Assembly (NCBI RefSeq): GCF_011603975.1 | Contig: NZ_JAANNB010000002.1 | Location: 1-56,817, forward strand | Direction of reading: 5' to 3' | From: Cellulomonas sp. IC4_254 | GTDB lineage: Bacteria; Actinomycetota; Actinomycetes; Actinomycetales; Cellulomonadaceae | DNA length: 56,817 nucleotides | Part shown: one piece after another, positions 1 through 56,817 of the stretch | Position numbering within the stretch: position 1 is the stretch's first letter | How the letters are laid out: each line of letters opens with the position of its first letter | Notes under the pieces: generated by a model | Told to the model about the DNA's origin: nothing | What the model saw: only the letters and a program-made list of their open reading frames with translations | Databases searched by the model: none | Translations under genes and position numbers: made by a program

Positions 1-112
1 GGCGGGGTCCCCGGTCGCGGTGTCGCCGGTGCCCGTGTCGCCGGTGCCGGTGCCGGTGTCGCCGGTGCCCGTGTCGCCCGTCCCGGCACCGGTGTCGCCG
101 CCCGCCGCGGTG
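1..112 (-). repeat. Low-complexity GDTGTG-coding repeat in the LCP tail
   Basis: Short tandem units of about 12-18 nt, coding Gly-Asp-Thr-Gly-(Ala/Thr)-Gly, form the visible 3' end of the LCP gene. The array continues to the window edge, so its full length cannot be seen. Such arrays change copy number easily. Confidence 0.7.
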
Positions 113-1230
113 TCCTGGCTGGTGCCGGACAGCATCGGCTGGTCGGCCGCGACGTTCGCCCAGATCGCGTCGGCCTCGGAGGTCCACACCACCCGGTTCG
201 GGTCGCTCGGCGCTGCGGCGAACGGGATCGTCATGAAGGAGATGTTGTCAGCCGACGCGCCCCGCAGGCTGTAGGCGAGCCCGGCCATGTCGGAGATCGA
301 GCTGAACCCGGAGTCGATCGACAGCGACTCGGTGGCCGAGTCGAGGAACCGGATCAGCTGCGTGATGTCGGTGAGCATGTTCTTGCTCAGCAGCTCGCGC
401 ACGACGGCGGCCAGCAGCTCCTGCTGGCGGCCGAGGCGGTTCGTGTCCGACCCGTCGCCGACGCCGACGCCGGTCCGCGCCCGGGCGAACGCCAGCGCCT
501 GGGTGCCGTCGAGCGTCTGCTGGCCGGCGGTCAGCTGCAGGCCGGCCTTCGGGGCGTCCATGTCGTTGGGGATGCAGATCGGGACGCCGCCGATGGCGTC
601 GACCATCTTGGTGAACCCCGCGAAGTCGACGACGACGAAGTGGTCGATCCGCACGCCGGTGTTCTGCTGCACGGTGTTGACGGTGCAGGCCGCGGCCGAG
701 GCGATGTCACCGCCGTTGTCGGCGCCGATCGAGAACGCGGAGTTGAACATCGCGTTCTTCTGGACCCCGGTGGTCGAGCCGTTGCTCATCGTGCAGGACG
801 GGATCGTGACCAGGGAGTCGCGCGGGATGGAGATGAGCTCCACCCGGGTCCGGTCCGCCGAGATGTGCGCGACGATCGTGGTGTCCGAGCGCATGCCGCC
901 GACGTAGCCGCCGATCGCCTCGTTCTCGCCGTCCCGCTCGTCCGAGCCCATCAGCAGGATGTTGACGTCGCGGCCGCTCGCCGGGTCGTCCGGGTCGGCG
1001 GGGCCGGTGGCGGTCACGGCGGGCTCGGGCAGCGCCTGGATCAGGTCGCTCGCGTCGATCGTGTTGATGTTGCTGTTGAGCTGGACGTACAGCGCCGCCG
1101 CCCCGGAGGCGCCGAAGCACAGCACCGCCACGACGGCCAGGGCGGCGCCGCGCAGGACGCCGTGGCTGCGCCGGGGGCGGCCGTGGCGGACGGCACGCGG
1201 GCGCGGCGGAGCGGCATGGCGGGAGGTCAC
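1..1230 (-). CDS. LytR-CpsA-Psr (LCP) family wall-polymer ligase, 3' end cut by the window
   Basis: LCP proteins transfer undecaprenyl-linked polymers to peptidoglycan outside the cell. From a GTG start the frame stays open for 410 codons to the window edge. A basic cytoplasmic N-terminus is followed by one membrane segment (about residues 24-46). The LCP core then shows NILLMGSDER, RSDTTIV and the hallmark SIPRDS, and later GGVPICIP and ALAFARAR. The last 34 or so visible codons are a Gly/Asp/Thr repeat (GDTGTG units), probably an extended or wall-spanning tail. The GTG start is preferred because a TATGCT -10 box lies 8 nt upstream, fitting a leaderless mRNA; a nearby ATG at 1243 is out of frame. 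It diverges from galE. The role in anchoring the polymer made by this locus is inferred from position. Confidence 0.9.
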   Translation of the reverse strand, partial: MTSRHAAPPRPRAVRHGRPRRSHGVLRGAALAVVAVLCFGASGAAALYVQLNSNINTIDASDLIQALPEPAVTATGPADPDDPASGRDVNILLMGSDERDGENEAIGGYVGGMRSDTTIVAHISADRTRVELISIPRDSLVTIPSCTMSNGSTTGVQKNAMFNSAFSIGADNGGDIASAAACTVNTVQQNTGVRIDHFVVVDFAGFTKMVDAIGGVPICIPNDMDAPKAGLQLTAGQQTLDGTQALAFARARTGVGVGDGSDTNRLGRQQELLAAVVRELLSKNMLTDITQLIRFLDSATESLSIDSGFSSISDMAGLAYSLRGASADNISFMTIPFAAAPSDPNRVVWTSEADAIWANVAADQPMLSGTSQDTAAGGDTGAGTGDTGTGDTGTGTGDTGTGDTATGDPA

Positions 1231-1238
1231 GAGGGACG

Positions 1239-1244
1239 AGCATA
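1239..1244 (-). promoter_or_regulatory. Leaderless -10 box of the LCP gene
   Basis: TATGCT on the minus strand, 8 nt before the GTG start at 1230. No Shine-Dalgarno sequence and no clear -35 box are seen. Confidence 0.5.
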
Positions 1245-1315
1245 GGAGCACACCCGCGCCCGCAGGGGTAACCACGGGGGTGAGCCGGTGGAGGATGTGT
1301 GCAGGTGGGGCTGGT

Positions 1316-1321
1316 TAGGCT
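1316..1321 (+). promoter_or_regulatory. Leaderless -10 box of galE
   Basis: TAGGCT ends 7 nt before the ATG at 1329 and no Shine-Dalgarno sequence is present. Transcription would start at or next to the start codon. Confidence 0.55.
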
Positions 1322-1328
1322 GGCGCGC

Positions 1329-2300
1329 ATGACCGTGCTCGTCACCGGCGGCGCCGGCTACATCGGGGCGCACGTCGTCCGCCTGCTCGTGGGGTCCGGC
1401 CGGGACGTCGTGGTCGTCGACGACCTCTCGTCCGGCACGGCGGAGCGCGTCGGCGGGGCGGAGCTCGTCCGCCTGGACGTCGCGGGCCCGGGTGCCGCGG
1501 AGGCCCTGGGGCGCCTGGTGCGCCGCCGCGGCGTGACCGACGTCGTGCACTTCGCGGCCCGCAAGCGGGTCGACGAGTCGGTGACGGACCCGCTGCGCTA
1601 CTACGCGCAGAACCTCGACGGCCTCGGCGCGGTGCTCGCGGCGGGCGTCGCGGAGGGCGTGCGGTCGGTGGTGTTCTCGTCGTCCGCCGCGGTGTACGGG
1701 GACGTCGCCGGCGGGCTGGTCCGCGAGGACGCCCCCACCGCCCCGGTGAACCCGTACGGGCGGACCAAGCTGGTCGGCGAGTGGATGCTGCGGGACGTGG
1801 CCGCCACGGGCGCGCTGCGCGGGACCGCGCTGCGGTACTTCAACGTCGCCGGCGCGGGCTGGCCGGACCTCGGCGACCCGGCGGTCGCCAACCTGGTGAC
1901 GCGTGTGCTGGACGCGGTCGGGCGGGGCGAGCGGCCGCGGGTGTTCGGCACCGACTTCCCGACCCCCGACGGCTCCGGGGTCCGCGACTACGTGCACGTG
2001 ATGGACCTCGCGCGCGCCCACGTCGCTGCGCTGGACGCGATGGCCGACGACGCCGAGCCGTACCGCTGCCTCAACGTCGGCACCGGGACCGGCACGTCCG
2101 TGCTCCAGGTCGTCGAGGGGCTGGCGGCCGCGATGGGCACGCCGATCGCGACCGAGGTGGTCGGCCGGCGGGCCGGGGACCCGGCCGAGGTGGTGGCGGA
2201 CCCCGCCGCGATCGAGCGGGTGCTCGGCTGGCGCGCGCAGGAGACGCTCGCCAGCACGCTCGCCAGCGCGTGGGACGCCTGGCGGCACGCCCGCCCCTGA
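1329..2300 (+). CDS. galE: UDP-glucose 4-epimerase
   Basis: Predicted to interconvert UDP-glucose and UDP-galactose in the cytoplasm, supplying galactose (and perhaps a precursor of Galf) to the wall polymer. The 323-residue protein is an extended SDR. It has the NAD-binding GGAGYIGAH at the N-terminus, the FSSSAAVYG serine region, the catalytic Tyr-Lys pair in NPYGRTKL, and the RYFNVAGA and VRDYVHVMDLA motifs typical of GalE. The ATG at 1329 fits both the nucleotide-binding motif (residue 7 onward) and the -10 box 7 nt upstream. It faces rmlB across a strong hairpin. The family is clear; activity on the GlcNAc/GalNAc pair cannot be excluded. Confidence 0.93.
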   Translation: MTVLVTGGAGYIGAHVVRLLVGSGRDVVVVDDLSSGTAERVGGAELVRLDVAGPGAAEALGRLVRRRGVTDVVHFAARKRVDESVTDPLRYYAQNLDGLGAVLAAGVAEGVRSVVFSSSAAVYGDVAGGLVREDAPTAPVNPYGRTKLVGEWMLRDVAATGALRGTALRYFNVAGAGWPDLGDPAVANLVTRVLDAVGRGERPRVFGTDFPTPDGSGVRDYVHVMDLARAHVAALDAMADDAEPYRCLNVGTGTGTSVLQVVEGLAAAMGTPIATEVVGRRAGDPAEVVADPAAIERVLGWRAQETLASTLASAWDAWRHARP

Positions 2301-2328
2301 CCCGGAGCGGGCCGCGGCCCCGCAGCAC

Positions 2329-2368
2329 GACGACGCCCCCGCCCGGTGACCCGGACGGGGGCGTCGTC
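2329..2368. terminator. Bidirectional hairpin between galE and rmlB
   Basis: A perfect 13-bp stem (2329-2341 with 2356-2368) encloses a 14-nt loop between two convergent genes. There is no T-tract, as is common in high-G+C actinobacteria. Confidence 0.65.
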
Positions 2369-2374
2369 GGTGCG

Positions 2375-3509
<1,135 letters not shown>

Positions 3510-3546
3510 GCGAGGGTCCGCCGTCGTCCACCACGGGACCTCCGCC

Positions 3547-6399
3547 ATGCCTTCGCGCCTCCTCCTCGCTCTCGCGGTCGCCGCCGCGACCGCCGTCCCG
3601 GCGGGGCTCCCGCCGGCCGCGGCCGCCGCAGCACCCGCCCCGGCCACCGCGGTGGCCGCCGACCCGATCGGGGTGTCGGAGGAGTCGCTGCAGGCGACCC
3701 TCGGGACGCCCGGCGCCGAGCCCGACGCGGCGGAGCCCGCCGTCGGCACGACCGTGCAGGAGGCCACGCTCGTCGTGGCCCCGCAGGCCGACGCCGAGCC
3801 GGTCGCCCCGGACGCCGCGGCCCGCACGGCGCAGGGCGCCGAGCCCGACGCAGCCGAGCCCGACGCCGCCGAGCCCGACGCCGCCGACGCCGCGCCCGCC
3901 CCCGAGGACCTGCCCGCGGTCGACGCCGCGGACGAGCCGGTCGTCGCCGACCTGCTGGACGCCACCGAGCCGGAGCGGGTCGTGACCCCGCCGGTCGACA
4001 CCACCGGCGCCCAGACCGTGGGCGTGACCTGGCCGGCCGGCGCCGAGGCGGCCGACCTGGCGCCGCAGGCCCGCACGCTGTCGGACGGCACCTGGTCCGG
4101 CTGGACCGACCTGGAGGCCTCCGACCTCGCGGCGGACGCCGGCGGGGTCGACGCCGAGCACGAGCTGCGCGGCGGGACCGACGCCCTGTGGATCGGCGAG
4201 GCCGAGGCGGTGCAGCTGTCGTTCGCCGCCACCGCCGAGGGCGGCCCGCAGGACATGACCTTCGTGCAGGTGAGCTCGCCCGAGGAGGAGCCCGCCGTCG
4301 CGGGCGCCCAGGACGACGCCGCGGCGAGCGTCGAGGGTGCCGCGTCCACCGGCGACGCCGTGATCCGCACCGCTGCCGCTGTCGTGCCGGCCGCGGTGGA
4401 CGCGCCGCGGGTGTACTCCCGGGCCGAGTGGGGCGCCCGCGCCCCGTCGTGCACCCCGGACGTGGCGCGCACGCTGCTCGCGGCCGTCGTGCACCACACG
4501 GCCGGCAGCAACTCCTACACGTCGGTCGCCCAGGCGATGCAGCAGATCCGGAACGACCAGGCGTACCACATCACCGGTCGCGGCTGGTGCGACATCGGCT
4601 ACAACTTCCTCGTCGACAAGTGGGGCAACGTGTACGAGGGCCGGGCGAACTCCGGCACCCAGCCCGTGATCGGCGTGCACGCCGGCGGGTTCAACACCTC
4701 GACGGTCGGCATCTCGATGCTCGGCGACTACAGCTCGATCACGCCGTCCGCCGGCACGCAGGAGTCCGTGGCCCGGCTGATCGCCTGGCGGCTGTCGCAG
4801 TACCACCGCGACCCCACGAGCACCGTCGGCTACACCACCCTCGGCGGCGAGAACTCGCGGTACCCCGCGGGCACGTCGCTCGCGCTGCCGGTCGTCGTCG
4901 GCCACCGGGACACCGCGTACACCGCGTGCCCGGGCAACGCCGGCTACGCCGTGCTGGGCGCGATCAAGAACCGGGCCCGCGCGATCATCGGCGCCGGCTT
5001 CGTCAACCCGGCGGCGACCGCCTCGTCCATCGGCATCGGCGGGTCGGTCTCGGTCACCGGCGGCGTCATCACCGGCGCGAACTGGTCGCTGGCGGTCACC
5101 GACACCCGCACCGGCATCATCGTGCAGCGCGTGAACGGCAGCTCCGGCGCCTCCGGCGGCGGCGCGATCGCGACCTGGAACGGCACGTCCTCGGCGGGCA
5201 ACGCCGCGGGACCCGGCACCTACCGGCTGACCCTGACCGGCACGTACGGGGCGACGACGCTCGTGCCCTACACGGCGAACGTCACCGTCACCGGCAGCCA
5301 GAACCCGCCGACCGTGGCGCCGGTGGCGCTCACCGGGGACCTCGGGTTCGTCCCGATGACGCCGACCCGGGTGCTCGACACCCGTCCGTCCGCGGCCTCG
5401 CTCGGCGCGGCCTCCCGCGTGGACGTCAAGGTCGCGGGCGTGTCCGGCATCCCGGCGGATGCCAAGGCCGTCGCGCTGACCGTCACGGCGGTCAACTCCT
5501 CGACGATCACGCACATCCGGGCCTGGCCCGCCGGGCAGACCATGCCCAACGCCTCGGTGCTCAACACCGACCCCGGCCGCACCACGGCGGGCTCGCTCGT
5601 GGTCGGCGTCGGGGGCGAGGGCAAGGTCAGCCTGTGGAACAACCTCGGCAGCACCCACCTCCTGGTGGACGTGACGGGGTACTACACGAGCGCGTCCGGC
5701 ACCGGCTACGAGGCGCTCGGCAGCGCCACCCGCGTGCTCGACACCCGGCAGTCCGGCGGCGCCGTGCAGCCGCGCACCCGACGCACCGTGCAGGTGGCGG
5801 GCACCGGTGGCGTGCCGGCCGACGCGACGGCGGTGGCGGTGAACGTCGTGTCGGTGCGGCCGGGCGGCTACGGCTACGTCGCGGTGGTCCCGAGCGGGGC
5901 CGCCGTGGGCAGCACGTCCACGGTGAACAACCAGCCGGGCCGCGACGTGGCGAACCGCGCCGTGGTCACGCTGACCGGGGGCAAGCTGGACGTGTACGTC
6001 GACGGCGTCGCGCAGCAGGTCGTGGTCGACGTCGTCGGCTGGTACGGCTCGTCCGCGTCGGCCACCTTCACGCCCATCGCCCCGGTGCGGGCGTTCGACA
6101 CCCGCTCGGGTGCGCCGCTGGGCGCGGGGGAGACCCGCTCGCTCAACGTGGCGGGGCTGCCCGCGGGTGCCTCGTCGGTGGCGATGAACCTCACGTCGAC
6201 CAACGCCTCCGCGGCGGCCACGTACCTGACGGTCTGGGGCGCCGGCGCGCGGCCCGGGACGTCGGACCTGAACGCGGGCGCCGGGCGTGACCAGGCCAAC
6301 CAGGTGTACGTCGCCCCGAGCGCCGGGCGGGTCAACGTGTACAACAACCTGGGCACGAGCCACGTGGTCGCGGACGTGTTCGGGTACTTCGCCGACTGA
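3547..6399 (+). CDS. Secreted PGRP-type N-acetylmuramoyl-L-alanine amidase with three C-terminal repeats
   Basis: Predicted to cut the amide bond between muramic acid and the stem peptide. The 950-residue protein starts with a signal peptide (about residues 1-33), then an Ala/Glu/Asp/Pro-rich stretch with repeated AEPDAA units. The PGRP/Amidase_2 domain spans about 286-480. It carries the zinc-ligand set His316/His317 (VVHHTAG), His453 (GHRD) and Cys461 (TACPG). An FlgD-like Ig domain (about 488-590) follows. Three repeats of about 115 residues (596-950) each run from a TRVLDTR-type motif to a VDVxGYY-type motif. The same Ig-plus-three-repeats tail occurs on the SpoIID protein at 15440. The ATG at 3547 is chosen because the signal peptide begins there; an in-frame TTG at 3481 would add 22 unlikely residues. 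Wall binding by the repeats is inferred. Confidence 0.9.
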   Translation: MPSRLLLALAVAAATAVPAGLPPAAAAAAPAPATAVAADPIGVSEESLQATLGTPGAEPDAAEPAVGTTVQEATLVVAPQADAEPVAPDAAARTAQGAEPDAAEPDAAEPDAADAAPAPEDLPAVDAADEPVVADLLDATEPERVVTPPVDTTGAQTVGVTWPAGAEAADLAPQARTLSDGTWSGWTDLEASDLAADAGGVDAEHELRGGTDALWIGEAEAVQLSFAATAEGGPQDMTFVQVSSPEEEPAVAGAQDDAAASVEGAASTGDAVIRTAAAVVPAAVDAPRVYSRAEWGARAPSCTPDVARTLLAAVVHHTAGSNSYTSVAQAMQQIRNDQAYHITGRGWCDIGYNFLVDKWGNVYEGRANSGTQPVIGVHAGGFNTSTVGISMLGDYSSITPSAGTQESVARLIAWRLSQYHRDPTSTVGYTTLGGENSRYPAGTSLALPVVVGHRDTAYTACPGNAGYAVLGAIKNRARAIIGAGFVNPAATASSIGIGGSVSVTGGVITGANWSLAVTDTRTGIIVQRVNGSSGASGGGAIATWNGTSSAGNAAGPGTYRLTLTGTYGATTLVPYTANVTVTGSQNPPTVAPVALTGDLGFVPMTPTRVLDTRPSAASLGAASRVDVKVAGVSGIPADAKAVALTVTAVNSSTITHIRAWPAGQTMPNASVLNTDPGRTTAGSLVVGVGGEGKVSLWNNLGSTHLLVDVTGYYTSASGTGYEALGSATRVLDTRQSGGAVQPRTRRTVQVAGTGGVPADATAVAVNVVSVRPGGYGYVAVVPSGAAVGSTSTVNNQPGRDVANRAVVTLTGGKLDVYVDGVAQQVVVDVVGWYGSSASATFTPIAPVRAFDTRSGAPLGAGETRSLNVAGLPAGASSVAMNLTSTNASAAATYLTVWGAGARPGTSDLNAGAGRDQANQVYVAPSAGRVNVYNNLGTSHVVADVFGYFAD
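5335..6396 (+). repeat. Three tandem ~115-codon repeats in the amidase
   Basis: The units begin near TRVLDTRPS, TRVLDTRQS and VRAFDTRSG. They end near LLVDVTGYY, VVVDVVGWY and VVADVFGYF. They are diverged at the DNA level and conserved in protein pattern, including NASVLN/STVNN/TSDLN in the middle of each unit. Confidence 0.8.
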
Positions 6400-6431
6400 G
6401 CCGGTCCGACGGGGGCGCGGGCGACCGCGGG

Positions 6432-6437
6432 TATGCT
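6432..6437 (+). promoter_or_regulatory. -10 box of the methyltransferase-wzm-wzt-GT4 operon
   Basis: TATGCT about 40 nt before the ATG at 6478, with GGAAG as a possible ribosome site 7 nt before the start. The box sits in the loop of an imperfect inverted repeat (arms near 6404-6419 and 6449-6461). That repeat could terminate the amidase transcript or act as an operator. Confidence 0.45.
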
Positions 6438-6477
6438 GACGCGGCGCTCGCGCCCCCGGACGATCGGAAGTCTTCCC

Positions 6478-7353
6478 ATGTCGCAGTACGACACGACGCT
6501 CGACCTGTCGGTGTCGAACACCAGCCACGCGCAGGTGCTCAGCCTGGTCCCGGCGGGCAGCGACGTGCTCGACGTCGGGTGCGCCACCGGCTACCTCGCC
6601 GAGGCGCTGACCGCGCGCGGCTGCACCGTCAGCGGCGTCGAGTACGACCCCGAGGCCGCCGAGAAGGCGCGCCCGCACCTGCAGCACCTCGTCGTCGGCG
6701 ACCTCAGCACGATGGACGTCGCGGCGGAGTTCGGGGACCGGACGTACGACGTCCTCGTGTTCGCCGACGTCCTGGAGCACGTCGCCGACCCCGCCGACGT
6801 GCTGCGCCGCCTGCTGACGCTGCTGCGCCCGGGCGGCTCGGTCGTCATGTCCATCCCGAACGTCGCGCACGGCTCGCTGCGCCTGGCGCTGCTGCAGGGC
6901 CGCTGGCAGTACACCGAGGTCGGCCTGCTGGACCGGACGCACATCCGGTTCTTCACGCGGCGCTCGGTGCTCGAGCTGCTGGCCGAGACCGGCCTGGCGG
7001 CCGCGGACCTGCGCACCACGTTCCGCGACCCGCTCGACGCGGACGTGGAGATCGACGCGGCCGCGCTGCCACCCGGGGTCGTGGACTGGGTCCGCGCCCA
7101 GGAGGACGCCACCACGTTCCAGTTCGTGCTGCGCGCGGTCCGGGACGACGCCGACGCCGCCCTCAGCCGCGCGGTGGCCGAGCGCGAGTCGCTGCGGTCG
7201 CAGGTCGCGACGCTGCGGGACACCGCGGAGCGCGCCCGCGCCGAGCGCGACGCCGCCGTGGCCTCGCTGCGCGAGGTGCAGGGCACGCTGGGCTGGCGGC
7301 TGCTGCGCGTGCCCCGGTCCCTGTACGGCAAGGTCCGCGGGGGCGCCCGGTGA
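6478..7353 (+). CDS. Class I SAM-dependent methyltransferase with C-terminal coiled coil
   Basis: Predicted sugar or glycan methyltransferase. The 291-residue protein has the SAM-binding glycine motif VLDVGCATGYLAEAL (about residues 23-37), an acidic residue in GVEYD, and the DVLEHVADP motif of the UbiE/Coq3-like class. From about residue 222 a heptad-rich helical segment (many Glu/Arg/Ala) leads to a basic tail ending LYGKVRGGAR. The stop overlaps the wzm start by 4 nt, so the two are probably translationally coupled. Because it is coupled to Wzm/Wzt, a role in capping the glycan chain, as in E. coli O8/O9a, is an attractive inference. Modification of another acceptor remains possible. Confidence 0.85.
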   Translation: MSQYDTTLDLSVSNTSHAQVLSLVPAGSDVLDVGCATGYLAEALTARGCTVSGVEYDPEAAEKARPHLQHLVVGDLSTMDVAAEFGDRTYDVLVFADVLEHVADPADVLRRLLTLLRPGGSVVMSIPNVAHGSLRLALLQGRWQYTEVGLLDRTHIRFFTRRSVLELLAETGLAAADLRTTFRDPLDADVEIDAAALPPGVVDWVRAQEDATTFQFVLRAVRDDADAALSRAVAERESLRSQVATLRDTAERARAERDAAVASLREVQGTLGWRLLRVPRSLYGKVRGGAR

Positions 7354-8186
7354 TCACCATGGTGCGCGAGCTCCGGCAGGCGCCGGAGCTCCTGGCGAAC
7401 CTGACCCGCCGCGAGGTCAAGGGCAAGTACAAGCGGACCGTCCTGGGTCAGCTCTGGTCGCTGGTGAACCCGCTGGCGCAGATGCTCATCTTCACGGCGG
7501 TGTTCTCGTTCGTGCTGCGGGTGCCGATCCCGACGGGCGACCCGTCCGGGCTGCACAACTTCGCCGTCTACCTGCTGTGCGGCCTGCTGCCGTGGGGCTT
7601 CTTCGTCAACGTGCTGAACGGCGGCATGGGCTCGCTGGTCGGCAACGAGAACCTCATCAAGAAGGTCGCGTTCCCGCGGGCGGCGCTGCCGCTGTCCAAC
7701 GCGCTGTCGCTGGTGTTCTCGTGGTCCATCGAGATGGTGGTGCTGCTGATCGCCCTGACGCTGCTCGGTGCCGCGTCGCTGCTGTGGACCCCGGCGGTCG
7801 TCGTCGTGATGGCCCTGCTGTTCCTGTTCGCGTTCGGGGTCTCGCTGATGCTCTCCGTCGCGAACGTGTACTTCCGCGACACCCAGCACTTCGTCGGGAT
7901 CCTGACGCAGGCGTGGTTCTACGCGACGCCGATCGTGTACCCGACGTCGCTGGTGCTGGAGCAGTCCGAGAAGCTCGGCCCGCTGCTGGGCTCGGTGACC
8001 CTGTACGACGTGTACCGGCTGAACCCGATGGAGCGGTTCGTGGAGCTGTTCCGCGCGCCGCTGTACGACAACACCTGGCCGCCGCTCGACTCGACGCTGT
8101 ACTGCGTCGCGTGGGCCGTGGGGTCGGTGCTGCTCGGCGTGTGGGTGTTCAGCCGGCACGAGAAGAAGCTGGCGGAGGCGCTGTGA
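7350..8186 (+). CDS. wzm: ABC-2 type polysaccharide exporter permease (Wzm-like)
   Basis: Membrane half of an ABC exporter that moves a lipid-linked polysaccharide across the membrane. The 278-residue protein opens with the cytoplasmic amphipathic motif LTRREVKGKYKRTVLGQLW typical of Wzm/TagG permeases. About six hydrophobic segments follow, and the YATPIVYP motif is near the C-terminus. The GTG at 7350 overlaps the previous stop (GTGA); an in-frame ATG lies three codons on at 7359. Its end overlaps wzt by 4 nt. Teichoic-acid-type TagG and O-antigen Wzm are the same family, so the exact substrate is not known. Confidence 0.92.
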   Translation: MITMVRELRQAPELLANLTRREVKGKYKRTVLGQLWSLVNPLAQMLIFTAVFSFVLRVPIPTGDPSGLHNFAVYLLCGLLPWGFFVNVLNGGMGSLVGNENLIKKVAFPRAALPLSNALSLVFSWSIEMVVLLIALTLLGAASLLWTPAVVVVMALLFLFAFGVSLMLSVANVYFRDTQHFVGILTQAWFYATPIVYPTSLVLEQSEKLGPLLGSVTLYDVYRLNPMERFVELFRAPLYDNTWPPLDSTLYCVAWAVGSVLLGVWVFSRHEKKLAEAL

Positions 8187-9364
8187 GCGAGGCAGCCGTC
8201 ACGGTGGACTCCGTGACGAAGAAGTTCCGGGTGTACCACGAGCGGAACCAGACGCTGAAGGCCGCGGTCATGCGGCGCCGGCGGTCGGTCTACGAGGACT
8301 TCCTGGCCCTGGACGACGTGGGCTTCGAGATCCCGCAGGGCAGCACGTTCGGCCTGGTGGGGGACAACGGCTCCGGCAAGTCGACCCTGCTCAAGTGCCT
8401 GGCGCGGATCCTGTACCCGGACTCCGGCGACGTGGTCACCCGCGGGCGGGTCGCCGCGCTGCTCGAGGTCGGCTCCGGGTTCCACCCCGAGCTTTCCGGC
8501 CGGGACAACGTCTACCTGAACGGCTCGATCCTCGGGATGAGCCGCGAGGAGATCGACCGCAAGTTCGACGCGATCGTCGACTTCTCCGGCGTCGAGCAGT
8601 TCATCGACCAGCCGGTGAAGAACTACTCCTCCGGCATGTACGTGCGGCTCGGGTTCTCGGTCGCGATCCACGTCGACCCCGAGATCCTGCTGGTCGACGA
8701 GGTGCTCGCCGTGGGCGACGCCGCGTTCCAGGAGAAGTGCACCGAGAAGTTCGTCGAGTTCCGCCGGGACGGCCGCACGGTCGTCGTGGTCAGCCACTCG
8801 ATGCCGTCGCTGCGCAACATGTGCGACAACGTCGCGTGGCTGTCGCACGGCAAGCTGGTCGAGACGGGCGAGGCGAAGCCGATCCTCGAGCGCTACCTCG
8901 ACTCCACCCGCACGGACCAGCGGACCGGCCGGGACGGCGAGGTCCGCTGGGGCTCCGGCGAGGCGCAGATCGACGCCGTCGAGCTGGTCGGCCCGTCCGG
9001 CCCCGCCGCCTCGTTCCGCACCGGTGACGAGGTGACCATCCGGCTCCGGTACACCGCGCGGGAGCGCATCGAGAACCCCGTGTTCGGCCTGGCGCTGGAG
9101 TCGCACGACGGCGTCTACCTGTGGGCGAACAACACCCGGGACCTCGGCCACCGCATCGACGCCATCGAGGGCTCCGGCGTCGTCGAGTGCACCATCCCGC
9201 GGCTCGCGCTGCAGCCGGGCACCTTCCAGGTGATGGCGTCGGTGGTCGACCAGTCCACGACGCACGTCTACGACTACGTGCGCGAGGGCGCGCGGCTGGT
9301 GGTGGACTTCGGCACGCCGGTGGAGTCCGGCGGCTACCTGGCGCTCGACGGGCGCTGGTCGTGA
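8183..9364 (+). CDS. wzt: Polysaccharide ABC transporter ATPase with carbohydrate-binding C-terminal domain (Wzt-like)
   Basis: ATPase partner of the Wzm-like permease. The 393-residue protein has Walker A GDNGSGKST (about residue 60), the ABC signature region YSSGM (about 148) and Walker B EILLVDEVLAVGD (about 170-182). The C-terminal domain of about 140 residues (from roughly 255) is a beta-rich segment like Wzt-C. In E. coli O8/O9a, Wzt-C recognises the modified non-reducing end of the polymer. Plain TagH-type ATPases of about 250 residues would lack or differ in this part. The start GTG overlaps the wzm stop and the stop overlaps the next GTG, giving a tight operon. Recognition of a methylated cap is an inference from the neighbouring methyltransferase. 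Confidence 0.92.
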   Translation: MSEAAVTVDSVTKKFRVYHERNQTLKAAVMRRRRSVYEDFLALDDVGFEIPQGSTFGLVGDNGSGKSTLLKCLARILYPDSGDVVTRGRVAALLEVGSGFHPELSGRDNVYLNGSILGMSREEIDRKFDAIVDFSGVEQFIDQPVKNYSSGMYVRLGFSVAIHVDPEILLVDEVLAVGDAAFQEKCTEKFVEFRRDGRTVVVVSHSMPSLRNMCDNVAWLSHGKLVETGEAKPILERYLDSTRTDQRTGRDGEVRWGSGEAQIDAVELVGPSGPAASFRTGDEVTIRLRYTARERIENPVFGLALESHDGVYLWANNTRDLGHRIDAIEGSGVVECTIPRLALQPGTFQVMASVVDQSTTHVYDYVREGARLVVDFGTPVESGGYLALDGRWS

Positions 9365-10758
9365 CCGCGCCGGCGCCGGCGGGCACCCGGCAGCGGGTCC
9401 TCGTCGTCACGCTGGACACGATCGCCGACCGGATGGCCGGCCCCGCGATCCGCGCCTGGGAGATCTCCCGGGCGCTGAGCGAGGAGCACGACGTCCGGCT
9501 CGTCACCTTCGGCCGGTGCAGCCGCGACGGCGTCGGCTTCCGGGCCGAGCACACGACCGTCGAGGCGTTCCGCGCGGACGTCGACGCCGCGGACGTGGTG
9601 GTCGTCCAGGGCTTCGTGTTCAACGCGTTCGCGTGGCTGCAGGACTGCCCGCAGGTGATCGTGGTCGACCTGTACGACCCGTTCCAGATCGAGACGCTCG
9701 AGGTCGACCGGTACAAGCCCGCCGCCGAGCGCGAGCGGGCCCTGGCGTTCGCGCTGGGCGAGCTCCGCGACCAGCTGCGCCGCGGCGACCTGTTCCTGTG
9801 CGCGTCCCGCCGGCAGCGCGACCTGTGGTTCGGGCACCTCTCGGCCGCCGGCCGGATCAACCCGGACACCTACGACGCCGACCCGAGCCTCGCGTCGCTG
9901 CTCACGATCGTCCCGTTCGGCACCGCGCCCGAGGCGCCCGTGCAGGCGCGGCACGCCATCAAGGGCGCCACGCCCGGGATCGGCCCGGACGACAAGGTCG
10001 TGCTGTGGGGCGGCGGCGTCTACAACTGGTTCGACCCGCTGACGCTGATCCGCGCGGTCGACCGGGTGCGCGCCCGGGTGCCGGAGGTGCGGCTGTACTT
10101 CCTCGGCATGAAGCACCCCAACCCCGACGTGCCGGAGATGGCCGTGGCCACCCGCACCCGGGACCTCGCCGACGAGCTCGGCCTGACCGGCTCGCACGTG
10201 TTCTTCAACGACGACTGGGTGCCGTACGAGACCCGCGCGGACTACCTGGTGGACGCGGACGTGGGCGTCAGCTGCCACTTCCCGCACGTGGAGACCGAGT
10301 TCTCGTTCCGGACGCGCATCCTGGACTACCTGTGGGCCGGGCTGCCGATCGTGTCGACCGAGGGCGACGGGTTCGCCGACCTCGTGCGCGAGCGGGGCCT
10401 GGGCCGCGCGGTGCCGCCGGAGGACGTGGACGCGCTGGCGGACGCGCTCGCCGAGCTGCTGACCGACGCGGACGCCGCGGCGGCCGCGCGCGCCGCCGTC
10501 GCGGAGACGGCCCGCGAGTTCACCTGGCCCGTGGTGCTGGCGCCGCTGGTCGAGTTCTGCCGCGCGCCGCGCCGGGCGGCCGACGCGCACCGGCTCGCCA
10601 CGTCCGACCCGGCCGCGCCGGTGCCGGTCGCGGTGCCGCGGGTCGGCCGGCTGCGCGCGCTGCGCACCGACGCGGGCGCCGTCTGGCGGCACCTGCGGGC
10701 CGGCGGCGTGCGCCAGGTGGTCGCGAAGGTGCGCTGGCGGCTCGCCCGCCGCCGCTGA
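9361..10758 (+). CDS. GT4-like (GT-B) glycosyltransferase
   Basis: Predicted cytoplasmic glycosyltransferase of 465 residues, last gene of the methyltransferase-wzm-wzt operon. Its GTG overlaps the wzt stop by 4 nt. The N-terminal half includes ADRMAGPAIRAWEISRAL, a motif often seen in GT4 enzymes of surface-polysaccharide clusters. The C-terminal nucleotide-sugar domain has VLWGGGVYNW, the FNDDWVPYETRADYL region and YLWAGLPIVSTEGDG. The last 35 residues form a basic amphipathic tail (LRAGG...KVRW) similar to the tail of the tandem transferase ending at 15311, which may help membrane contact. Donor and acceptor cannot be read from sequence. Confidence 0.85.
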   Translation: MTAPAPAGTRQRVLVVTLDTIADRMAGPAIRAWEISRALSEEHDVRLVTFGRCSRDGVGFRAEHTTVEAFRADVDAADVVVVQGFVFNAFAWLQDCPQVIVVDLYDPFQIETLEVDRYKPAAERERALAFALGELRDQLRRGDLFLCASRRQRDLWFGHLSAAGRINPDTYDADPSLASLLTIVPFGTAPEAPVQARHAIKGATPGIGPDDKVVLWGGGVYNWFDPLTLIRAVDRVRARVPEVRLYFLGMKHPNPDVPEMAVATRTRDLADELGLTGSHVFFNDDWVPYETRADYLVDADVGVSCHFPHVETEFSFRTRILDYLWAGLPIVSTEGDGFADLVRERGLGRAVPPEDVDALADALAELLTDADAAAAARAAVAETAREFTWPVVLAPLVEFCRAPRRAADAHRLATSDPAAPVPVAVPRVGRLRALRTDAGAVWRHLRAGGVRQVVAKVRWRLARRR

Positions 10759-10780
10759 CCGCGTCGGCGCCCAACGGACC

Positions 10781-10798
10781 GGTGCCCCCGCGGGCACC
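10781..10798. terminator. Hairpin between convergent glycosyltransferase genes
   Basis: A perfect 7-bp stem, GGTGCCC with GGGCACC and loop CCGC, is followed by a second GC palindrome, in the 63-bp gap between converging genes. No T-tract. Confidence 0.5.
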
Positions 10799-10821
10799 GC
10801 TGCCCGCGCGGGCGCCGCGCG

Positions 10822-12324
10822 TCAGCGCACCGAGCGGTGGTTCACGTGCGGGTCGTGCTTCGCGAGCTCGACCGTCTTCTCCACCAGGTACTGCCGCTCG
10901 AACGGCCGCACGTCGGCCACCCGGCTGGAGCTCTCGTAGTGGAACAGCGTCGCGAACGGCGTGCACACCACCGACCGCCCGGCGGCCACCACCTTGTGGC
11001 AGAAGTCGACGTCGTTGAACGCCATCGGCAGCTCCTCGCTGAAGCCGCCGAGCTCGAGGTAGAGGTCGCGGGGGACCAGCACGCACGCGGCGGTCACGGC
11101 GAGGTAGTCGACGTCGACGATCTTCGCGCCGAAGTGGCTCGCGTCGTCGGCGCCCACCCGGTGCGCGTGCACGGGCAGCCACGCGTCGTCGTGCACGATC
11201 CCGACGTGCTGGATGGTGCCGTCCTCGAACAGCAGCTTGGCGCCCACGGCCCCGACGCCCGGGTCCTGCGCGACGGCGACCATGCGGTCGAGCCAGCGCG
11301 GCTCCACCACCTCGGTGTCGTCGTTCAGCAGCACCACCAGGTCGCCGCGCGCGACCCGCACGCCCTCGTTGACCGAGTGCGAGAACGAGAACTCGCCGGT
11401 CACGGGGGCGACCGTCAGCCGGTCGCCGGCCAGGTCGCGGACCACGTCCACGACCCCCTCCGGGGTGTTCTCGCTCGCGACGAGCACGATCTCCCACCGC
11501 GGGTAGGTGGTCCGCTCGACCAGGGAGCGCACGGCGGTCTCGACGACGAGCGTCGACTCGCCGCGGACGTCGCGCCGGCCGCCGCCGGTCGGGATCACGA
11601 CCGAGACCAGGGGCGGCGGCTCCGGCAGCGTCCGCCAGACCCGCAGGTAGCCCGCCGGGTCCGCGACCTCGACCGTCGCGGGGACGCCGAGCCGCTCGTA
11701 CCGGGCGGCGACGGCGCGCCGGCCGGCCTCGACGTCTGCGGGGTCCGTGGACGGCGGGCGCAGCCGGGTCACGCCGATGACCGGCAGGTGCTCGACGCGG
11801 TCGGTGGCCTCGGTGACCCGCAGGTGCAGGTCCCACTCGGCGGCGCGCTCGTCGTCGGCGACGCCGCCGACCCGCTCGGCCAGCGTGCGGCGGACCAGGC
11901 AGAGCCGGCCGAGGTAGTCCCAGCCCTCGAGGTAGTGCGGCGCCCAGCCGGGCTTGGTGTGGATGCCCTCGATCCCGGGGGCGTCCCACTGCTCGTCGAC
12001 GTACAGCACGTCGGCCTCGGGCCGGGCCGCCAGGTACTCCGCGGCGGCGGACAGCACGCCCGGCTCCAGCTCGTCGCCGGGCGCGAGCAGGCCGAGGTAG
12101 TCGCCGCCGGCGCCGGCCGCGCGGGCGCCGAGCGGGCCGCCGACCCACTCGACCCGGCGGGGCAGCGCGGCGTCGACGGCCTCGCGGCCCTGCGGGGAGA
12201 CGCTGCCCGGGTCGGCGACCAGCCGGGCCGGCGCGCCGGGGTCGAGGGCCAGGCTCCGGGCGGTGCGGAGCACGGTGGCGTCGTCGCCGCCCCCGAGCAG
12301 GACGACGGACAGGACGGGGCTCAT
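10822..12324 (-). CDS. GT2 family glycosyltransferase with N-terminal accessory domain
   Basis: Predicted surface-polysaccharide glycosyltransferase of 500 residues. About residues 1-200 form a degenerate GT2-like module (LYVDEQWD matches the usual acidic motif position). From about 240 there is a full GT-A domain: VSVVIPTGGG, SHSVNEGVRVARGDLVVLLNDDTEV with the metal-binding Asp pair, and GTIQHVGIV. This two-module layout is common in O-antigen-type GT2 proteins. The ATG at 12324 overlaps the stop of the small coiled-coil gene upstream by 4 nt, so both share the leaderless promoter at 12679. The sugar specificity is unknown. Confidence 0.87.
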   Translation of the reverse strand: MSPVLSVVLLGGGDDATVLRTARSLALDPGAPARLVADPGSVSPQGREAVDAALPRRVEWVGGPLGARAAGAGGDYLGLLAPGDELEPGVLSAAAEYLAARPEADVLYVDEQWDAPGIEGIHTKPGWAPHYLEGWDYLGRLCLVRRTLAERVGGVADDERAAEWDLHLRVTEATDRVEHLPVIGVTRLRPPSTDPADVEAGRRAVAARYERLGVPATVEVADPAGYLRVWRTLPEPPPLVSVVIPTGGGRRDVRGESTLVVETAVRSLVERTTYPRWEIVLVASENTPEGVVDVVRDLAGDRLTVAPVTGEFSFSHSVNEGVRVARGDLVVLLNDDTEVVEPRWLDRMVAVAQDPGVGAVGAKLLFEDGTIQHVGIVHDDAWLPVHAHRVGADDASHFGAKIVDVDYLAVTAACVLVPRDLYLELGGFSEELPMAFNDVDFCHKVVAAGRSVVCTPFATLFHYESSSRVADVRPFERQYLVEKTVELAKHDPHVNHRSVR

Positions 12325-12671
12325 CGCTGGGACAGCCCCGCGCGCACGTAGCGGCCGGCGACCGACCGGGCGCGCCGGACCGCCTTCCGGAGCAGGCCGG
12401 CCGCGGAGGCCGGGCGCTGCTGGACCTGCGCCTCGAGCTCGCGGACGTACGCCTCGCGCTCGCGCAGGGCGTGGGTCTGCTCGCGGAGCAGCGCGTCGCG
12501 GCGCGCGACGGCCGCGCGGAGCACGTGCAGCTCCGCGGTCACGGCGTCGAAGCGCTGCTGGAGGAGGGGCTCGGCCGTCGCGGCGGCGCGCTCGGCCATC
12601 CGCTCGTGGGCCGCCCGGTCGCGTCGCGCGAGGTCGGCGTGCCACGGCGCACGGGTCGGCGAATCGGACAT
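12321..12671 (-). CDS. Small coiled-coil protein of unknown function
   Basis: I do not recognise a named family. The 116-residue protein has no signal peptide or membrane segment. Residues about 18-85 are dominated by Ala, Arg, Glu, Gln and Leu in a heptad-like pattern (AVARRDALLREQTHAL, REREAYVRELEAQVQQ), predicting a coiled coil. It ends in a basic segment, LLRKAVRRARSVAGRYVRAG, resembling the C-terminal tails of the neighbouring methyltransferase and glycosyltransferases. It is translationally coupled to the GT2 (ATGA overlap). A scaffold or chain-length role for that enzyme is plausible but unproven. The ATG at 12671 has a TAGTGT box 7 nt upstream. Confidence 0.8.
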   Translation of the reverse strand: MSDSPTRAPWHADLARRDRAAHERMAERAAATAEPLLQQRFDAVTAELHVLRAAVARRDALLREQTHALREREAYVRELEAQVQQRPASAAGLLRKAVRRARSVAGRYVRAGLSQR

Positions 12672-12678
12672 GGCGGGA

Positions 12679-12684
12679 ACACTA
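12679..12684 (-). promoter_or_regulatory. Leaderless -10 box for the coiled-coil/GT2 operon
   Basis: TAGTGT on the minus strand, exactly 7 nt before the ATG at 12671. It faces away from the box at 12725-12730 in the same 66-bp gap. Confidence 0.55.
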
Positions 12685-12724
12685 GAGCATCCGGGGCCCG
12701 GGACGGCAGCGACGCCCCAGCGTC

Positions 12725-12730
12725 TAGACT
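12725..12730 (+). promoter_or_regulatory. Leaderless -10 box of the tandem glycosyltransferase
   Basis: TAGACT ends 7 nt before the GTG at 12738. No Shine-Dalgarno sequence is present. Confidence 0.55.
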
Positions 12731-12737
12731 CGGCCGG

Positions 12738-15311
12738 GTGCGTGTCGTCCAGGTGTCTGCCCACTTCCCGCCGAACCTGGTGAGCGGGGGCACGCTGGTC
12801 CCGCAGCGCATCGCCCGCGGCCTGGCCGACCGGGGGCACGACGTGCACGTGTACGCGGGGTACCTGGACGAGGACCGCGAACCGCTGAGCACCTGGACCG
12901 AGGACGACGGCCACGGGGTGTCGGTGCGCTGGGTCGTCACGACGCCGTGGACCGCCTGGTCCGACCCGCGCAACAGCCTGAACCCCGCCGTGACGGCGGA
13001 CTTCGAGCGCTGGCTCGCGGAGGTCCGGCCGGACGTGGTGCACCTGCACTCGCTGCAGACGCTCGGCGCGGGGCTGGTCGGGGCGGCCCACCGCTCCGGC
13101 GCCCGGGTCGTGGTGACCATGCACGACTTCTGGTGGTCGTGCGCGCGCCAGTTCCTGGTCGCGCCGGACATGCGGCCGTGCAGCCTGGTCGTCGACTGCG
13201 GCACCTGCCCGTGCGCGGTGTCGCACGACTGGCTGGAGCGCCGCAACGCGCGGCTGCACGCCGAGCTGGAGCACGCGGACGTCGTGCTCGCGCCCTCGAC
13301 GAGCGCCGCGCAGGTGCTCGCGGCCAACGGCGTGGACCCGGCCCGGCTGGTCGTGGACGAGAACGGGGTCCCGCAGGGCGACCGAGCGCCGCAGGCCGGG
13401 CCGCCCGCCGCGCGCGAGCCGGGCGGTCCGGTCCGGTTCATGTTCGCCGGCGGCGCCGACCCGATGAAGGGCCTGCCGGTCCTGCTGGAGTCGCTCGCGG
13501 CGCTGCCCGGCGACGGCTGGACCCTCGACCTGTACGGCGTGGACCCCGCGGCGGCGCGCGGCGCCGGGCCGCTGCCCGCCGCGGTGCGGTTCCCGCCGGC
13601 CTACGACCGGACGACCGTCGCCGACGTGATGGCCGCGCACGACGTGCTGGTGCTGCCGTCGGTCATGCGCGAGTCGCACTCGATCGTCACCCGGGAGGCG
13701 CTGGCCGCCGGCCTGGCCGTGGTCTGCACGGACACGCTCGGCCCGCAGGAGGTGGTCGAGGACGGCGTCAACGGGATGGTCGTCCCCGCCGCCGACCCCG
13801 AGGCGCTCGGCGCCGCCCTCGCGCGGCTCGCCGCCGACCCGGCGCTGGTCGCCCGGCTCCGCGAGGGGCACGACGACGTGGCGATCCGCGAGTTCACCGA
13901 CCAGCTCGACGGGCTGGAGGAGCTGTACGCCGGCCTGGTCGCGCCGTCGCACGAGGAGGAGGACCGCATGTCGGAGCAGGACGCGCTCGAGGCCGAGGAC
14001 GCGCTGCTGCAGCGGGTGCTGTTCGTGGTGGGCATCCGGGGGGCGGCCCTGCGCTACCGGGGGTTCCTGCCCGCGGAGGCGCTGCGGCTGCGCGGGGTGC
14101 ACGCGGACGTCCGGCACTACCGCGACCCCGAGGTGCCGGCGCTCGCGGCCCGCGCCGACGCGCTGGTGCTCTACCGGGTGCCGGCGACGCCGCAGATCAC
14201 CCAGGTGGTCGAGGACGTGCGCGCGCGGCCCCGGCCGGTGCCGGTGCTGTTCGACATCGACGACCTGATCTTCGACCCCGCGCTCGAGGGGCAGGTGCAC
14301 GGCCTCGACGTGCTGTCCCCGGAGGAGCACGCGCTGTGGTGGCGCGGCGTCGCGCGGTACCGCACCACGATGGAGCTCGCGGACGCCTACGTCGGCAGCA
14401 CCGAGCGGCTGTGCGAGCACGCCACCGCGACCACCGGGCTGCCGGCGTTCCGGTTCGCCAACGGCGTCGGCGTCGACCTCGCGAAGCAGAGCGACCGCGC
14501 CCGCGCCCGCGCGCGCACCCCGGGGCCCCTGCGGATCGGCTACTTCAGCGGCACGAACACGCACGACGCGGACTGGGCGGTCGTCGAGCCCGCGGTCGCG
14601 CGGGTGCTCGCGGCGCGTCCGGACGTCGAGCTGTGGCTAGGCGGGTTCCTCACCACCGGGCCCGCGCTGGAGCCGTTCGCGGACCGGGTGCGCCGGCTGC
14701 CGATGCTGCCCTGGTACGAGCTGCCGGGCCGGCTGCGCGACGTGGACGTCAACCTCGCGCCGCTCGTGCTCGAGAACACGTTCAACGAGGCCAAGTCCGC
14801 CATCAAGTGGCTCGAGGCGGCGCTGGTCGAGACCCCCACGGTCGCCTCGCCCACGCAGCCGTTCCGCGAGGCGGTCGACGACGGGCGCACCGGGTTCCTC
14901 GCGACGGACGAGGCCGGCTGGGAGCGCGCGGTCGGCGCGCTGCTGGACGACGCCCTGCTGCGCCGCCGGGTGGGCGCCGCCGCCCGCCGCGAGGCGCTGC
15001 TGCGCTGGGGCCCGCACGCGCAGGCCGGCGCCTACCTGGACGCCCTGCGCGGCGCGGCCGCCGTCCGGCGCGCCCACGGGCCGCGGCAGGCGACCGGCTG
15101 GGTGCCGGTGCAGGACGACGAGCCGTTCGACGTCGCCGAGGGCTGGATCGACGCGCACCCGGGGATCCCGGACGACCGCCGGGCCCAGCTGATCGCCCGG
15201 GCGGCGGGGCTGCCCGGCGGGCGGCAGGCCGTGGCGGCCGCGCGGGTGCTCCGCGCGGGCGGGCCGTCGGCGCTCGCGCGCAAGGTGGCGTCCCGGGTCC
15301 GCACCCGCTGA
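12738..15311 (+). CDS. Tandem two-domain GT4-type glycosyltransferase
   Basis: An 857-residue protein made of two complete GT-B modules. Module 1 (about 1-405) starts VVQVSAHFPPNLVSGG. It has the FMFAGGADPMKGLPVLLESL sugar-nucleotide region and ESHSIVTREALAAG with the donor-contacting Glu. Module 2 (about 420-800) has LFDIDDLIFDP, IGYFSGTNTHDADW and NEAKSAIKWLEAALVETP. The junction encodes an acidic linker. At 13968 the linker contains an in-frame ATG preceded 5-8 nt by GGAGGA, a good ribosome site, so module 2 (447 residues) could also be made alone. Two successive glycosyl transfers by one chain are likely. The C-terminal tail (LRAGG...ARKV) matches that of the GT4 at 9361. The GTG start fits the leaderless -10 box. 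Confidence 0.87.
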   Translation: MRVVQVSAHFPPNLVSGGTLVPQRIARGLADRGHDVHVYAGYLDEDREPLSTWTEDDGHGVSVRWVVTTPWTAWSDPRNSLNPAVTADFERWLAEVRPDVVHLHSLQTLGAGLVGAAHRSGARVVVTMHDFWWSCARQFLVAPDMRPCSLVVDCGTCPCAVSHDWLERRNARLHAELEHADVVLAPSTSAAQVLAANGVDPARLVVDENGVPQGDRAPQAGPPAAREPGGPVRFMFAGGADPMKGLPVLLESLAALPGDGWTLDLYGVDPAAARGAGPLPAAVRFPPAYDRTTVADVMAAHDVLVLPSVMRESHSIVTREALAAGLAVVCTDTLGPQEVVEDGVNGMVVPAADPEALGAALARLAADPALVARLREGHDDVAIREFTDQLDGLEELYAGLVAPSHEEEDRMSEQDALEAEDALLQRVLFVVGIRGAALRYRGFLPAEALRLRGVHADVRHYRDPEVPALAARADALVLYRVPATPQITQVVEDVRARPRPVPVLFDIDDLIFDPALEGQVHGLDVLSPEEHALWWRGVARYRTTMELADAYVGSTERLCEHATATTGLPAFRFANGVGVDLAKQSDRARARARTPGPLRIGYFSGTNTHDADWAVVEPAVARVLAARPDVELWLGGFLTTGPALEPFADRVRRLPMLPWYELPGRLRDVDVNLAPLVLENTFNEAKSAIKWLEAALVETPTVASPTQPFREAVDDGRTGFLATDEAGWERAVGALLDDALLRRRVGAAARREALLRWGPHAQAGAYLDALRGAAAVRRAHGPRQATGWVPVQDDEPFDVAEGWIDAHPGIPDDRRAQLIARAAGLPGGRQAVAAARVLRAGGPSALARKVASRVRTR

Positions 15312-15323
15312 CGGTCCCGGGCG

Positions 15324-15355
15324 GGGCGGATCGGACATTTCGGGGCGATCCGCCC
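15324..15355 (+). terminator. Hairpin after the tandem glycosyltransferase
   Basis: A perfect 10-bp stem (GGGCGGATCG, 15324-15333, with 15346-15355) and a 12-nt loop start 12 nt after the stop codon. No T-tract. Confidence 0.5.
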
Positions 15356-15395
15356 GGGGTTGGCGAGGGGCCCCCGGAACGGGACCCGGGGTCCC

Positions 15396-15401
15396 TATCC
15401 T
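15396..15401 (+). promoter_or_regulatory. -10 box of the SpoIID-type gene
   Basis: TATCCT about 38 nt before the GTG at 15440. CGAGGA 6 nt before the start may act as ribosome site. Confidence 0.45.
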
Positions 15402-15439
15402 GAGGCGGTCCCCACCGCCGCACCTCCCGAGGACCCGCC

Positions 15440-18103
15440 GTGACACTCCTGCGCCGCCTGACAGCCACGGTGGTCGCCGCCGTCCTCGCCGGGACGGGGC
15501 TGGTCGCGGTCGCGCCGGCGGCCTCGGCCGCGGAGGAGGTCTACCCCGCGCCGGCCTCCGGGTCGTGGACGGTCGACGGCCGCGCGTACGGGCACGGCCG
15601 CGGCCTCTCGCAGTGGGGCGCCCAGGGCGCGGCGCTGCAGGGCCGCACGGCGGCGGAGATCCTCGCCTTCTACTACCCGGGGACCTCGACGGGCTCGATC
15701 TCCGGGCAGTACGTCAAGACCACGCTCGCGGCGTACGCGCCGTCGAGCACGGTGACCATCTGGAGCCCGGAGAACCGGAACATCCGGATGGGGCCGCTCA
15801 ACGGCGAGCAGGTCCTGTCGCCGGGCCGCTGGACGATCACCGTCTCCGGCCAGACGGTCACCGCGGTGAAGCGGACCATGGTGAACGGCCCGGTCGTCGA
15901 CACCCGGCAGTACACCGGCGTCCTGCGGCTGGAGTCGCAGAACGAGTACGGCATGGTCATCGCGAAGAACCAGACTGACACCACCGGCCGGTGGTACCGG
16001 GGCGACCTGCGGATCGAGCCGACCTCGGGCGTCGCGTTCAACGTGACCAACAGCCTCCCGATGGAGGACTACCTGCGCAGCGTGGTGCCGCGCGAGTCCC
16101 CGGCCTCGTGGCAGGCCGCGGCGCTCCAGGCCCAGGCCGTGGCCGCGCGCTCGTACGCGTGGTGGAAGGTCACCAACGGCCAGACCCTGTGCGACACCAC
16201 CACCTGCCAGGTCTACTACGGGCGCGGCGACGCGAACGCGGCCGGCTCGCTCACCACTTCCTACGAGGACAGCCGCACCGACGCCGCGATCGCCGCGACC
16301 GGCGGGCAGATCCGGCTGTGGAACGGCGCCGTCGCGTTCACCGAGTTCTCCTCGTCCAACGGCGGCTGGACCGCCGCGGGCTCCGTCCCGTACCAGGTGG
16401 CGAAGGCCGACCCCTGGACCGGCACCGCGCCCGGCGACACGGTCACCTCGTGGACCGCCGAGCTCACGGTGGCGCGCGTGGCGCAGTCCTGCCCGTCCGG
16501 CGGGACGCTGCGGAACCTGGTCGTGACGGGCCGCACCGGCAACGGGCCGCTCGGCGGCCGCATCTCCCAGGTCCGGCTCGAGTGCTCGACGGGCAACGCC
16601 ACCGTCAACAGCCCGGCGTTCGGCCTGCGCTCCAGCTGGTGGAAGCCGCGGGCGACCACCCCGGTGCTCGGCTCGGTCGCGGTGTCGGCCACCACGATCG
16701 ACCACGGCGGCCAGATGAGCATCGGCGTGACGCCGAACCTCGCGATGACCTGGGCGCTCACGGTCGTGGACCGCAGCACCAACCGCCAGGTGATCCGCAC
16801 GACCGGCAGCGCCCAGGCCGGGGTCCGGTTCAACGCGACCTGGTTCGGCACCTACGACGGCCGCACCGCCGCCGACCCGGTGTACGTCGGGCCGGGCAGC
16901 TACGCCCTGACGCTCGTCGGCACCGACGCCTCGGGGCGGACCTCGAACACGGTGTCCACCACGGTCACCGTCCGGCAGCCCGCGGACGCGGCCGCACCGC
17001 CGGCCGTCGCCCTGGTCGGGAACGGCGGGTACGTCCCGCTCACCCCCACCCGGCTGGTCGACACCCGCACGACGTTCCAGGCCCTCGGGTCCGGCAGCCG
17101 CGCCGAGGTGCCGGTCCTGGGCCGCGGCGGCGTGCCCGCGTCCGGCGTCACCGCCGTCGTGCTCAACGTGACGGCCGTGGGGACGAGCGTCGCGGGCCAC
17201 CTGCGGGTCTGGCCCGCGGGCGCCGCGATGCCCAACGCCTCGGTGCTGAACACCGCCCCCGGGCGCACCCAGGCCAGCCAGGTGACGGTCGGCGTGGGCG
17301 GCAACGGCTCCGTGAGCGTCTACAACGCCATCGGCACCACGCACTACCTGGTCGACGTGCTCGGCTACTACACCACCGACACCGCCGCGTCCGCCCGGTA
17401 CACCGCGATCGACCCGGTCCGGGCGATGGACTCCCGCTCGGGCGCCTCCGTGGCCCCGGGGACCACCCGCACCGTCGACGTCGCGGCGGCCCTCGGCGTC
17501 CCCGCCTCCTCGCTCAGCGCGGTCACCGTGAACGTCACCACCACGCGCGCCACCGGCAACGGCTACGTGGTCGCCTACGGCTCCGGCGCCCTGCCCTCGT
17601 CGTCGACGGTGAACCTCGTGGCCGGCGCGGACATCGCGAACCGCGCGGTCGTCCCGGTGGTCGGCGGCAAGATCACGGTCGCGGCGGCCGGCTCGTACAG
17701 CCACGTGCTGGTCGACGTCGTCGGCTGGTACGGCGTCCGCGGCGCGGCGACCGGCGCGCTGTTCACCCCGGTCCAGCCCTCCCGGGTCCTGGACACCCGC
17801 TCCGGCGCGCCGGTCGGGCCCGCGGGGCAGGTGCAGGCCACCGTCACCGGCGGCGCGGTCCCGGCGGACGCCACCGCCGTGGTCGGCACGGTCACGGCCG
17901 TGAACCACACCGCCCCGTGGACGCACCTGCGGGTGTGGCCGGCCGGGCGGCCGCTCACCGGCACCTCGGACCTCAACGCGACGCGCGGGTTCACCCAGGC
18001 GAACGCGGTCGTCGTCCGAGTGGGCGACGGGGGAGCGGTCCGGCTCTACAACGACCAGGGCAGCACGCACGTCGTGCTGGACGTGGCGGGGTACTTCCGC
18101 TGA
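15440..18103 (+). CDS. Secreted SpoIID/LytB-domain protein with three C-terminal repeats
   Basis: SpoIID proteins are lytic transglycosylases acting on peptidoglycan, best known from sporulation. This 887-residue protein has a signal peptide ending near ASA30. The SpoIID signature GHGRGLSQWGA follows, then LPMEDYLRSVVPRESP with the conserved Glu (Glu219) and AQAVAARSYAWW. An FlgD-like Ig domain (about 410-515) comes next, and three repeats of about 115 residues (525-887) with TRLVDTR and VDVLGYY-type motifs. The tail order is the same as in the amidase at 3547. Nothing else here suggests sporulation, so a vegetative wall role is inferred; many denuded-glycan-specific family members lack a stem-peptide partner. 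The GTG start places the signal peptide at residue 1. Confidence 0.88.
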   Translation: MTLLRRLTATVVAAVLAGTGLVAVAPAASAAEEVYPAPASGSWTVDGRAYGHGRGLSQWGAQGAALQGRTAAEILAFYYPGTSTGSISGQYVKTTLAAYAPSSTVTIWSPENRNIRMGPLNGEQVLSPGRWTITVSGQTVTAVKRTMVNGPVVDTRQYTGVLRLESQNEYGMVIAKNQTDTTGRWYRGDLRIEPTSGVAFNVTNSLPMEDYLRSVVPRESPASWQAAALQAQAVAARSYAWWKVTNGQTLCDTTTCQVYYGRGDANAAGSLTTSYEDSRTDAAIAATGGQIRLWNGAVAFTEFSSSNGGWTAAGSVPYQVAKADPWTGTAPGDTVTSWTAELTVARVAQSCPSGGTLRNLVVTGRTGNGPLGGRISQVRLECSTGNATVNSPAFGLRSSWWKPRATTPVLGSVAVSATTIDHGGQMSIGVTPNLAMTWALTVVDRSTNRQVIRTTGSAQAGVRFNATWFGTYDGRTAADPVYVGPGSYALTLVGTDASGRTSNTVSTTVTVRQPADAAAPPAVALVGNGGYVPLTPTRLVDTRTTFQALGSGSRAEVPVLGRGGVPASGVTAVVLNVTAVGTSVAGHLRVWPAGAAMPNASVLNTAPGRTQASQVTVGVGGNGSVSVYNAIGTTHYLVDVLGYYTTDTAASARYTAIDPVRAMDSRSGASVAPGTTRTVDVAAALGVPASSLSAVTVNVTTTRATGNGYVVAYGSGALPSSSTVNLVAGADIANRAVVPVVGGKITVAAAGSYSHVLVDVVGWYGVRGAATGALFTPVQPSRVLDTRSGAPVGPAGQVQATVTGGAVPADATAVVGTVTAVNHTAPWTHLRVWPAGRPLTGTSDLNATRGFTQANAVVVRVGDGGAVRLYNDQGSTHVVLDVAGYFR
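17011..18100 (+). repeat. Three tandem ~115-codon repeats in the SpoIID-type protein
   Basis: The units begin near YVPLTPTRLVDTR, IDPVRAMDSRSG and VQPSRVLDTRSG and end near VDVLGYY, VDVVGWY and LDVAGYF. They follow the same pattern as the amidase repeats. The stretch coding PNASVLNT plus DPGR/APGR is nearly identical between the first units of both proteins. Confidence 0.8.
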
Positions 18104-18131
18104 CCGGCGGGCGGCCCCGCCGCCCCCGGAC

Positions 18132-18177
18132 GCACGACGGGCCGGGAACCCCCGCGGGGGTTCCCGGCCCGTCGTGC
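18132..18177. terminator. Very strong bidirectional terminator hairpin
   Basis: A perfect palindrome of 46 nt (about 21-bp stem, minimal loop near 18154) lies between the convergent SpoIID-type gene and DUF2304 gene. This is the strongest hairpin seen in the window. Confidence 0.8.
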
Positions 18178-18183
18178 TCGCTC

Positions 18184-18585
18184 TCAGGCGGGCGGTGCGG
18201 GCGGCGGGGGCCGCACGTCGGCGTCGCCGCCCGGGCGCACGCCGCGGTCGCGCAGGTCCTCGACGTCGAGCCGCAGCAGCGCGATCTCCTCGGCCAGCGT
18301 GCGGGTCTCCTCCTCCAGCTGGGAGATCTCGACGCTGAACTGCACGCACACGATGAGCAGCACGACGCCGCTCACGAGGAACAGCAGGTTGACGGGCGTC
18401 TGCACGCCGAGCAGCCGGGCGAGCCAGGTCAGCACGGACGGCACGGCGCCGACCGCCACGACGGCCACGGCCAGCGCGATCCAGGCCGCCGCGTACTTCT
18501 CGCGGATCCGGCGGGAGCGCAGCAGGTAGCCGATGGTGCCGACGGTCACCGCGCACACGACCAGCGCGGTCAGGTAGCCGCTCAT
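18184..18585 (-). CDS. DUF2304 family small membrane protein
   Basis: A 133-residue protein with three hydrophobic segments (about 3-21, 33-57, 66-88). A cytosolic-looking coiled coil follows (QLEEETRTLAEEIALLRLDV) and then a Pro-rich end. This is the DUF2304 layout. Its ATG overlaps the stop of the GT2 upstream by 4 nt, so the two are made together. A second GT2-DUF2304 pair lies at 39270-40339. DUF2304 has no established function that I know of. A membrane partner of the GT2, for example anchoring it or moving its lipid-linked product, is inferred from the pairing. Confidence 0.85.
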   Translation of the reverse strand: MSGYLTALVVCAVTVGTIGYLLRSRRIREKYAAAWIALAVAVVAVGAVPSVLTWLARLLGVQTPVNLLFLVSGVVLLIVCVQFSVEISQLEEETRTLAEEIALLRLDVEDLRDRGVRPGGDADVRPPPPAPPA

Positions 18586-19364
18586 CCCTTGACCTCCGCC
18601 GCCGCGTGGAACCGCGCCCGGGCGGTGCGGTTGGACGGGCGGCTCAGGGCGATGCCGAGCGCGAGGACCGCGCGGCCGAGGAACACCGCCGCCTTCACGG
18701 GGCTGTGCGACGGCCGGCCGCCCTGGCGCTCGCGCATGGACACGGGCACCTGGGCGACGACGAGGCCGGCGCGGGCGGCGATCACGAGCGACTCCACGGT
18801 GTCGCCCAGGTACTCGGCGGGGTACTCGGACGCGAACAGCGGGACCGCGCGCGGGCCCGCGAGCTTGAAGCCCGACGTGGTGTCGGTCAGCCGGGTCCCG
18901 GTGACCCGGGACAGCACGCCGGCGAGCACGCGCATGGCGGCCCGGCGGGGGCCGCGCGCCGTGTAGGTGCCGGCGCCGGCGAACCGGGCGCCGATCACCA
19001 CGTCGGCGTCGTGCTCGCGCGCCGCGGCGAGCAGCTGCGGGATCGCGGCCGGGTCGTGCTGGCCGTCGGCGTCCAGCTGGACGACGGCGTCGTAGCGGTG
19101 CCGCAGGGCGTACTTGAAGCCCGCGCGCATCGCACCGCCGACGCCGAGGTTGATCGGCAGGTCGAGCACCGGCACCCCCTGGGCGCGGGCGACCTCCGCG
19201 GTGCGGTCGCGGGAGCCGTCGGAGACGACGACGACGTCCGTGGCGGACAGGGTGGGCTCGGCGGCGCAGACGGCCCGGATCTCGCGGAGGACGCCGGGAA
19301 GGGCGTCCTCCTCGTTCCAGGCCGGGATGACCACGAGCACGCGGTCGGGGCTCGGGGCTGACAC
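18582..19364 (-). CDS. GT2 glycosyltransferase, polyprenyl-phosphate sugar synthase type
   Basis: The 260-residue protein is a compact GT-A enzyme of the dolichol/polyprenyl-phosphate mannose synthase type. It has VVIPAWNEEDALPGVL, VVSDGSRDRT, the LPINLGVGGAMRAGF motif and the metal-binding VQLDADGQHDP. It lacks C-terminal membrane helices, which the coupled DUF2304 protein may provide. The GTG at 19364 is preceded by TACGCT 6 nt upstream, so this two-gene operon is probably leaderless. The sugar (mannose, glucose or other) and lipid acceptor are not readable. Confidence 0.87.
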   Translation of the reverse strand: MSAPSPDRVLVVIPAWNEEDALPGVLREIRAVCAAEPTLSATDVVVVSDGSRDRTAEVARAQGVPVLDLPINLGVGGAMRAGFKYALRHRYDAVVQLDADGQHDPAAIPQLLAAAREHDADVVIGARFAGAGTYTARGPRRAAMRVLAGVLSRVTGTRLTDTTSGFKLAGPRAVPLFASEYPAEYLGDTVESLVIAARAGLVVAQVPVSMRERQGGRPSHSPVKAAVFLGRAVLALGIALSRPSNRTARARFHAAAEVKG

Positions 19365-19370
19365 CCGAGC

Positions 19371-19376
19371 AGCGTA
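19371..19376 (-). promoter_or_regulatory. Leaderless -10 box for the GT2/DUF2304 operon
   Basis: TACGCT on the minus strand, 6 nt before the GTG at 19364. It separates this operon from the flippase gene upstream. Confidence 0.45.
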
Positions 19377-19409
19377 CTAGGCCGCCCGGGGGCCCGGGAC
19401 GAGATCGGG

Positions 19410-20885
19410 TCAGGCCGCGACGGCGCGGCGCGCGCGCAGCACCGGCAGGGCCGCCGCCGCGGCGCCGAGCAGGCCGACGACGACCAGGCAGGCCAGCGTG
19501 GTCCAGCGGCCGTCGACGACCCGGCTCACGGCGAACGACGCCGCACCGGTGCCGGCCGCGAGGGCGGCGGCGCCCAGCACCGCACGTCGACCGACCCAGG
19601 ACCCGGGCGCGACGAGGCCGCGCGACCCGCGCAGCAGGACGGCGAGCGCGGCCGCGGCGGCGAGGATCCCGGCGGCGGCGAGGCCGAGCATGCCGCCGAC
19701 CAGCGCGAGCGCCACGCCCGCGACGATCTTCACCGCGGCGTACACGACGTAGGACCGGGTCTCGATGCCGGGGCGGCCGGCGGCGCGCACCAGGACGGCG
19801 CGCGCGTTGCCGGCGAGCGAGACGACGAAGCCGGCGGCGAGCACCGCGGTGAGCGGCGTGATGAGGGACACCTCCGGGCCCAGCCACTCCGCGGCGGCGA
19901 ACGGCAGCACGCCGAGCGCCAGCGCGGCGAACGGCAGGACCAGCTTCAGCCAGCCCTGCTCGGCCCGGGCGCCGGCCTCCGGCAGCCCGGCCGGGTCGCG
20001 TCCGGCCTGCACGCTGAGCGAGGTGAACACCGGCGTCAGCAGCACGGTGGGCGCGAGGCACACCGCGGCCGTCAGGGGCGCCGAGGCGGAGACGCTCGCG
20101 AGCGCGGCGGTGGGCAGCAGGATCCCGGCCAGCACCACGTCGAGCTCGCGCTGGGCGACGAAGCCGAGGGCCGAGAGCTGGTTGCGCCACGAGTACGCCC
20201 AGAGCTCGCGGGTCTGCGCCCGGTCGGTGGGGCGGCGGACCTCGCGCAGCAGGTGCCGCCGGCACAGCACGACGCCGAGCAGCACGGCGACGCCGGCGTC
20301 GGCGAACGAGGCGAGCAGCAGGCCGGGCAGCCCCTGGTCGGTGACCAGCGCCCAGGCGATGCCGCCCGCGAGGACGGCGCGCGCGGTCAGCGACTGGACG
20401 GCCACCGCCACGAACCGGGAGTGCGCGGCCAGGTACGAGCTGAACGCGAGGGCGATCAGCTGCAGCACGGCGAGGGTGCCGGCGTGCCGGAACAGCAGCG
20501 CGGCGTCCGCGTGCACCGAGTCCGGGACCCGCACCACGGCCAGCACGCCCCGGGAGATCAGCGGGCCGAGGGCGACCACCAGCACCAGCAGCGCCCCGAG
20601 CACCAGCAGCACGGACGCGGTGATCCGGCCGCCCAGCCGCACGTCCTGCTGCCCGCGGGCCACGCCGTGGTAGCGCTGCATGATCCCGACCACGCCGAGG
20701 TCCGCCGTGAGCAGCAGGTTGATCGTCGTCATCATGAGCGCCCACGCGGCGTAGGCGGAGTCGCCCAGCCGGTCGAGCACCAGCGGCGTCGCGAGCAGCT
20801 GCACGCCGAGCGGCGCCATCCGCGCGACCGCCACCAGCAGCGCGTCGCGCCGGTAGGAGGTCGCCGGGGTGGTGGGGGTGGTCAC
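19410..20885 (-). CDS. Polysaccharide flippase (Wzx/MurJ-like superfamily)
   Basis: A 491-residue integral membrane protein with about 12-14 hydrophobic segments, typical of MOP-superfamily lipid-oligosaccharide flippases. The N-terminus (PLGVQLLATPLVLDRLG) and the TTINLLLTADLG segment match Wzx-like proteins. It is the last gene of a minus-strand operon with three GT2 genes and rmlC. Its GTG overlaps the GT2 stop by 4 nt. It probably moves the rhamnose-containing repeat unit built by those enzymes. A second flippase (30806) and Wzm/Wzt (7350) are also present, so several polymers or a multi-step assembly are likely. Confidence 0.85.
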   Translation of the reverse strand: MTTPTTPATSYRRDALLVAVARMAPLGVQLLATPLVLDRLGDSAYAAWALMMTTINLLLTADLGVVGIMQRYHGVARGQQDVRLGGRITASVLLVLGALLVLVVALGPLISRGVLAVVRVPDSVHADAALLFRHAGTLAVLQLIALAFSSYLAAHSRFVAVAVQSLTARAVLAGGIAWALVTDQGLPGLLLASFADAGVAVLLGVVLCRRHLLREVRRPTDRAQTRELWAYSWRNQLSALGFVAQRELDVVLAGILLPTAALASVSASAPLTAAVCLAPTVLLTPVFTSLSVQAGRDPAGLPEAGARAEQGWLKLVLPFAALALGVLPFAAAEWLGPEVSLITPLTAVLAAGFVVSLAGNARAVLVRAAGRPGIETRSYVVYAAVKIVAGVALALVGGMLGLAAAGILAAAAALAVLLRGSRGLVAPGSWVGRRAVLGAAALAAGTGAASFAVSRVVDGRWTTLACLVVVGLLGAAAAALPVLRARRAVAA

Positions 20886-21757
20886 GCGGCGCCCCCGGGG
20901 CGCATCGCGGGGTCGGTGCGCCCGGCCCAGCCGTCCCGTGCGCCGCGCGCGAGCGTCGCCAGCCGGCGCAGCCGCGGCGGCTCGAACAGCAGCACGGTCA
21001 GCGCGACGTAGGCCTGCAGCGCCGCGGAGGTCGCGACCCACGCGGGCTCGCGCCGCCAGTTCTCCCGCGTCAGCACGGTGCCGTTGCGCGCCGTCCAGTA
21101 CAGCCGCCAGGTGGCGTGCGCGGTCGAGCGCAGCCGCAGCGGGCCGACGCCGCGCCAGCGGGTCTCGCCGAGGCTGTGCGGGAGCCGGACGCGCGCGTCC
21201 TGGACCACGCGCCAGCCGGCGCGCCGCACCCGCAGGCAGAAGTCCTGGTCCACGCAGTCGACGAAGAAGTCCTCGCGGAACGGCCCGGCCGCGTCCAGCG
21301 CCGCCCGGCGCACGACCATCCCGGAGGTGATGACGACCGGCAGGTCGGCCACCTCGGGGCGGTGCGCGGCGCGCGGGTCGAGCGGGCGGTCCGCGGCGGC
21401 GTCCCACGGCACGGGTGCCGCGACGCCGACCCGCGGGTCGGCGGCCAGCCGGGCGGCGAGGCCCGCGACGAGCCCCGCGGGCACCACCGAGTCCTGGTCG
21501 AGCAGGAGCAGGTCGTCCTCGGGGCCGGCCTCGCGCACGCCCGCGTTCAGCGCGGCCGCCAGGCCGAGGTTCGTGCCGGGGCGCAGCAGCACGGCGTCGT
21601 CGGCGAGCCCGGGCAGGGTGTCGGCCCCCGGCTCGCCGGCCGGGGTGTTGTCCACCACGACGACCCGGTCGCACTGCCCGGCGGCCGAGCGGACCACGTC
21701 CGCCAGCCGGGCGTCCGGCCGGAACGCGGTGACGACCGCGGTGACGCCGGCGCTCAC
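20882..21757 (-). CDS. GT2 family glycosyltransferase (rhamnosyltransferase-like)
   Basis: The 291-residue protein starts VTAVVTAFRPD. It has VVVDNTPAGE, the NLGLAAALNAGVREA motif and LLLDQDSVVPAG, in which DQDS is characteristic of RfbF/RfbN-type rhamnosyltransferases. FVDCVDQDFCLRVRRAGW carries the acceptor-side acidic residues. Both ends overlap the neighbouring genes by 4 nt, placing it in the rmlC-GT2-GT2-GT2-flippase operon. Transfer of L-rhamnose from dTDP-rhamnose is favoured by the motif and by rmlC at the head of the operon, but was not tested. Confidence 0.86.
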   Translation of the reverse strand: MSAGVTAVVTAFRPDARLADVVRSAAGQCDRVVVVDNTPAGEPGADTLPGLADDAVLLRPGTNLGLAAALNAGVREAGPEDDLLLLDQDSVVPAGLVAGLAARLAADPRVGVAAPVPWDAAADRPLDPRAAHRPEVADLPVVITSGMVVRRAALDAAGPFREDFFVDCVDQDFCLRVRRAGWRVVQDARVRLPHSLGETRWRGVGPLRLRSTAHATWRLYWTARNGTVLTRENWRREPAWVATSAALQAYVALTVLLFEPPRLRRLATLARGARDGWAGRTDPAMRPGGAA

Positions 21758-22788
21758 AGGGCCCTCCGGGCGAGCCGCCACCACAGCCGCAGGACGCCCT
21801 GCACGGGCGCGGCGGCCGCGGGAAGCGGGAACTGGGCCGAGTCGAACGTGTCGGTCATGAGGTGCGCCAGGTCGCGGTCGGGGACCGTGCGGGACGCCTG
21901 CACCGTCCGGCGCCGGCGGGCGACCGCACCCGGGTGCCGCAGCACCCAGCCCCAGCCGCGCACCTTCTGCCGGCCCCAGCCCTGCGCGGTCGCGACCGCG
22001 AGCATCGCGACCTCGAACGCGAGCAGCGGCACCGCCAGCAGGGCGAGCGTCCGCGCCTGGTAGGTCGTGAGCACGAACAGCAGCCGGTTGCGCTCGAGCA
22101 GGTACATCTTGAGCGGCGAGCGGCTGAACTCGAAGTGGTGGACCGCGCTGGCCTCCGGCACGTACCGCACGGTGCGGCCGTGCTGCCAGGCCCGCCAGGA
22201 CAGCTCCAGGTCCTCCATGTAGGCGAAGAACTCCTCGGGGAACCCGCCGAGCTCGTCCCACAGGGCGCGGTCCACGGCCACCAGCGCGCCGCTGGCGGAC
22301 GCGACCTCGCGCCCGGTCGCGTGCGCGGACACGGGCTCCTCGAGGCCGCCGGCCCAGCACAGCCCGAGGACGTGCAGCGGGTTGCCGGCCGAGTTCACGC
22401 GCTCGGGGTCGGAGGCGAGCCGGACCAGGCCGCCCGCGACGCCCAGCCGCGGGTCGGCGGCGAGCGCCCCGACCAGCGTGGCGACGGCGTCCGGCGCGAC
22501 CACCGCGTCCGAGTTGACCAGGACGACCGGGCGCCCGGAGGTCGCCGCGGCGGCGGCGTTCATCCCGCCGGTGAAGCCCAGGTTGGTGCCCGGCACGATC
22601 AGCCGGACCCGGGGGTCGGGCGGCAGCGTGGCGACGGCGTCGGTGGTGCACCCGTTGTCCACCAGCACGACGCGGACGTCGACGCCCTCGGAGGCGAGCA
22701 CCGCGGCGACGGCCTCGTGCAGGTAGTGCTCGGGGCCGAACGCCAGCATCAGGACGTCGGCGGCCGGCGTGGTGGTCGGTTCGGTCAT
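21754..22788 (-). CDS. GT2 family glycosyltransferase
   Basis: The 344-residue protein has VLMLAFGPEHYLHEAV, VLVDNGCTTDA, PGTNLGFTGGMNAAA and VVLVNSDAVVAPD in the GT-A domain. It continues with FFAYMEDLELSWRAW and a C-terminal part containing a hydrophobic stretch around LALLAVPLLAFEVAMLAV. This resembles WbbL-type rhamnosyl/galactofuranosyl-related GT2 enzymes. The ATG at 22788 shares one base with the upstream stop (TGATG). Middle member of the rmlC-led operon. Donor unknown; dTDP-rhamnose is likely by context. Confidence 0.85.
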   Translation of the reverse strand: MTEPTTTPAADVLMLAFGPEHYLHEAVAAVLASEGVDVRVVLVDNGCTTDAVATLPPDPRVRLIVPGTNLGFTGGMNAAAAATSGRPVVLVNSDAVVAPDAVATLVGALAADPRLGVAGGLVRLASDPERVNSAGNPLHVLGLCWAGGLEEPVSAHATGREVASASGALVAVDRALWDELGGFPEEFFAYMEDLELSWRAWQHGRTVRYVPEASAVHHFEFSRSPLKMYLLERNRLLFVLTTYQARTLALLAVPLLAFEVAMLAVATAQGWGRQKVRGWGWVLRHPGAVARRRRTVQASRTVPDRDLAHLMTDTFDSAQFPLPAAAAPVQGVLRLWWRLARRAL

Positions 22789-23717
22789 CAGCCCTCCCGC
22801 AGCGCGCCCGTGCGCCCGCGCACGCCGTCGGCGAGGCCGCGCAGCAGCAGCCCCGCCCGGCGCGCGCGCGGGGCGACCGCGAGCACGTAGAACCCGGTGT
22901 ACTTGGTGATCCACGCGAGGTACCCGACCCGCCAGGCGACGGGCAGCAGGCCCGAGCGCACCAGCAGCACGGTGTTCCGCGCCATGTAGTAGTTCCGCAC
23001 GGGGGAGTGGATGTGCACGTCCCGCTCCCGCCCGGGGATGCGCTGCACCCGGTCGCCCAGCGCGTGGCCGAGCCGCGCGCCGACGACCCCGAACAGCCCG
23101 TAGCCGGCGCGGCGCGCACGCAGGCCCCACTCCAGGTCGATGTGGTCGATGAACCAGTCGGCGTTCATCGGCCCGACGGCGTCCAGCGCGTCGGCGTCCA
23201 CGAGGCAGCCGGACGCGATGAGGAACGTGGCCGGCACGAGCGCGCCGTCCTGCGCGGGCACCGTGGCGCGCCGCGGCCCCCAGCGGCGGTCGGAGAACAG
23301 CAGCGCGGCACCCGCGTTCCGCTCGTCCACCGTGACCGGGCCGACCGCCGCCACCGGCCCGTGCGCCGCGCGGGCGCGGGCCAGCCCGTCGACGAGCCGC
23401 TCGACCATGTCGGGGGCGGGGACGGAGTCCTGGTCGGACAGCAGCACCGCCCGGGCGCCGATCCCGCGGGCGCGGTCGATCCCGCGGTTCTGCGCCTCGG
23501 CGATGCCGAGGTTCGCGCCGAGCGCGAGCAGCTCGCCGCCGACGGCGTCGAGCTCGGCCCGCAGCGCCGCGACGGCGCCGTCGGCGCTGCCGTTGTCGAC
23601 CAGCACGACCCGGTCGACCTGCGGCGCGAGGGCGCGCAGCAGCACCGTCGTCGCCGCGACGTCGGGGTGGAAGGTGACGACGACCGCGACGACGCCGGCC
23701 GGCGCCGCGTCAGCCAC
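22788..23717 (-). CDS. GT2 family glycosyltransferase (rhamnosyltransferase-like)
   Basis: The 309-residue protein has VVAVVVTFHPDV, VVLVDNGSADGA, LGANLGIAEAQNRGIDRA and VLLSDQDSVPAPD, the DQDS form shared with rhamnosyltransferases. DWFIDHIDLEWGLRARRAGY and SPVRNYYMARNTVLLVR are also typical of RfbN-like proteins. The GTG at 23717 overlaps the rmlC stop by 8 nt. First glycosyltransferase after rmlC, so likely to use dTDP-L-rhamnose. Confidence 0.87.
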   Translation of the reverse strand: MADAAPAGVVAVVVTFHPDVAATTVLLRALAPQVDRVVLVDNGSADGAVAALRAELDAVGGELLALGANLGIAEAQNRGIDRARGIGARAVLLSDQDSVPAPDMVERLVDGLARARAAHGPVAAVGPVTVDERNAGAALLFSDRRWGPRRATVPAQDGALVPATFLIASGCLVDADALDAVGPMNADWFIDHIDLEWGLRARRAGYGLFGVVGARLGHALGDRVQRIPGRERDVHIHSPVRNYYMARNTVLLVRSGLLPVAWRVGYLAWITKYTGFYVLAVAPRARRAGLLLRGLADGVRGRTGALREG

Positions 23718-24327
23718 GCAGGCTCGCCAGGTACGCCTCGACGTCGGCGTGCTGCGGCAGCAGGCCGTCGGCCTGCGCCTGGAGGAGCGTCGGGGCGGCC
23801 TCGTCCTTCTCGGAGAGCTGCGGCGTCAGCGGCGCGCCGTCGCGGCCGGTGGTCGGCCACGCGACGCCGACGGTCGGGTCGAGCGGGTGGATGCCGTGCT
23901 CGCGGCCCGGCGCGTACCCGGCGGAGCACAGGTACAGCACCGTCGAGTCGTCCTCCAGGGACATGAACGCGTGGCCCAGGCCCTCGGCCAGGTAGATCGC
24001 GCGGCGGTCGACGTCGTCCAGCAGCACGGAGTCCCACTGGCCGAACGTCGGCGACCCGACGCGGATGTCCACCACCACGTCGAGGACCGCGCCGCGGGCG
24101 CACGTCACGTACTTGGCCTGCCCCGGGGGGACGTCCGCGAAGTGGATGCCGCGGACGACGCCGGCGGCCGAGACCGACAGGTTGGCCTGCTGCAGGTCGA
24201 ACGCGTGGCCGGCGGCCTCCGCGAACGGCGCGGCCTTGAACCACTCGAGGAACACCCCGCGCGGGTCGCCGAACTGCTTCGGGGTGATCTCCCACGCCCC
24301 GGGGACGGCGAGCTCGCGGTACTGCAC
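23710..24327 (-). CDS. rmlC: dTDP-4-dehydrorhamnose 3,5-epimerase
   Basis: Third enzyme of dTDP-L-rhamnose synthesis. The 205-residue cupin protein has RGIHFADVPPGQAKYV with the catalytic His and Lys. AIYLAEGLGHAF, YLCSAGYAPGREHGI with the key Tyr, and DPTVGVAWP follow. The ATG at 24327 has AAGGAG 7 nt upstream, one of the best ribosome sites in the window. It heads the operon with three GT2 genes and a flippase, and diverges from rmlD across 105 bp. A TACTCT -10 box about 48 nt upstream gives a short leader. Confidence 0.93.
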   Translation of the reverse strand: MQYRELAVPGAWEITPKQFGDPRGVFLEWFKAAPFAEAAGHAFDLQQANLSVSAAGVVRGIHFADVPPGQAKYVTCARGAVLDVVVDIRVGSPTFGQWDSVLLDDVDRRAIYLAEGLGHAFMSLEDDSTVLYLCSAGYAPGREHGIHPLDPTVGVAWPTTGRDGAPLTPQLSEKDEAAPTLLQAQADGLLPQHADVEAYLASLRG

Positions 24328-24374
24328 GGCGGATCTCCTTCGGTCGGTCTCCGCGCGGGCGCGCGGCGCCAGCC

Positions 24375-24380
24375 AGAGTA
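24375..24380 (-). promoter_or_regulatory. -10 box of the rmlC operon
   Basis: TACTCT on the minus strand gives a leader of about 40 nt that carries AAGGAG (24335-24340) before the ATG. Confidence 0.45.
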
Positions 24381-24391
24381 CCGGGGCCGAC

Positions 24392-24397
24392 TACGCT
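24392..24397 (+). promoter_or_regulatory. -10 box of the rmlD-pseI operon
   Basis: TACGCT, giving a leader of about 30 nt to the GTG at 24433. GAGGATG just before the start is a modest ribosome site. Confidence 0.4.
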
Positions 24398-24432
24398 GGC
24401 CGTCGGACTGACGCCGACGAGATGAGGATGCG

Positions 24433-25278
24433 GTGCGCTGGTTGGTCACGGGAGCCCGGGGGATGCTGGGCCAGGACCTGGTCGCGCGGGTGCGCGAGGA
24501 CGGTCACGAGGTCGTCGCGCTGGACCGCGCGGAGCTCGACATCACGGACGGGGCCGCGGTGCTCGACGCCGTCGCCGGGTTCGACGTGGTGGCGAACTGC
24601 GCCGCGTGGACCGCGGTGGACGACGCCGAGACCCGCGAGGCCGACGCCTTCACGGTGAACGCCGTGGGCCCGCAGTCGCTGGCGCGCGCCGCGGCGCGGC
24701 ACGGCGCCCGGCTGGTGCAGGTCTCGACGGACTACGTGTTCGACGGGCACGCCACCGAGCCGTACGCGGAGGACGGGTTCGCCGCGCCCCGGTCGGCCTA
24801 CGGCCGCACCAAGCTCGCGGGGGAGTGGGCCGTCCGCGCCGCGGGCGCCGACCACCTGATCCTGCGGACCGCGTGGCTCTACGGGGCCCACGGCTCGTGC
24901 TTCCCGAAGACCATCGCGCGCGTCGCGGCGGAGAAGGGCGGCCTGGACGTGGTGGACGACCAGGTCGGGCAGCCCACCTGGACCGTGGACGTGGCGGACC
25001 TCGCGGTCCGCCTGCTCGACGCGGGCGCCCCGGCGGGCACCTACCACGCGACGTCCTCGGGCCGGACCTCCTGGTTCGGCTTCGCGCGGGCCACCGTGGC
25101 CGCCGCGGGCCTGGACCCCGAGATCGTGCGGCCCACCACGAGCGAGGGTTACGTGCGCCCGGCGCCGCGCCCGTCGTTCTCCGTGCTCGGCCACGACGCG
25201 CTGCGCGCCGCGGGCGTCGAGCCGATCGGCGACTGGCAGGAGCGGTGGGCCACCGCCGCCAAGGAGGTGCTCGCCTGA
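24433..25278 (+). CDS. rmlD: dTDP-4-dehydrorhamnose reductase
   Basis: Last step of dTDP-L-rhamnose synthesis. The 281-residue SDR has VTGARGMLGQDL for NAD(P)H binding and CAAWTAVDDAE. STDYVFDGH and the catalytic Tyr-Lys pair in YGRTKLAGE follow, then the RmlD-specific RTAWLYG and DQVGQPTWT. It starts with GTG (residues MRWLVTG) and its stop shares an A with the ATG of pseI (TGATG), so rhamnose and pseudaminic acid genes are co-transcribed here. Confidence 0.94.
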   Translation: MRWLVTGARGMLGQDLVARVREDGHEVVALDRAELDITDGAAVLDAVAGFDVVANCAAWTAVDDAETREADAFTVNAVGPQSLARAAARHGARLVQVSTDYVFDGHATEPYAEDGFAAPRSAYGRTKLAGEWAVRAAGADHLILRTAWLYGAHGSCFPKTIARVAAEKGGLDVVDDQVGQPTWTVDVADLAVRLLDAGAPAGTYHATSSGRTSWFGFARATVAAAGLDPEIVRPTTSEGYVRPAPRPSFSVLGHDALRAAGVEPIGDWQERWATAAKEVLA

Positions 25279-26333
25279 TGGCGGACCGTTCGATCACCGT
25301 CGGCGCGCACACCGTCGACGCCCACCACCGCCCGTTCGTCGTGGCGGAGATGTCCGGCAACCACAACGGCGACCTGGGCCGCGCGCTCGCGATCGTCGAT
25401 GCGGTCGCGGAGTCCGGCGCCCAGGCGCTGAAGCTGCAGACGTACCGCGCGGACACCATCACGATCGACGCCGACGGGCCCGCGTTCCGGGTCTCCGCCG
25501 GCCACGAGCTGTGGGGCGGCAAGAACCTCTACCAGCTGTACGAGGAGGCGCACACCCCCTGGGAGTGGCACGCGCCGATCTTCGAGCGCGCCCGCGAGCA
25601 CGGCCTGGTGCCGTTCTCCAGCCCGTTCGACGGCACGGCGGTCGACCTGCTCGAGGACCTGGACGTCGAGCTGTACAAGATCGCCTCGCTGGAGATCGGC
25701 GACCTCGCGCTGCTGCGCCGGGTGGCGCGCACCGGCAAGCCGATGGTGATCTCCACCGGCGCCGCGTCGATCTCCGACGTCGACACCGCGGTGCGCACCA
25801 TCCGCGCCGAGGGCAACGACCAGGTCGTCGTCCTCGCGTGCACCTCGTCGTACCCGGCGCTGCCGAGCGAGTCGAACCTGCGCTCGATCCCGGTCATCCG
25901 CGACACGTTCGACGTGGTCGTCGGCCTCTCGGACCACACCAAGGGCATCGGCGCCGCGGTCGCGGGCGTCGCGCTCGGCGCGTGCCTGATCGAGAAGCAC
26001 GTCACGCTGGCCCGGGCCGACGGCGGGGTCGACTCCGACTTCTCGCTGGAGCCGCACGAGCTGGCCGCCCTGGCAACCGAGACCGAGGTCGCCTGGCAGG
26101 CGCTCGGCGAGGTGCGCCTGGACCCGACCGCGGGCGAGGCGGAGAGCCGCCGGCTGCGCCGCTCGCTGTACGTGGTGGCGGACGTGCGCGCGGGCGACGT
26201 CGTCACCGAGGACAACGTCCGGTCCATCCGCCCGGCGGGCGGCCTGGAGCCGGTGCACCTCGACACCGTGCTGGGCCGCACGTTCCGCACGGACGTCGCG
26301 CGCGGCACCGCGCTCGGCTGGGACCTGGTCTGA
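25278..26333 (+). CDS. pseI: Pseudaminic acid synthase
   Basis: Predicted to condense a 2,4-diacetamido-2,4,6-trideoxy-altrose with phosphoenolpyruvate to give pseudaminic acid. The 351-residue protein has the NeuB-family barrel with AEMSGNHNGDLGRAL and LKLQTYRADT, the form seen in PseI rather than NeuB. KIASLEIGDLALLR, GLSDHTKG, EKHVTLARADGGVDSDFSL and a C-terminal SAF (antifreeze-like) domain (about 290-350) follow. AAGGAGG lies 10 nt before the ATG. The remaining pse genes follow on both strands. A legionaminic or sialic acid synthase is less likely because the neighbours are PseB and PseC types. Confidence 0.9.
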   Translation: MADRSITVGAHTVDAHHRPFVVAEMSGNHNGDLGRALAIVDAVAESGAQALKLQTYRADTITIDADGPAFRVSAGHELWGGKNLYQLYEEAHTPWEWHAPIFERAREHGLVPFSSPFDGTAVDLLEDLDVELYKIASLEIGDLALLRRVARTGKPMVISTGAASISDVDTAVRTIRAEGNDQVVVLACTSSYPALPSESNLRSIPVIRDTFDVVVGLSDHTKGIGAAVAGVALGACLIEKHVTLARADGGVDSDFSLEPHELAALATETEVAWQALGEVRLDPTAGEAESRRLRRSLYVVADVRAGDVVTEDNVRSIRPAGGLEPVHLDTVLGRTFRTDVARGTALGWDLV

Positions 26334-26340
26334 CCTGCCG

Positions 26341-26368
26341 CCGCGGCGCCCTGCGCGGGGCGCCGCGG
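26341..26368. terminator. Bidirectional hairpin between pseI and pseG-pseH
   Basis: A perfect 11-bp G+C stem (26341-26351 with 26358-26368) with a 6-nt loop sits between two convergent genes. Confidence 0.6.
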
Positions 26369-26375
26369 CGCGCGG

Positions 26376-27833
26376 TCAGGAACCGGGCTTGACGTACGCG
26401 TCCAGCCCGTCGGCCGCGGGCTCGGCCCGGCGCCGGTAGCCCGCGCCCTCGAACAGCCGCGCCGACGCCGCGTTGTCCGGCCGCACGCACGCCAGGACGG
26501 CGGGGCGCTCGCCGACGCGCTCCCGCCACGCCCGCTCGCCGGCGTCGAGGACGCCCGCCGCCAGCCCGCGGCCCCGCGCGTGCGGGGCGAGCGTGATCGA
26601 CACCTCCCACAGGCCGTCGGCCTCGCGGTCGAACCGCACGGTGCCCGCGGGCCGGCCGGTGTGCGCCACGACGAGCAGCAGCCGGTCCGGGTCCGCGAGC
26701 ACGCGGTCCAGCCAGGCCACGTGCGCGGCGCGCGGCACGACGGCCTGGTCCCGCGACGCGGACCGGGTCGCGGGGTCGTTGCGCCAGTCCAGCAGCAGGT
26801 CGGCGTCCTCCGCGGTCGCGGGCCGGGCCGCGAGCACCGCGCGGCCGAGCCCCGCCCACCACGCGTCGAGCACCCGGTCGGCGCCGAGGCCGTCCACGAG
26901 GGCGCGACCCGCCCGCGCGACCGCGTCCCGTCGCGCCGGGTCGCCGATCAGGGAGCGCAGCGCGGCGACCGCGTCGTCGTCGGCGGCGCGCACCGCGTCC
27001 AGCGGGCCGAGGCCCACGACGACCCCGGCCGCGACCGCGCGCTCGTACCCGGTGCGCTGGTTCTCGGTGACGGCGACGACCGCGGTCGGGGCCCCGAGGC
27101 ATGCGAGCTCCCACACCGACGTGCCCGCGGCGCTCACCACCACCCCGGCGGTCGCGGCGAGCGCGGGCAGGTCGTCCTGCGGGCCGAGCACCTCCGCCTC
27201 GGGCACCTCGGCCCGCACCCGGTCGGCCGCGGGGCCGGACGCCACGACGCGGACCCGGGAGGCGCCGGCGAGCACCGCGAGCCGCGCGGCGGCGGCGCTG
27301 ACGCCGAACGCGTCGGTGCCGCCCATCACGACCAGCACGTCGTCGCCGGGCCGGTCCGGGCCGGCGCCCGCGGCGCGGCGGGCGGCCCGGACCGCGGCGC
27401 GCAGCGGCGCGTACCGCACCCCGAGCAGCACGGTCCCGGAGCCGTCGGCCGGGCGCCCCGCGTCCTGCGCGCCGAGCGTGGAGTCCACGACCACGTCCGC
27501 CGGGCGGCGCCCGAACGCGCCGTCCTCCATCGAGGACACCAGCGGCCCGCCGGCGGTGCGCAGGTCCCCGGCGACGTCGTAGTGGTCGACGTGCAGCACG
27601 TCGGCCCCGGCGAGGCCGGGGTCGTCGGCGAGGGCGCGGCGCAGGTCCGCGGGCGCCGGCCGCACCGGCACCCCCGCGGCCGCGACCAGGCGCCGGCCCA
27701 GCGGCGCGTCGACGTCGCCGAGCAGCGTGACGTCCCAGCCCCGCGCCCCGGCGGCCTCGGCCAGGGCCAGGCAGCGCACGAGGTGGCCGACGCCCGAGCC
27801 CGCGCTGGCGTCGCAGCGCAGCACCGCGCGCAT
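26376..27833 (-). CDS. Fused PseG hydrolase and PseH-like N-acetyltransferase
   Basis: A 485-residue protein joining two pseudaminic acid steps that are separate genes in Campylobacter. Residues 1-330 match PseG, the UDP-sugar hydrolase: SGVGHLVRC with His17 at the same position as the catalytic His17 described in C. jejuni, VDHYDVAGD, VVMGGTDAFG, and SAAGTSVWELACLG in the GT-B-like C-domain. Residues about 331-483 form a GNAT domain (LLDWRNDPATR, APHARGRGLAAGVL for acetyl-CoA, RPDNAASARLFEGAGY) matching PseH. PseH acts before PseG, so the fusion orders steps in reverse along the chain. The ATG shares a base with the pseF stop (TGATG). The family call rests on motifs. Confidence 0.9.
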   Translation of the reverse strand: MRAVLRCDASAGSGVGHLVRCLALAEAAGARGWDVTLLGDVDAPLGRRLVAAAGVPVRPAPADLRRALADDPGLAGADVLHVDHYDVAGDLRTAGGPLVSSMEDGAFGRRPADVVVDSTLGAQDAGRPADGSGTVLLGVRYAPLRAAVRAARRAAGAGPDRPGDDVLVVMGGTDAFGVSAAAARLAVLAGASRVRVVASGPAADRVRAEVPEAEVLGPQDDLPALAATAGVVVSAAGTSVWELACLGAPTAVVAVTENQRTGYERAVAAGVVVGLGPLDAVRAADDDAVAALRSLIGDPARRDAVARAGRALVDGLGADRVLDAWWAGLGRAVLAARPATAEDADLLLDWRNDPATRSASRDQAVVPRAAHVAWLDRVLADPDRLLLVVAHTGRPAGTVRFDREADGLWEVSITLAPHARGRGLAAGVLDAGERAWRERVGERPAVLACVRPDNAASARLFEGAGYRRRAEPAADGLDAYVKPGS

Positions 27834-28588
27834 CACGCCTCCTCGAGCGCCTTCTGCCGGACCGCGGCGTTGAGCGCCACGAGGTCCGGGCGGGAGCGCA
27901 GCAGCGCGACGAGGTCCCGCCACGCGGGCGGCCGGTCGCCGAGCGTCGTGGCGACGGCGTCGAGCAGCGCGGCGTCCTCGGCGGTGTCCAGGGTCACCCG
28001 CAGGTCGTGCGCGTCGGGCGCCACCACCAGCCCGAGGGTCCGGTACTCGCCGGGGGTGGCGTACAGCGCGGAGGTGACGTGCACCCGGTGGTGGTCCCGG
28101 GCCGCGGCGTCCGCGGTGTCGAGGGCCGCGGACGACACCAGCTCGACGTCCAGCCCGCGGGGGAGCGTGCGGACCAGCGTCGTCGCCACGTAGTCGAGGG
28201 TGGGCTCCGCGCGCCAGGCGCCGACCACGGACCCGATCAGCGCGGGGTCGAGCAGCGGGCAGTCCGCGGTCAGCCGGACGACGGCGTCCGCGCCCGAGGC
28301 GTCCCGCGCCGCGACGAACCGCTGCAGCACGTCCAGCTCGCTGCCGCGGACCACCGTCACCCCGAGCCCGGCCGCGAGCTCGGCCACGGCGTCGTCCCCG
28401 GGCGCGGTGGAGGTCGCCACCACCACGTCGTCCACGCCGGGCGCGGCCTGCGCGGCGCGCACCACCCAGCCGAGCACCGGCCGGCCGGCCAGGGGGAGCA
28501 GCACCTTCCCGGGCAGCCGGGAGGAGCCCGTGCGGGCCTGGATCACGGCGACGACGCGGGCGGGGCGGGGCTGGGGGTCCGGGCGCAC
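27833..28588 (-). CDS. pseF: CMP-pseudaminic acid synthetase-like cytidylyltransferase (SpsF/PseF type)
   Basis: Predicted to activate pseudaminic acid with CTP. The 251-residue protein has VVAVIQARTGSSRLPGKVL with the nucleotide-binding Arg and Lys, DDVVVATST, VRGSELDVLQRF and VRLTADCPLLDP. This is the SpsF-like branch of the cytidylyltransferase family, which serves as PseF in several Gram-positive clusters. The GTG at 28588 is chosen because earlier in-frame codons (to 28639) encode a non-conserved run; the VVAVIQAR motif begins about residue 11. It is coupled to pseG-pseH downstream and diverges from pseB. Confidence 0.85.
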   Translation of the reverse strand: MRPDPQPRPARVVAVIQARTGSSRLPGKVLLPLAGRPVLGWVVRAAQAAPGVDDVVVATSTAPGDDAVAELAAGLGVTVVRGSELDVLQRFVAARDASGADAVVRLTADCPLLDPALIGSVVGAWRAEPTLDYVATTLVRTLPRGLDVELVSSAALDTADAAARDHHRVHVTSALYATPGEYRTLGLVVAPDAHDLRVTLDTAEDAALLDAVATTLGDRPPAWRDLVALLRSRPDLVALNAAVRQKALEEA

Positions 28589-28677
28589 CGTGCCATGATG
28601 CTCTATCGGGAGCCACGCCCCGTGCGGCGGGGACGGCACCCCGCGTCCACCGACCCGACCGTCTGGAGTTCCACGGC

Positions 28678-29661
28678 ATGTCTCTGCTCTCGGGAGCCTC
28701 GATCCTCATCACCGGAGGCACCGGGTCCTTCGGCAAGGCCTTCCTCCAGGAGGTGCTGGACCACCACGACCCGCGGCGCCTCGTGGTCTTCAGCCGGGAC
28801 GAGCTCAAGCAGTACGAGGTCCGGCGGCAGCTCGGCGACGACCCGCGCCTGCGCTGGTTCATCGGCGACATCCGGGACCGCCAGCGCCTGACGCGCGCCA
28901 TGCACGGCGTCGACTACGTCGTGCACGCCGCCGCGCTCAAGCAGGTGGACACCGCGGAGTACAACCCGTTCGAGTTCGTGCAGACGAACGTCAACGGCTC
29001 GCAGAACGTCATCGACGCCTCCATCGACGCGGGCGTCAAGAAGGTCGTGGCGCTGTCGACGGACAAGGCGTCCAGCCCGATCAACCTGTACGGCGCCACC
29101 AAGCTCTGCGGCGACCGCATGTTCGTGTCCGGCAACAACTACGCCGCCGCGTACGACACCCGGTTCTCCGTGGTCCGGTACGGCAACGTCATGGGCTCGC
29201 GCGGCTCGGTCATCCCGGTGTTCCGCAAGCTGGCCGAGGAGGGCGCGTCCCTGCCGATCACGGACCTGCGCATGACGCGGTTCTGGATCACGCTGCCGCA
29301 GGCCGTGCAGTTCGTGCTCGACTCGTTCGAGCTGATGACGGGCGGCGAGCTCTACGTCCCGCGCATCCCCAGCATGAAGGTCACCGACCTCGCGCAGGCG
29401 GTCGCCCCGGGCTCCGCGATGCACGAGATCGGCATCCGCCCGGGGGAGAAGCTGCACGAGGAGATGATCGCCCCGGACGACTCGCGCCGGACGGTCCGCC
29501 TCGGCGACCGCTACGTCGTCATGCCGTACGTCGGCGGCTGGGGCTACGAGACCCCCGCGGGCGGCGAGCCGGTCGAGGACGGCTGGACCTACCGGTCCGA
29601 CAGCAACGACCTGTGGCTGGGCACCGACGAGCTGCGCGACATGGTCGCGCGGTTCGCCTGA
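28678..29661 (+). CDS. pseB: UDP-N-acetylglucosamine 4,6-dehydratase (inverting)
   Basis: First step of pseudaminic acid synthesis. The 327-residue SDR has ILITGGTGSFGKAFL, VFSRDELKQYEVR, HAAALKQVDTAEYNP, the STDKA motif and NLYGATKLCGD with the Tyr-Lys pair. RYGNVMGSRGSVIP and RPGEKLHEEMI follow. These place it with PseB/FlaA1 rather than the membrane PglF type. GGAG lies 9 nt before the ATG, and the 5' leader may be up to about 70 nt because no close -10 box is evident. PseC follows after 10 nt. Confidence 0.94.
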   Translation: MSLLSGASILITGGTGSFGKAFLQEVLDHHDPRRLVVFSRDELKQYEVRRQLGDDPRLRWFIGDIRDRQRLTRAMHGVDYVVHAAALKQVDTAEYNPFEFVQTNVNGSQNVIDASIDAGVKKVVALSTDKASSPINLYGATKLCGDRMFVSGNNYAAAYDTRFSVVRYGNVMGSRGSVIPVFRKLAEEGASLPITDLRMTRFWITLPQAVQFVLDSFELMTGGELYVPRIPSMKVTDLAQAVAPGSAMHEIGIRPGEKLHEEMIAPDDSRRTVRLGDRYVVMPYVGGWGYETPAGGEPVEDGWTYRSDSNDLWLGTDELRDMVARFA

Positions 29662-29671
29662 GGCGGCCGGC

Positions 29672-30802
29672 GTGCTGCCCTACGGGCGCCAGTCGATCGA
29701 CGAGGCCGACGTCGAGGCCGTCGTCGCGGCGCTGCGCAGCGACTGGCTGACCACCGGGCCCGCGGTCGAGGCGTTCGAGCAGGCGATCTCGGCGCACGTC
29801 GGCGGCGCCCCCGCCGTGAGCGTCACGTCGGGCACCGCCGCGCTGCACGTCGCCTACGCGGCGGCCGGCGTCGGCCCCGGCGACGAGGTCGTGACCACCC
29901 CGCTGACGTTCGTCGCGACGGCCGCCGCCGCGGCGCTGCACGGCGCGACCGTCGTGTTCGCCGACGTCGAGGCGGACACCGGCAACCTGGACGTCGAGGC
30001 CGCGCGCGCCGCGGTGACCGACCGCACCCGCGTCGTCGCCGCCGTGGACTACGCGGGCCTGCCGGCCAGCCCGGACGCGTTCGCCGCGCTCGCCCACGAG
30101 CACGGCGCGCTGTTCCTCGAGGACGCCGCGCACTCGATCGGCTCGCTGTGGGACGGCCGACCGGTCGGCTCGTTCGCCGACCTCACGACGCTGTCGTTCT
30201 TCCCGACCAAGAACCTCACCACCGCCGAGGGTGGCGCCGTCGTCACCGCCGACCCGGAGCTGGAGCGGCGCGCGCGCGGCTTCAAGAACCACGGCCTGGT
30301 GCGCGACCGGGACCGGCAGCGGTTCCCGGACGAGGGCCCGTGGCACCAGGAGGTGCACGAGTTCGGCCTGAACTACCGGCTGCCCGACGTGCTGGCCGCG
30401 CTCGGCACGTCGCAGCTGCGGCGCCTGGAGGCGTTCCGGACCCGGCGCGCTGAGATCCACGCCCGGTACGACGAGGGCCTGCGGGACCTGGACGGCGTGC
30501 TGACCCCGGCGCGGCGCGCCGAGGCCGAGCCCGCCTGGCACCTGTACCCGCTGCGCGTGCTCGACGGCCGCCGGCGCGAGGTGTTCGAGGCGCTGCGGGC
30601 CGCCGGCATCGGCGTGCAGGTGAACTACATCCCGGCGTACTGGCACCCGGTGTTCGCGGACCTGGGCTACCAGCGGGGCCAGTGCCCGAACGCCGAGGCG
30701 TACTACGAGCAGGAGATCTCCCTGCCGCTGTTCCCCGACCTCACGGACGCGCAGGTCGACCGGGTGGTCGACGAGGTGCGCCGCGCGGTCGCGGGCCGCT
30801 AG
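29672..30802 (+). CDS. pseC: UDP-4-amino-4,6-dideoxy-altrosamine aminotransferase
   Basis: Second step of pseudaminic acid synthesis, a PLP enzyme acting on the PseB product. The 376-residue DegT/DnrJ/EryC1 protein has LPYGRQSIDEADV, SGTAALHVAY and EDAAHSIGS. SFFPTKNLTTAEGG carries the predicted PLP lysine Lys180, and GLNYRLPDV follows. It starts with GTG 10 nt after pseB and ends 3 nt before the flippase gene, so the three form one operon. Identity as PseC rather than another sugar aminotransferase rests on the adjacency to pseB and the N-terminal motif. Confidence 0.92.
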   Translation: MLPYGRQSIDEADVEAVVAALRSDWLTTGPAVEAFEQAISAHVGGAPAVSVTSGTAALHVAYAAAGVGPGDEVVTTPLTFVATAAAAALHGATVVFADVEADTGNLDVEAARAAVTDRTRVVAAVDYAGLPASPDAFAALAHEHGALFLEDAAHSIGSLWDGRPVGSFADLTTLSFFPTKNLTTAEGGAVVTADPELERRARGFKNHGLVRDRDRQRFPDEGPWHQEVHEFGLNYRLPDVLAALGTSQLRRLEAFRTRRAEIHARYDEGLRDLDGVLTPARRAEAEPAWHLYPLRVLDGRRREVFEALRAAGIGVQVNYIPAYWHPVFADLGYQRGQCPNAEAYYEQEISLPLFPDLTDAQVDRVVDEVRRAVAGR

Positions 30803-30805
30803 GCC

Positions 30806-32269
30806 GTGACCGTCCCGGACCCGGCGGCCGGCGCGCCGCCGGCCGGGCCGGCTCCCGCCGCGGAGCCGTCCGCCACCCGCGCCGTCCTGGGCCGGGGCTC
30901 GCTCTACACGATCGCGACCGCCGGCCCGGCGCTCGCGTCGCTCGCGGTCATCCCGGTCGTCACCCGGCTGCTGCCGGTCGCGCAGTACGACCTGGTCGCC
31001 GTCGCGACCGTCGTGGTGCAGGTCGCCTACATCCTGGTGGCCCTCGGGCTCGGGGCGGCGATCACCCGGCAGTACATCCTGGATGCGGACGGCGCCGCCG
31101 GTGCGCGCGGCGTGGTCGTGGCGGGGGCGGGGATCGCGACGGTCCTCACCGCCGTCGTCGCGGCGGCGGGGCCGCTGTGGGCGCCCGTGCTGCTCGGGCG
31201 GCCGTTCACCCTCGAGGTGCTGCTGGCGCTGGTCGCCGGCGCCGGGGGCGCGTGGATGGTGCTCGCGCAGTCGTACCTGCGCGGCGCCGACCGCCCGGGT
31301 CCGTTCGTGCTCCTCGCGGTGGCCGCCAGCCTGGTCGGCCCCGCGGCGGGCCTCGTGGCGGTCGCCGTGCTGGAGCGCACCGCCGCCGTCTACCTCGCGG
31401 GCGTGGCGGGCGGCTACCTGCTGGCCGGCGTCGCGGGCCTCGTCCTGGTCGCCCGCTCCGGCCGGCCGCAGCTCACCCGCCGCGGGGTGGCCGCCGCGCT
31501 GCGGGTGGGGACGCCCACTGTGCCGCACCAGGTCTCGCTCTACCTCGCGCTCGCCGGCCTGGTCGTGGTCGCCGACCGGGTGCTCGGCGACGGCGGGCGC
31601 GCCAACGTCGCGCTGACGATCGGCGCCGGCGCCACGGTCGTGACCGCGGGCCTGAACAACGCGTGGGCGCCGGTCGTGTACCGGGCCGCCCCGGCCGACC
31701 GGGCGCGGGTGCTCGACGAGACGACCCGGGTCATCGCCCTGGTCGCGGCGGTGCTCGCGGGCGGCGTCGCGCTGCTGGCGCCCTGGCTGGTCCGCCTGGC
31801 CGCCCCGGCGTCCTACCAGCCGGCCGAGCTGGTCCCGGCGGTCGCGCTGGCCTCCGCCGCCGCGGTGCCGTCGGTGGTCTACCTGGCCAGCGGGCACCTC
31901 GTGTTCGCGCGCGGCCGCACCGGCTGGCTCGCGCTGAGCACGCCGCTCGCCGTCGCGGTGGGCCTGGGCGCGGCCGCGGTGCTGGCCGCGGCCGCCGGCC
32001 TCGTGGGGGTCGGTGCCGGGTACCTCATCGCGTACCTGCTGCTCGCCGCGGGGACCACCGCGGTGCAGCGGCGGGTCGCCGAGCACCCGTGGTGGCCGCC
32101 GGCGATGCCGCTGGTGCTGCTGCTCTGGGTCGCCGTGAGCGCGCTCGGCGCGGTGCTGCCGGTCGACGGCGGCTGGTCGGCCGCGCGGGTCGCGGCGGCC
32201 GCCGCGCTGGCGGTCGCCGGGCTGCTCGTCGTGCGCCGGTCGGCCCGGGCGCGCGCGGCGCTCGGCTGA
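30806..32269 (+). CDS. Polysaccharide flippase (Wzx-like)
   Basis: A 487-residue membrane protein with about 12-14 hydrophobic segments after a Pro/Ala-rich N-terminal stretch. The opening GSLYTIATAGPALASLAVIPVVTR and RLLPVAQYDLV are typical of Wzx/RfbX-like lipid-linked oligosaccharide flippases. It starts with GTG 3 nt after pseC, so export of a pseudaminic-acid-containing unit is the natural inference. The gene ends at a hairpin facing the GT-C gene. Confidence 0.86.
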   Translation: MTVPDPAAGAPPAGPAPAAEPSATRAVLGRGSLYTIATAGPALASLAVIPVVTRLLPVAQYDLVAVATVVVQVAYILVALGLGAAITRQYILDADGAAGARGVVVAGAGIATVLTAVVAAAGPLWAPVLLGRPFTLEVLLALVAGAGGAWMVLAQSYLRGADRPGPFVLLAVAASLVGPAAGLVAVAVLERTAAVYLAGVAGGYLLAGVAGLVLVARSGRPQLTRRGVAAALRVGTPTVPHQVSLYLALAGLVVVADRVLGDGGRANVALTIGAGATVVTAGLNNAWAPVVYRAAPADRARVLDETTRVIALVAAVLAGGVALLAPWLVRLAAPASYQPAELVPAVALASAAAVPSVVYLASGHLVFARGRTGWLALSTPLAVAVGLGAAAVLAAAAGLVGVGAGYLIAYLLLAAGTTAVQRRVAEHPWWPPAMPLVLLLWVAVSALGAVLPVDGGWSAARVAAAAALAVAGLLVVRRSARARAALG

Positions 32270-32291
32270 GCCCGCCGCACCCGGCGCGATG

Positions 32292-32309
32292 CCGCCGGGC
32301 ACCCGGCGG
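32292..32309. terminator. Hairpin between the flippase and GT-C genes
   Basis: CCGCCGGG and CCCGGCGG are separated by two bases, a perfect 8-bp palindrome in the 46-bp convergent gap. Confidence 0.5.
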
Positions 32310-32315
32310 TCCGGC

Positions 32316-34679
32316 TCAGTCGATCCGGTAGACCGCGGCGTCGTCGAGCTCGAGCTCGAGCGTCGCGTGCTCCCGCAGCTCCGGGCTCTCGACGCCCATC
32401 GTCCGGTCGACCACCAGCCAGCGGACGCCCCACTCGTCGCGCAGGCGGGCGACCGCCGCGTCCGACGGGTCGTCGAACACGGCCTCGTTGGCCTCGTAGC
32501 GGTCCATGTCCCAGAACGGGCTGGTGCGGGTCAGGCCGGGCCGGAACCCCTCGGGGTACGCCCAGCCCTCGACCAGCACCCGGCGCTCGGTGAGGCCGGA
32601 GACCCAGAAGTGCCGCGCGTCGCAGGCGTCCTCGGGGCCGTAGCAGTGCGCGTTCGTCGCGACGACCTCGTCGGTGCCCGAGTGGTCGCGCACGAACAGC
32701 GCGGCCAGCGCCCCGTCGCGCGGGACCGGGTACCCCTCGCCGGGGCCCTGCCCGTCCCGGACCACGGAGACCGCGGCGTGCGCCGTCTCCAGGGTGCGCT
32801 GGTAGAGCGAGGTCCCCGCCAGGAGCAGCGCGACGGTCAGCAGGCCCGCGGTCACCGGGGTGACGGCGGACCCGTCGCGGCGACGCAGGCGCACGACCAG
32901 GGCCACGAGCAGGGCGGCGACGAGCGCGGCGCCGAGCAGCCAGAGCCACGGCCCGGCCATCGCCCGGTAGGGGAACGCGGGCGCGGGCGCGACGGTCGGG
33001 GCCTCCAGGCCGTCCGCCCGGCGCACCGCCCACACGAGCGCGGTCCCGGCGAGCAGGCCCACGGGCACCAGCGCGCGCGTCCACCGGGGCCAGGCGCGGG
33101 TGGCGGCCACGACGCCCCACGCCGTGAGGACGCCCAGCGCCGGCCAGGAGGCGTACAGGAAGTACAGCTGGCTCAGCCCGTTGGCCGTCGTGAGCAGGCA
33201 GGCGCCGATGCCCGAGCCGGCGACGCCCAGCAGCAGCCAGAACGCGACGTCGCGCAGCGTCTCCCGCCGCGCCAGCAGCAGCACGCCCGCGCTCGCGCAC
33301 AGCCACGAGGCCAGGCCGAGCGCGGTGATGAGCAGGGTGTGCCGCGTGCTGGCCGGGTCGGCGACCAGCTGGGCCGCCGCGAACGCGCGCGTGGTGGTCA
33401 GCGGGGTGATCGCGAGGCTGCCCGACTGGCCCCCGAGGACCACGACCAGCAGCAGGCCGAAGCCGGCGACGCAGAGCCCGAGCAGCACCGCGGCGACCCG
33501 CGCCGCGCGCGCCCGCCGGACCAGGGCCGCGACGAGCGCGAGCCCGAGGCCGGCGCCGAGCACCGGCAGGAACGTCGACTTCGACCCGCCCGCGCCCCAC
33601 GCGAGGACGGTGAACACCGCGACCAGCGGCAGGTGGCGGCGGAGCGCGCCCTCGCGGAGCAGGACGACGGCCGCGGTGATCGCGGCGAGGAACAGGGTGA
33701 GGCCGAACGTCTGGGTCGGGCTCCGGTACACGGCGAAGTGCAGGAGGCCGGGGTTCTGGAACGGGAAGGCTGTCCAGCCGTAGACGTTGGCGGCCGAGGA
33801 GGCGGTGACGACGGCGGCCGCCAGCGGGGCGGACCACGCGGAGCCGGTCAGCCGGCGCGCGAGCACGCCGACCAGGACGACCCCCAGCGCGAGCAGCGCG
33901 GTGGGCGCCAGCCGGTACAGCAGCCACGTGAGGTCGAGCCCCGCCACGTGCGACGCCGCCGCGAGGTGCTCGTAGACGAACAGGTGGTAGTGCAGCGGCT
34001 CGTCGTACAGGTACGGGTAGACCAGCGGGTAGTGGGTGTCCACGCCGCCGGCGATCGCCTGGTGGAACGGCAGGTCGACGTACACGGACACGGGGATCGC
34101 CCGGCTCCACGGGCCCCAGCCGTCGACGTAGGTCACCGGGTTGGCGGCGAGGGCGGTCGCCCCGAGCCACACGGTGGCGGCGAGGACCGTCGCGGCCTGC
34201 ACCCACGCGGACCACGCCGCGGTCGAGGGGGCGGCGGGACGGCTCCAGGCGCGCGCCCGCCAGCCGGGCACGGCCACCGACGCGACGACGACGGCCGGCG
34301 CCCACACCCAGGACCAGGTCGACAGGTGCAGGGGCGCCAGCGCGAACGCGAGCAGGACCTGCGCGGCCAGGCCGATCGCGGTGCCGACCGCCAGGTCCTC
34401 GGTGAGCGAGACGCGCCGCCCCCGCACGGCGCGCCAGGCGAGGGCACCCGGCAGCGTGGCCGCGAGCCCGAGGTAGCCGAGGTAGCCGAGCGTGACCGGC
34501 ACCGGGGTGCCGTAGCGGTGCAGGACCGCCGCGACGCCGGCGACGGCGACCGCCGCGGGCAGGCGCGCGAGCGCGAGCGCCGGGAGGCCGCCCGCGCGGG
34601 GCGCCGCCGTGCGCCGGGACCGGCGCGTGGCGCCCGCCCCGGGGGAGGGCGGGACCTCCGTGGCCGGGTCCACGGTCAT
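32316..34679 (-). CDS. GT-C type membrane glycosyltransferase-like protein
   Basis: A 787-residue protein with about 12-14 membrane segments (roughly 30-590) and a C-terminal extracytoplasmic domain (about 610-787). The first large loop has YVDGWGPWSRAIPV and YVDLPFH, with acidic residues placed as in GT-C enzymes that use polyprenyl-phosphate sugars. It is the third gene of a GtrA-GT2-GT-C operon, coupled by a 4-nt overlap to the GT2. That is the layout of serotype-converting Gtr systems, where the third protein attaches the sugar outside the membrane. I do not recognise a more precise family; sugar and acceptor are unknown. Confidence 0.78.
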   Translation of the reverse strand: MTVDPATEVPPSPGAGATRRSRRTAAPRAGGLPALALARLPAAVAVAGVAAVLHRYGTPVPVTLGYLGYLGLAATLPGALAWRAVRGRRVSLTEDLAVGTAIGLAAQVLLAFALAPLHLSTWSWVWAPAVVVASVAVPGWRARAWSRPAAPSTAAWSAWVQAATVLAATVWLGATALAANPVTYVDGWGPWSRAIPVSVYVDLPFHQAIAGGVDTHYPLVYPYLYDEPLHYHLFVYEHLAAASHVAGLDLTWLLYRLAPTALLALGVVLVGVLARRLTGSAWSAPLAAAVVTASSAANVYGWTAFPFQNPGLLHFAVYRSPTQTFGLTLFLAAITAAVVLLREGALRRHLPLVAVFTVLAWGAGGSKSTFLPVLGAGLGLALVAALVRRARAARVAAVLLGLCVAGFGLLLVVVLGGQSGSLAITPLTTTRAFAAAQLVADPASTRHTLLITALGLASWLCASAGVLLLARRETLRDVAFWLLLGVAGSGIGACLLTTANGLSQLYFLYASWPALGVLTAWGVVAATRAWPRWTRALVPVGLLAGTALVWAVRRADGLEAPTVAPAPAFPYRAMAGPWLWLLGAALVAALLVALVVRLRRRDGSAVTPVTAGLLTVALLLAGTSLYQRTLETAHAAVSVVRDGQGPGEGYPVPRDGALAALFVRDHSGTDEVVATNAHCYGPEDACDARHFWVSGLTERRVLVEGWAYPEGFRPGLTRTSPFWDMDRYEANEAVFDDPSDAAVARLRDEWGVRWLVVDRTMGVESPELREHATLELELDDAAVYRID

Positions 34680-35680
34680 GCGTCGCGCCCCTGCAGGTCC
34701 TCGTCGACGGGCGCGGCGCCGGTGTCCCGCCGGACCGCGTAGGTGGGCTTGCCCATGCTCCGGGTGTGCAGCCGGCCGAGGTACTCGCCGATGACGCCGA
34801 GCGAGAGCATCTGCGCGCCGGAGAACAGCGCGACCATCGCGGCGATCGTCGTGAAGCCCGCCACCGTCGTGTCGCCCGCCGCGAACTTCCAGACCACGAC
34901 GGCCCCGAGCACCACGCCGAGCGCGGCGCAGAACCACCCGAGCCACGCCACCATCCGCAGCGGGACGTTGCTGTAGCCGGTGACCATGTTCAGCGCGTGC
35001 CGCACGAGCGACCGCAGCGTGTAGGACGAGGTGCCGACCGTGCGCTCGTCCATGCGGACGACGACCCGGCCGATCGAGGTGGTCGCCCAGGACAGCAGCA
35101 CGTCGAGCGACGAGTACGGGTCGGTCACGTGCCGGAACGTGTCCCGCAGCGAGGTGCGGAAGGCGCGGAACGCGGACACGTCGTCGGCCTTGGGCACCCC
35201 GGCCATCGCGAGGGTGCGCTTCACCAGGCGGGAGGCGAGCGAGCGCAGCGCGCCGTGCTCCTCCTCGACCGCGACGCCGTACACGAGGTCCACGTCGTCG
35301 CCGAGCGCCGCGAGCAGCAGCGGGATCTGGTCGGCGCGGTGCTGCCGGTCGTCGTCCATCGTCACGACCACCGGGAAGCGGGCGCGGCGGATGCCGGCGA
35401 TCAGGGCGTTGTGCTGGCCGTAGTTGCGCCGGAGCTCGACCGCGCGGACCCGGTCGGGCCGGGCCGCCGCGAGGTCCCGCGCGACGCGGGCGGTGCCGTC
35501 GGGGCTCCCGTCCACGACGAGCACGACCTCGAAGTCGTCGACGCCCGAGCCGGGGGCGCCGAGCAGCTCGACGACGTCGGCCACCACGTGGGGGACCGTG
35601 TCCTGCGAGCGGTAGCACGGGATGACGACGCTGACCTGCACCGGACCAGGATGCCGCACCGACGCGTCCGCCCCGGTCAC
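34676..35680 (-). CDS. GtrB/ArnC-like polyprenyl-phosphate glycosyltransferase
   Basis: Predicted to load a sugar onto polyprenyl phosphate at the inner membrane face. The GT2 domain has VSVVIPCYRSQDTV, VLVVDGSPDGT, RRNYGQHNALIAGI, VVTMDDDRQHRADQIP and the GTSSYTLRSLVRHALNM motif of the ArnC/GtrB class. Two C-terminal hydrophobic segments and a cytosolic tail complete it. The start is uncertain. GTG at 35680 overlaps the GtrA stop (GTGA) and gives 334 residues; GTG at 35641 begins right at the conserved strand and gives 321. The GtrA-like flippase upstream and the GT-C gene downstream are both coupled or nearly so. Confidence 0.88.
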   Translation of the reverse strand: MTGADASVRHPGPVQVSVVIPCYRSQDTVPHVVADVVELLGAPGSGVDDFEVVLVVDGSPDGTARVARDLAAARPDRVRAVELRRNYGQHNALIAGIRRARFPVVVTMDDDRQHRADQIPLLLAALGDDVDLVYGVAVEEEHGALRSLASRLVKRTLAMAGVPKADDVSAFRAFRTSLRDTFRHVTDPYSSLDVLLSWATTSIGRVVVRMDERTVGTSSYTLRSLVRHALNMVTGYSNVPLRMVAWLGWFCAALGVVLGAVVVWKFAAGDTTVAGFTTIAAMVALFSGAQMLSLGVIGEYLGRLHTRSMGKPTYAVRRDTGAAPVDEDLQGRDA

Positions 35681-36087
35681 CGGCGGCCGCCGAAGCTCAG
35701 GTACCGGTGGCCCAGGTACGACAGCACGGCGACCACGACGACGGCGATCACCTGCGCGGGCAGCGGGGGGATGCCGGCGAGCTCGACGAGCGCGGGGGTC
35801 GCGACGACGCCCGCGACGAAGCCGCCGCCCCACACGCCCACGAACCGCGGCAGGTCGCGGCGCCACGGGTTCGTGGACCGGAAGATCAGCCGGCGGTAGG
35901 CGGGGAACGCCACGGAGATGGTGACGGCCTGCGCGAGCAGGATCGCGTACATGTACGGCAGCCCGGTGGCGAGCAGCCCGGCGAGCAGCGCGAGGTACCC
36001 GAGCGTCGTCGTGCCGGCCACCAGCAGGTAGCGGATCTGCTCGTGGCCGAGGGCGCTGCGGACGAGCCCCCCGAGCGTCGCGGTCAC
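35677..36087 (-). CDS. GtrA family small membrane protein
   Basis: A 136-residue protein with four hydrophobic segments. EQIRYLLVAGTTTLGYLALL at the N-terminus and the C-terminal VLSYLGHRYLSF motif are hallmarks of GtrA-like proteins, which are thought to flip polyprenyl-phosphate-linked sugars. It is the first gene of the operon with the GtrB-like GT2 and the GT-C protein. The GTG start at 36087 is the only reasonable one in frame near the conserved part; it has no clear ribosome site. Confidence 0.88.
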   Translation of the reverse strand: MTATLGGLVRSALGHEQIRYLLVAGTTTLGYLALLAGLLATGLPYMYAILLAQAVTISVAFPAYRRLIFRSTNPWRRDLPRFVGVWGGGFVAGVVATPALVELAGIPPLPAQVIAVVVVAVLSYLGHRYLSFGGRR

Positions 36088-36137
36088 GCGAGCGGGCGCG
36101 CGACGACGCGCGCGGACGAGCTGAGGGGCATGCGCCG

Positions 36138-36143
36138 AGTGTA
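36138..36143 (-). promoter_or_regulatory. Candidate -10 box of the GtrA operon
   Basis: TACACT on the minus strand gives a leader of about 44 nt to the GTG at 36087. Confidence 0.35.
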
Positions 36144-36167
36144 CGGGAGCACCCGCCCCCGGGGGCC

Positions 36168-36173
36168 TATCCT
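36168..36173 (+). promoter_or_regulatory. Leaderless -10 box of the RffA-like gene
   Basis: TATCCT ends 8 nt before the ATG at 36182. No Shine-Dalgarno sequence is present. Confidence 0.5.
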
Positions 36174-36181
36174 CGTCAACC

Positions 36182-37330
36182 ATGACCGACGCCTGGATCC
36201 CGTTCTCCAAGCCGTTCCGCGCCCCCGGCGAGCTGGAGTACCTGGACGCGGTGCTCGAGAGCGGCCACACCCACGGCGACGGCCCGTTCACGTCGCGGGC
36301 CGCCCGCGGGATCGAGGCGATCACCGGGTCGCCGCACGCCCTGCTCACCGGCTCGGGCACGCACGCCCTGGAGCTGGCGAGCTGGCTGCTCGACCTCGGG
36401 CCCGGGGACGAGGTGGTCGTGCCGAGCTTCACGTTCTCCACGACGGCCGCGTCGATCATCATGACCGGTGCCACCCCCGTGTTCGTCGACATCGACCCCC
36501 GCACGGGGAGCCTCGACGTCGACGCGTTCGCGGCGGCGGTCACCGAGCGCACCCGGGCCGTCTCGGTCGTGCACTACGGCGGCGTCGCGCCGGACATGGA
36601 CCGGGTGCTCGCGATCGCGCAGGCCGCCGGGATCGCCGTGGTGGAGGACAACGCCCACGGCCTGGGGGCGCGCTGGGCCGGCCGGGAGTGCGGGACGTTC
36701 GGCGTCCTCGCGGCGCAGAGCTTCCACGCCACGAAGAACATCCAGTGCGGCGAGGGCGGCGCGCTGCTGATCAACGACCTCGCGCTGCGCCCGCGCGCCG
36801 AGGTGCTGCGCGAGAAGGGCACCGACCGGTCCCGGTTTTTGCGCGGCGAGGTCGACAAGTACTCCTGGATCGACCGCGGCTCCAGCTACCTGCCGAGCGA
36901 GCTGACGGCGGCGGTGCTCACGGCGCAGCTCGAGGCGTTCGACGACGTCCAGAAGCGCCGGCACGCCATCTGGGACGCCTACGCGGACGGGCTCGCGGAC
37001 TGGGCGGAGGCCTCCGGGGTCACGCTCATGTCGCCGCCGGCGGAGGCCGAGCACCCGGCGCACGTGTTCTGGCTGCTGGCGCCGAGCACGGGCTCGCGCG
37101 ACGCGATGCTGGACCACCTGCGCGCGGCCGGCGTCGGCGCCACGTTCCACTACATCCCGCTGCACTCCTCCGTCGCCGGCCGGCGGTTCGGCCGCACGCC
37201 CGCGCCGTGCCCGCAGACCGACGACTTCGCCGGACGCCTGGTGCGGCTGCCGCTGTGGGCCGGGATGCCGGAGTCGTCGGTCGAGCGGGTCCGCGACGCC
37301 GTCGTGGCGTTCCGCCCCGAGGCGGCCTGA
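36182..37330 (+). CDS. dTDP-4-amino-4,6-dideoxygalactose transaminase (RffA/WecE-like)
   Basis: Predicted PLP aminotransferase acting on dTDP-4-keto-6-deoxyglucose, the RmlB product. The 382-residue protein has IPFSKPFRAPGELEYL, GSGTHALELASWLL, VPSFTFSTTA and EDNAHGLGA. SFHATKNIQCGEGG follows with PLP lysine Lys185, and then REKGTDRSRFLRGEVDKYSW and GSSYLPSE. The REKGT and GEVDKY stretches are closely shared with RffA/WecE of enterobacterial common antigen synthesis. The gene downstream looks like the matching N-acetyltransferase, so dTDP-Fuc4NAc is the expected product. Divergent from the Gtr-like operon. Confidence 0.9.
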   Translation: MTDAWIPFSKPFRAPGELEYLDAVLESGHTHGDGPFTSRAARGIEAITGSPHALLTGSGTHALELASWLLDLGPGDEVVVPSFTFSTTAASIIMTGATPVFVDIDPRTGSLDVDAFAAAVTERTRAVSVVHYGGVAPDMDRVLAIAQAAGIAVVEDNAHGLGARWAGRECGTFGVLAAQSFHATKNIQCGEGGALLINDLALRPRAEVLREKGTDRSRFLRGEVDKYSWIDRGSSYLPSELTAAVLTAQLEAFDDVQKRRHAIWDAYADGLADWAEASGVTLMSPPAEAEHPAHVFWLLAPSTGSRDAMLDHLRAAGVGATFHYIPLHSSVAGRRFGRTPAPCPQTDDFAGRLVRLPLWAGMPESSVERVRDAVVAFRPEAA

Positions 37331-37333
37331 CCC

Positions 37334-38122
37334 GTGGCCTGGGACACCCTCGCCGCACCCGGTGTGGTCTGCGCGCCGTCCCCGGCGGACACCGCGCGGT
37401 TCGGCGTCGAGGTGCACCGGCTGACCGTCGGGCCGGGCGCTCTGCGGGGGAGCGAGCTGGTCGACCTGGTCGAGTCCTCGACCGCGGACGTGCTCGTCAC
37501 CCGGTACGACGTCGCGCGGCAGGAGGTCCCGGCGCTGCTGGCGTCGACCTCGCGCGCGGTGCTGCCCGCCGGTGCCCTCACCTACTGGGAGAAGCCCGTG
37601 GCCGGCGACGCCGCCCCCGCGCGGACGGTGGTCGTCCCCTCGGGCGACCTCGACCCCGCGGCCGCCGAGGCGGCGGTGCGGTCGGTCGTGCGGGACTCGT
37701 TCACCGCGTACGGCAACCACTACACCGCGGACCCGCTGCTCGACCGGGACGCGGCCCTCGCGGGGTACGAGGAGTGGGCCGCTGGCTCGGTGCGCCGCGG
37801 CCCCGACGACGTGCTCGTGCAGCTGCTGGACGGCGAGCCGGTCGGGGTCGCCACCCTGGAGCGCGCCGACGACCACGTCGAGGTGCTGCTCGCGGGGCTC
37901 GTGCCGTCCGCGCAGGGCCGGGGGCTGTACGGCGACCTGCTCGCCGCGGTCGAGGCCCGGGCCGCCGCGGTCGGGGCCGGGCGCCTGGTGATCTCCACGC
38001 AGGTGCAGAACGTCCGCGTGCAGCGCGCGTGGGCCCGCCGCGGCCTGCGCCCGTTCGCGGCGGTCGAGACGGTGCACCTCGTGCGCCGGGAGGCGCTGGC
38101 CGCGGCGGTCGCGCGCGGCTGA
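37334..38122 (+). CDS. GNAT N-acetyltransferase, RffC/WecD-like
   Basis: The 262-residue protein is slightly longer than WecD (about 224). It has the same two-part form: a divergent N-terminal half and a C-terminal GNAT fold. The central SFTAYGNHYTADPLLDRDAA resembles the WecD motif before the GNAT core. LVPSAQGRGLYGDLLAAVEA is the acetyl-CoA loop and VQNVRVQRAWARRGLRPF the closing helix. It starts with GTG 3 nt after the RffA-like gene, so acetylation of dTDP-4-amino-4,6-dideoxygalactose is the natural role. Catalysis was not tested, and the N-terminal 110 residues show no clear motif. Confidence 0.8.
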   Translation: MAWDTLAAPGVVCAPSPADTARFGVEVHRLTVGPGALRGSELVDLVESSTADVLVTRYDVARQEVPALLASTSRAVLPAGALTYWEKPVAGDAAPARTVVVPSGDLDPAAAEAAVRSVVRDSFTAYGNHYTADPLLDRDAALAGYEEWAAGSVRRGPDDVLVQLLDGEPVGVATLERADDHVEVLLAGLVPSAQGRGLYGDLLAAVEARAAAVGAGRLVISTQVQNVRVQRAWARRGLRPFAAVETVHLVRREALAAAVARG

Positions 38123-38134
38123 CCGCCCCGCGTC

Positions 38135-39163
38135 CTAGGCCGGGACCGGCACCGCGAGCGGCTCGCCGGGCGTCGCCGGGGCGGACCCGAGCGGGCGCGG
38201 CAGGTACTCCGTCGCGGCGGCGAACCACTGCCCGAACGACAGCGACGGCGCGTCCCCGGCGGGGGCGCCGGCCGCGGGCCCGGTCGCCCGCCGGCCGAGC
38301 TGGGTGGCCGCGCGGTGCGCGGGCGCCCGCAGCCAGTGGTCCAGCCAGGGACCCGCGTGCCGGCGCTCCCAGCCGAGCACCCGGCGCAGCTCCGCCGGGG
38401 GCAGCAGGTCGTCGGCGCCGGTCTCCGCGCGCGCTGCCGCGGTCCGCTCGGCCAGGGCCGTGCCGGCGTCGTAGAACTCGGGCCAGCGCTCCGCGAGCGT
38501 CCCGGCGTCGTCGGCGCGCTCGCCGGCCAGCCGCATCGCGTCGCCGGACACCGTCGCGTCGATGCCGACGGCGGCGGCGTACACGACGGGCGTGGAGAGC
38601 CGGTTGGACACCACGCGCGCCGCGCCGGTGAGCAGCGTGTGCAGCCGGCCGAGGAACGCGGGGTCCGTGCGGGTGCCGAGCGTCACCAGCCGGTGGCCCG
38701 CGTCCGCGTAGGCCCGCACCACCGCGGGGTCGCGCGCCTCGACGTGGTAGAGGCACACGGTCGCCGGCCCCTCGGTGTCCGCCCACGCCCGCGCCACCGC
38801 GGCGTGGTCGCCGAGCAGCGGCTGGGTGGCGATGCCGTGCACGGGCAGGATCACCGTGCCGGTCCCGGCCGGCCGGGGCCCGGCGACGGCGCACAGGTAG
38901 TGCCACGGCGCGCCGAGCGCGACGCTGCGCCGGTCGGCGACCGCGGGGTCCCAGGCCCGCGACCGGTGCGACCACACGTACAGCGCGCGGTCCCGCGGCC
39001 CCGACGGGGTGCCGATCGCGGGGAAGTCGCGGAAGTGCGTGCCCAGCGGCGACGCCGCCGTCCAGCCGTGCTGCAGCAGGCCGGGCAGGTGCCGGGGGCG
39101 GTCGAGCCCGGCGTACCGGGCGAGGGCGCTGCTGTGGCCGTAGTAGTGATTCTGGGACTCCAC
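38135..39163 (-). CDS. Unassigned protein, possibly a GT-B-type transferase
   Basis: I do not recognise a named family with confidence. The 342-residue soluble protein starts ESQNHYYGHSSALARYAG. It has YVWSHRSRAWDP, VILPVHGIATQPLL, TVCLYHVEARDPAVV and LVTLGTRTDPAFLGRLHTLL. VVSNRLSTPVVYAAAVG then recalls the C-domain Ser-Thr-Ala pattern of KpsC/KpsS- and sialyltransferase-like GT-B enzymes. It ends in a Pro/Ala-rich tail. It is a single leaderless gene (TAGGCT 7 nt before the GTG), convergent with the RffC-like gene at a 12-bp gap. A nonulosonic acid (pseudaminyl) transferase is one possibility, since no other obvious one is present. This is an inference. Confidence 0.7.
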   Translation of the reverse strand: MESQNHYYGHSSALARYAGLDRPRHLPGLLQHGWTAASPLGTHFRDFPAIGTPSGPRDRALYVWSHRSRAWDPAVADRRSVALGAPWHYLCAVAGPRPAGTGTVILPVHGIATQPLLGDHAAVARAWADTEGPATVCLYHVEARDPAVVRAYADAGHRLVTLGTRTDPAFLGRLHTLLTGAARVVSNRLSTPVVYAAAVGIDATVSGDAMRLAGERADDAGTLAERWPEFYDAGTALAERTAAARAETGADDLLPPAELRRVLGWERRHAGPWLDHWLRAPAHRAATQLGRRATGPAAGAPAGDAPSLSFGQWFAAATEYLPRPLGSAPATPGEPLAVPVPA

Positions 39164-39170
39164 GGCCCCG

Positions 39171-39176
39171 AGCCTA
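39171..39176 (-). promoter_or_regulatory. Leaderless -10 box of the unassigned gene
   Basis: TAGGCT on the minus strand, 7 nt before the GTG at 39163. Confidence 0.55.
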
Positions 39177-39227
39177 CGAGGCGCGCGGGGAGCGGGTGGC
39201 ACGCGTGGGGGTGGTCCGGGTCACGGG

Positions 39228-39233
39228 TACCCT
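39228..39233 (+). promoter_or_regulatory. -10 box of the GT2-DUF2304-DUF2142 operon
   Basis: TACCCT, giving a leader of about 30 nt that carries GAGGGAAGAG about 8 nt before the GTG at 39270. Confidence 0.45.
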
Positions 39234-39269
39234 GGGGCATCCGCTTCGTCCGAGGGAAGAGTTCGTACC

Positions 39270-39950
39270 GTGGCCCACCAGGCCCTGCACGACGACACGT
39301 GCGTGGTCGTCCCCCTGTACAACGAGGCCACCGTCGTCGGCGACGTGGTCCGTGACCTGCGCACGTCGTTCCCGGTCGTCGTCGCCGTCGACGACGGCAG
39401 CACCGACGGCTCCGCCGCGGTCGCCCGGGCGGCCGGGGCCGTCGTCGTCGAGCACCCGATCAACCTGGGGCAGGGCGCGGCGCTGCAGACCGGCATCGAG
39501 ACGGCCCTGCGGCTGGGCGCCGAGTACGTGGTCACGTTCGACTCCGACGGCCAGCACCAGCGCGTCGACGCCGAGGCCATGGTGGCGCGGCTGCGGTCCG
39601 GGGAGGCCGACGTCGTGTTCGGCTCCCGGTTCCTCGACGCCCGCACCCGCCCGGGGCTCGTGAAGCGCGCCGTGCTGCGGGCCGCGATCGTCTACTCGAA
39701 CGCCACGACGGGCGTGCACCTGACCGACACGCACAACGGCCTGCGGGCGCTGAACCGCCGCGCCGCGTCGACGCTGCGGATCCGGCAGAACCGGATGGCG
39801 CACGCCTCGGAGATCATCGAGCAGGTGGGCCGAGCGCGGCTGCGCTGGGTGGAGCACCCGGTGCACATCCTGTACACCGACTACTCGCGCTCCAAGGGCC
39901 AGTCGGTGTTCAACGCCGTCAACATCCTGACCGAGATGATCTACAGGTAA
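39270..39950 (+). CDS. GT2 glycosyltransferase, polyprenyl-phosphate sugar synthase type
   Basis: Compact 226-residue GT-A enzyme with CVVVPLYNEATVVGDVV, VAVDDGSTDGS, HPINLGQGAALQTGIETAL, VVTFDSDGQHQRVD and a conserved LTDTHNGLRALNR. These fit polyprenyl-phosphate mannose/glucose synthases. It lacks membrane helices. The DUF2304 gene follows after 5 nt, repeating the pair found at 18184-19364. Two DUF2142 genes then follow in the same direction. The likely role is to make a polyprenyl-phosphate-linked sugar used by the DUF2142 proteins outside the membrane; this is inferred from order. Confidence 0.87.
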   Translation: MAHQALHDDTCVVVPLYNEATVVGDVVRDLRTSFPVVVAVDDGSTDGSAAVARAAGAVVVEHPINLGQGAALQTGIETALRLGAEYVVTFDSDGQHQRVDAEAMVARLRSGEADVVFGSRFLDARTRPGLVKRAVLRAAIVYSNATTGVHLTDTHNGLRALNRRAASTLRIRQNRMAHASEIIEQVGRARLRWVEHPVHILYTDYSRSKGQSVFNAVNILTEMIYR

Positions 39951-39955
39951 CCCGC

Positions 39956-40339
39956 GTGCTCATCAAGCTCCTGCTCCTGGTCGCGATCGCGGCCGTGTTC
40001 GTCCTCGGCCTGCGCGCGCCCTCGGGCGCCCGGCACCTGGCGCTGCGCCGGGTGACCGTGGTCGTGGCGGCCCTGGTCGCGACGCTGTCCGTGGTGTTCC
40101 CGGACGCGTGGAACGCGATCGCCGAGTTCGTGGGGGTGGGCCGGGGGACCGACCTGCTGCTCTACGGGCTGATCGTGGCGTTCCTGCTGTACATGGTGAC
40201 GACCTACCGCCGGTTCCGGGACATGGAGCAGCAGATCACGCTGCTCGCCCGGCGGATCGCCGTCGACGAGGCCGTGCCGCGCCCGGCGGTGCCGCCGGTC
40301 CCGGCGGAGGAGGACGTGACCGGTGACGACCAGCGCTGA
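39956..40339 (+). CDS. DUF2304 family small membrane protein
   Basis: A 127-residue protein with three hydrophobic segments (about 3-19, 31-52, 66-82). A coiled-coil-like helix follows (FRDMEQQITLLARRIAV) and a Pro-rich tail. It starts with GTG 5 nt after the GT2 and overlaps the DUF2142 gene by 17 nt. Second DUF2304 copy of the window, again behind a GT2. In size and position it resembles GtrA in Gtr operons, although the sequence is different. Function unknown. Confidence 0.84.
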   Translation: MLIKLLLLVAIAAVFVLGLRAPSGARHLALRRVTVVVAALVATLSVVFPDAWNAIAEFVGVGRGTDLLLYGLIVAFLLYMVTTYRRFRDMEQQITLLARRIAVDEAVPRPAVPPVPAEEDVTGDDQR

Positions 40340-42023
40340 CGACCGGGCGACGACGCCCGCGCCGACGACGCCCGTGCCGGAGGGCCGCCGGCGACGCCTC
40401 GCGGCCGGCCCGGCGGGCGCCCGGTCGCCGCGCGCGGTGTTCTGGCTCTCCTGGGCCGTGCTCACGGCGCTGGCGGGCGTGTGGGCGCTCGCCAGCCCGA
40501 TGGCCGCGTCGCCGGACGAGCCGGCGCACATCGTGCGCGCCGCGGCGCTCGTGCGCGGCGCCCCGCTCGAGGAGGCCCAGACGGGCGTGTGGCGGGCGGA
40601 GCTGCCGCGCATCTACTACCTGACGGGGGAGATGCCCGGCTGCTACGCGTTCCGCTCCACCGAGCCCGCCTCCTGCTGGCCCGCCGACTGGGGCGACGTC
40701 ACGGCGACCCAGGGCGCGACGACGTCCGCCGGGAACTACAACCCGCTGTACTACGCGGTCGTCGGCCTGCCCACGGTGCTGGAGCCGAGCCTGGGCACGC
40801 TGTACCTCATGCGCCTGATGAGCGCGCTGCTCGGCGGGTTCTGCCTCGCGCTCGGCCTCCGCTCGGTGGCGGAGGTGGCCCGCCGGCGCTGGGTCGTCCC
40901 CGCGGTCGCCGTCGCGACCACGCCGATGGTCGTGTTCATGAACAGCACCGTGAACCCGAACTCCGTCGAGGCCGCCGCCGGGATCGCGCTGTGGCTCACG
41001 CTCGTCCTCGCGCTGCGCGAGCCCGACCCCGCGCTGACCTCGCGCCGGTGGTGGCGTGCGGGCCTGCTCGTCGTGCTGCTGGTCAACGCCAAGGCGTTCT
41101 CCCCGCTGTTCCTCGCGATCATCGTGCTCGCCGCCGCGGTGCTCGCGGGCTGGGGCCGGGTGCGCGCCGCGCTGGCCGACCGGCGCACCTGGCCCGGTCT
41201 CGGGCTGGGCGTCCTCGGCTCGGTCGCCGCGGTGCTGTGGATCCTGCGCGCGGGGGCCGTCTCCGGCGCCGGGATCATCGCCTACCCGGACATGACGCTC
41301 CGCAAGGCGCTGAACGACGTGCTGCGGCTGACGTCCTCGTACGTCGAGCAGCAGTTCGGCCGGTTCGGGTGGCACGACACCCCGGCGCCCGGCAGCGTCT
41401 ACCTGCTGCTCGCGGCCGCGCTCGGCCTGCTCGTGCTGCTCGCGCTCGCCGCCGCGCGGCTGCGCGAGTCCCTCGTGCTCGCGACCGTCGCGCTGCTGGT
41501 GATCGCCATGCCCGTCGTGCTGCAGGTGCCGAACGCCACCCAGGTCGGGCTGCCGTGGCAGGGCCGGTACCTCCTGGCCGTCTCGGTGGGGGTGCCGCTG
41601 ATCGCGGGCATGCTGCTCGACTCCCGGGCGCCGGTCGCCGCCGCGGTCGCGCGCCGGGTGACCTGGCTGCTGCTCGCGCTCGTCGGCGTGGTGCAGCTGC
41701 TGTCGTTCGCGGAGAACCTGCGCCGCTACGTCGCCGGCACCTCGGCGCCCTGGTTCGAGCCCGTCCCCGACCCGTGGCAGCCGCCGCTGCCGGCGGCGCT
41801 GCTCGTCGTGGGCGCCGTCCTGGCGATCGCCGCGTGGACGGTGCTGCTCGGCTGGCTCGCCCGGGAGCAGGTGCCGGCCGAGCCCGTCGGCACCGCGCCC
41901 GCCGAGCCCGTGGGAGCGGTGCCCGCGGAGCCCGCGGCCCCGGCCGGGCCCGCCGCACGCGGCGCCGCCGACGCCGTGCCGGACGCGCCGCGCGCCGCGA
42001 CCGCGCCGACCCGGCCCGCCTGA
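40323..42023 (+). CDS. DUF2142 family membrane protein (GT-C-like)
   Basis: A 566-residue protein with about 11-12 membrane segments. An acidic pair in the first outer loop, SPDEPAHIVRAAAL, is the DUF2142 hallmark. YNPLYYAVVGLP and PWQGRYLLAVSVGVP also fit the family. The Asp-Glu position matches the catalytic site of GT-C enzymes using lipid-phosphate sugars. The C-terminus is Pro/Ala-rich with repeated PAEPVG units. The GTG at 40323 has GGAGGAGG about 9 nt upstream inside the DUF2304 gene. A glycosyltransferase role is inferred from fold and neighbours. Confidence 0.85.
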   Translation: MTTSADDRATTPAPTTPVPEGRRRRLAAGPAGARSPRAVFWLSWAVLTALAGVWALASPMAASPDEPAHIVRAAALVRGAPLEEAQTGVWRAELPRIYYLTGEMPGCYAFRSTEPASCWPADWGDVTATQGATTSAGNYNPLYYAVVGLPTVLEPSLGTLYLMRLMSALLGGFCLALGLRSVAEVARRRWVVPAVAVATTPMVVFMNSTVNPNSVEAAAGIALWLTLVLALREPDPALTSRRWWRAGLLVVLLVNAKAFSPLFLAIIVLAAAVLAGWGRVRAALADRRTWPGLGLGVLGSVAAVLWILRAGAVSGAGIIAYPDMTLRKALNDVLRLTSSYVEQQFGRFGWHDTPAPGSVYLLLAAALGLLVLLALAAARLRESLVLATVALLVIAMPVVLQVPNATQVGLPWQGRYLLAVSVGVPLIAGMLLDSRAPVAAAVARRVTWLLLALVGVVQLLSFAENLRRYVAGTSAPWFEPVPDPWQPPLPAALLVVGAVLAIAAWTVLLGWLAREQVPAEPVGTAPAEPVGAVPAEPAAPAGPAARGAADAVPDAPRAATAPTRPA

Positions 42024-42134
42024 CGACGCCGGTCCGGCGCACCCGTCCTCCGCGCCGCCTCCCCGGGGCGCGCACACCGGTGTGGCACGATGTCTGGCCG
42101 TGCGTGCTGTCGGGCGCGCGCGGGAGGAGGCAAG

Positions 42135-44237
42135 GTGGCGGCGACCGCTGACGACGGCGCGGTGCGCACCGCGGACCCCCGCGAGGACGACCGGCCGGCG
42201 CCGTCGCGGCGCCGCCGGTGGCTCGCGCCGGCCCTGTGCGCGGCGATCGCGCTGCTCGGCGTCGTGCTGGCGCTGTCCGCCCGGGTCGGCCCGGTGCAGG
42301 GCGACGCGACGCAGGGCTTCACGCTGACCGAGGGCGACGGCTCGCTCGCCCCGGACGCCCCGGTGAGCTTCGAGCTCACCGCCACCGAGGACGACCTCAG
42401 CGCGGTCGGCATGGTGCTCGGCACCTGGACGGACTCGGCGGACTGCACGCTGACCGCGACCATCGCCCGCGACGGCGACGAGCTCGCGTCCCAGGACACC
42501 GAGTGCTCCGACCTGGCGGACACGGTGCTCACCCCGGTCGTGGAGTTCGACCCGGTCCCGGACTCGGCGGACGAGGAGTTCACCGTCACGCTGAGCGTCT
42601 CGGACGACTCGCCGCTGCCGCCCGCGATCTGGGAGACCCTCGACGGGAACCCCGCCGCGGTCGCGCTGTACGGCGAGCCGGACCGGCCGATGCTGTCCGC
42701 GGTCGGCCTCGTCCTGGACCGCGTCGCCGCCTACGCGCCCGTCTGGGGCTCGCCGGGCTGGGTCGTGACCCTCGCGGCGCTGGTGCTCGCGTGCGTGGCG
42801 CTGCTGGCGCTGCGACCCCGCTGGGGCCTGGTCACGGTGATCGTCCTCGTGGTGGCCCGCGGCCTGCTGTGGACCGTGCTGATCCCGCCGCTGCAGGGCA
42901 TGGACGAGCCCGCGCACTTCGCGAACGTGCAGTTCATCGCGGAGGAGGGCCGGCTGCCGAACTGGAACACCGAGGAGCGCTCGCAGGCCTACTCGGACTC
43001 GCTCGGCGCGGCCGCGCAGGAGATGCGCGTCTCGCGGTTCCAGCCGACCGACCGCCCGGACTACGACGAGGAGTCGGTCGAGCGGCTGCGGCGCGAGGAC
43101 GCCGCCGCGGGCACCGAGTCCGACGGTACCGGCCCCGCCGCCTCCTACCCGCCCCCGTACTACGCGGTCGGCGCGGGCTTCTACCACCTGGCCCCGGACG
43201 ACACGGTCGCGCAGGTGTACGCCGTCCGGCTGTGGTCCGCGCTGCTCGGCGTGGGGGCGATCGTCTTCGCCTGGCTGTTCGCGGGCGAGGTGCTGCCCGG
43301 CCGCCGCACGGCCCGCGCGGGCGTGGTGACGGCGATCGCGCTGCAGCCGATGCTCGCGCACCAGTTCGCGCTCGTGAACAACGACGGCTGGGTGATCGCG
43401 GCCGGGTTCGCCGCGCTGTGGATCGGCGCCCGGCTGGTGCGGACGGCCCGCGGGCCGTGGTGGATGCTCGCCGCGGGCGCCGTCGCCGGTGCGGCGGCGC
43501 TCGGCAAGCCGTTCGCGGCGCTGACCGTCATCCCGATCGCGCTGGGCTGGCTGCTCGGCAAGGTCCGGTACCGGGTGCGCGACTGGCGGGTGCTGCTCGG
43601 CGAGCCGCTGCTCGCCGCGGTCGGTGTGGCGCTGACGTACGGCGTGTGGCTGGTGGCGGCCCGGGTGCTGGGCATCGACACCGGCCTCGGTTTCCCGGAG
43701 GGCGCCCAGGACGGCCCGCGCGGGCCGATCGCGTACTTCCGCTCCCAGGTCAGCCCGGACTTCGCGGAGTTCCGCCAGCTGTGGGTGGACCAGCTGTGGG
43801 GCAACTTCGGCTGGGTGAACACGCCGCTGCCGTTCGGCGCGCAGCAGGTGATCTGGGCGACCTACCTGGTGCTCGCGCTGGCGACCGTCGTCTGGCTGGT
43901 GCTGCTGGTCCGCGAGCACCGGAGCGGGGCGGTCGACGAGGCGGTGCGGGGGATCGACCAGATGATCGCGCTGTGCGTGCTCTCCGGGCTCGGCGTGCTG
44001 CTCGGCATGTACGGCGTGGAGTACGGGTTCTTCCAGTCCACCGGGCTGACGAACCTGCTGCAGGGCCGCTACCTGCTGATGGTGGTCCCGGCGCTGCTCG
44101 CGCTGCCGCCGCTGCTGGCGGAGCGCCTGAGCCGCCGGCGGCCCGCGGCGGCGGTCGCGGCCTGGACGGTGGCGGTGGGCGTGCTCGCGCTGCACGTGAC
44201 GAGCGTCCTGGTCATCGCGCAGAAGTACTACCTCTGA
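42135..44237 (+). CDS. DUF2142 family membrane protein with extracytoplasmic insertion
   Basis: A 700-residue protein, second DUF2142 copy. A membrane segment (about 30-48) is followed by a soluble domain of about 150 residues. The polytopic part begins near 215, with MDEPAHFANVQFIAEEG as the acidic-pair motif and YPPPYYAVGAGFYHL after it. QGRYLLMVVPALLALPP near the C-terminus matches the family. The GTG at 42135 is preferred over 42090 because AGGAGG lies just upstream (42125-42130) and the earlier codons look non-coding. It differs from the first copy by the extra N-terminal domain, so the two may use different acceptors. Ends at a strong hairpin. Confidence 0.85.
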   Translation: MAATADDGAVRTADPREDDRPAPSRRRRWLAPALCAAIALLGVVLALSARVGPVQGDATQGFTLTEGDGSLAPDAPVSFELTATEDDLSAVGMVLGTWTDSADCTLTATIARDGDELASQDTECSDLADTVLTPVVEFDPVPDSADEEFTVTLSVSDDSPLPPAIWETLDGNPAAVALYGEPDRPMLSAVGLVLDRVAAYAPVWGSPGWVVTLAALVLACVALLALRPRWGLVTVIVLVVARGLLWTVLIPPLQGMDEPAHFANVQFIAEEGRLPNWNTEERSQAYSDSLGAAAQEMRVSRFQPTDRPDYDEESVERLRREDAAAGTESDGTGPAASYPPPYYAVGAGFYHLAPDDTVAQVYAVRLWSALLGVGAIVFAWLFAGEVLPGRRTARAGVVTAIALQPMLAHQFALVNNDGWVIAAGFAALWIGARLVRTARGPWWMLAAGAVAGAAALGKPFAALTVIPIALGWLLGKVRYRVRDWRVLLGEPLLAAVGVALTYGVWLVAARVLGIDTGLGFPEGAQDGPRGPIAYFRSQVSPDFAEFRQLWVDQLWGNFGWVNTPLPFGAQQVIWATYLVLALATVVWLVLLVREHRSGAVDEAVRGIDQMIALCVLSGLGVLLGMYGVEYGFFQSTGLTNLLQGRYLLMVVPALLALPPLLAERLSRRRPAAAVAAWTVAVGVLALHVTSVLVIAQKYYL

Positions 44238-44243
44238 CACGCG

Positions 44244-44285
44244 GACGGCCCCGGTCGCGGCTCCCTCGCCGCGGCCGGGGCCGTC
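44244..44285. terminator. Strong bidirectional hairpin between DUF2142 and rmlA
   Basis: A 17-bp stem (44244-44260 with 44269-44285, one G-U pair) with an 8-nt loop between convergent genes. Confidence 0.7.
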
Positions 44286-44295
44286 GTCGTGCGGC

Positions 44296-45168
44296 TCAGC
44301 GGTCGCCGGACTCCAGCAGGCCCAGCAGGTAGCTGCCGTAGCCGGACTTCACCAGGCCCTCGGCGCGGGTGCGCAGCTCGTCGTCGGACAGGAAGCCGCG
44401 GCGCCAGGCCACCTCCTCCGGCGAGCCGATCTTCAGGCCCTGCCGGCTCTCGATGGTCCGGACGTAGTCCGAGGCCTCGAGCAGCGAGTCGAAGGTGCCG
44501 GTGTCGAGCCAGGCGGTGCCGCGCGGCAGCACCTCGACCTGCAGCCGGCCCTGCTCCAGGTAGTGCCGGTTCACGTCCGTGATCTCGTACTCCCCGCGCG
44601 CGGACGGCTTCAGGTCGCGGGCGATCTCGATCACGTCGTTGTCGTAGAAGTAGAGGCCGGGGACGGCGTAGGACGACTTCGGCTGCGCCGGCTTCTCCTC
44701 CAGGGACAGCGCGCGGCCGTCGGCGTCGAACTCGACCACGCCGTAGGCGGTGGGGTCGGCGACCCGGTAGGCGAACACGGCGGCGCCGTCGATCTCCTCG
44801 AACCGGGTGAGCTGGGAGCCGAGGCCGGGCCCGTAGAAGATGTTGTCGCCGAGGACCAGCGCCGCCGAGTCGCCGCCGACGAAGTCCGCGCCGAGCACGA
44901 ACGCCTGCGCCAGCCCGTTCGGCTCCGCCTGGACGGTGTAGCTGATCGAGATGCCGAACTGGGAGCCGTCGCCGAGGAGGCGCTGGAACTGCTCGGCGTC
45001 GTGCGGCGTGGTGATGACCAGGACGTCCTTGATCCCCGCCAGCATCAGCGTCGAGAGCGGGTAGTAGATCATCGGCTTGTCGTAGACCGGGACGAGCTGC
45101 TTGCTCACGCCGAGGGTGATCGGGTGCAGTCGGGTGCCGGATCCACCGGCCAGGATGATGCCTCGCAT
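44296..45168 (-). CDS. rmlA: Glucose-1-phosphate thymidylyltransferase
   Basis: First step of dTDP-sugar synthesis, making dTDP-glucose for RmlB. The 290-residue protein begins [18 protein letters not shown] with the dTTP/glucose-phosphate loop. It has [28 protein letters not shown] and [13 protein letters not shown]. The C-terminal [17 protein letters not shown] is typical of RmlA. The ATG at 45168 gives the usual family start; another ATG two codons upstream (45174) is possible. A CACACT box 8 nt before 45168 suggests a leaderless mRNA. Secure call. Confidence 0.95.
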
Positions 45169-45176
45169 GGTCATAC

Positions 45177-45182
45177 AGTGTG
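45177..45182 (-). promoter_or_regulatory. Candidate leaderless -10 box of rmlA
   Basis: CACACT on the minus strand, 8 nt before the ATG at 45168. It departs from the TANNNT pattern at its first base. Confidence 0.35.
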
Positions 45183-45294
45183 GCGCATCCGCGGCCCGCC
45201 CGGATGGAGGAACGGCGGTCGGCCGTCCGGGTGAGGCGCTGGCCGCCCTGTCCGGTTTGTGCCAATCTGTCCGAAATCGAGACGAGGGAGCGTG

Positions 45295-46497
45295 ATGTTC
45301 CGGATCCGCAGTGCCGCGCAGAGCTACGCGTGGGGGTCGCCGACGGCGATCCCGGAGCTGCTCGGCGTGCCCGCCACCGGCGACCCGGTCGCCGAGGCGT
45401 GGTTCGGGTCCCACCACGCCGGGCCGTCGCTCGTGGACGGTGCCGACGACGCCCCCGCGCGCACGCTCAGCGAGGCCATCGCCGGTGACCCGCGCCGCGC
45501 CCTCGGCGAGGACGTCGTGGCCCGGTTCGGCGCGCGCCTGCCCTACCTGCTCAAGGTCATCGCCGCCGACACCCCGCTGTCGCTGCAGGTGCACCCGAAC
45601 CTCACCGCCGCCGCCGAGGGCTTCGACCGCGAGGACGCCGCGGGCATCCCGGTGGACGCGCCGCACCGCAACTACCGCGACCGGAACCACAAGCCGGAGC
45701 TGGTGTACGCGCTGACCCGGTTCGAGGCCGTCTGCGGCTTCCGGGCCCCGCGCCGCGCCGCGGAGCTGCTCGTCGGGCTGGACGCCCCGCTCGCCAAGGA
45801 GCTGCACGACCTGCTGTTCGCGCAGCGGGACGCCAGCGGCATCGAGGCGGCGTTCACGCAGCTGCTCGACCCGGCCACCCGGCCCGGCCCGGACGAGGTG
45901 CAGCAGGTCGTCGACGCCTGCGCCCGCCGGCTGGCCGACGGCTCGCCGTCCCCGCGCGCGGACCGGACGGTCGTCCGGCTCGCCGAGGCGTACCCGGGGG
46001 ACCCCGGGGTCGTCACGTCGCTGCTGCTCAACCCGGTGACCCTGCACCCGGGGGAGGCGCTGTTCGTCCCCGCGGGCGGCGTGCACGCCTACCTGCGCGG
46101 CGTCGGGGTCGAGATCATGGCGTCCTCGGACAACGTGCTGCGCGCGGGGCTGACGCCCAAGCACGTCGACGTCGCAGAGCTGCTCCGCAACGTCGACTAC
46201 GTCGCGGCGCCCCCGATCCGGATCGCCCCCGAGCGGTTCCACGGCGCGACCCGGGTGTACTACGCGCCGGTCGACGACTTCGAGCTGTCGATCACGAGCG
46301 TCGAGGACGCGGGCGCCCACCCGCTGCCCGGCCGCGGCCCCCGGGTGCTGCTGTGCCTGGAGGGCGAGGCGACGGTGCGCGCGGCCTCCGGGGCGTCGGT
46401 GGCGCTGCGCCGCGGCGACGCGGCGTTCGTCCCGGCGTCGGACGGGACGCTCGAGGTCGAGGGGTGCGCGCGGCTGGTCCAGGCGGACGTGCCCTGA
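45295..46497 (+). CDS. manA: Mannose-6-phosphate isomerase, type I
   Basis: Interconverts fructose 6-phosphate and mannose 6-phosphate, feeding GDP-mannose. The 400-residue cupin protein has the expected zinc ligands in [16 protein letters not shown] and [11 protein letters not shown], and the [19 protein letters not shown] stretch near the active site. The ATG at 45295 follows GAGGGAG; a GTG one codon earlier is also possible. No manB or manC is in the window, so the next two steps must be encoded elsewhere. It lies between rmlA (divergent) and the two GDP-mannose dehydratase-like genes (convergent). Confidence 0.94.
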
Positions 46498-46525
46498 CCG
46501 GTTTCGCCGTCCGGCGGCCCGGCGG

Positions 46526-47476
46526 TCAGGCGCGCGCGAGCGCCAGGTCGTGGTCGACCATCGCCCCGACGAGGGCGTCGAAGTCGTGCGTGCGCCGCCA
46601 GCCGAGCTCCCGCTCGGCCCGACCGGGGTCGCCGACCAGCAGCGGCGCGTCGCCCGGGCGCAGGAACGCCGGGTCGACCTCGACGTGGCGGCGCCAGTCC
46701 GGGACGCCGGCGCGGGCGAACGCCGCGCGCACGAAGTCCTCGACGGAGTGCGCCTGCCCGGTCGCGACCACCCAGTCACCCGGGGCGTCGTGCCGCGCGG
46801 CGCGCACCATCGCGTCCACGTAGTCCGGCGCCCAGCCCCAGTCACGGCGCGCGGCGAGGTTGCCGAGCACCAGGCGGTCCTCGAGGCCCAGCGCGATCCG
46901 CGCCGCGCCCCGCGTGATCTTCCGGGTCACGAACTGCTCCGGACGACGCGGCGACTCGTGGTTGAACAGCACGCAGGACGCGACGTGCAGCCCGCGCTCG
47001 CGGTAGACGCCCGCGAGGTGGTGCGCGAAGGCCTTGGCCGCGCCGTACGGGTTCCGCGGCGCGACCGGCGTGGTCTCGTCCTGCGGCACGCGCTCGGGGT
47101 GCCCGAAGATCTCCCCGGACGACGCCTGGACCACGCGCACCGGCCGGCCGGTGCGGTCCTGGACGGCGAGCGCGGCGTCCAGCAGGGCCAGCGGCGCCAG
47201 CCCGGACAGCTCGGCGGTGGCCTCGGGCTCGGCCCAGGACCGGGCGACCGAGCTGATCCCGCCGAGGTTGTACAGCTCGTCCGGGGCCAGGCGCGCCACG
47301 AGGGCGTGCAGGCCGGGCCGGTCGCCGAGGTCGACGGCGTGCGGGGTCCAGCCGACGGCGGCGACGTCGTCGCCCGGCCGGACGAGCCCGTGCACCTCGG
47401 CGCCCTCGGCGAGCAGCCGCTCGACCAGGTAGGAGCCGTCCTGCCCGGTGGCGCCGGTGACGAGGGCGACCGTCAC
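46526..47476 (-). CDS. GDP-mannose 4,6-dehydratase-like SDR protein
   Basis: A 316-residue extended SDR close to [44 protein letters not shown] with Ser-Glu, and the Tyr-Lys pair in [30 protein letters not shown] and [15 protein letters not shown] also match. It overlaps the first gmd gene by 4 nt. Because a second dehydratase would be redundant, it may instead be the reductase (RMD-like) giving GDP-D-rhamnose, or act on another GDP-sugar. Motifs do not decide this. Confidence 0.82.
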
Positions 47477-48456
47477 GCGGCGAGCCTGCGCTGCTCGGCC
47501 AGGTCGTGCTCGACCATCATCGCCACGAGCCCGCGGAAGTCGACCTTCGGCTCCCAGCCGAGGCGCTCGCGGGCCTTCGAGGCGTCGCCCACCAGCAGGT
47601 CGACCTCGGCCGGGCGCACGAACTGCGGGTCGGTGCGCACCAGGTGGGACCAGTCGTCGACGCCGACGTGCCCGAAGGCGGCGTCGAGCAGCTCGCGGAT
47701 CGAGTGGGTGGCGCCGGTGGCGACCACGTAGTCGTCCGCCTCGTCCTGCTGCAGCATCCGCCACATGGCGTCGACGTAGTCGCCGGCGAAGCCCCAGTCC
47801 CGGCGCGCCTCGAGGTTGCCGAGCACCAGCTCGTCCTGCAGGCCGAGCGAGATCCGGGCGACGGCCTGGGACACCTTGCGGGTGACGAACTCGGGCCCGC
47901 GGCGCGGCGACTCGTGGTTGAACAGGATCCCCGAGGACGCGTGCATCCCGTAGGACTCGCGGTAGTTGATCGTCATGTAGTGGCCGAACACCTTGGCGAC
48001 GCCGTACGGCGAGCGGGGCCACAGCAGCGTGGTCTCGCGCTGCGGGACCTCCTGCACCTTGCCGAACATCTCGGAGGAGGAGGCCTGGTAGAACCGCACG
48101 CGGCCCGGGTCGTCGCCGGCGTGCAGGCGCACGGCCTCGAGCATGTTGAGCACGCCCGCGCCGGTGACGTCGGTCGTGATCCGCGCGTTCTGCCACGAGT
48201 ACGCGACGTAGGAGATCGCGCCGAGGTTGTAGACCTCGTCCGGCTGCGAGGTCGCGAGGGCCGCCATCAGGCTCGGCATGTCGGTGAGGTCGCCGGTGAG
48301 CACGTGCACGTCCGGCACGGCCTCGCGCACCAGGGCGATCTTGGGGTTGTTCTGCCCCCGGACCAGCCCGTAGACCTCGTACCCCTTGGCGAGCAGCAGC
48401 TCGGCGAGGTAGAGGCCGTCCTGGCCGGTGATGCCCGTGATCAGTGCGCGTGCCAT
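47473..48456 (-). CDS. gmd: GDP-mannose 4,6-dehydratase
   Basis: Makes GDP-4-keto-6-deoxymannose from GDP-mannose. The 327-residue SDR has ALITGITGQDGLYLAELL and YNLGAISYVAYSW. QASSSEMFG and SPYGVAKVFGHYM carry the catalytic Ser-Glu-Tyr-Lys set, and [16 protein letters not shown] and DWGFAGDYVDAM follow. It belongs to the shorter GMD subfamily with VRGQNNP after the first strand-helix unit. GGAG lies about 5 nt before the ATG. No Fcl/GMER gene for GDP-L-fucose is present in the window. Confidence 0.91.
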   Translation of the reverse strand: MARALITGITGQDGLYLAELLLAKGYEVYGLVRGQNNPKIALVREAVPDVHVLTGDLTDMPSLMAALATSQPDEVYNLGAISYVAYSWQNARITTDVTGAGVLNMLEAVRLHAGDDPGRVRFYQASSSEMFGKVQEVPQRETTLLWPRSPYGVAKVFGHYMTINYRESYGMHASSGILFNHESPRRGPEFVTRKVSQAVARISLGLQDELVLGNLEARRDWGFAGDYVDAMWRMLQQDEADDYVVATGATHSIRELLDAAFGHVGVDDWSHLVRTDPQFVRPAEVDLLVGDASKARERLGWEPKVDFRGLVAMMVEHDLAEQRRLAA

Positions 48457-48516
48457 GTGGTCTCCGGTTCGTCGTGGCGCTCGGGCGACGACCGCTCGGG
48501 CGGCCTACCCGGTGGC

Positions 48517-48524
48517 TAGGCTAC
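48517..48524. promoter_or_regulatory. Overlapping divergent -10 boxes for gmd and GT2
   Basis: TAGGCTA contains TAGGCT for the plus strand (48517-48522) and TAGCCT for the minus strand (48519-48524). The predicted leaders are about 38 nt (to 48568) and about 56 nt (to 48456). RNA polymerase could not use both at once. Confidence 0.4.
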
Positions 48525-48567
48525 CGACGACCCCGGAGCGGAAGGCGTGGGCGGGCGTGAGCGCAGC

Positions 48568-49518
48568 ATGAAGGTCGTCGTGCAGGTCCCCTGCCTCGAC
48601 GAGGAGCAGACCCTGGCGACCGTGCTGGGCTCGATCCCGGACCGGATCGAGGGCGTCGACGAGATCGCCGTCGTCGTGGTCGACGACGGGTCGTCCGACC
48701 GCACCGCGGAGGTGGCCCGCGCGCACGGCGCCACGGTGGTGCGGCACACCCGCACCATGGGGCTGGCGCGGTCGTTCCGGGACGGCGTCGACTGGGCGCT
48801 GGCGCACGGCGCCGACGTCGTGGTGAACACCGACGGGGACAACCAGTACCCGCAGGACCGGATCGGGGACCTGGTTCGGCCGATCCTGGACGGCGTCGCC
48901 GACGTCGTGATCGCCGACCGGCAGACCGCGACGATCGCCGAGTTCTCGCCGTTCAAGAAGCGGATGCAGCGGCTGGGCAGCGCGGTGGTGAACGGCGCGG
49001 CCGACACCCGGCTGCCCGACGCCGCCAGCGGGTTCCGCGCGTACTCCCGGTCCGCCCTCCTGCGGCTGAACGTGGTCACCGAGTTCTCCTACGCGATGGA
49101 GACGATCATCCAGGCCGGCCACAAGCGGCTGCGGATCGTCAGCATCCCCGTGGTGACCAACCCGCGGACCCGCCCGTCGCGGCTGTTCCGGAACGTGTTC
49201 CACCACATGGCCCGGTCCGCGTCGGCGATCGTGCGCTCGTACCTGATGTTCAAGCCGTACGTGGTGTTCGCGACGCTCGCGGCGGTGTTCGGGGTGCTCG
49301 CGCTGGTGCCGATGGTGCGGTTCCTCGTGCTGTGGCTGGCGAACGGCGAGGCCGGCAACGTCCAGTCGCTGATCTTCGGCGCCATCATGGCGGTGGCGTG
49401 CCTGCTGTCGGTGGCGCTGGGGGTGCTCTCGGACCTGCTGCGGACCAACCGCGTGCTGCTGGAGGAGCAGCTGGAGCGGATCAAGCGCCTGCAGTACGAC
49501 GGCCGGCCCGGCGCCTGA
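48568..49518 (+). CDS. GT2 glycosyltransferase with C-terminal membrane hairpin and coiled coil
   Basis: The 316-residue protein has KVVVQVPCLDEEQTL, VVVDDGSSDRT, GLARSFRDGVDWAL, VVNTDGDNQYPQD and PDAASGFRAYSR, fitting polyprenyl-phosphate sugar synthases. After about residue 235 come two membrane segments (VVFATLAAVFGVLALVPM, and LIFGAIMAVACLLSVALGVL). A helix rich in Glu/Arg/Leu (VLLEEQLERIKRLQY) follows. This end resembles a shortened DUF2304 protein, as if the GT2-DUF2304 pair seen twice elsewhere were fused here. ATG 48568 is preferred; GTG 48547 is possible. The 3' end overlaps the convergent gene by 38 bp. Confidence 0.86.
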   Translation: MKVVVQVPCLDEEQTLATVLGSIPDRIEGVDEIAVVVVDDGSSDRTAEVARAHGATVVRHTRTMGLARSFRDGVDWALAHGADVVVNTDGDNQYPQDRIGDLVRPILDGVADVVIADRQTATIAEFSPFKKRMQRLGSAVVNGAADTRLPDAASGFRAYSRSALLRLNVVTEFSYAMETIIQAGHKRLRIVSIPVVTNPRTRPSRLFRNVFHHMARSASAIVRSYLMFKPYVVFATLAAVFGVLALVPMVRFLVLWLANGEAGNVQSLIFGAIMAVACLLSVALGVLSDLLRTNRVLLEEQLERIKRLQYDGRPGA

Positions 49519-50416
49519 GCGCACCCGCGGTGCCGGCGGCGACGCCCGCGGCCGCCGCGTCCAGCACGGCCATGAGCACCCGGCTGACCAGCGCCACGAG
49601 CAGGGCGTCCGGGCGGTCGAGCAGCGGGCCGAGCGCGACCACCAGCGCGGCCTCGCGCGCCCCGGCACCCGCCGGGGCGACGACGACCAGCAGCCCGACC
49701 ACCCACGCGAGCGCGAACGCGCCCGTGGTGAGCAGCGCGTCGGCGGCGGTCACCGGGCGCAGCGCCGCCACCAGCGCGGTGGCATGCAGGCCGAACGCCA
49801 CCCACATCGCCAGCGCCGCGCCGGCGGAGCGGGCCACCTGGCCGCCGTGCACCTCGACCGCGTCGCCGGGGCGGCGCAGCACGCGCAGGCCCAGGGCGAG
49901 CAGCCGGTCGAGCACCGGCGGGGCGAGCGCCGTCGCGCCGAGCGCCACGAGGGGGAGCAGCCACCACCAGCGGGTCACCGCACCGGGCGACCCCGCCAGC
50001 AGCCCCACGACCGCGACCGCCCCGCCGACGACGAGCAGCACCGCCAGCGCGCCGAGCGCGACCACGGTGCCGCGGGTGCGGGACACGCCGTGCGCGCCGC
50101 CGAACCGGGCCTGGCCCACCACGGTCCACACGCCGCCGGGCACGTACTTGCCGAGCTGCGCGCGGAAGTACACGTCGGCGCTGTCCGCGAACGACGGCAC
50201 CGGCCCGGCCGAGGCGAGCAGCGCCCGCCAGGACACCAGCTGGGCCACCAGCCCGAGCGCCGCCCAGCCCGCCGCGGCGAGCACGTCGCCCGCGTCGAGC
50301 CGGTGCCACGCGGACCGCAGGGCCCCGGCCTGCGAGGCGAGCGCCCAGCCGAGCCCGGCCAGCGCCACGACCAGGAACGCGGCGTCCAGCACCCGACGTC
50401 GTACCCGGCCCCGCAC
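49481..50416 (-). CDS. Lysylphosphatidylglycerol synthase TM region-like membrane protein
   Basis: A 311-residue protein with about 7-8 hydrophobic segments and no soluble catalytic domain. DVYFRAQLGKYVPGGVWTVVG and the later VVVAPAGAGAREAALV match the UPF0104/LPG_synthase_TM family, whose members are often found in glycan clusters. The GTG at 50416 has TACGCT 6 nt upstream, so a leaderless mRNA is expected. Its last 38 bp overlap the end of the convergent GT2. Role in moving or handling lipid-linked sugars is possible but unproven. Confidence 0.82.
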   Translation of the reverse strand: MRGRVRRRVLDAAFLVVALAGLGWALASQAGALRSAWHRLDAGDVLAAAGWAALGLVAQLVSWRALLASAGPVPSFADSADVYFRAQLGKYVPGGVWTVVGQARFGGAHGVSRTRGTVVALGALAVLLVVGGAVAVVGLLAGSPGAVTRWWWLLPLVALGATALAPPVLDRLLALGLRVLRRPGDAVEVHGGQVARSAGAALAMWVAFGLHATALVAALRPVTAADALLTTGAFALAWVVGLLVVVAPAGAGAREAALVVALGPLLDRPDALLVALVSRVLMAVLDAAAAGVAAGTAGALRRRAGRRTAGA

Positions 50417-50422
50417 CCCGCG

Positions 50423-50428
50423 AGCGTA
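50423..50428 (-). promoter_or_regulatory. Leaderless -10 box of the LPG-synthase-like gene
   Basis: TACGCT on the minus strand, 6 nt before the GTG at 50416. Confidence 0.5.
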
Positions 50429-50446
50429 GCCGTCCGGCCCGGCGGC

Positions 50447-50452
50447 TACGCT
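50447..50452 (+). promoter_or_regulatory. -10 box of the methyltransferase-like gene at 50485
   Basis: TACGCT. It faces away from an identical box on the minus strand 18 bp away. AGGAAGG lies 7 nt before the GTG at 50485. Confidence 0.45.
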
Positions 50453-50484
50453 CGGGCCTCGCACCCCGACAGGAAGGCCCCGCC

Positions 50485-51273
50485 GTGCCCGCACCGTCCT
50501 CGCTGGCCCGCTCCGCGTACGTGGGGCTCTGGCGGTCCGGCCGGCGCGCCGCCGAGGCGTCCGGGGTGCTCGCCGCGCTCGACCGGCGCGCCGCGGACCG
50601 GCCCGGGGGCGCGGCGGCGCACGCGCGGTCGCTGTTCGCGATCCACGACGCCGCCGACCTGGTGCGGCTCGACGTGCCGTGGTGGACGTACGGCGCCGCC
50701 GCGCGGGTCGCCGCGCACCTCGACGCGCTCGGCGGCCGGGCGCGGGTGTTCGAGTACGGCTCGGGGGCGTCGTCGGTCTGGCTCGCCCGGCGGGCCGCGC
50801 GGGTGACCAGCGTCGAGCACCACCCCGGGTTCGCCGCGCTGGTGCGGGACCTCGCGCGCGACGCGGGCGTCGCCGACCGGCTGGAGCTGCTCGAGGTCGC
50901 GCCCGAGCGGTCGACGGCGCCGGTGGTGCCGTCCGGGCGGCGCGGGGAGGCCGGGCTGGACTACGGCCGGTACGTCCGGGCGATCGACGCCGTCGACGGC
51001 GACCTGGACCTGGTGGTCGTGGACGGGCGGGCGCGCGGGGCGTGCCTGGCGGCGGCGGCGCGGCGGCTCGCACCGGGCGGCCTCGTGCTGCTCGACGACA
51101 GCCAGCGGCCGCGGTACGCACCGGCGGTCGCCGCGTCGGGGCTGGTCGTGCGGCGGTACCGGGGGTGGGTGCCGTCGCTGCCCTACCCGCGGGAGACCGC
51201 CGTGCTGGCGCTGCCGGGCCGCGCCGGGGGCGCCGCGGTCGAGCCGGGCGCCGTGGGCGAGCCGGGCGCGTGA
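50485..51273 (+). CDS. Class I methyltransferase-like protein
   Basis: The 262-residue protein has a Rossmann-type core: VFEYGSGASSVWLARRA as the SAM-binding glycine motif, VTSVEHHPGF with the acidic residue, and LDLVVVDGRARGACLAAA. APGGLVLLDDSQ follows. This class includes small-molecule and glycan methyltransferases. GTG at 50485 has a good ribosome site (AGGAAGG, 7 nt). The stop overlaps the next GTG by 4 nt, coupling it to the GT-C protein. Its acceptor is unknown. Confidence 0.78.
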   Translation: MPAPSSLARSAYVGLWRSGRRAAEASGVLAALDRRAADRPGGAAAHARSLFAIHDAADLVRLDVPWWTYGAAARVAAHLDALGGRARVFEYGSGASSVWLARRAARVTSVEHHPGFAALVRDLARDAGVADRLELLEVAPERSTAPVVPSGRRGEAGLDYGRYVRAIDAVDGDLDLVVVDGRARGACLAAAARRLAPGGLVLLDDSQRPRYAPAVAASGLVVRRYRGWVPSLPYPRETAVLALPGRAGGAAVEPGAVGEPGA

Positions 51274-53429
51274 CCCCGGCCGGAGCGCCGCCCCGGCCGT
51301 CCCCGTCGTCCGGGCGGGCGGCGGACCTGCTCGCCCGCGGCCTGCTCGCCGTGCCGGACCGCGCGCCGGTGCTGCTCGGCTGCCTCGGCCTCGCGGCGCT
51401 GCTCGCGGTCCTGGCCGGGGCGTTCCGGCCGGTCGTGGTCCTGCCGCTCGCCGCCGCGCTCGCCGCGGTGACGTGGCGCTGGGTGCCCCGGGCACCGCGG
51501 CCGACCCGGGCGCACCTCGGCGCGGTCGCGGGCGTCCTGGTGCTCGGGACCGGGTGGCTGCTGGTGAACCTCCGGTACGTCGCCGAGTACGTGGTGGTGA
51601 ACCGCGACCCCGGGTTCCTCACGCTCAAGGCGCTGTGGCTCGCCGGGCACCCGTCCGCGCCGGTGCCGGTGGGCGGCGCGGCGGCGGTCGACGCCGCCGT
51701 GGCCCGAGCCGCCGCCGGCACCGAGGCGTGGTGGCTGCAGGACGGGCACCTGTACGCCCAGGGGAACTCGATGCTGCCCGCGCTGCTGGCGGTGCAGGGC
51801 TGGGCCGGCGGCGAGCGCGCGGTGCTCGCGGGCAACCTCGTGATCGGGCTGGTGGCGCTGCTCGCCGTGTTCGCGGTCGGGCGGTCGTTCGTCGGCCCGC
51901 TGTGGGCGCTGGTGCCCACCGCCGCGCTCGCGCTGAGCCTGCCGATGCTCACCTTCACCCGCGCCGCCTACACCGAGCCGCTCACCGTCGCGCTGCTCGG
52001 CGCGGGGCTGGTCGTCGCGCACGGCGCGTGGCGCGGCAGGTCGGCCGGGCGCGTGGGACCCCACCTCCTCGCGGGCGCGCTGGTCGGCGCGGTCGGCGCG
52101 GCGCGCATCGACGGCGCGGTGGCCGTCGTCGGGCTGGCGCTCGGGTACCTGCTGGTCGGGGCCTCGCCGCTCGGCCGGCAGGACCGGCGGGCCGCGGTGC
52201 GGGCGGCGCTCGCCGCGATCGGGGCCGGGGCTGCCATGGTCACGCTCGGGATGCTGGACGTGCTGCGGCTGAGCCCTCAGTACGTCCGGGAGCACGACTC
52301 CCAGCTCACCTCGCTGCTCGCGGCGACCGCCGTGCTCCTGGCGGCGGCCGTCGTGGTGCTGCTGCTGCCCGGCGGCTGGCTCGGGTGGCTGCGCCGCCGG
52401 CTGCACCGGAACGGGTCCGTGCTCGGCTGGTGCGCGGCGGGCGCCGCGCTGCTGCTCGGCGTCGTGCTGGCCTCCCGGCCGCTGTGGTGGGAGGGCCGGT
52501 TCACCGACCCGGCGTCCGGCTACGGCTACGCGGTCCAGGTGCTGCAGGCCGCGGCGGGGGAGCCGCTGGACGCCGCCCGGTCCTACGACGAGCGGACCCT
52601 CGCCTGGGTCGGCTGGTACCTGGGCGTCCCGGCCGTCGTGCTCGGCTTCGCCGGGCTGGCGGTGCTCGCGCGCCGCGCGGTGGCCCGGCGGGACCCGGCG
52701 ACGACGCTGCTGGTCGCGGTGCTCGGCGTGGCGGCGGTGTTCCCGCTGGTCCGGATCAGCATCACCCCGGACCAGATCTGGGCGGTGCGCCGTCTGCTCC
52801 CTGCGACGCTGCCCGGGTTGCTGCTCACGGCCACGGCGGCGCTCGCGGCGCTGGCGGGCCGGTGGCCTCGGGTGGAGCGTCCTGCCCGGCACGCGCCGGC
52901 GAGTCGGGCAGGACGCTCCACCCCGTCCCACGCGGGTGCGTGGGGCGTCGCCCGGCGGGTCGCCGCGGGGGTGCTCGCGCTCGCGGTCGTCGCGTTCCCG
53001 CTCAGCACCTGGCGGCCGGGCGCCGCGGTCGTCGAGCTGTCCGGCCGGGCGACGCAGGCGCACGCCGTGTGCGACGAGCTGGCCGACCTCGGCGTCGACC
53101 GCGTGGTGTGGACGCACTCCAGCCCGTTCCGGTACCTCGCGACGCTGCGGGTCCTGTGCGACGTCGAGGTGGTGGAGTTCGTGACCCCGCCGAGCACGGC
53201 CGACCTCGCCGCCGTGCGCGCGGCGTGGGGCGGCGGGCCGGTCGCGGCGCTCAGCTTCGACCCGGGCAGCTACGCGTGGACCGTGCCGCCCGCGGCGTCC
53301 GTCGGCGGCACCGGGTCGACCACGCTGGGCCGCACGCTGACCGGGGTCCCGCGGACCGTCGACACCACGTGGAGCGAGGTGTGGGTCGGCCTGGTGCAGG
53401 AGGACGGCACCGTCGCGCCGGCGGGCTGA
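51270..53429 (+). CDS. GT-C-like polytopic membrane protein
   Basis: A 719-residue protein with about 11-12 membrane segments and a C-terminal soluble region (about 590-719). The first outer loop has VNRDPGFLTLKALWLAGHP and the second WWLQDGHLYAQGNSMLPALLAVQGW. This fits ArnT/PMT-like or related GT-C proteins, with acidic residues in the expected loop, but I cannot name the family. A 52-bp inverted repeat interrupts the coding sequence near residues 535-551 and encodes an Arg/Pro/Ser-rich loop between membrane segments. It is translationally coupled to the methyltransferase-like gene. Confidence 0.78.
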   Translation: MTPAGAPPRPSPSSGRAADLLARGLLAVPDRAPVLLGCLGLAALLAVLAGAFRPVVVLPLAAALAAVTWRWVPRAPRPTRAHLGAVAGVLVLGTGWLLVNLRYVAEYVVVNRDPGFLTLKALWLAGHPSAPVPVGGAAAVDAAVARAAAGTEAWWLQDGHLYAQGNSMLPALLAVQGWAGGERAVLAGNLVIGLVALLAVFAVGRSFVGPLWALVPTAALALSLPMLTFTRAAYTEPLTVALLGAGLVVAHGAWRGRSAGRVGPHLLAGALVGAVGAARIDGAVAVVGLALGYLLVGASPLGRQDRRAAVRAALAAIGAGAAMVTLGMLDVLRLSPQYVREHDSQLTSLLAATAVLLAAAVVVLLLPGGWLGWLRRRLHRNGSVLGWCAAGAALLLGVVLASRPLWWEGRFTDPASGYGYAVQVLQAAAGEPLDAARSYDERTLAWVGWYLGVPAVVLGFAGLAVLARRAVARRDPATTLLVAVLGVAAVFPLVRISITPDQIWAVRRLLPATLPGLLLTATAALAALAGRWPRVERPARHAPASRAGRSTPSHAGAWGVARRVAAGVLALAVVAFPLSTWRPGAAVVELSGRATQAHAVCDELADLGVDRVVWTHSSPFRYLATLRVLCDVEVVEFVTPPSTADLAAVRAAWGGGPVAALSFDPGSYAWTVPPAASVGGTGSTTLGRTLTGVPRTVDTTWSEVWVGLVQEDGTVAPAG
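52871..52922. repeat. Perfect 18-bp inverted repeat inside the GT-C gene
   Basis: Arms GGTGGAGCGTCCTGCCCG (52871-52888) and its exact complement (52905-52922) enclose a 16-nt loop. The reading frame stays open through it. It lies in a hydrophilic loop of the protein. I saw no second copy in the window. Confidence 0.85.
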
Positions 53430-53436
53430 GAGCGCG

Positions 53437-54195
53437 TCAGAGGCGGGCGGTGACCCGCTCGGACGTCGCGATCCGCTCCGCCCGGTCGGGCGCGTCGCCC
53501 GGCTCCGGGCGCAGCAGCACGACCGACCCGCCGCCGGCCAGCACGCCGAGCGTGGTCAGCAGCACCGAGGCCGTCGCGGCGCGCTCGTCGGCCACCGGCA
53601 GCAGCGCGCGCGACCCCGCGTCCACGGGCGCCGCCCCCGCCGCCGCGGCGACCAGGCCGGCGTGCGGGACGGGCGTCGCGCCGACCTCCAGGGCGGGCTC
53701 CGCCGGCTCGACGGCCGGGGCCCAGCCGACGACGTCGCCGTAGGTCATCACGGACTGCGCGGCGTCGAGCGCGCCCGCGGGAAGGTCGCCGTCGAACCGC
53801 CGGGCCAGCGCCGGCAGCGCCACGGCGACGACGCCGGCGCCGCGGGGGAGGCCGAGGTCGGCGGGGCGGTCCGAGACCACCACGTCCGCCGTGCCCGCGG
53901 CGGCGTGCGCGTCGGTCGCGACGGTCGCGCCGACCCGCCAGGCCGCCAGCGCCCAGACCACGGACCGCCAGTGCGGCGGCAGGTCGAGCAGGACGCGGGT
54001 CCCCGGTCCGGCGTCGAGCTCCTCGACGAGGAGGTTGGTGGTCTTGCTCACCCAGTTGTCGAGCACCGCGCCGGACAGCTCGATCCGCTCGCCCGCGGGG
54101 CCGTACCAGGTCAGCCGGGGGCGACCCGGCTCGCTGAGCAGCGCGGACAGGACGTCGGCGACGGAGGCGGCAGGGCGGGGCGTCGAGGAGGGCAC
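53437..54195 (-). CDS. TIGR03089 family protein (AMP-binding-like fragment)
   Basis: A 252-residue protein of the actinobacteria-restricted TIGR03089 family, distantly similar to the N-terminal part of AMP-dependent synthetases. Visible motifs include RLTWYGPAGERIELSG, DNWVSKTTNLLVEELDAGPGTRVLLDLP and HWRSVVWALAAWRVGATV, which follow acyl-CoA synthetase N-termini. Neither the full adenylate motif nor a C-domain is present, so a normal synthetase activity is unlikely. The GTG at 54195 has TAGGCT 6 nt upstream (leaderless). It diverges from whiB2. Function unknown. Confidence 0.85.
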   Translation of the reverse strand: MPSSTPRPAASVADVLSALLSEPGRPRLTWYGPAGERIELSGAVLDNWVSKTTNLLVEELDAGPGTRVLLDLPPHWRSVVWALAAWRVGATVATDAHAAAGTADVVVSDRPADLGLPRGAGVVAVALPALARRFDGDLPAGALDAAQSVMTYGDVVGWAPAVEPAEPALEVGATPVPHAGLVAAAAGAAPVDAGSRALLPVADERAATASVLLTTLGVLAGGGSVVLLRPEPGDAPDRAERIATSERVTARL

Positions 54196-54201
54196 GGGAG
54201 C

Positions 54202-54207
54202 AGCCTA
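54202..54207 (-). promoter_or_regulatory. Leaderless -10 box of the TIGR03089 gene
   Basis: TAGGCT on the minus strand, 6 nt before the GTG at 54195. Confidence 0.55.
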
Positions 54208-54271
54208 GGGGCCCGTGTTGACGCGGATCCGGACATATCGCCCGGTCAGGCCTCCAGTACCAGTCTTCCGC

Positions 54272-54300
54272 TTGACTACGCGGAACGACACGCGTGTAAT
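54272..54300 (+). promoter_or_regulatory. Strong sigma-70-type promoter of whiB2
   Basis: TTGACT (54272-54277), a 17-nt spacer and TGTAAT (54295-54300). This is the best -35/-10 pair in the window, giving a leader of about 70 nt. The region is also the least G+C-rich stretch seen. Confidence 0.7.
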
Positions 54301-54377
54301 TCCCTGGAACGGGTGGCACGCGGGGGACTGCGGACGACCGGTGGACCATCGACACGAGCACGACGGGGGAGGCACAC

Positions 54378-54707
54378 ATGTGGAGTCTGCTCGACGACGA
54401 GGGACCCTTCCCGTCCGAGGCGCGCACGACCCAGCCCGAGGCGGTCGCGCCCGTGCTGCCGCTCTTCGGCACGCCCGAGGACGACGGCATCATGGGGTGG
54501 CAGGAGCGGGCGCTGTGCGCCCAGACGGACCCCGAGGCGTTCTTCCCCGAGAAGGGCGGCTCGACCCGCGAGGCCAAGAAGGTCTGCACCGGCTGCGAGG
54601 TCCGGGCGGAGTGCCTCGAGTACGCGCTCGCCAACGACGAGCGGTTCGGCATCTGGGGCGGGCTGTCCGAGCGTGAGCGCCGCAAGCTCAAGCGGCGTGT
54701 GGTCTGA
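54378..54707 (+). CDS. whiB: WhiB family iron-sulfur transcription regulator (WhiB2/WhmD type)
   Basis: WhiB proteins hold a [4Fe-4S] cluster and act with the primary sigma factor; WhiB2/WhmD members control cell division and septation genes. The 109-residue protein has four cysteines, Cys47, Cys70, Cys73 and Cys79. It also has the GIWGG turn (91-95) and a basic C-terminus, SERERRKLKRRVV. This N-terminal length fits WhiB2. GGGGAGG lies 5 nt before the ATG. It is flanked by TIGR03089 (divergent) and a large GT2, a neighbourhood recurrent in actinobacteria. A regulatory link to this locus is not shown. Confidence 0.93.
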   Translation: MWSLLDDEGPFPSEARTTQPEAVAPVLPLFGTPEDDGIMGWQERALCAQTDPEAFFPEKGGSTREAKKVCTGCEVRAECLEYALANDERFGIWGGLSERERRKLKRRVV

Positions 54708-54733
54708 TCGCGCCCGCCGGGGCGCCTGACGTC

Positions 54734-56817
54734 GTGACCGCCAGCACGCTGCACCCCGGCGCGCCCGCCACCGGGTCCCTGCCCGCCGCGGCACCCGTGA
54801 CGGCGGTGGTCGTCGCCCGCGGCGTCACCCCCTTCGTCGCGACGACCCTGCGCGCGCTCGCCGCCCAGCCCCGCGCCCCCGCCCGGGTGCTGCTGGTCGA
54901 CGCCGGCGACCGCCCCGACCCCGGCCTCGCCGGCGTGCTGCGCGAGGCGGGGCTGCCCGCCGGCAGCACGACGCTGCTGACGGCCCCCGGGGCCCGCACG
55001 TTCGGCGACGCGGTGCGCCGCGCCGTCGCCGCCGAGGAGGACCTGCCCGGCGGGGGCTCCCGGTGGCTGTGGCTGCTGCACGACGACGCCGCCCCGGACC
55101 CGGCCGCGCTGGCCGAGCTGGTGCGCGCTGTGCAGGCCGCGCCCTCCGTCGGCGTCGCCGGCGTGAAGCAGCGCACCTGGACCGCGCCCGCCCGGCTGCT
55201 CGAGGTCGGCGTCCGCACCTCGCGGTCCGGTCGGCGCATGACCGACATGGAGCCCGGCGAGGTCGACCAGGGCCAGCACGACGGGCGCGAGGACGTGCTC
55301 GGCGTCGGGCTGGTCGGCGCGCTGGTGCGCCGGGACGTCTGGGCCGAGCTGCGGGGGACCGACCCGGCGCTCGGCCCGTTCGGCGACGGCCTCGACCTGT
55401 CCCGGCGCGCGCGCCTGGCCGGGCACCGCGTGCTCGTGGTGCCGTCGGCGGTCGTCCGGCACGCCCAGGCGGCGTACCACGGCCTGCGCGACCCCGGCAC
55501 GGACCCCGCCTCGATCGTCGACCTCGACGCGGACGGCGAGCCCGACGGCGCCGACCCGCGCCGGTCGTTCGCCGCCCGCCGCGCCGCGCTGCTGCACCAG
55601 CGCCTGGTCTGGGCCCCGCTGCCGATCGTCCCGCTCGTGGCCGTCATGGCCGTGCTCGCCGGTCTGGTCCGCGTCCTGGTCCGGATCGCGACCAAGGAGC
55701 CGGGCCTCGCCGCCGCCGAGCTCGCCGCGCCCCTGCGCGCCCTCGGCCGCCCCGCCGCCGTCGTCCGGGCCCGCGCGCAGGCCCGCCGCACCCGCGCGGT
55801 GCCGCGCCGCACGCTGCGGCCGCTGCAGGCCGACGGGCGCACCGTGTGGCGGCAGTGGCGCGACCGCCGGCTGACCCGCGCCGAGGCCCGCCGGGTCGTC
55901 CGCGCGCCCAGCGAGCTGGAGCTGCGCGAGCTCGCGGCGCTGGCGCTGCGGCGCCGCGCCGGGCTCGCGGTGGTCGCCGTCGCCCTGGTCGTCGTGACCG
56001 CGGCCGCGTTCGGGCCGCTCGTGCTCGGGACGCTGTCCGGGCAGTCGCTGGTGGGCGGCGCGCTGCTCGCGGCGTCGTCCGGCCTCGGCGACGTCTGGGC
56101 CGCGGCCACCAGCGGCTGGGTGTCCGGGGGCCTCGGCTCGCCCGGGCCGGCCGACGCGCTCGTCACCGCGCTGCTGCCCGGCACCGTCGTCGCCGGCGGC
56201 AGCCTCGGCGTCGCGCTCGCCGTGCTGGTGCTCGGCTCGGTGCTGCTGTCCGGGCTCGGCGCCTGGTTCGCCGCCGGCGCCGCCACCCGGTCCGTCGGCG
56301 TGCGGGTCTGGGCTGCCGTCGTCTGGGCCGCGCTGCCGAGCCTGCTGCTCGCCGCGGGCCAGGGCCGGGCGGGGGCGGTGCTGGTGCACGCGGCGCTGCC
56401 GTGGCTGGCGCTCGCGCTGACGCGTGCCGTCGGCGCGCAGCAGGTCGACGTCGTGCTCTCCGGCCTCGCGACCGCCGCGCGCGCCGAGGACGGCGGCGGC
56501 GTGCCCGGGCGGGACCCGGGCGCCGAGGAGTGGCCCGACCCCGAGGCCTGGGCGCGCGCGGGCGAGCCGGCCCGCCGGCGGGGCCGCCGGGCCGCTGCCC
56601 GCGCGGCGGCCGACCCCGACGCCGCCGTGCCCGACGAGGACGCGGCGACGGACGCCACCGCGCCGGCGGACGACGCGGCGGCGGACGACACCGACGAGCG
56701 CGCCGACGAGCGCGCGGGCACCGCCGGCGACCGGGACGAGGCCAGCAGCGTGACGCCGGTGCGCGGCACCCGCGCGGTGCCGGCCGGCACCGGGGCGACG
56801 GACGCCGTGACCGCGCG
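54734..56817 (+). CDS. Large GT2 family glycosyltransferase, 3' end cut by the window
   Basis: From the GTG at 54734 the frame is open for 694 codons to the edge. Residues about 20-285 form a GT-A domain: VTAVVVARGVTPF, LLVDAGDRPDP, WLWLLHDDAAPDP with the Asp pair (about 116-119), and DGLDLSRRARLAGHRVLVVPSAVV. A hydrophobic segment (about 295-316) and an Arg-rich stretch follow. Several membrane segments (about 413-570) and an acidic Ala/Asp-rich tail come after that. Such long GT2 proteins next to WhiB2 and LCP genes occur in many actinobacteria. It begins 26 nt after whiB2, so they may be co-transcribed. The missing end prevents a length comparison. Confidence 0.87.
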   Translation, partial: MTASTLHPGAPATGSLPAAAPVTAVVVARGVTPFVATTLRALAAQPRAPARVLLVDAGDRPDPGLAGVLREAGLPAGSTTLLTAPGARTFGDAVRRAVAAEEDLPGGGSRWLWLLHDDAAPDPAALAELVRAVQAAPSVGVAGVKQRTWTAPARLLEVGVRTSRSGRRMTDMEPGEVDQGQHDGREDVLGVGLVGALVRRDVWAELRGTDPALGPFGDGLDLSRRARLAGHRVLVVPSAVVRHAQAAYHGLRDPGTDPASIVDLDADGEPDGADPRRSFAARRAALLHQRLVWAPLPIVPLVAVMAVLAGLVRVLVRIATKEPGLAAAELAAPLRALGRPAAVVRARAQARRTRAVPRRTLRPLQADGRTVWRQWRDRRLTRAEARRVVRAPSELELRELAALALRRRAGLAVVAVALVVVTAAAFGPLVLGTLSGQSLVGGALLAASSGLGDVWAAATSGWVSGGLGSPGPADALVTALLPGTVVAGGSLGVALAVLVLGSVLLSGLGAWFAAGAATRSVGVRVWAAVVWAALPSLLLAAGQGRAGAVLVHAALPWLALALTRAVGAQQVDVVLSGLATAARAEDGGGVPGRDPGAEEWPDPEAWARAGEPARRRGRRAAARAAADPDAAVPDEDAATDATAPADDAAADDTDERADERAGTAGDRDEASSVTPVRGTRAVPAGTGATDAVTA

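Follow-up and report, generated by a model that had tools for sequence, protein, structure and literature searches.

A PGRP-like amidase and a SpoIID-type protein of Cellulomonas sp. IC4_254, both encoded in the 56,817-nucleotide stretch analysed here (the window), end in the same tail of three homologous repeats. We propose, with a probability of roughly 0.55, that these repeats form a single-chain pseudo-trimer that docks secreted enzymes on the cell envelope, likely via a surface glycan. Computation revealed homology between the repeats, a rigid predicted unit, a fold match, a one-or-three rule for lobe number, a link between single lobes and collagen-like or fibre stalks, and linkage to wzm at the level of the genus.

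Two wall enzymes and their shared tail

The original prediction located the two genes correctly and rightly gave them different catalytic domains, both of which score above cut-off. The amidase (P0001, 950 aa) matches Pfam Amidase_2 (PF01510) with 64.2 bits against a cut-off of 26, as well as PGRP structures, and the second protein (P0002, 887 aa) matches Pfam SpoIID (PF08486; 79.9 bits, cut-off 23) and NCBIfam SpoIID_LytB (TIGR02669; 149.2 bits, cut-off 83.3). The features of both are as follows:

3547..6399, + strand: PGRP-like amidase P0001 with C-terminal three-lobe module (Amidase_2, residues 312-464)
4480..4938, + strand: Amidase_2 catalytic domain of P0001 (Pfam match)
5002..5340 (bounds approximate), + strand: Ig-like spacer of the amidase (FlgD_ig-like, below cut-off; resembles the SpoIID spacer)
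5347..5685, + strand: amidase lobe 1 (repeat alignment; also modelled alone)
5707..6045, + strand: amidase lobe 2 (repeat alignment)
6067..6390, + strand: amidase lobe 3 (repeat alignment)
15440..18103, + strand: SpoIID-type protein P0002 with C-terminal three-lobe module (SpoIID, TIGR02669)
16037..16486 (approximate), + strand: SpoIID/LytB catalytic domain of P0002 (best model stretches)
16664..17023 (bounds approximate), + strand: Ig-like spacer of the SpoIID protein (related to the amidase spacer)
17030..17371, + strand: SpoIID lobe 1 (repeat alignment, three-lobe model)
17399..17731, + strand: SpoIID lobe 2 (repeat alignment, three-lobe model)
17762..18097, + strand: SpoIID lobe 3 (three-lobe model; best fit to the Bd2133 tip)

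Both proteins had been predicted to carry an FlgD-like Ig domain ahead of the repeats. The two Ig-like spacers are indeed related (z 11.4), but the FlgD label is weaker: against a cut-off of 27, FlgD_ig (PF13860) reaches 16.5 bits in the amidase, and it is absent among the Pfam matches listed for the SpoIID protein.

The repeats, of 108-114 aa, occupy residues 601-713, 721-833 and 841-948 of P0001 and residues 531-644, 654-764 and 775-886 of P0002. All 15 pairs among the six are related (z 10.9 to 50.2, 100 shuffles per pair), which bears out the claim of a common three-repeat tail. Repeats 1 and 2 find their top partner in the same-numbered repeat of the other enzyme, as does amidase repeat 3; SpoIID repeat 3 gives a raw score of 255 with amidase repeat 1 and of 234 with amidase repeat 3. 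Because matched positions mostly pair best and the spacers are also related, these alignments suggest that the tail was duplicated as one block. The analysis further drew on a tail set (A3; 96 of 106 tails from loci plus the two window tails) and a single-repeat set (A7; 97 of 306 repeats from loci plus the six window repeats). Across proteins, the nearest lobe shares its index in 255 of 318 cases. Mean scores, which are 163.7 for lobe 3 against lobe 3 and 188.4 for lobe 1 against lobe 3, do not reflect such an order, and 77 of the 318 lobes find their best match within their own protein. Thus, an old triplication that preserved lobe order would apply only to nearer relatives.

The repeats had been described as unlike any nameable wall-binding module, and we agree: no Pfam, NCBIfam or PHROGs model covers them, and a PDB sequence search returned no chain matching them with any confidence. 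CWB2 (PF04122) and SLH are absent among Pfam matches to either enzyme at E values up to 1, no Pfam fibre or beta-helix model matched in either, and listings of open PMC papers on the repeat, its motif or its hosts contain no account of it.

Predicted fold and lobe number

The three-lobe tail of the SpoIID protein (357 aa) was modelled as a rigid unit (pTM 0.93). The predicted lobe models, namely this one and that of amidase lobe 1 alone, match the fold of the C-terminal tip of Bd2133 (PDB 8OK3, 8OND; PMC10769870), with lobe 3 giving the best fit within the three-lobe model. Profile searches of the PDB showed no sequence similarity to Bd2133 chains at E values up to 10. The strand of the Bd2133 trimer at G989-W999 maps near a conserved SxLN stretch, a placement obtained by linear interpolation and not by alignment. 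When the whole tail was compared to the PDB with Foldseek, no full-length relative was found (TM <=0.26 among the 50 matches listed), and comparison to a viral structure library yielded nothing beyond partial, low-TM matches. Further down among the structural matches of the lobe are carbohydrate-binding modules. SLH and CWB2 structures are absent among the VIA structural matches listed, an absence that says nothing about whether the folds differ.

Passages of PMC10769870 describe Bd2133 as part of the fibres that Bdellovibrio deploys on its prey. The Bd2133 tip has one lobe per chain, assembled as a homotrimer, and is carried by a fibre, whereas the window module has three lobes in one chain and is carried by an enzyme. 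Similarly, a MAT fibre protein consists of a stalk and a variable tip, whereas P0001 and P0002 consist of a catalytic domain, a spacer and the module.

Lobe number is near-strict: proteins nearly always carry one lobe or three. In the first set, drawn from named loci, 106 of 115 ORFs have exactly three repeats. The nine others comprise three at contig or locus ends (L058, L079, L116), two overlapping frames in L126 that are apparently one split gene, two weak or short cases (L101, L109) and two proteins with two lobes (L067, L112), those of L112 being identical at 104 of 116 positions. The second set (40 fetched regions) holds three repeats in 26 of 31 ORFs and one in the other five. In the third set, one lobe was found in 77 proteins, three in one and two in none; these are short open frames of one family (f34), picked among the matches listed, and their one-to-three ratio is not a frequency. 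A set of short loci from family f34 (n = 48) gave one lobe in 27 cases, three in 20 and two in one, although the loci are short enough for triples to appear as singles or doubles, and the set partly overlaps the second. Where a Cellulomonas genome has no fewer than three matches, their number is divisible by three in 16 of 20 cases (16/26 overall).

Single lobes are associated with trimer-forming stalks. Seven or more Gly-X-Y triplets occur in 21 of the 77 single-lobe proteins, and in 20 of the 77 such a run begins at most 20 residues after the lobe; a run of this kind is absent from all 137 ORFs that carry at least two lobes. A wider marker set combined four or more triplets with the DDRY/YTK stalk motif and the GVxG fibre motif, the latter two of which we take to be trimer markers. 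With these, 49 of 77 singles are positive versus 0 of 130 triples, and the difference persists against triples of the same family (0/20, p 6e-8). In the f34 set, 11 of 27 singles are marker-positive and 16 carry no marker. No marker at all was present in 28 of the 77, of which 12 are C-terminal tips. Pfam Collagen was matched in 15/77 singles and BclA_C in 2/77, and BclA_C also scored above cut-off in one additional single-lobe protein. Most simply, this would mean that a functional unit requires three lobes, supplied either by three chains of one or by one chain of three. The lobe falls within the first third of the frame in 49 of the 77, and in that position it could equally well be a structural cap or a binding tip.

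The BclA C-terminal domain and other collagen-capping trimers also place a beta-sandwich beside a collagen-like stalk, as do many single-lobe proteins, but BclA structures fit less well than the Bd2133 tip, appearing among the weaker Foldseek matches at TM about 0.4 to 0.5. To our knowledge, BclA-type collagen caps have no three-in-one form.

Locus linkage, hosts and the proposed role of the module

The amidase gene lies beside rmlB and near genes for an ABC exporter:

2375..3370, - strand: rmlB, dTDP-glucose 4,6-dehydratase, beside the amidase gene (TIGR01181, 459 bits, cut-off 365)
7350..8186, + strand: ABC exporter permease, Wzm type, used as locus marker (NF050109, 82.1 bits, below the cut-off of 380)
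8183..9364, + strand: ABC exporter ATPase, Wzt/TagH type (teichoic acid/galactan exporter ATPases match best, all below cut-off)

The locus also contains rmlC (149.4 bits, slightly under the NCBIfam cut-off of 155.75).

The original prediction coupled the tail to such loci, and this is partly borne out, namely within Cellulomonas. The module was found in 26 of 60 Cellulomonas genomes. The closest wzm class, defined as at least 55% identity to the window wzm, is present in 13 of the 60, and 12 of these 13 carry the module (Fisher 6.6e-5, in a test that, like the other Fisher tests here, ignores phylogeny); the one without it has a completeness of 61%. The distance from wzm to a module gene ranges from 88 to 6584 bases across all 12. 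All six genomes with a wzm of 46-51% identity have at least one module match, those listed (four genomes) being either some 1.4 Mb distant or on a different contig, and the module is present in 8 of the remaining 41 genomes. In the named Cellulomonas loci, synteny links a tailed amidase and/or SpoIID gene to rmlB, wzm-wzt or glycosyltransferase genes, as far as is visible within each fetched stretch. Similar synteny surrounds the amidase in G003, G006 and G008, and the genus assignment follows from contig coordinates, by which G380 and G386 correspond to the named module loci of C. iranensis and C. triticagri.

Beyond this genus and its kin the coupling is weak. A Wzm or Rml marker was found in the flanks of 18 of 80 named loci, some of which end at contig ends, and 12 of these 18 belong to Cellulomonas, Actinotalea or Micrococcales MAGs. 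Among the 67 loci outside these groups, 6 were marker-positive versus 0 of 20 control windows (p 0.33, not significant), two of the controls (L141, L146) themselves containing module genes. The expectation that the repeats would not lie mostly outside polysaccharide loci thus fails for the family as a whole. Nor is the tail exclusive to this locus in its own genome, which has four carriers: besides the two window enzymes, these are a pair of S8 subtilases (Pfam, 142 and 167 bits) with three repeats each. Both lie on contig C392 (14.6 kb), outside any such locus, beside genes matching a pyridine nucleotide-disulphide oxidoreductase, a methyltransferase and a CobW-like protein; in a tblastn of the window genes on this contig, the repeat alone has relatives. 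Thus, even in one genome the tail is not bound to the locus.

Host proteins are functionally mixed. Clustering by sequence divided the 112 host parts into 41 groups, and a scan of 80 of the parts (A4) found 66 Pfam families in total, the 25 listed including RCC1 propellers (8/80), beta-helix (6/80) and subtilase (5/80) domains. The two catalytic domains of the window do recur as fusion partners elsewhere (Amidase_2 in 8/80, SpoIID in 2/80), but most hosts belong to other families. A closer scan of 20 host parts added CAP, a C39-like peptidase, DUF1501, PD40 and others, with no family matched in four of the 20.

The module may work like two known anchors without belonging to either by sequence. 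According to passages of PMC4973711, CWB2 of Clostridioides difficile comprises three repeats in tandem, which differ from one another and measure about 100 residues each, at either the N- or the C-terminus, is fused to wall enzymes and proteases with a polymer locus nearby, and reportedly binds an anionic wall polymer and requires all three repeats. The module is similar in its three tandem repeats (in both window proteins and in most ORFs of the named loci), its wall-enzyme and protease hosts and its proximity to a polymer locus, but gives no PF04122 match, and polymer binding and dependence on all three repeats, both established for CWB2, are here inferred. In SLH, as described in the same source, three motifs of about 55 residues build one pseudo-trimer that binds a secondary wall polymer. 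The three repeats of our module, rigid in the model, may form a comparable unit; they are longer and give no SLH match. We know of no single SLH motifs on collagen stalks.

Our preferred reading is that a beta-sandwich that is homotrimeric elsewhere has here been joined head to tail in three copies, yielding a probable pseudo-trimer in one chain. Since enzymes not known as trimers also retain all three lobes, we infer that the three-fold surface itself has a job. The module would dock its enzyme on the envelope, with a surface glycan possibly bound by the three-fold face or by the grooves between lobes. Only in Cellulomonas is the locus polymer the best ligand candidate; there, the product of the adjacent Wzm/Wzt exporter could be bound, and the amidase and SpoIID protein might thereby act at polymer attachment sites. 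The diversity of hosts and the mostly non-polysaccharide loci outside Cellulomonas and its kin count against docking. More tentatively, the domain could have switched between a homotrimeric fibre tip or base and a covalent three-in-one enzyme anchor, which would make it a further independent solution of the SLH/CWB2 type, coupling the two Cellulomonas enzymes to a glycopolymer exported by their locus; this larger claim is possible rather than probable.

Some of the same observations would fit a structural or export cap that binds no glycan, serving as a foldon-like trimer seed on fibres and as a protease-resistant end on monomeric enzymes. Many single lobes sit near the N-terminus directly ahead of a collagen-like stalk, as expected of a trimer seed, and the functional mixture of hosts agrees with this. 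A monomeric enzyme, however, would have little evident need of a trimer seed, and still three lobes are the rule in both the first and the second set (106/115 and 26/31 ORFs), and a cap does not account for the wzm linkage in Cellulomonas; we consider this explanation unlikely. Adhesion to foreign or environmental surfaces, such as plant polysaccharides or other cells, with the Cellulomonas locus as one recruitment, appears to us rather improbable. It draws on the use of Bd2133 fibres on prey, as far as passages of PMC10769870 describe it, on the numerous propeller, beta-helix and fibre hosts and on the carbohydrate-binding modules among the structural matches, but the amidase and SpoIID domains target peptidoglycan, presumably that of their own cell, and in 12 of 12 genomes the module has wzm as a close neighbour. 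A string of three wall-binding beads that act independently, with more beads simply raising affinity as in LysM tails, would agree with tandem repeats and short linkers. This arrangement was rejected as highly improbable on the basis of copy number, which is fixed at one or three and reflected in the multiples of three in Cellulomonas, and of the rigidity of the three-lobe model.

In our judgement, how actinobacteria retain secreted proteins on walls coated with lineage-specific polymers is poorly mapped. A family that has no Pfam or NCBIfam model, follows a near-strict copy rule and has a solved fold relative would give a name to many hypothetical proteins. The single-lobe homotrimer and the three-lobe chain form a natural pair for asking why three-fold surfaces persist, and the Cellulomonas module makes locus-coupled targeting of wall hydrolases directly testable.

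Further carriers and individual loci

The repeat occurs in 19 of 296 genomes of the phylum, in a survey that scored at most 15 candidates per genome, a number reached in 10 of the 18 other carrier genomes. A scan of named genomes confirmed the repeat in 320 stretches, from which the 80 best loci were retained; carriers include Cellulomonas, Streptomyces, Kitasatospora, Micromonospora, Arthrobacter and others, and the module is also found on contigs labelled Proteobacteria, Chloroflexi and Acidobacteria. L065, L104 and L098, on contigs attributed to Planococcus sp. APC 4015 and Stenotrophomonas maltophilia P13, have matches of neighbouring genes in common with Microbacterium saccharophilum (L108), and these contigs may be contamination. 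A phage origin was considered and rejected, since none of 42 pattern matches in viral contigs was confirmed and no match was found among 50,697 phage records. Twelve of 72,556 plasmid records match, ten of them from Streptomyces.

Several loci merit individual mention. In the window, PseI, PseB and PseC (pseudaminic acid; 25278-30802) score above NCBIfam cut-offs, so that in this actinobacterium pseudaminic acid genes share a locus with a Wzm/Wzt-type exporter and with rmlA, rmlB and rmlD, all three of which are above cut-off. Two SpoIID homologues, from another Cellulomonas genome (L013:1180-3342) and from another family of the order (L012:1276-3471), end in DUF4214 and FG-GAP repeats (Pfam, above cut-off) without the module; judging from these sequences, C-terminal modules have possibly been swapped among SpoIID homologues. 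G101 encodes a protein consisting of little but the module within an rml cluster, G204 another such protein about 1.5 kb from wzm, and L167:9483-10847 a 455-residue protein between rml genes with three lobes over residues 64-451. Clusters of three to five module genes were seen in Micromonospora, Asanoa, Kitasatospora and Streptomyces (L115, L121, L096, L106), their host parts belonging to a cluster that contains beta-helices. Finally, G129 (family f34; L197-L208, also L146 and L164) encodes, in the stretches fetched, a sizeable repertoire of uncharacterised fibres: at least 22 single-lobe proteins, of which ten contain no fewer than seven Gly-X-Y triplets.
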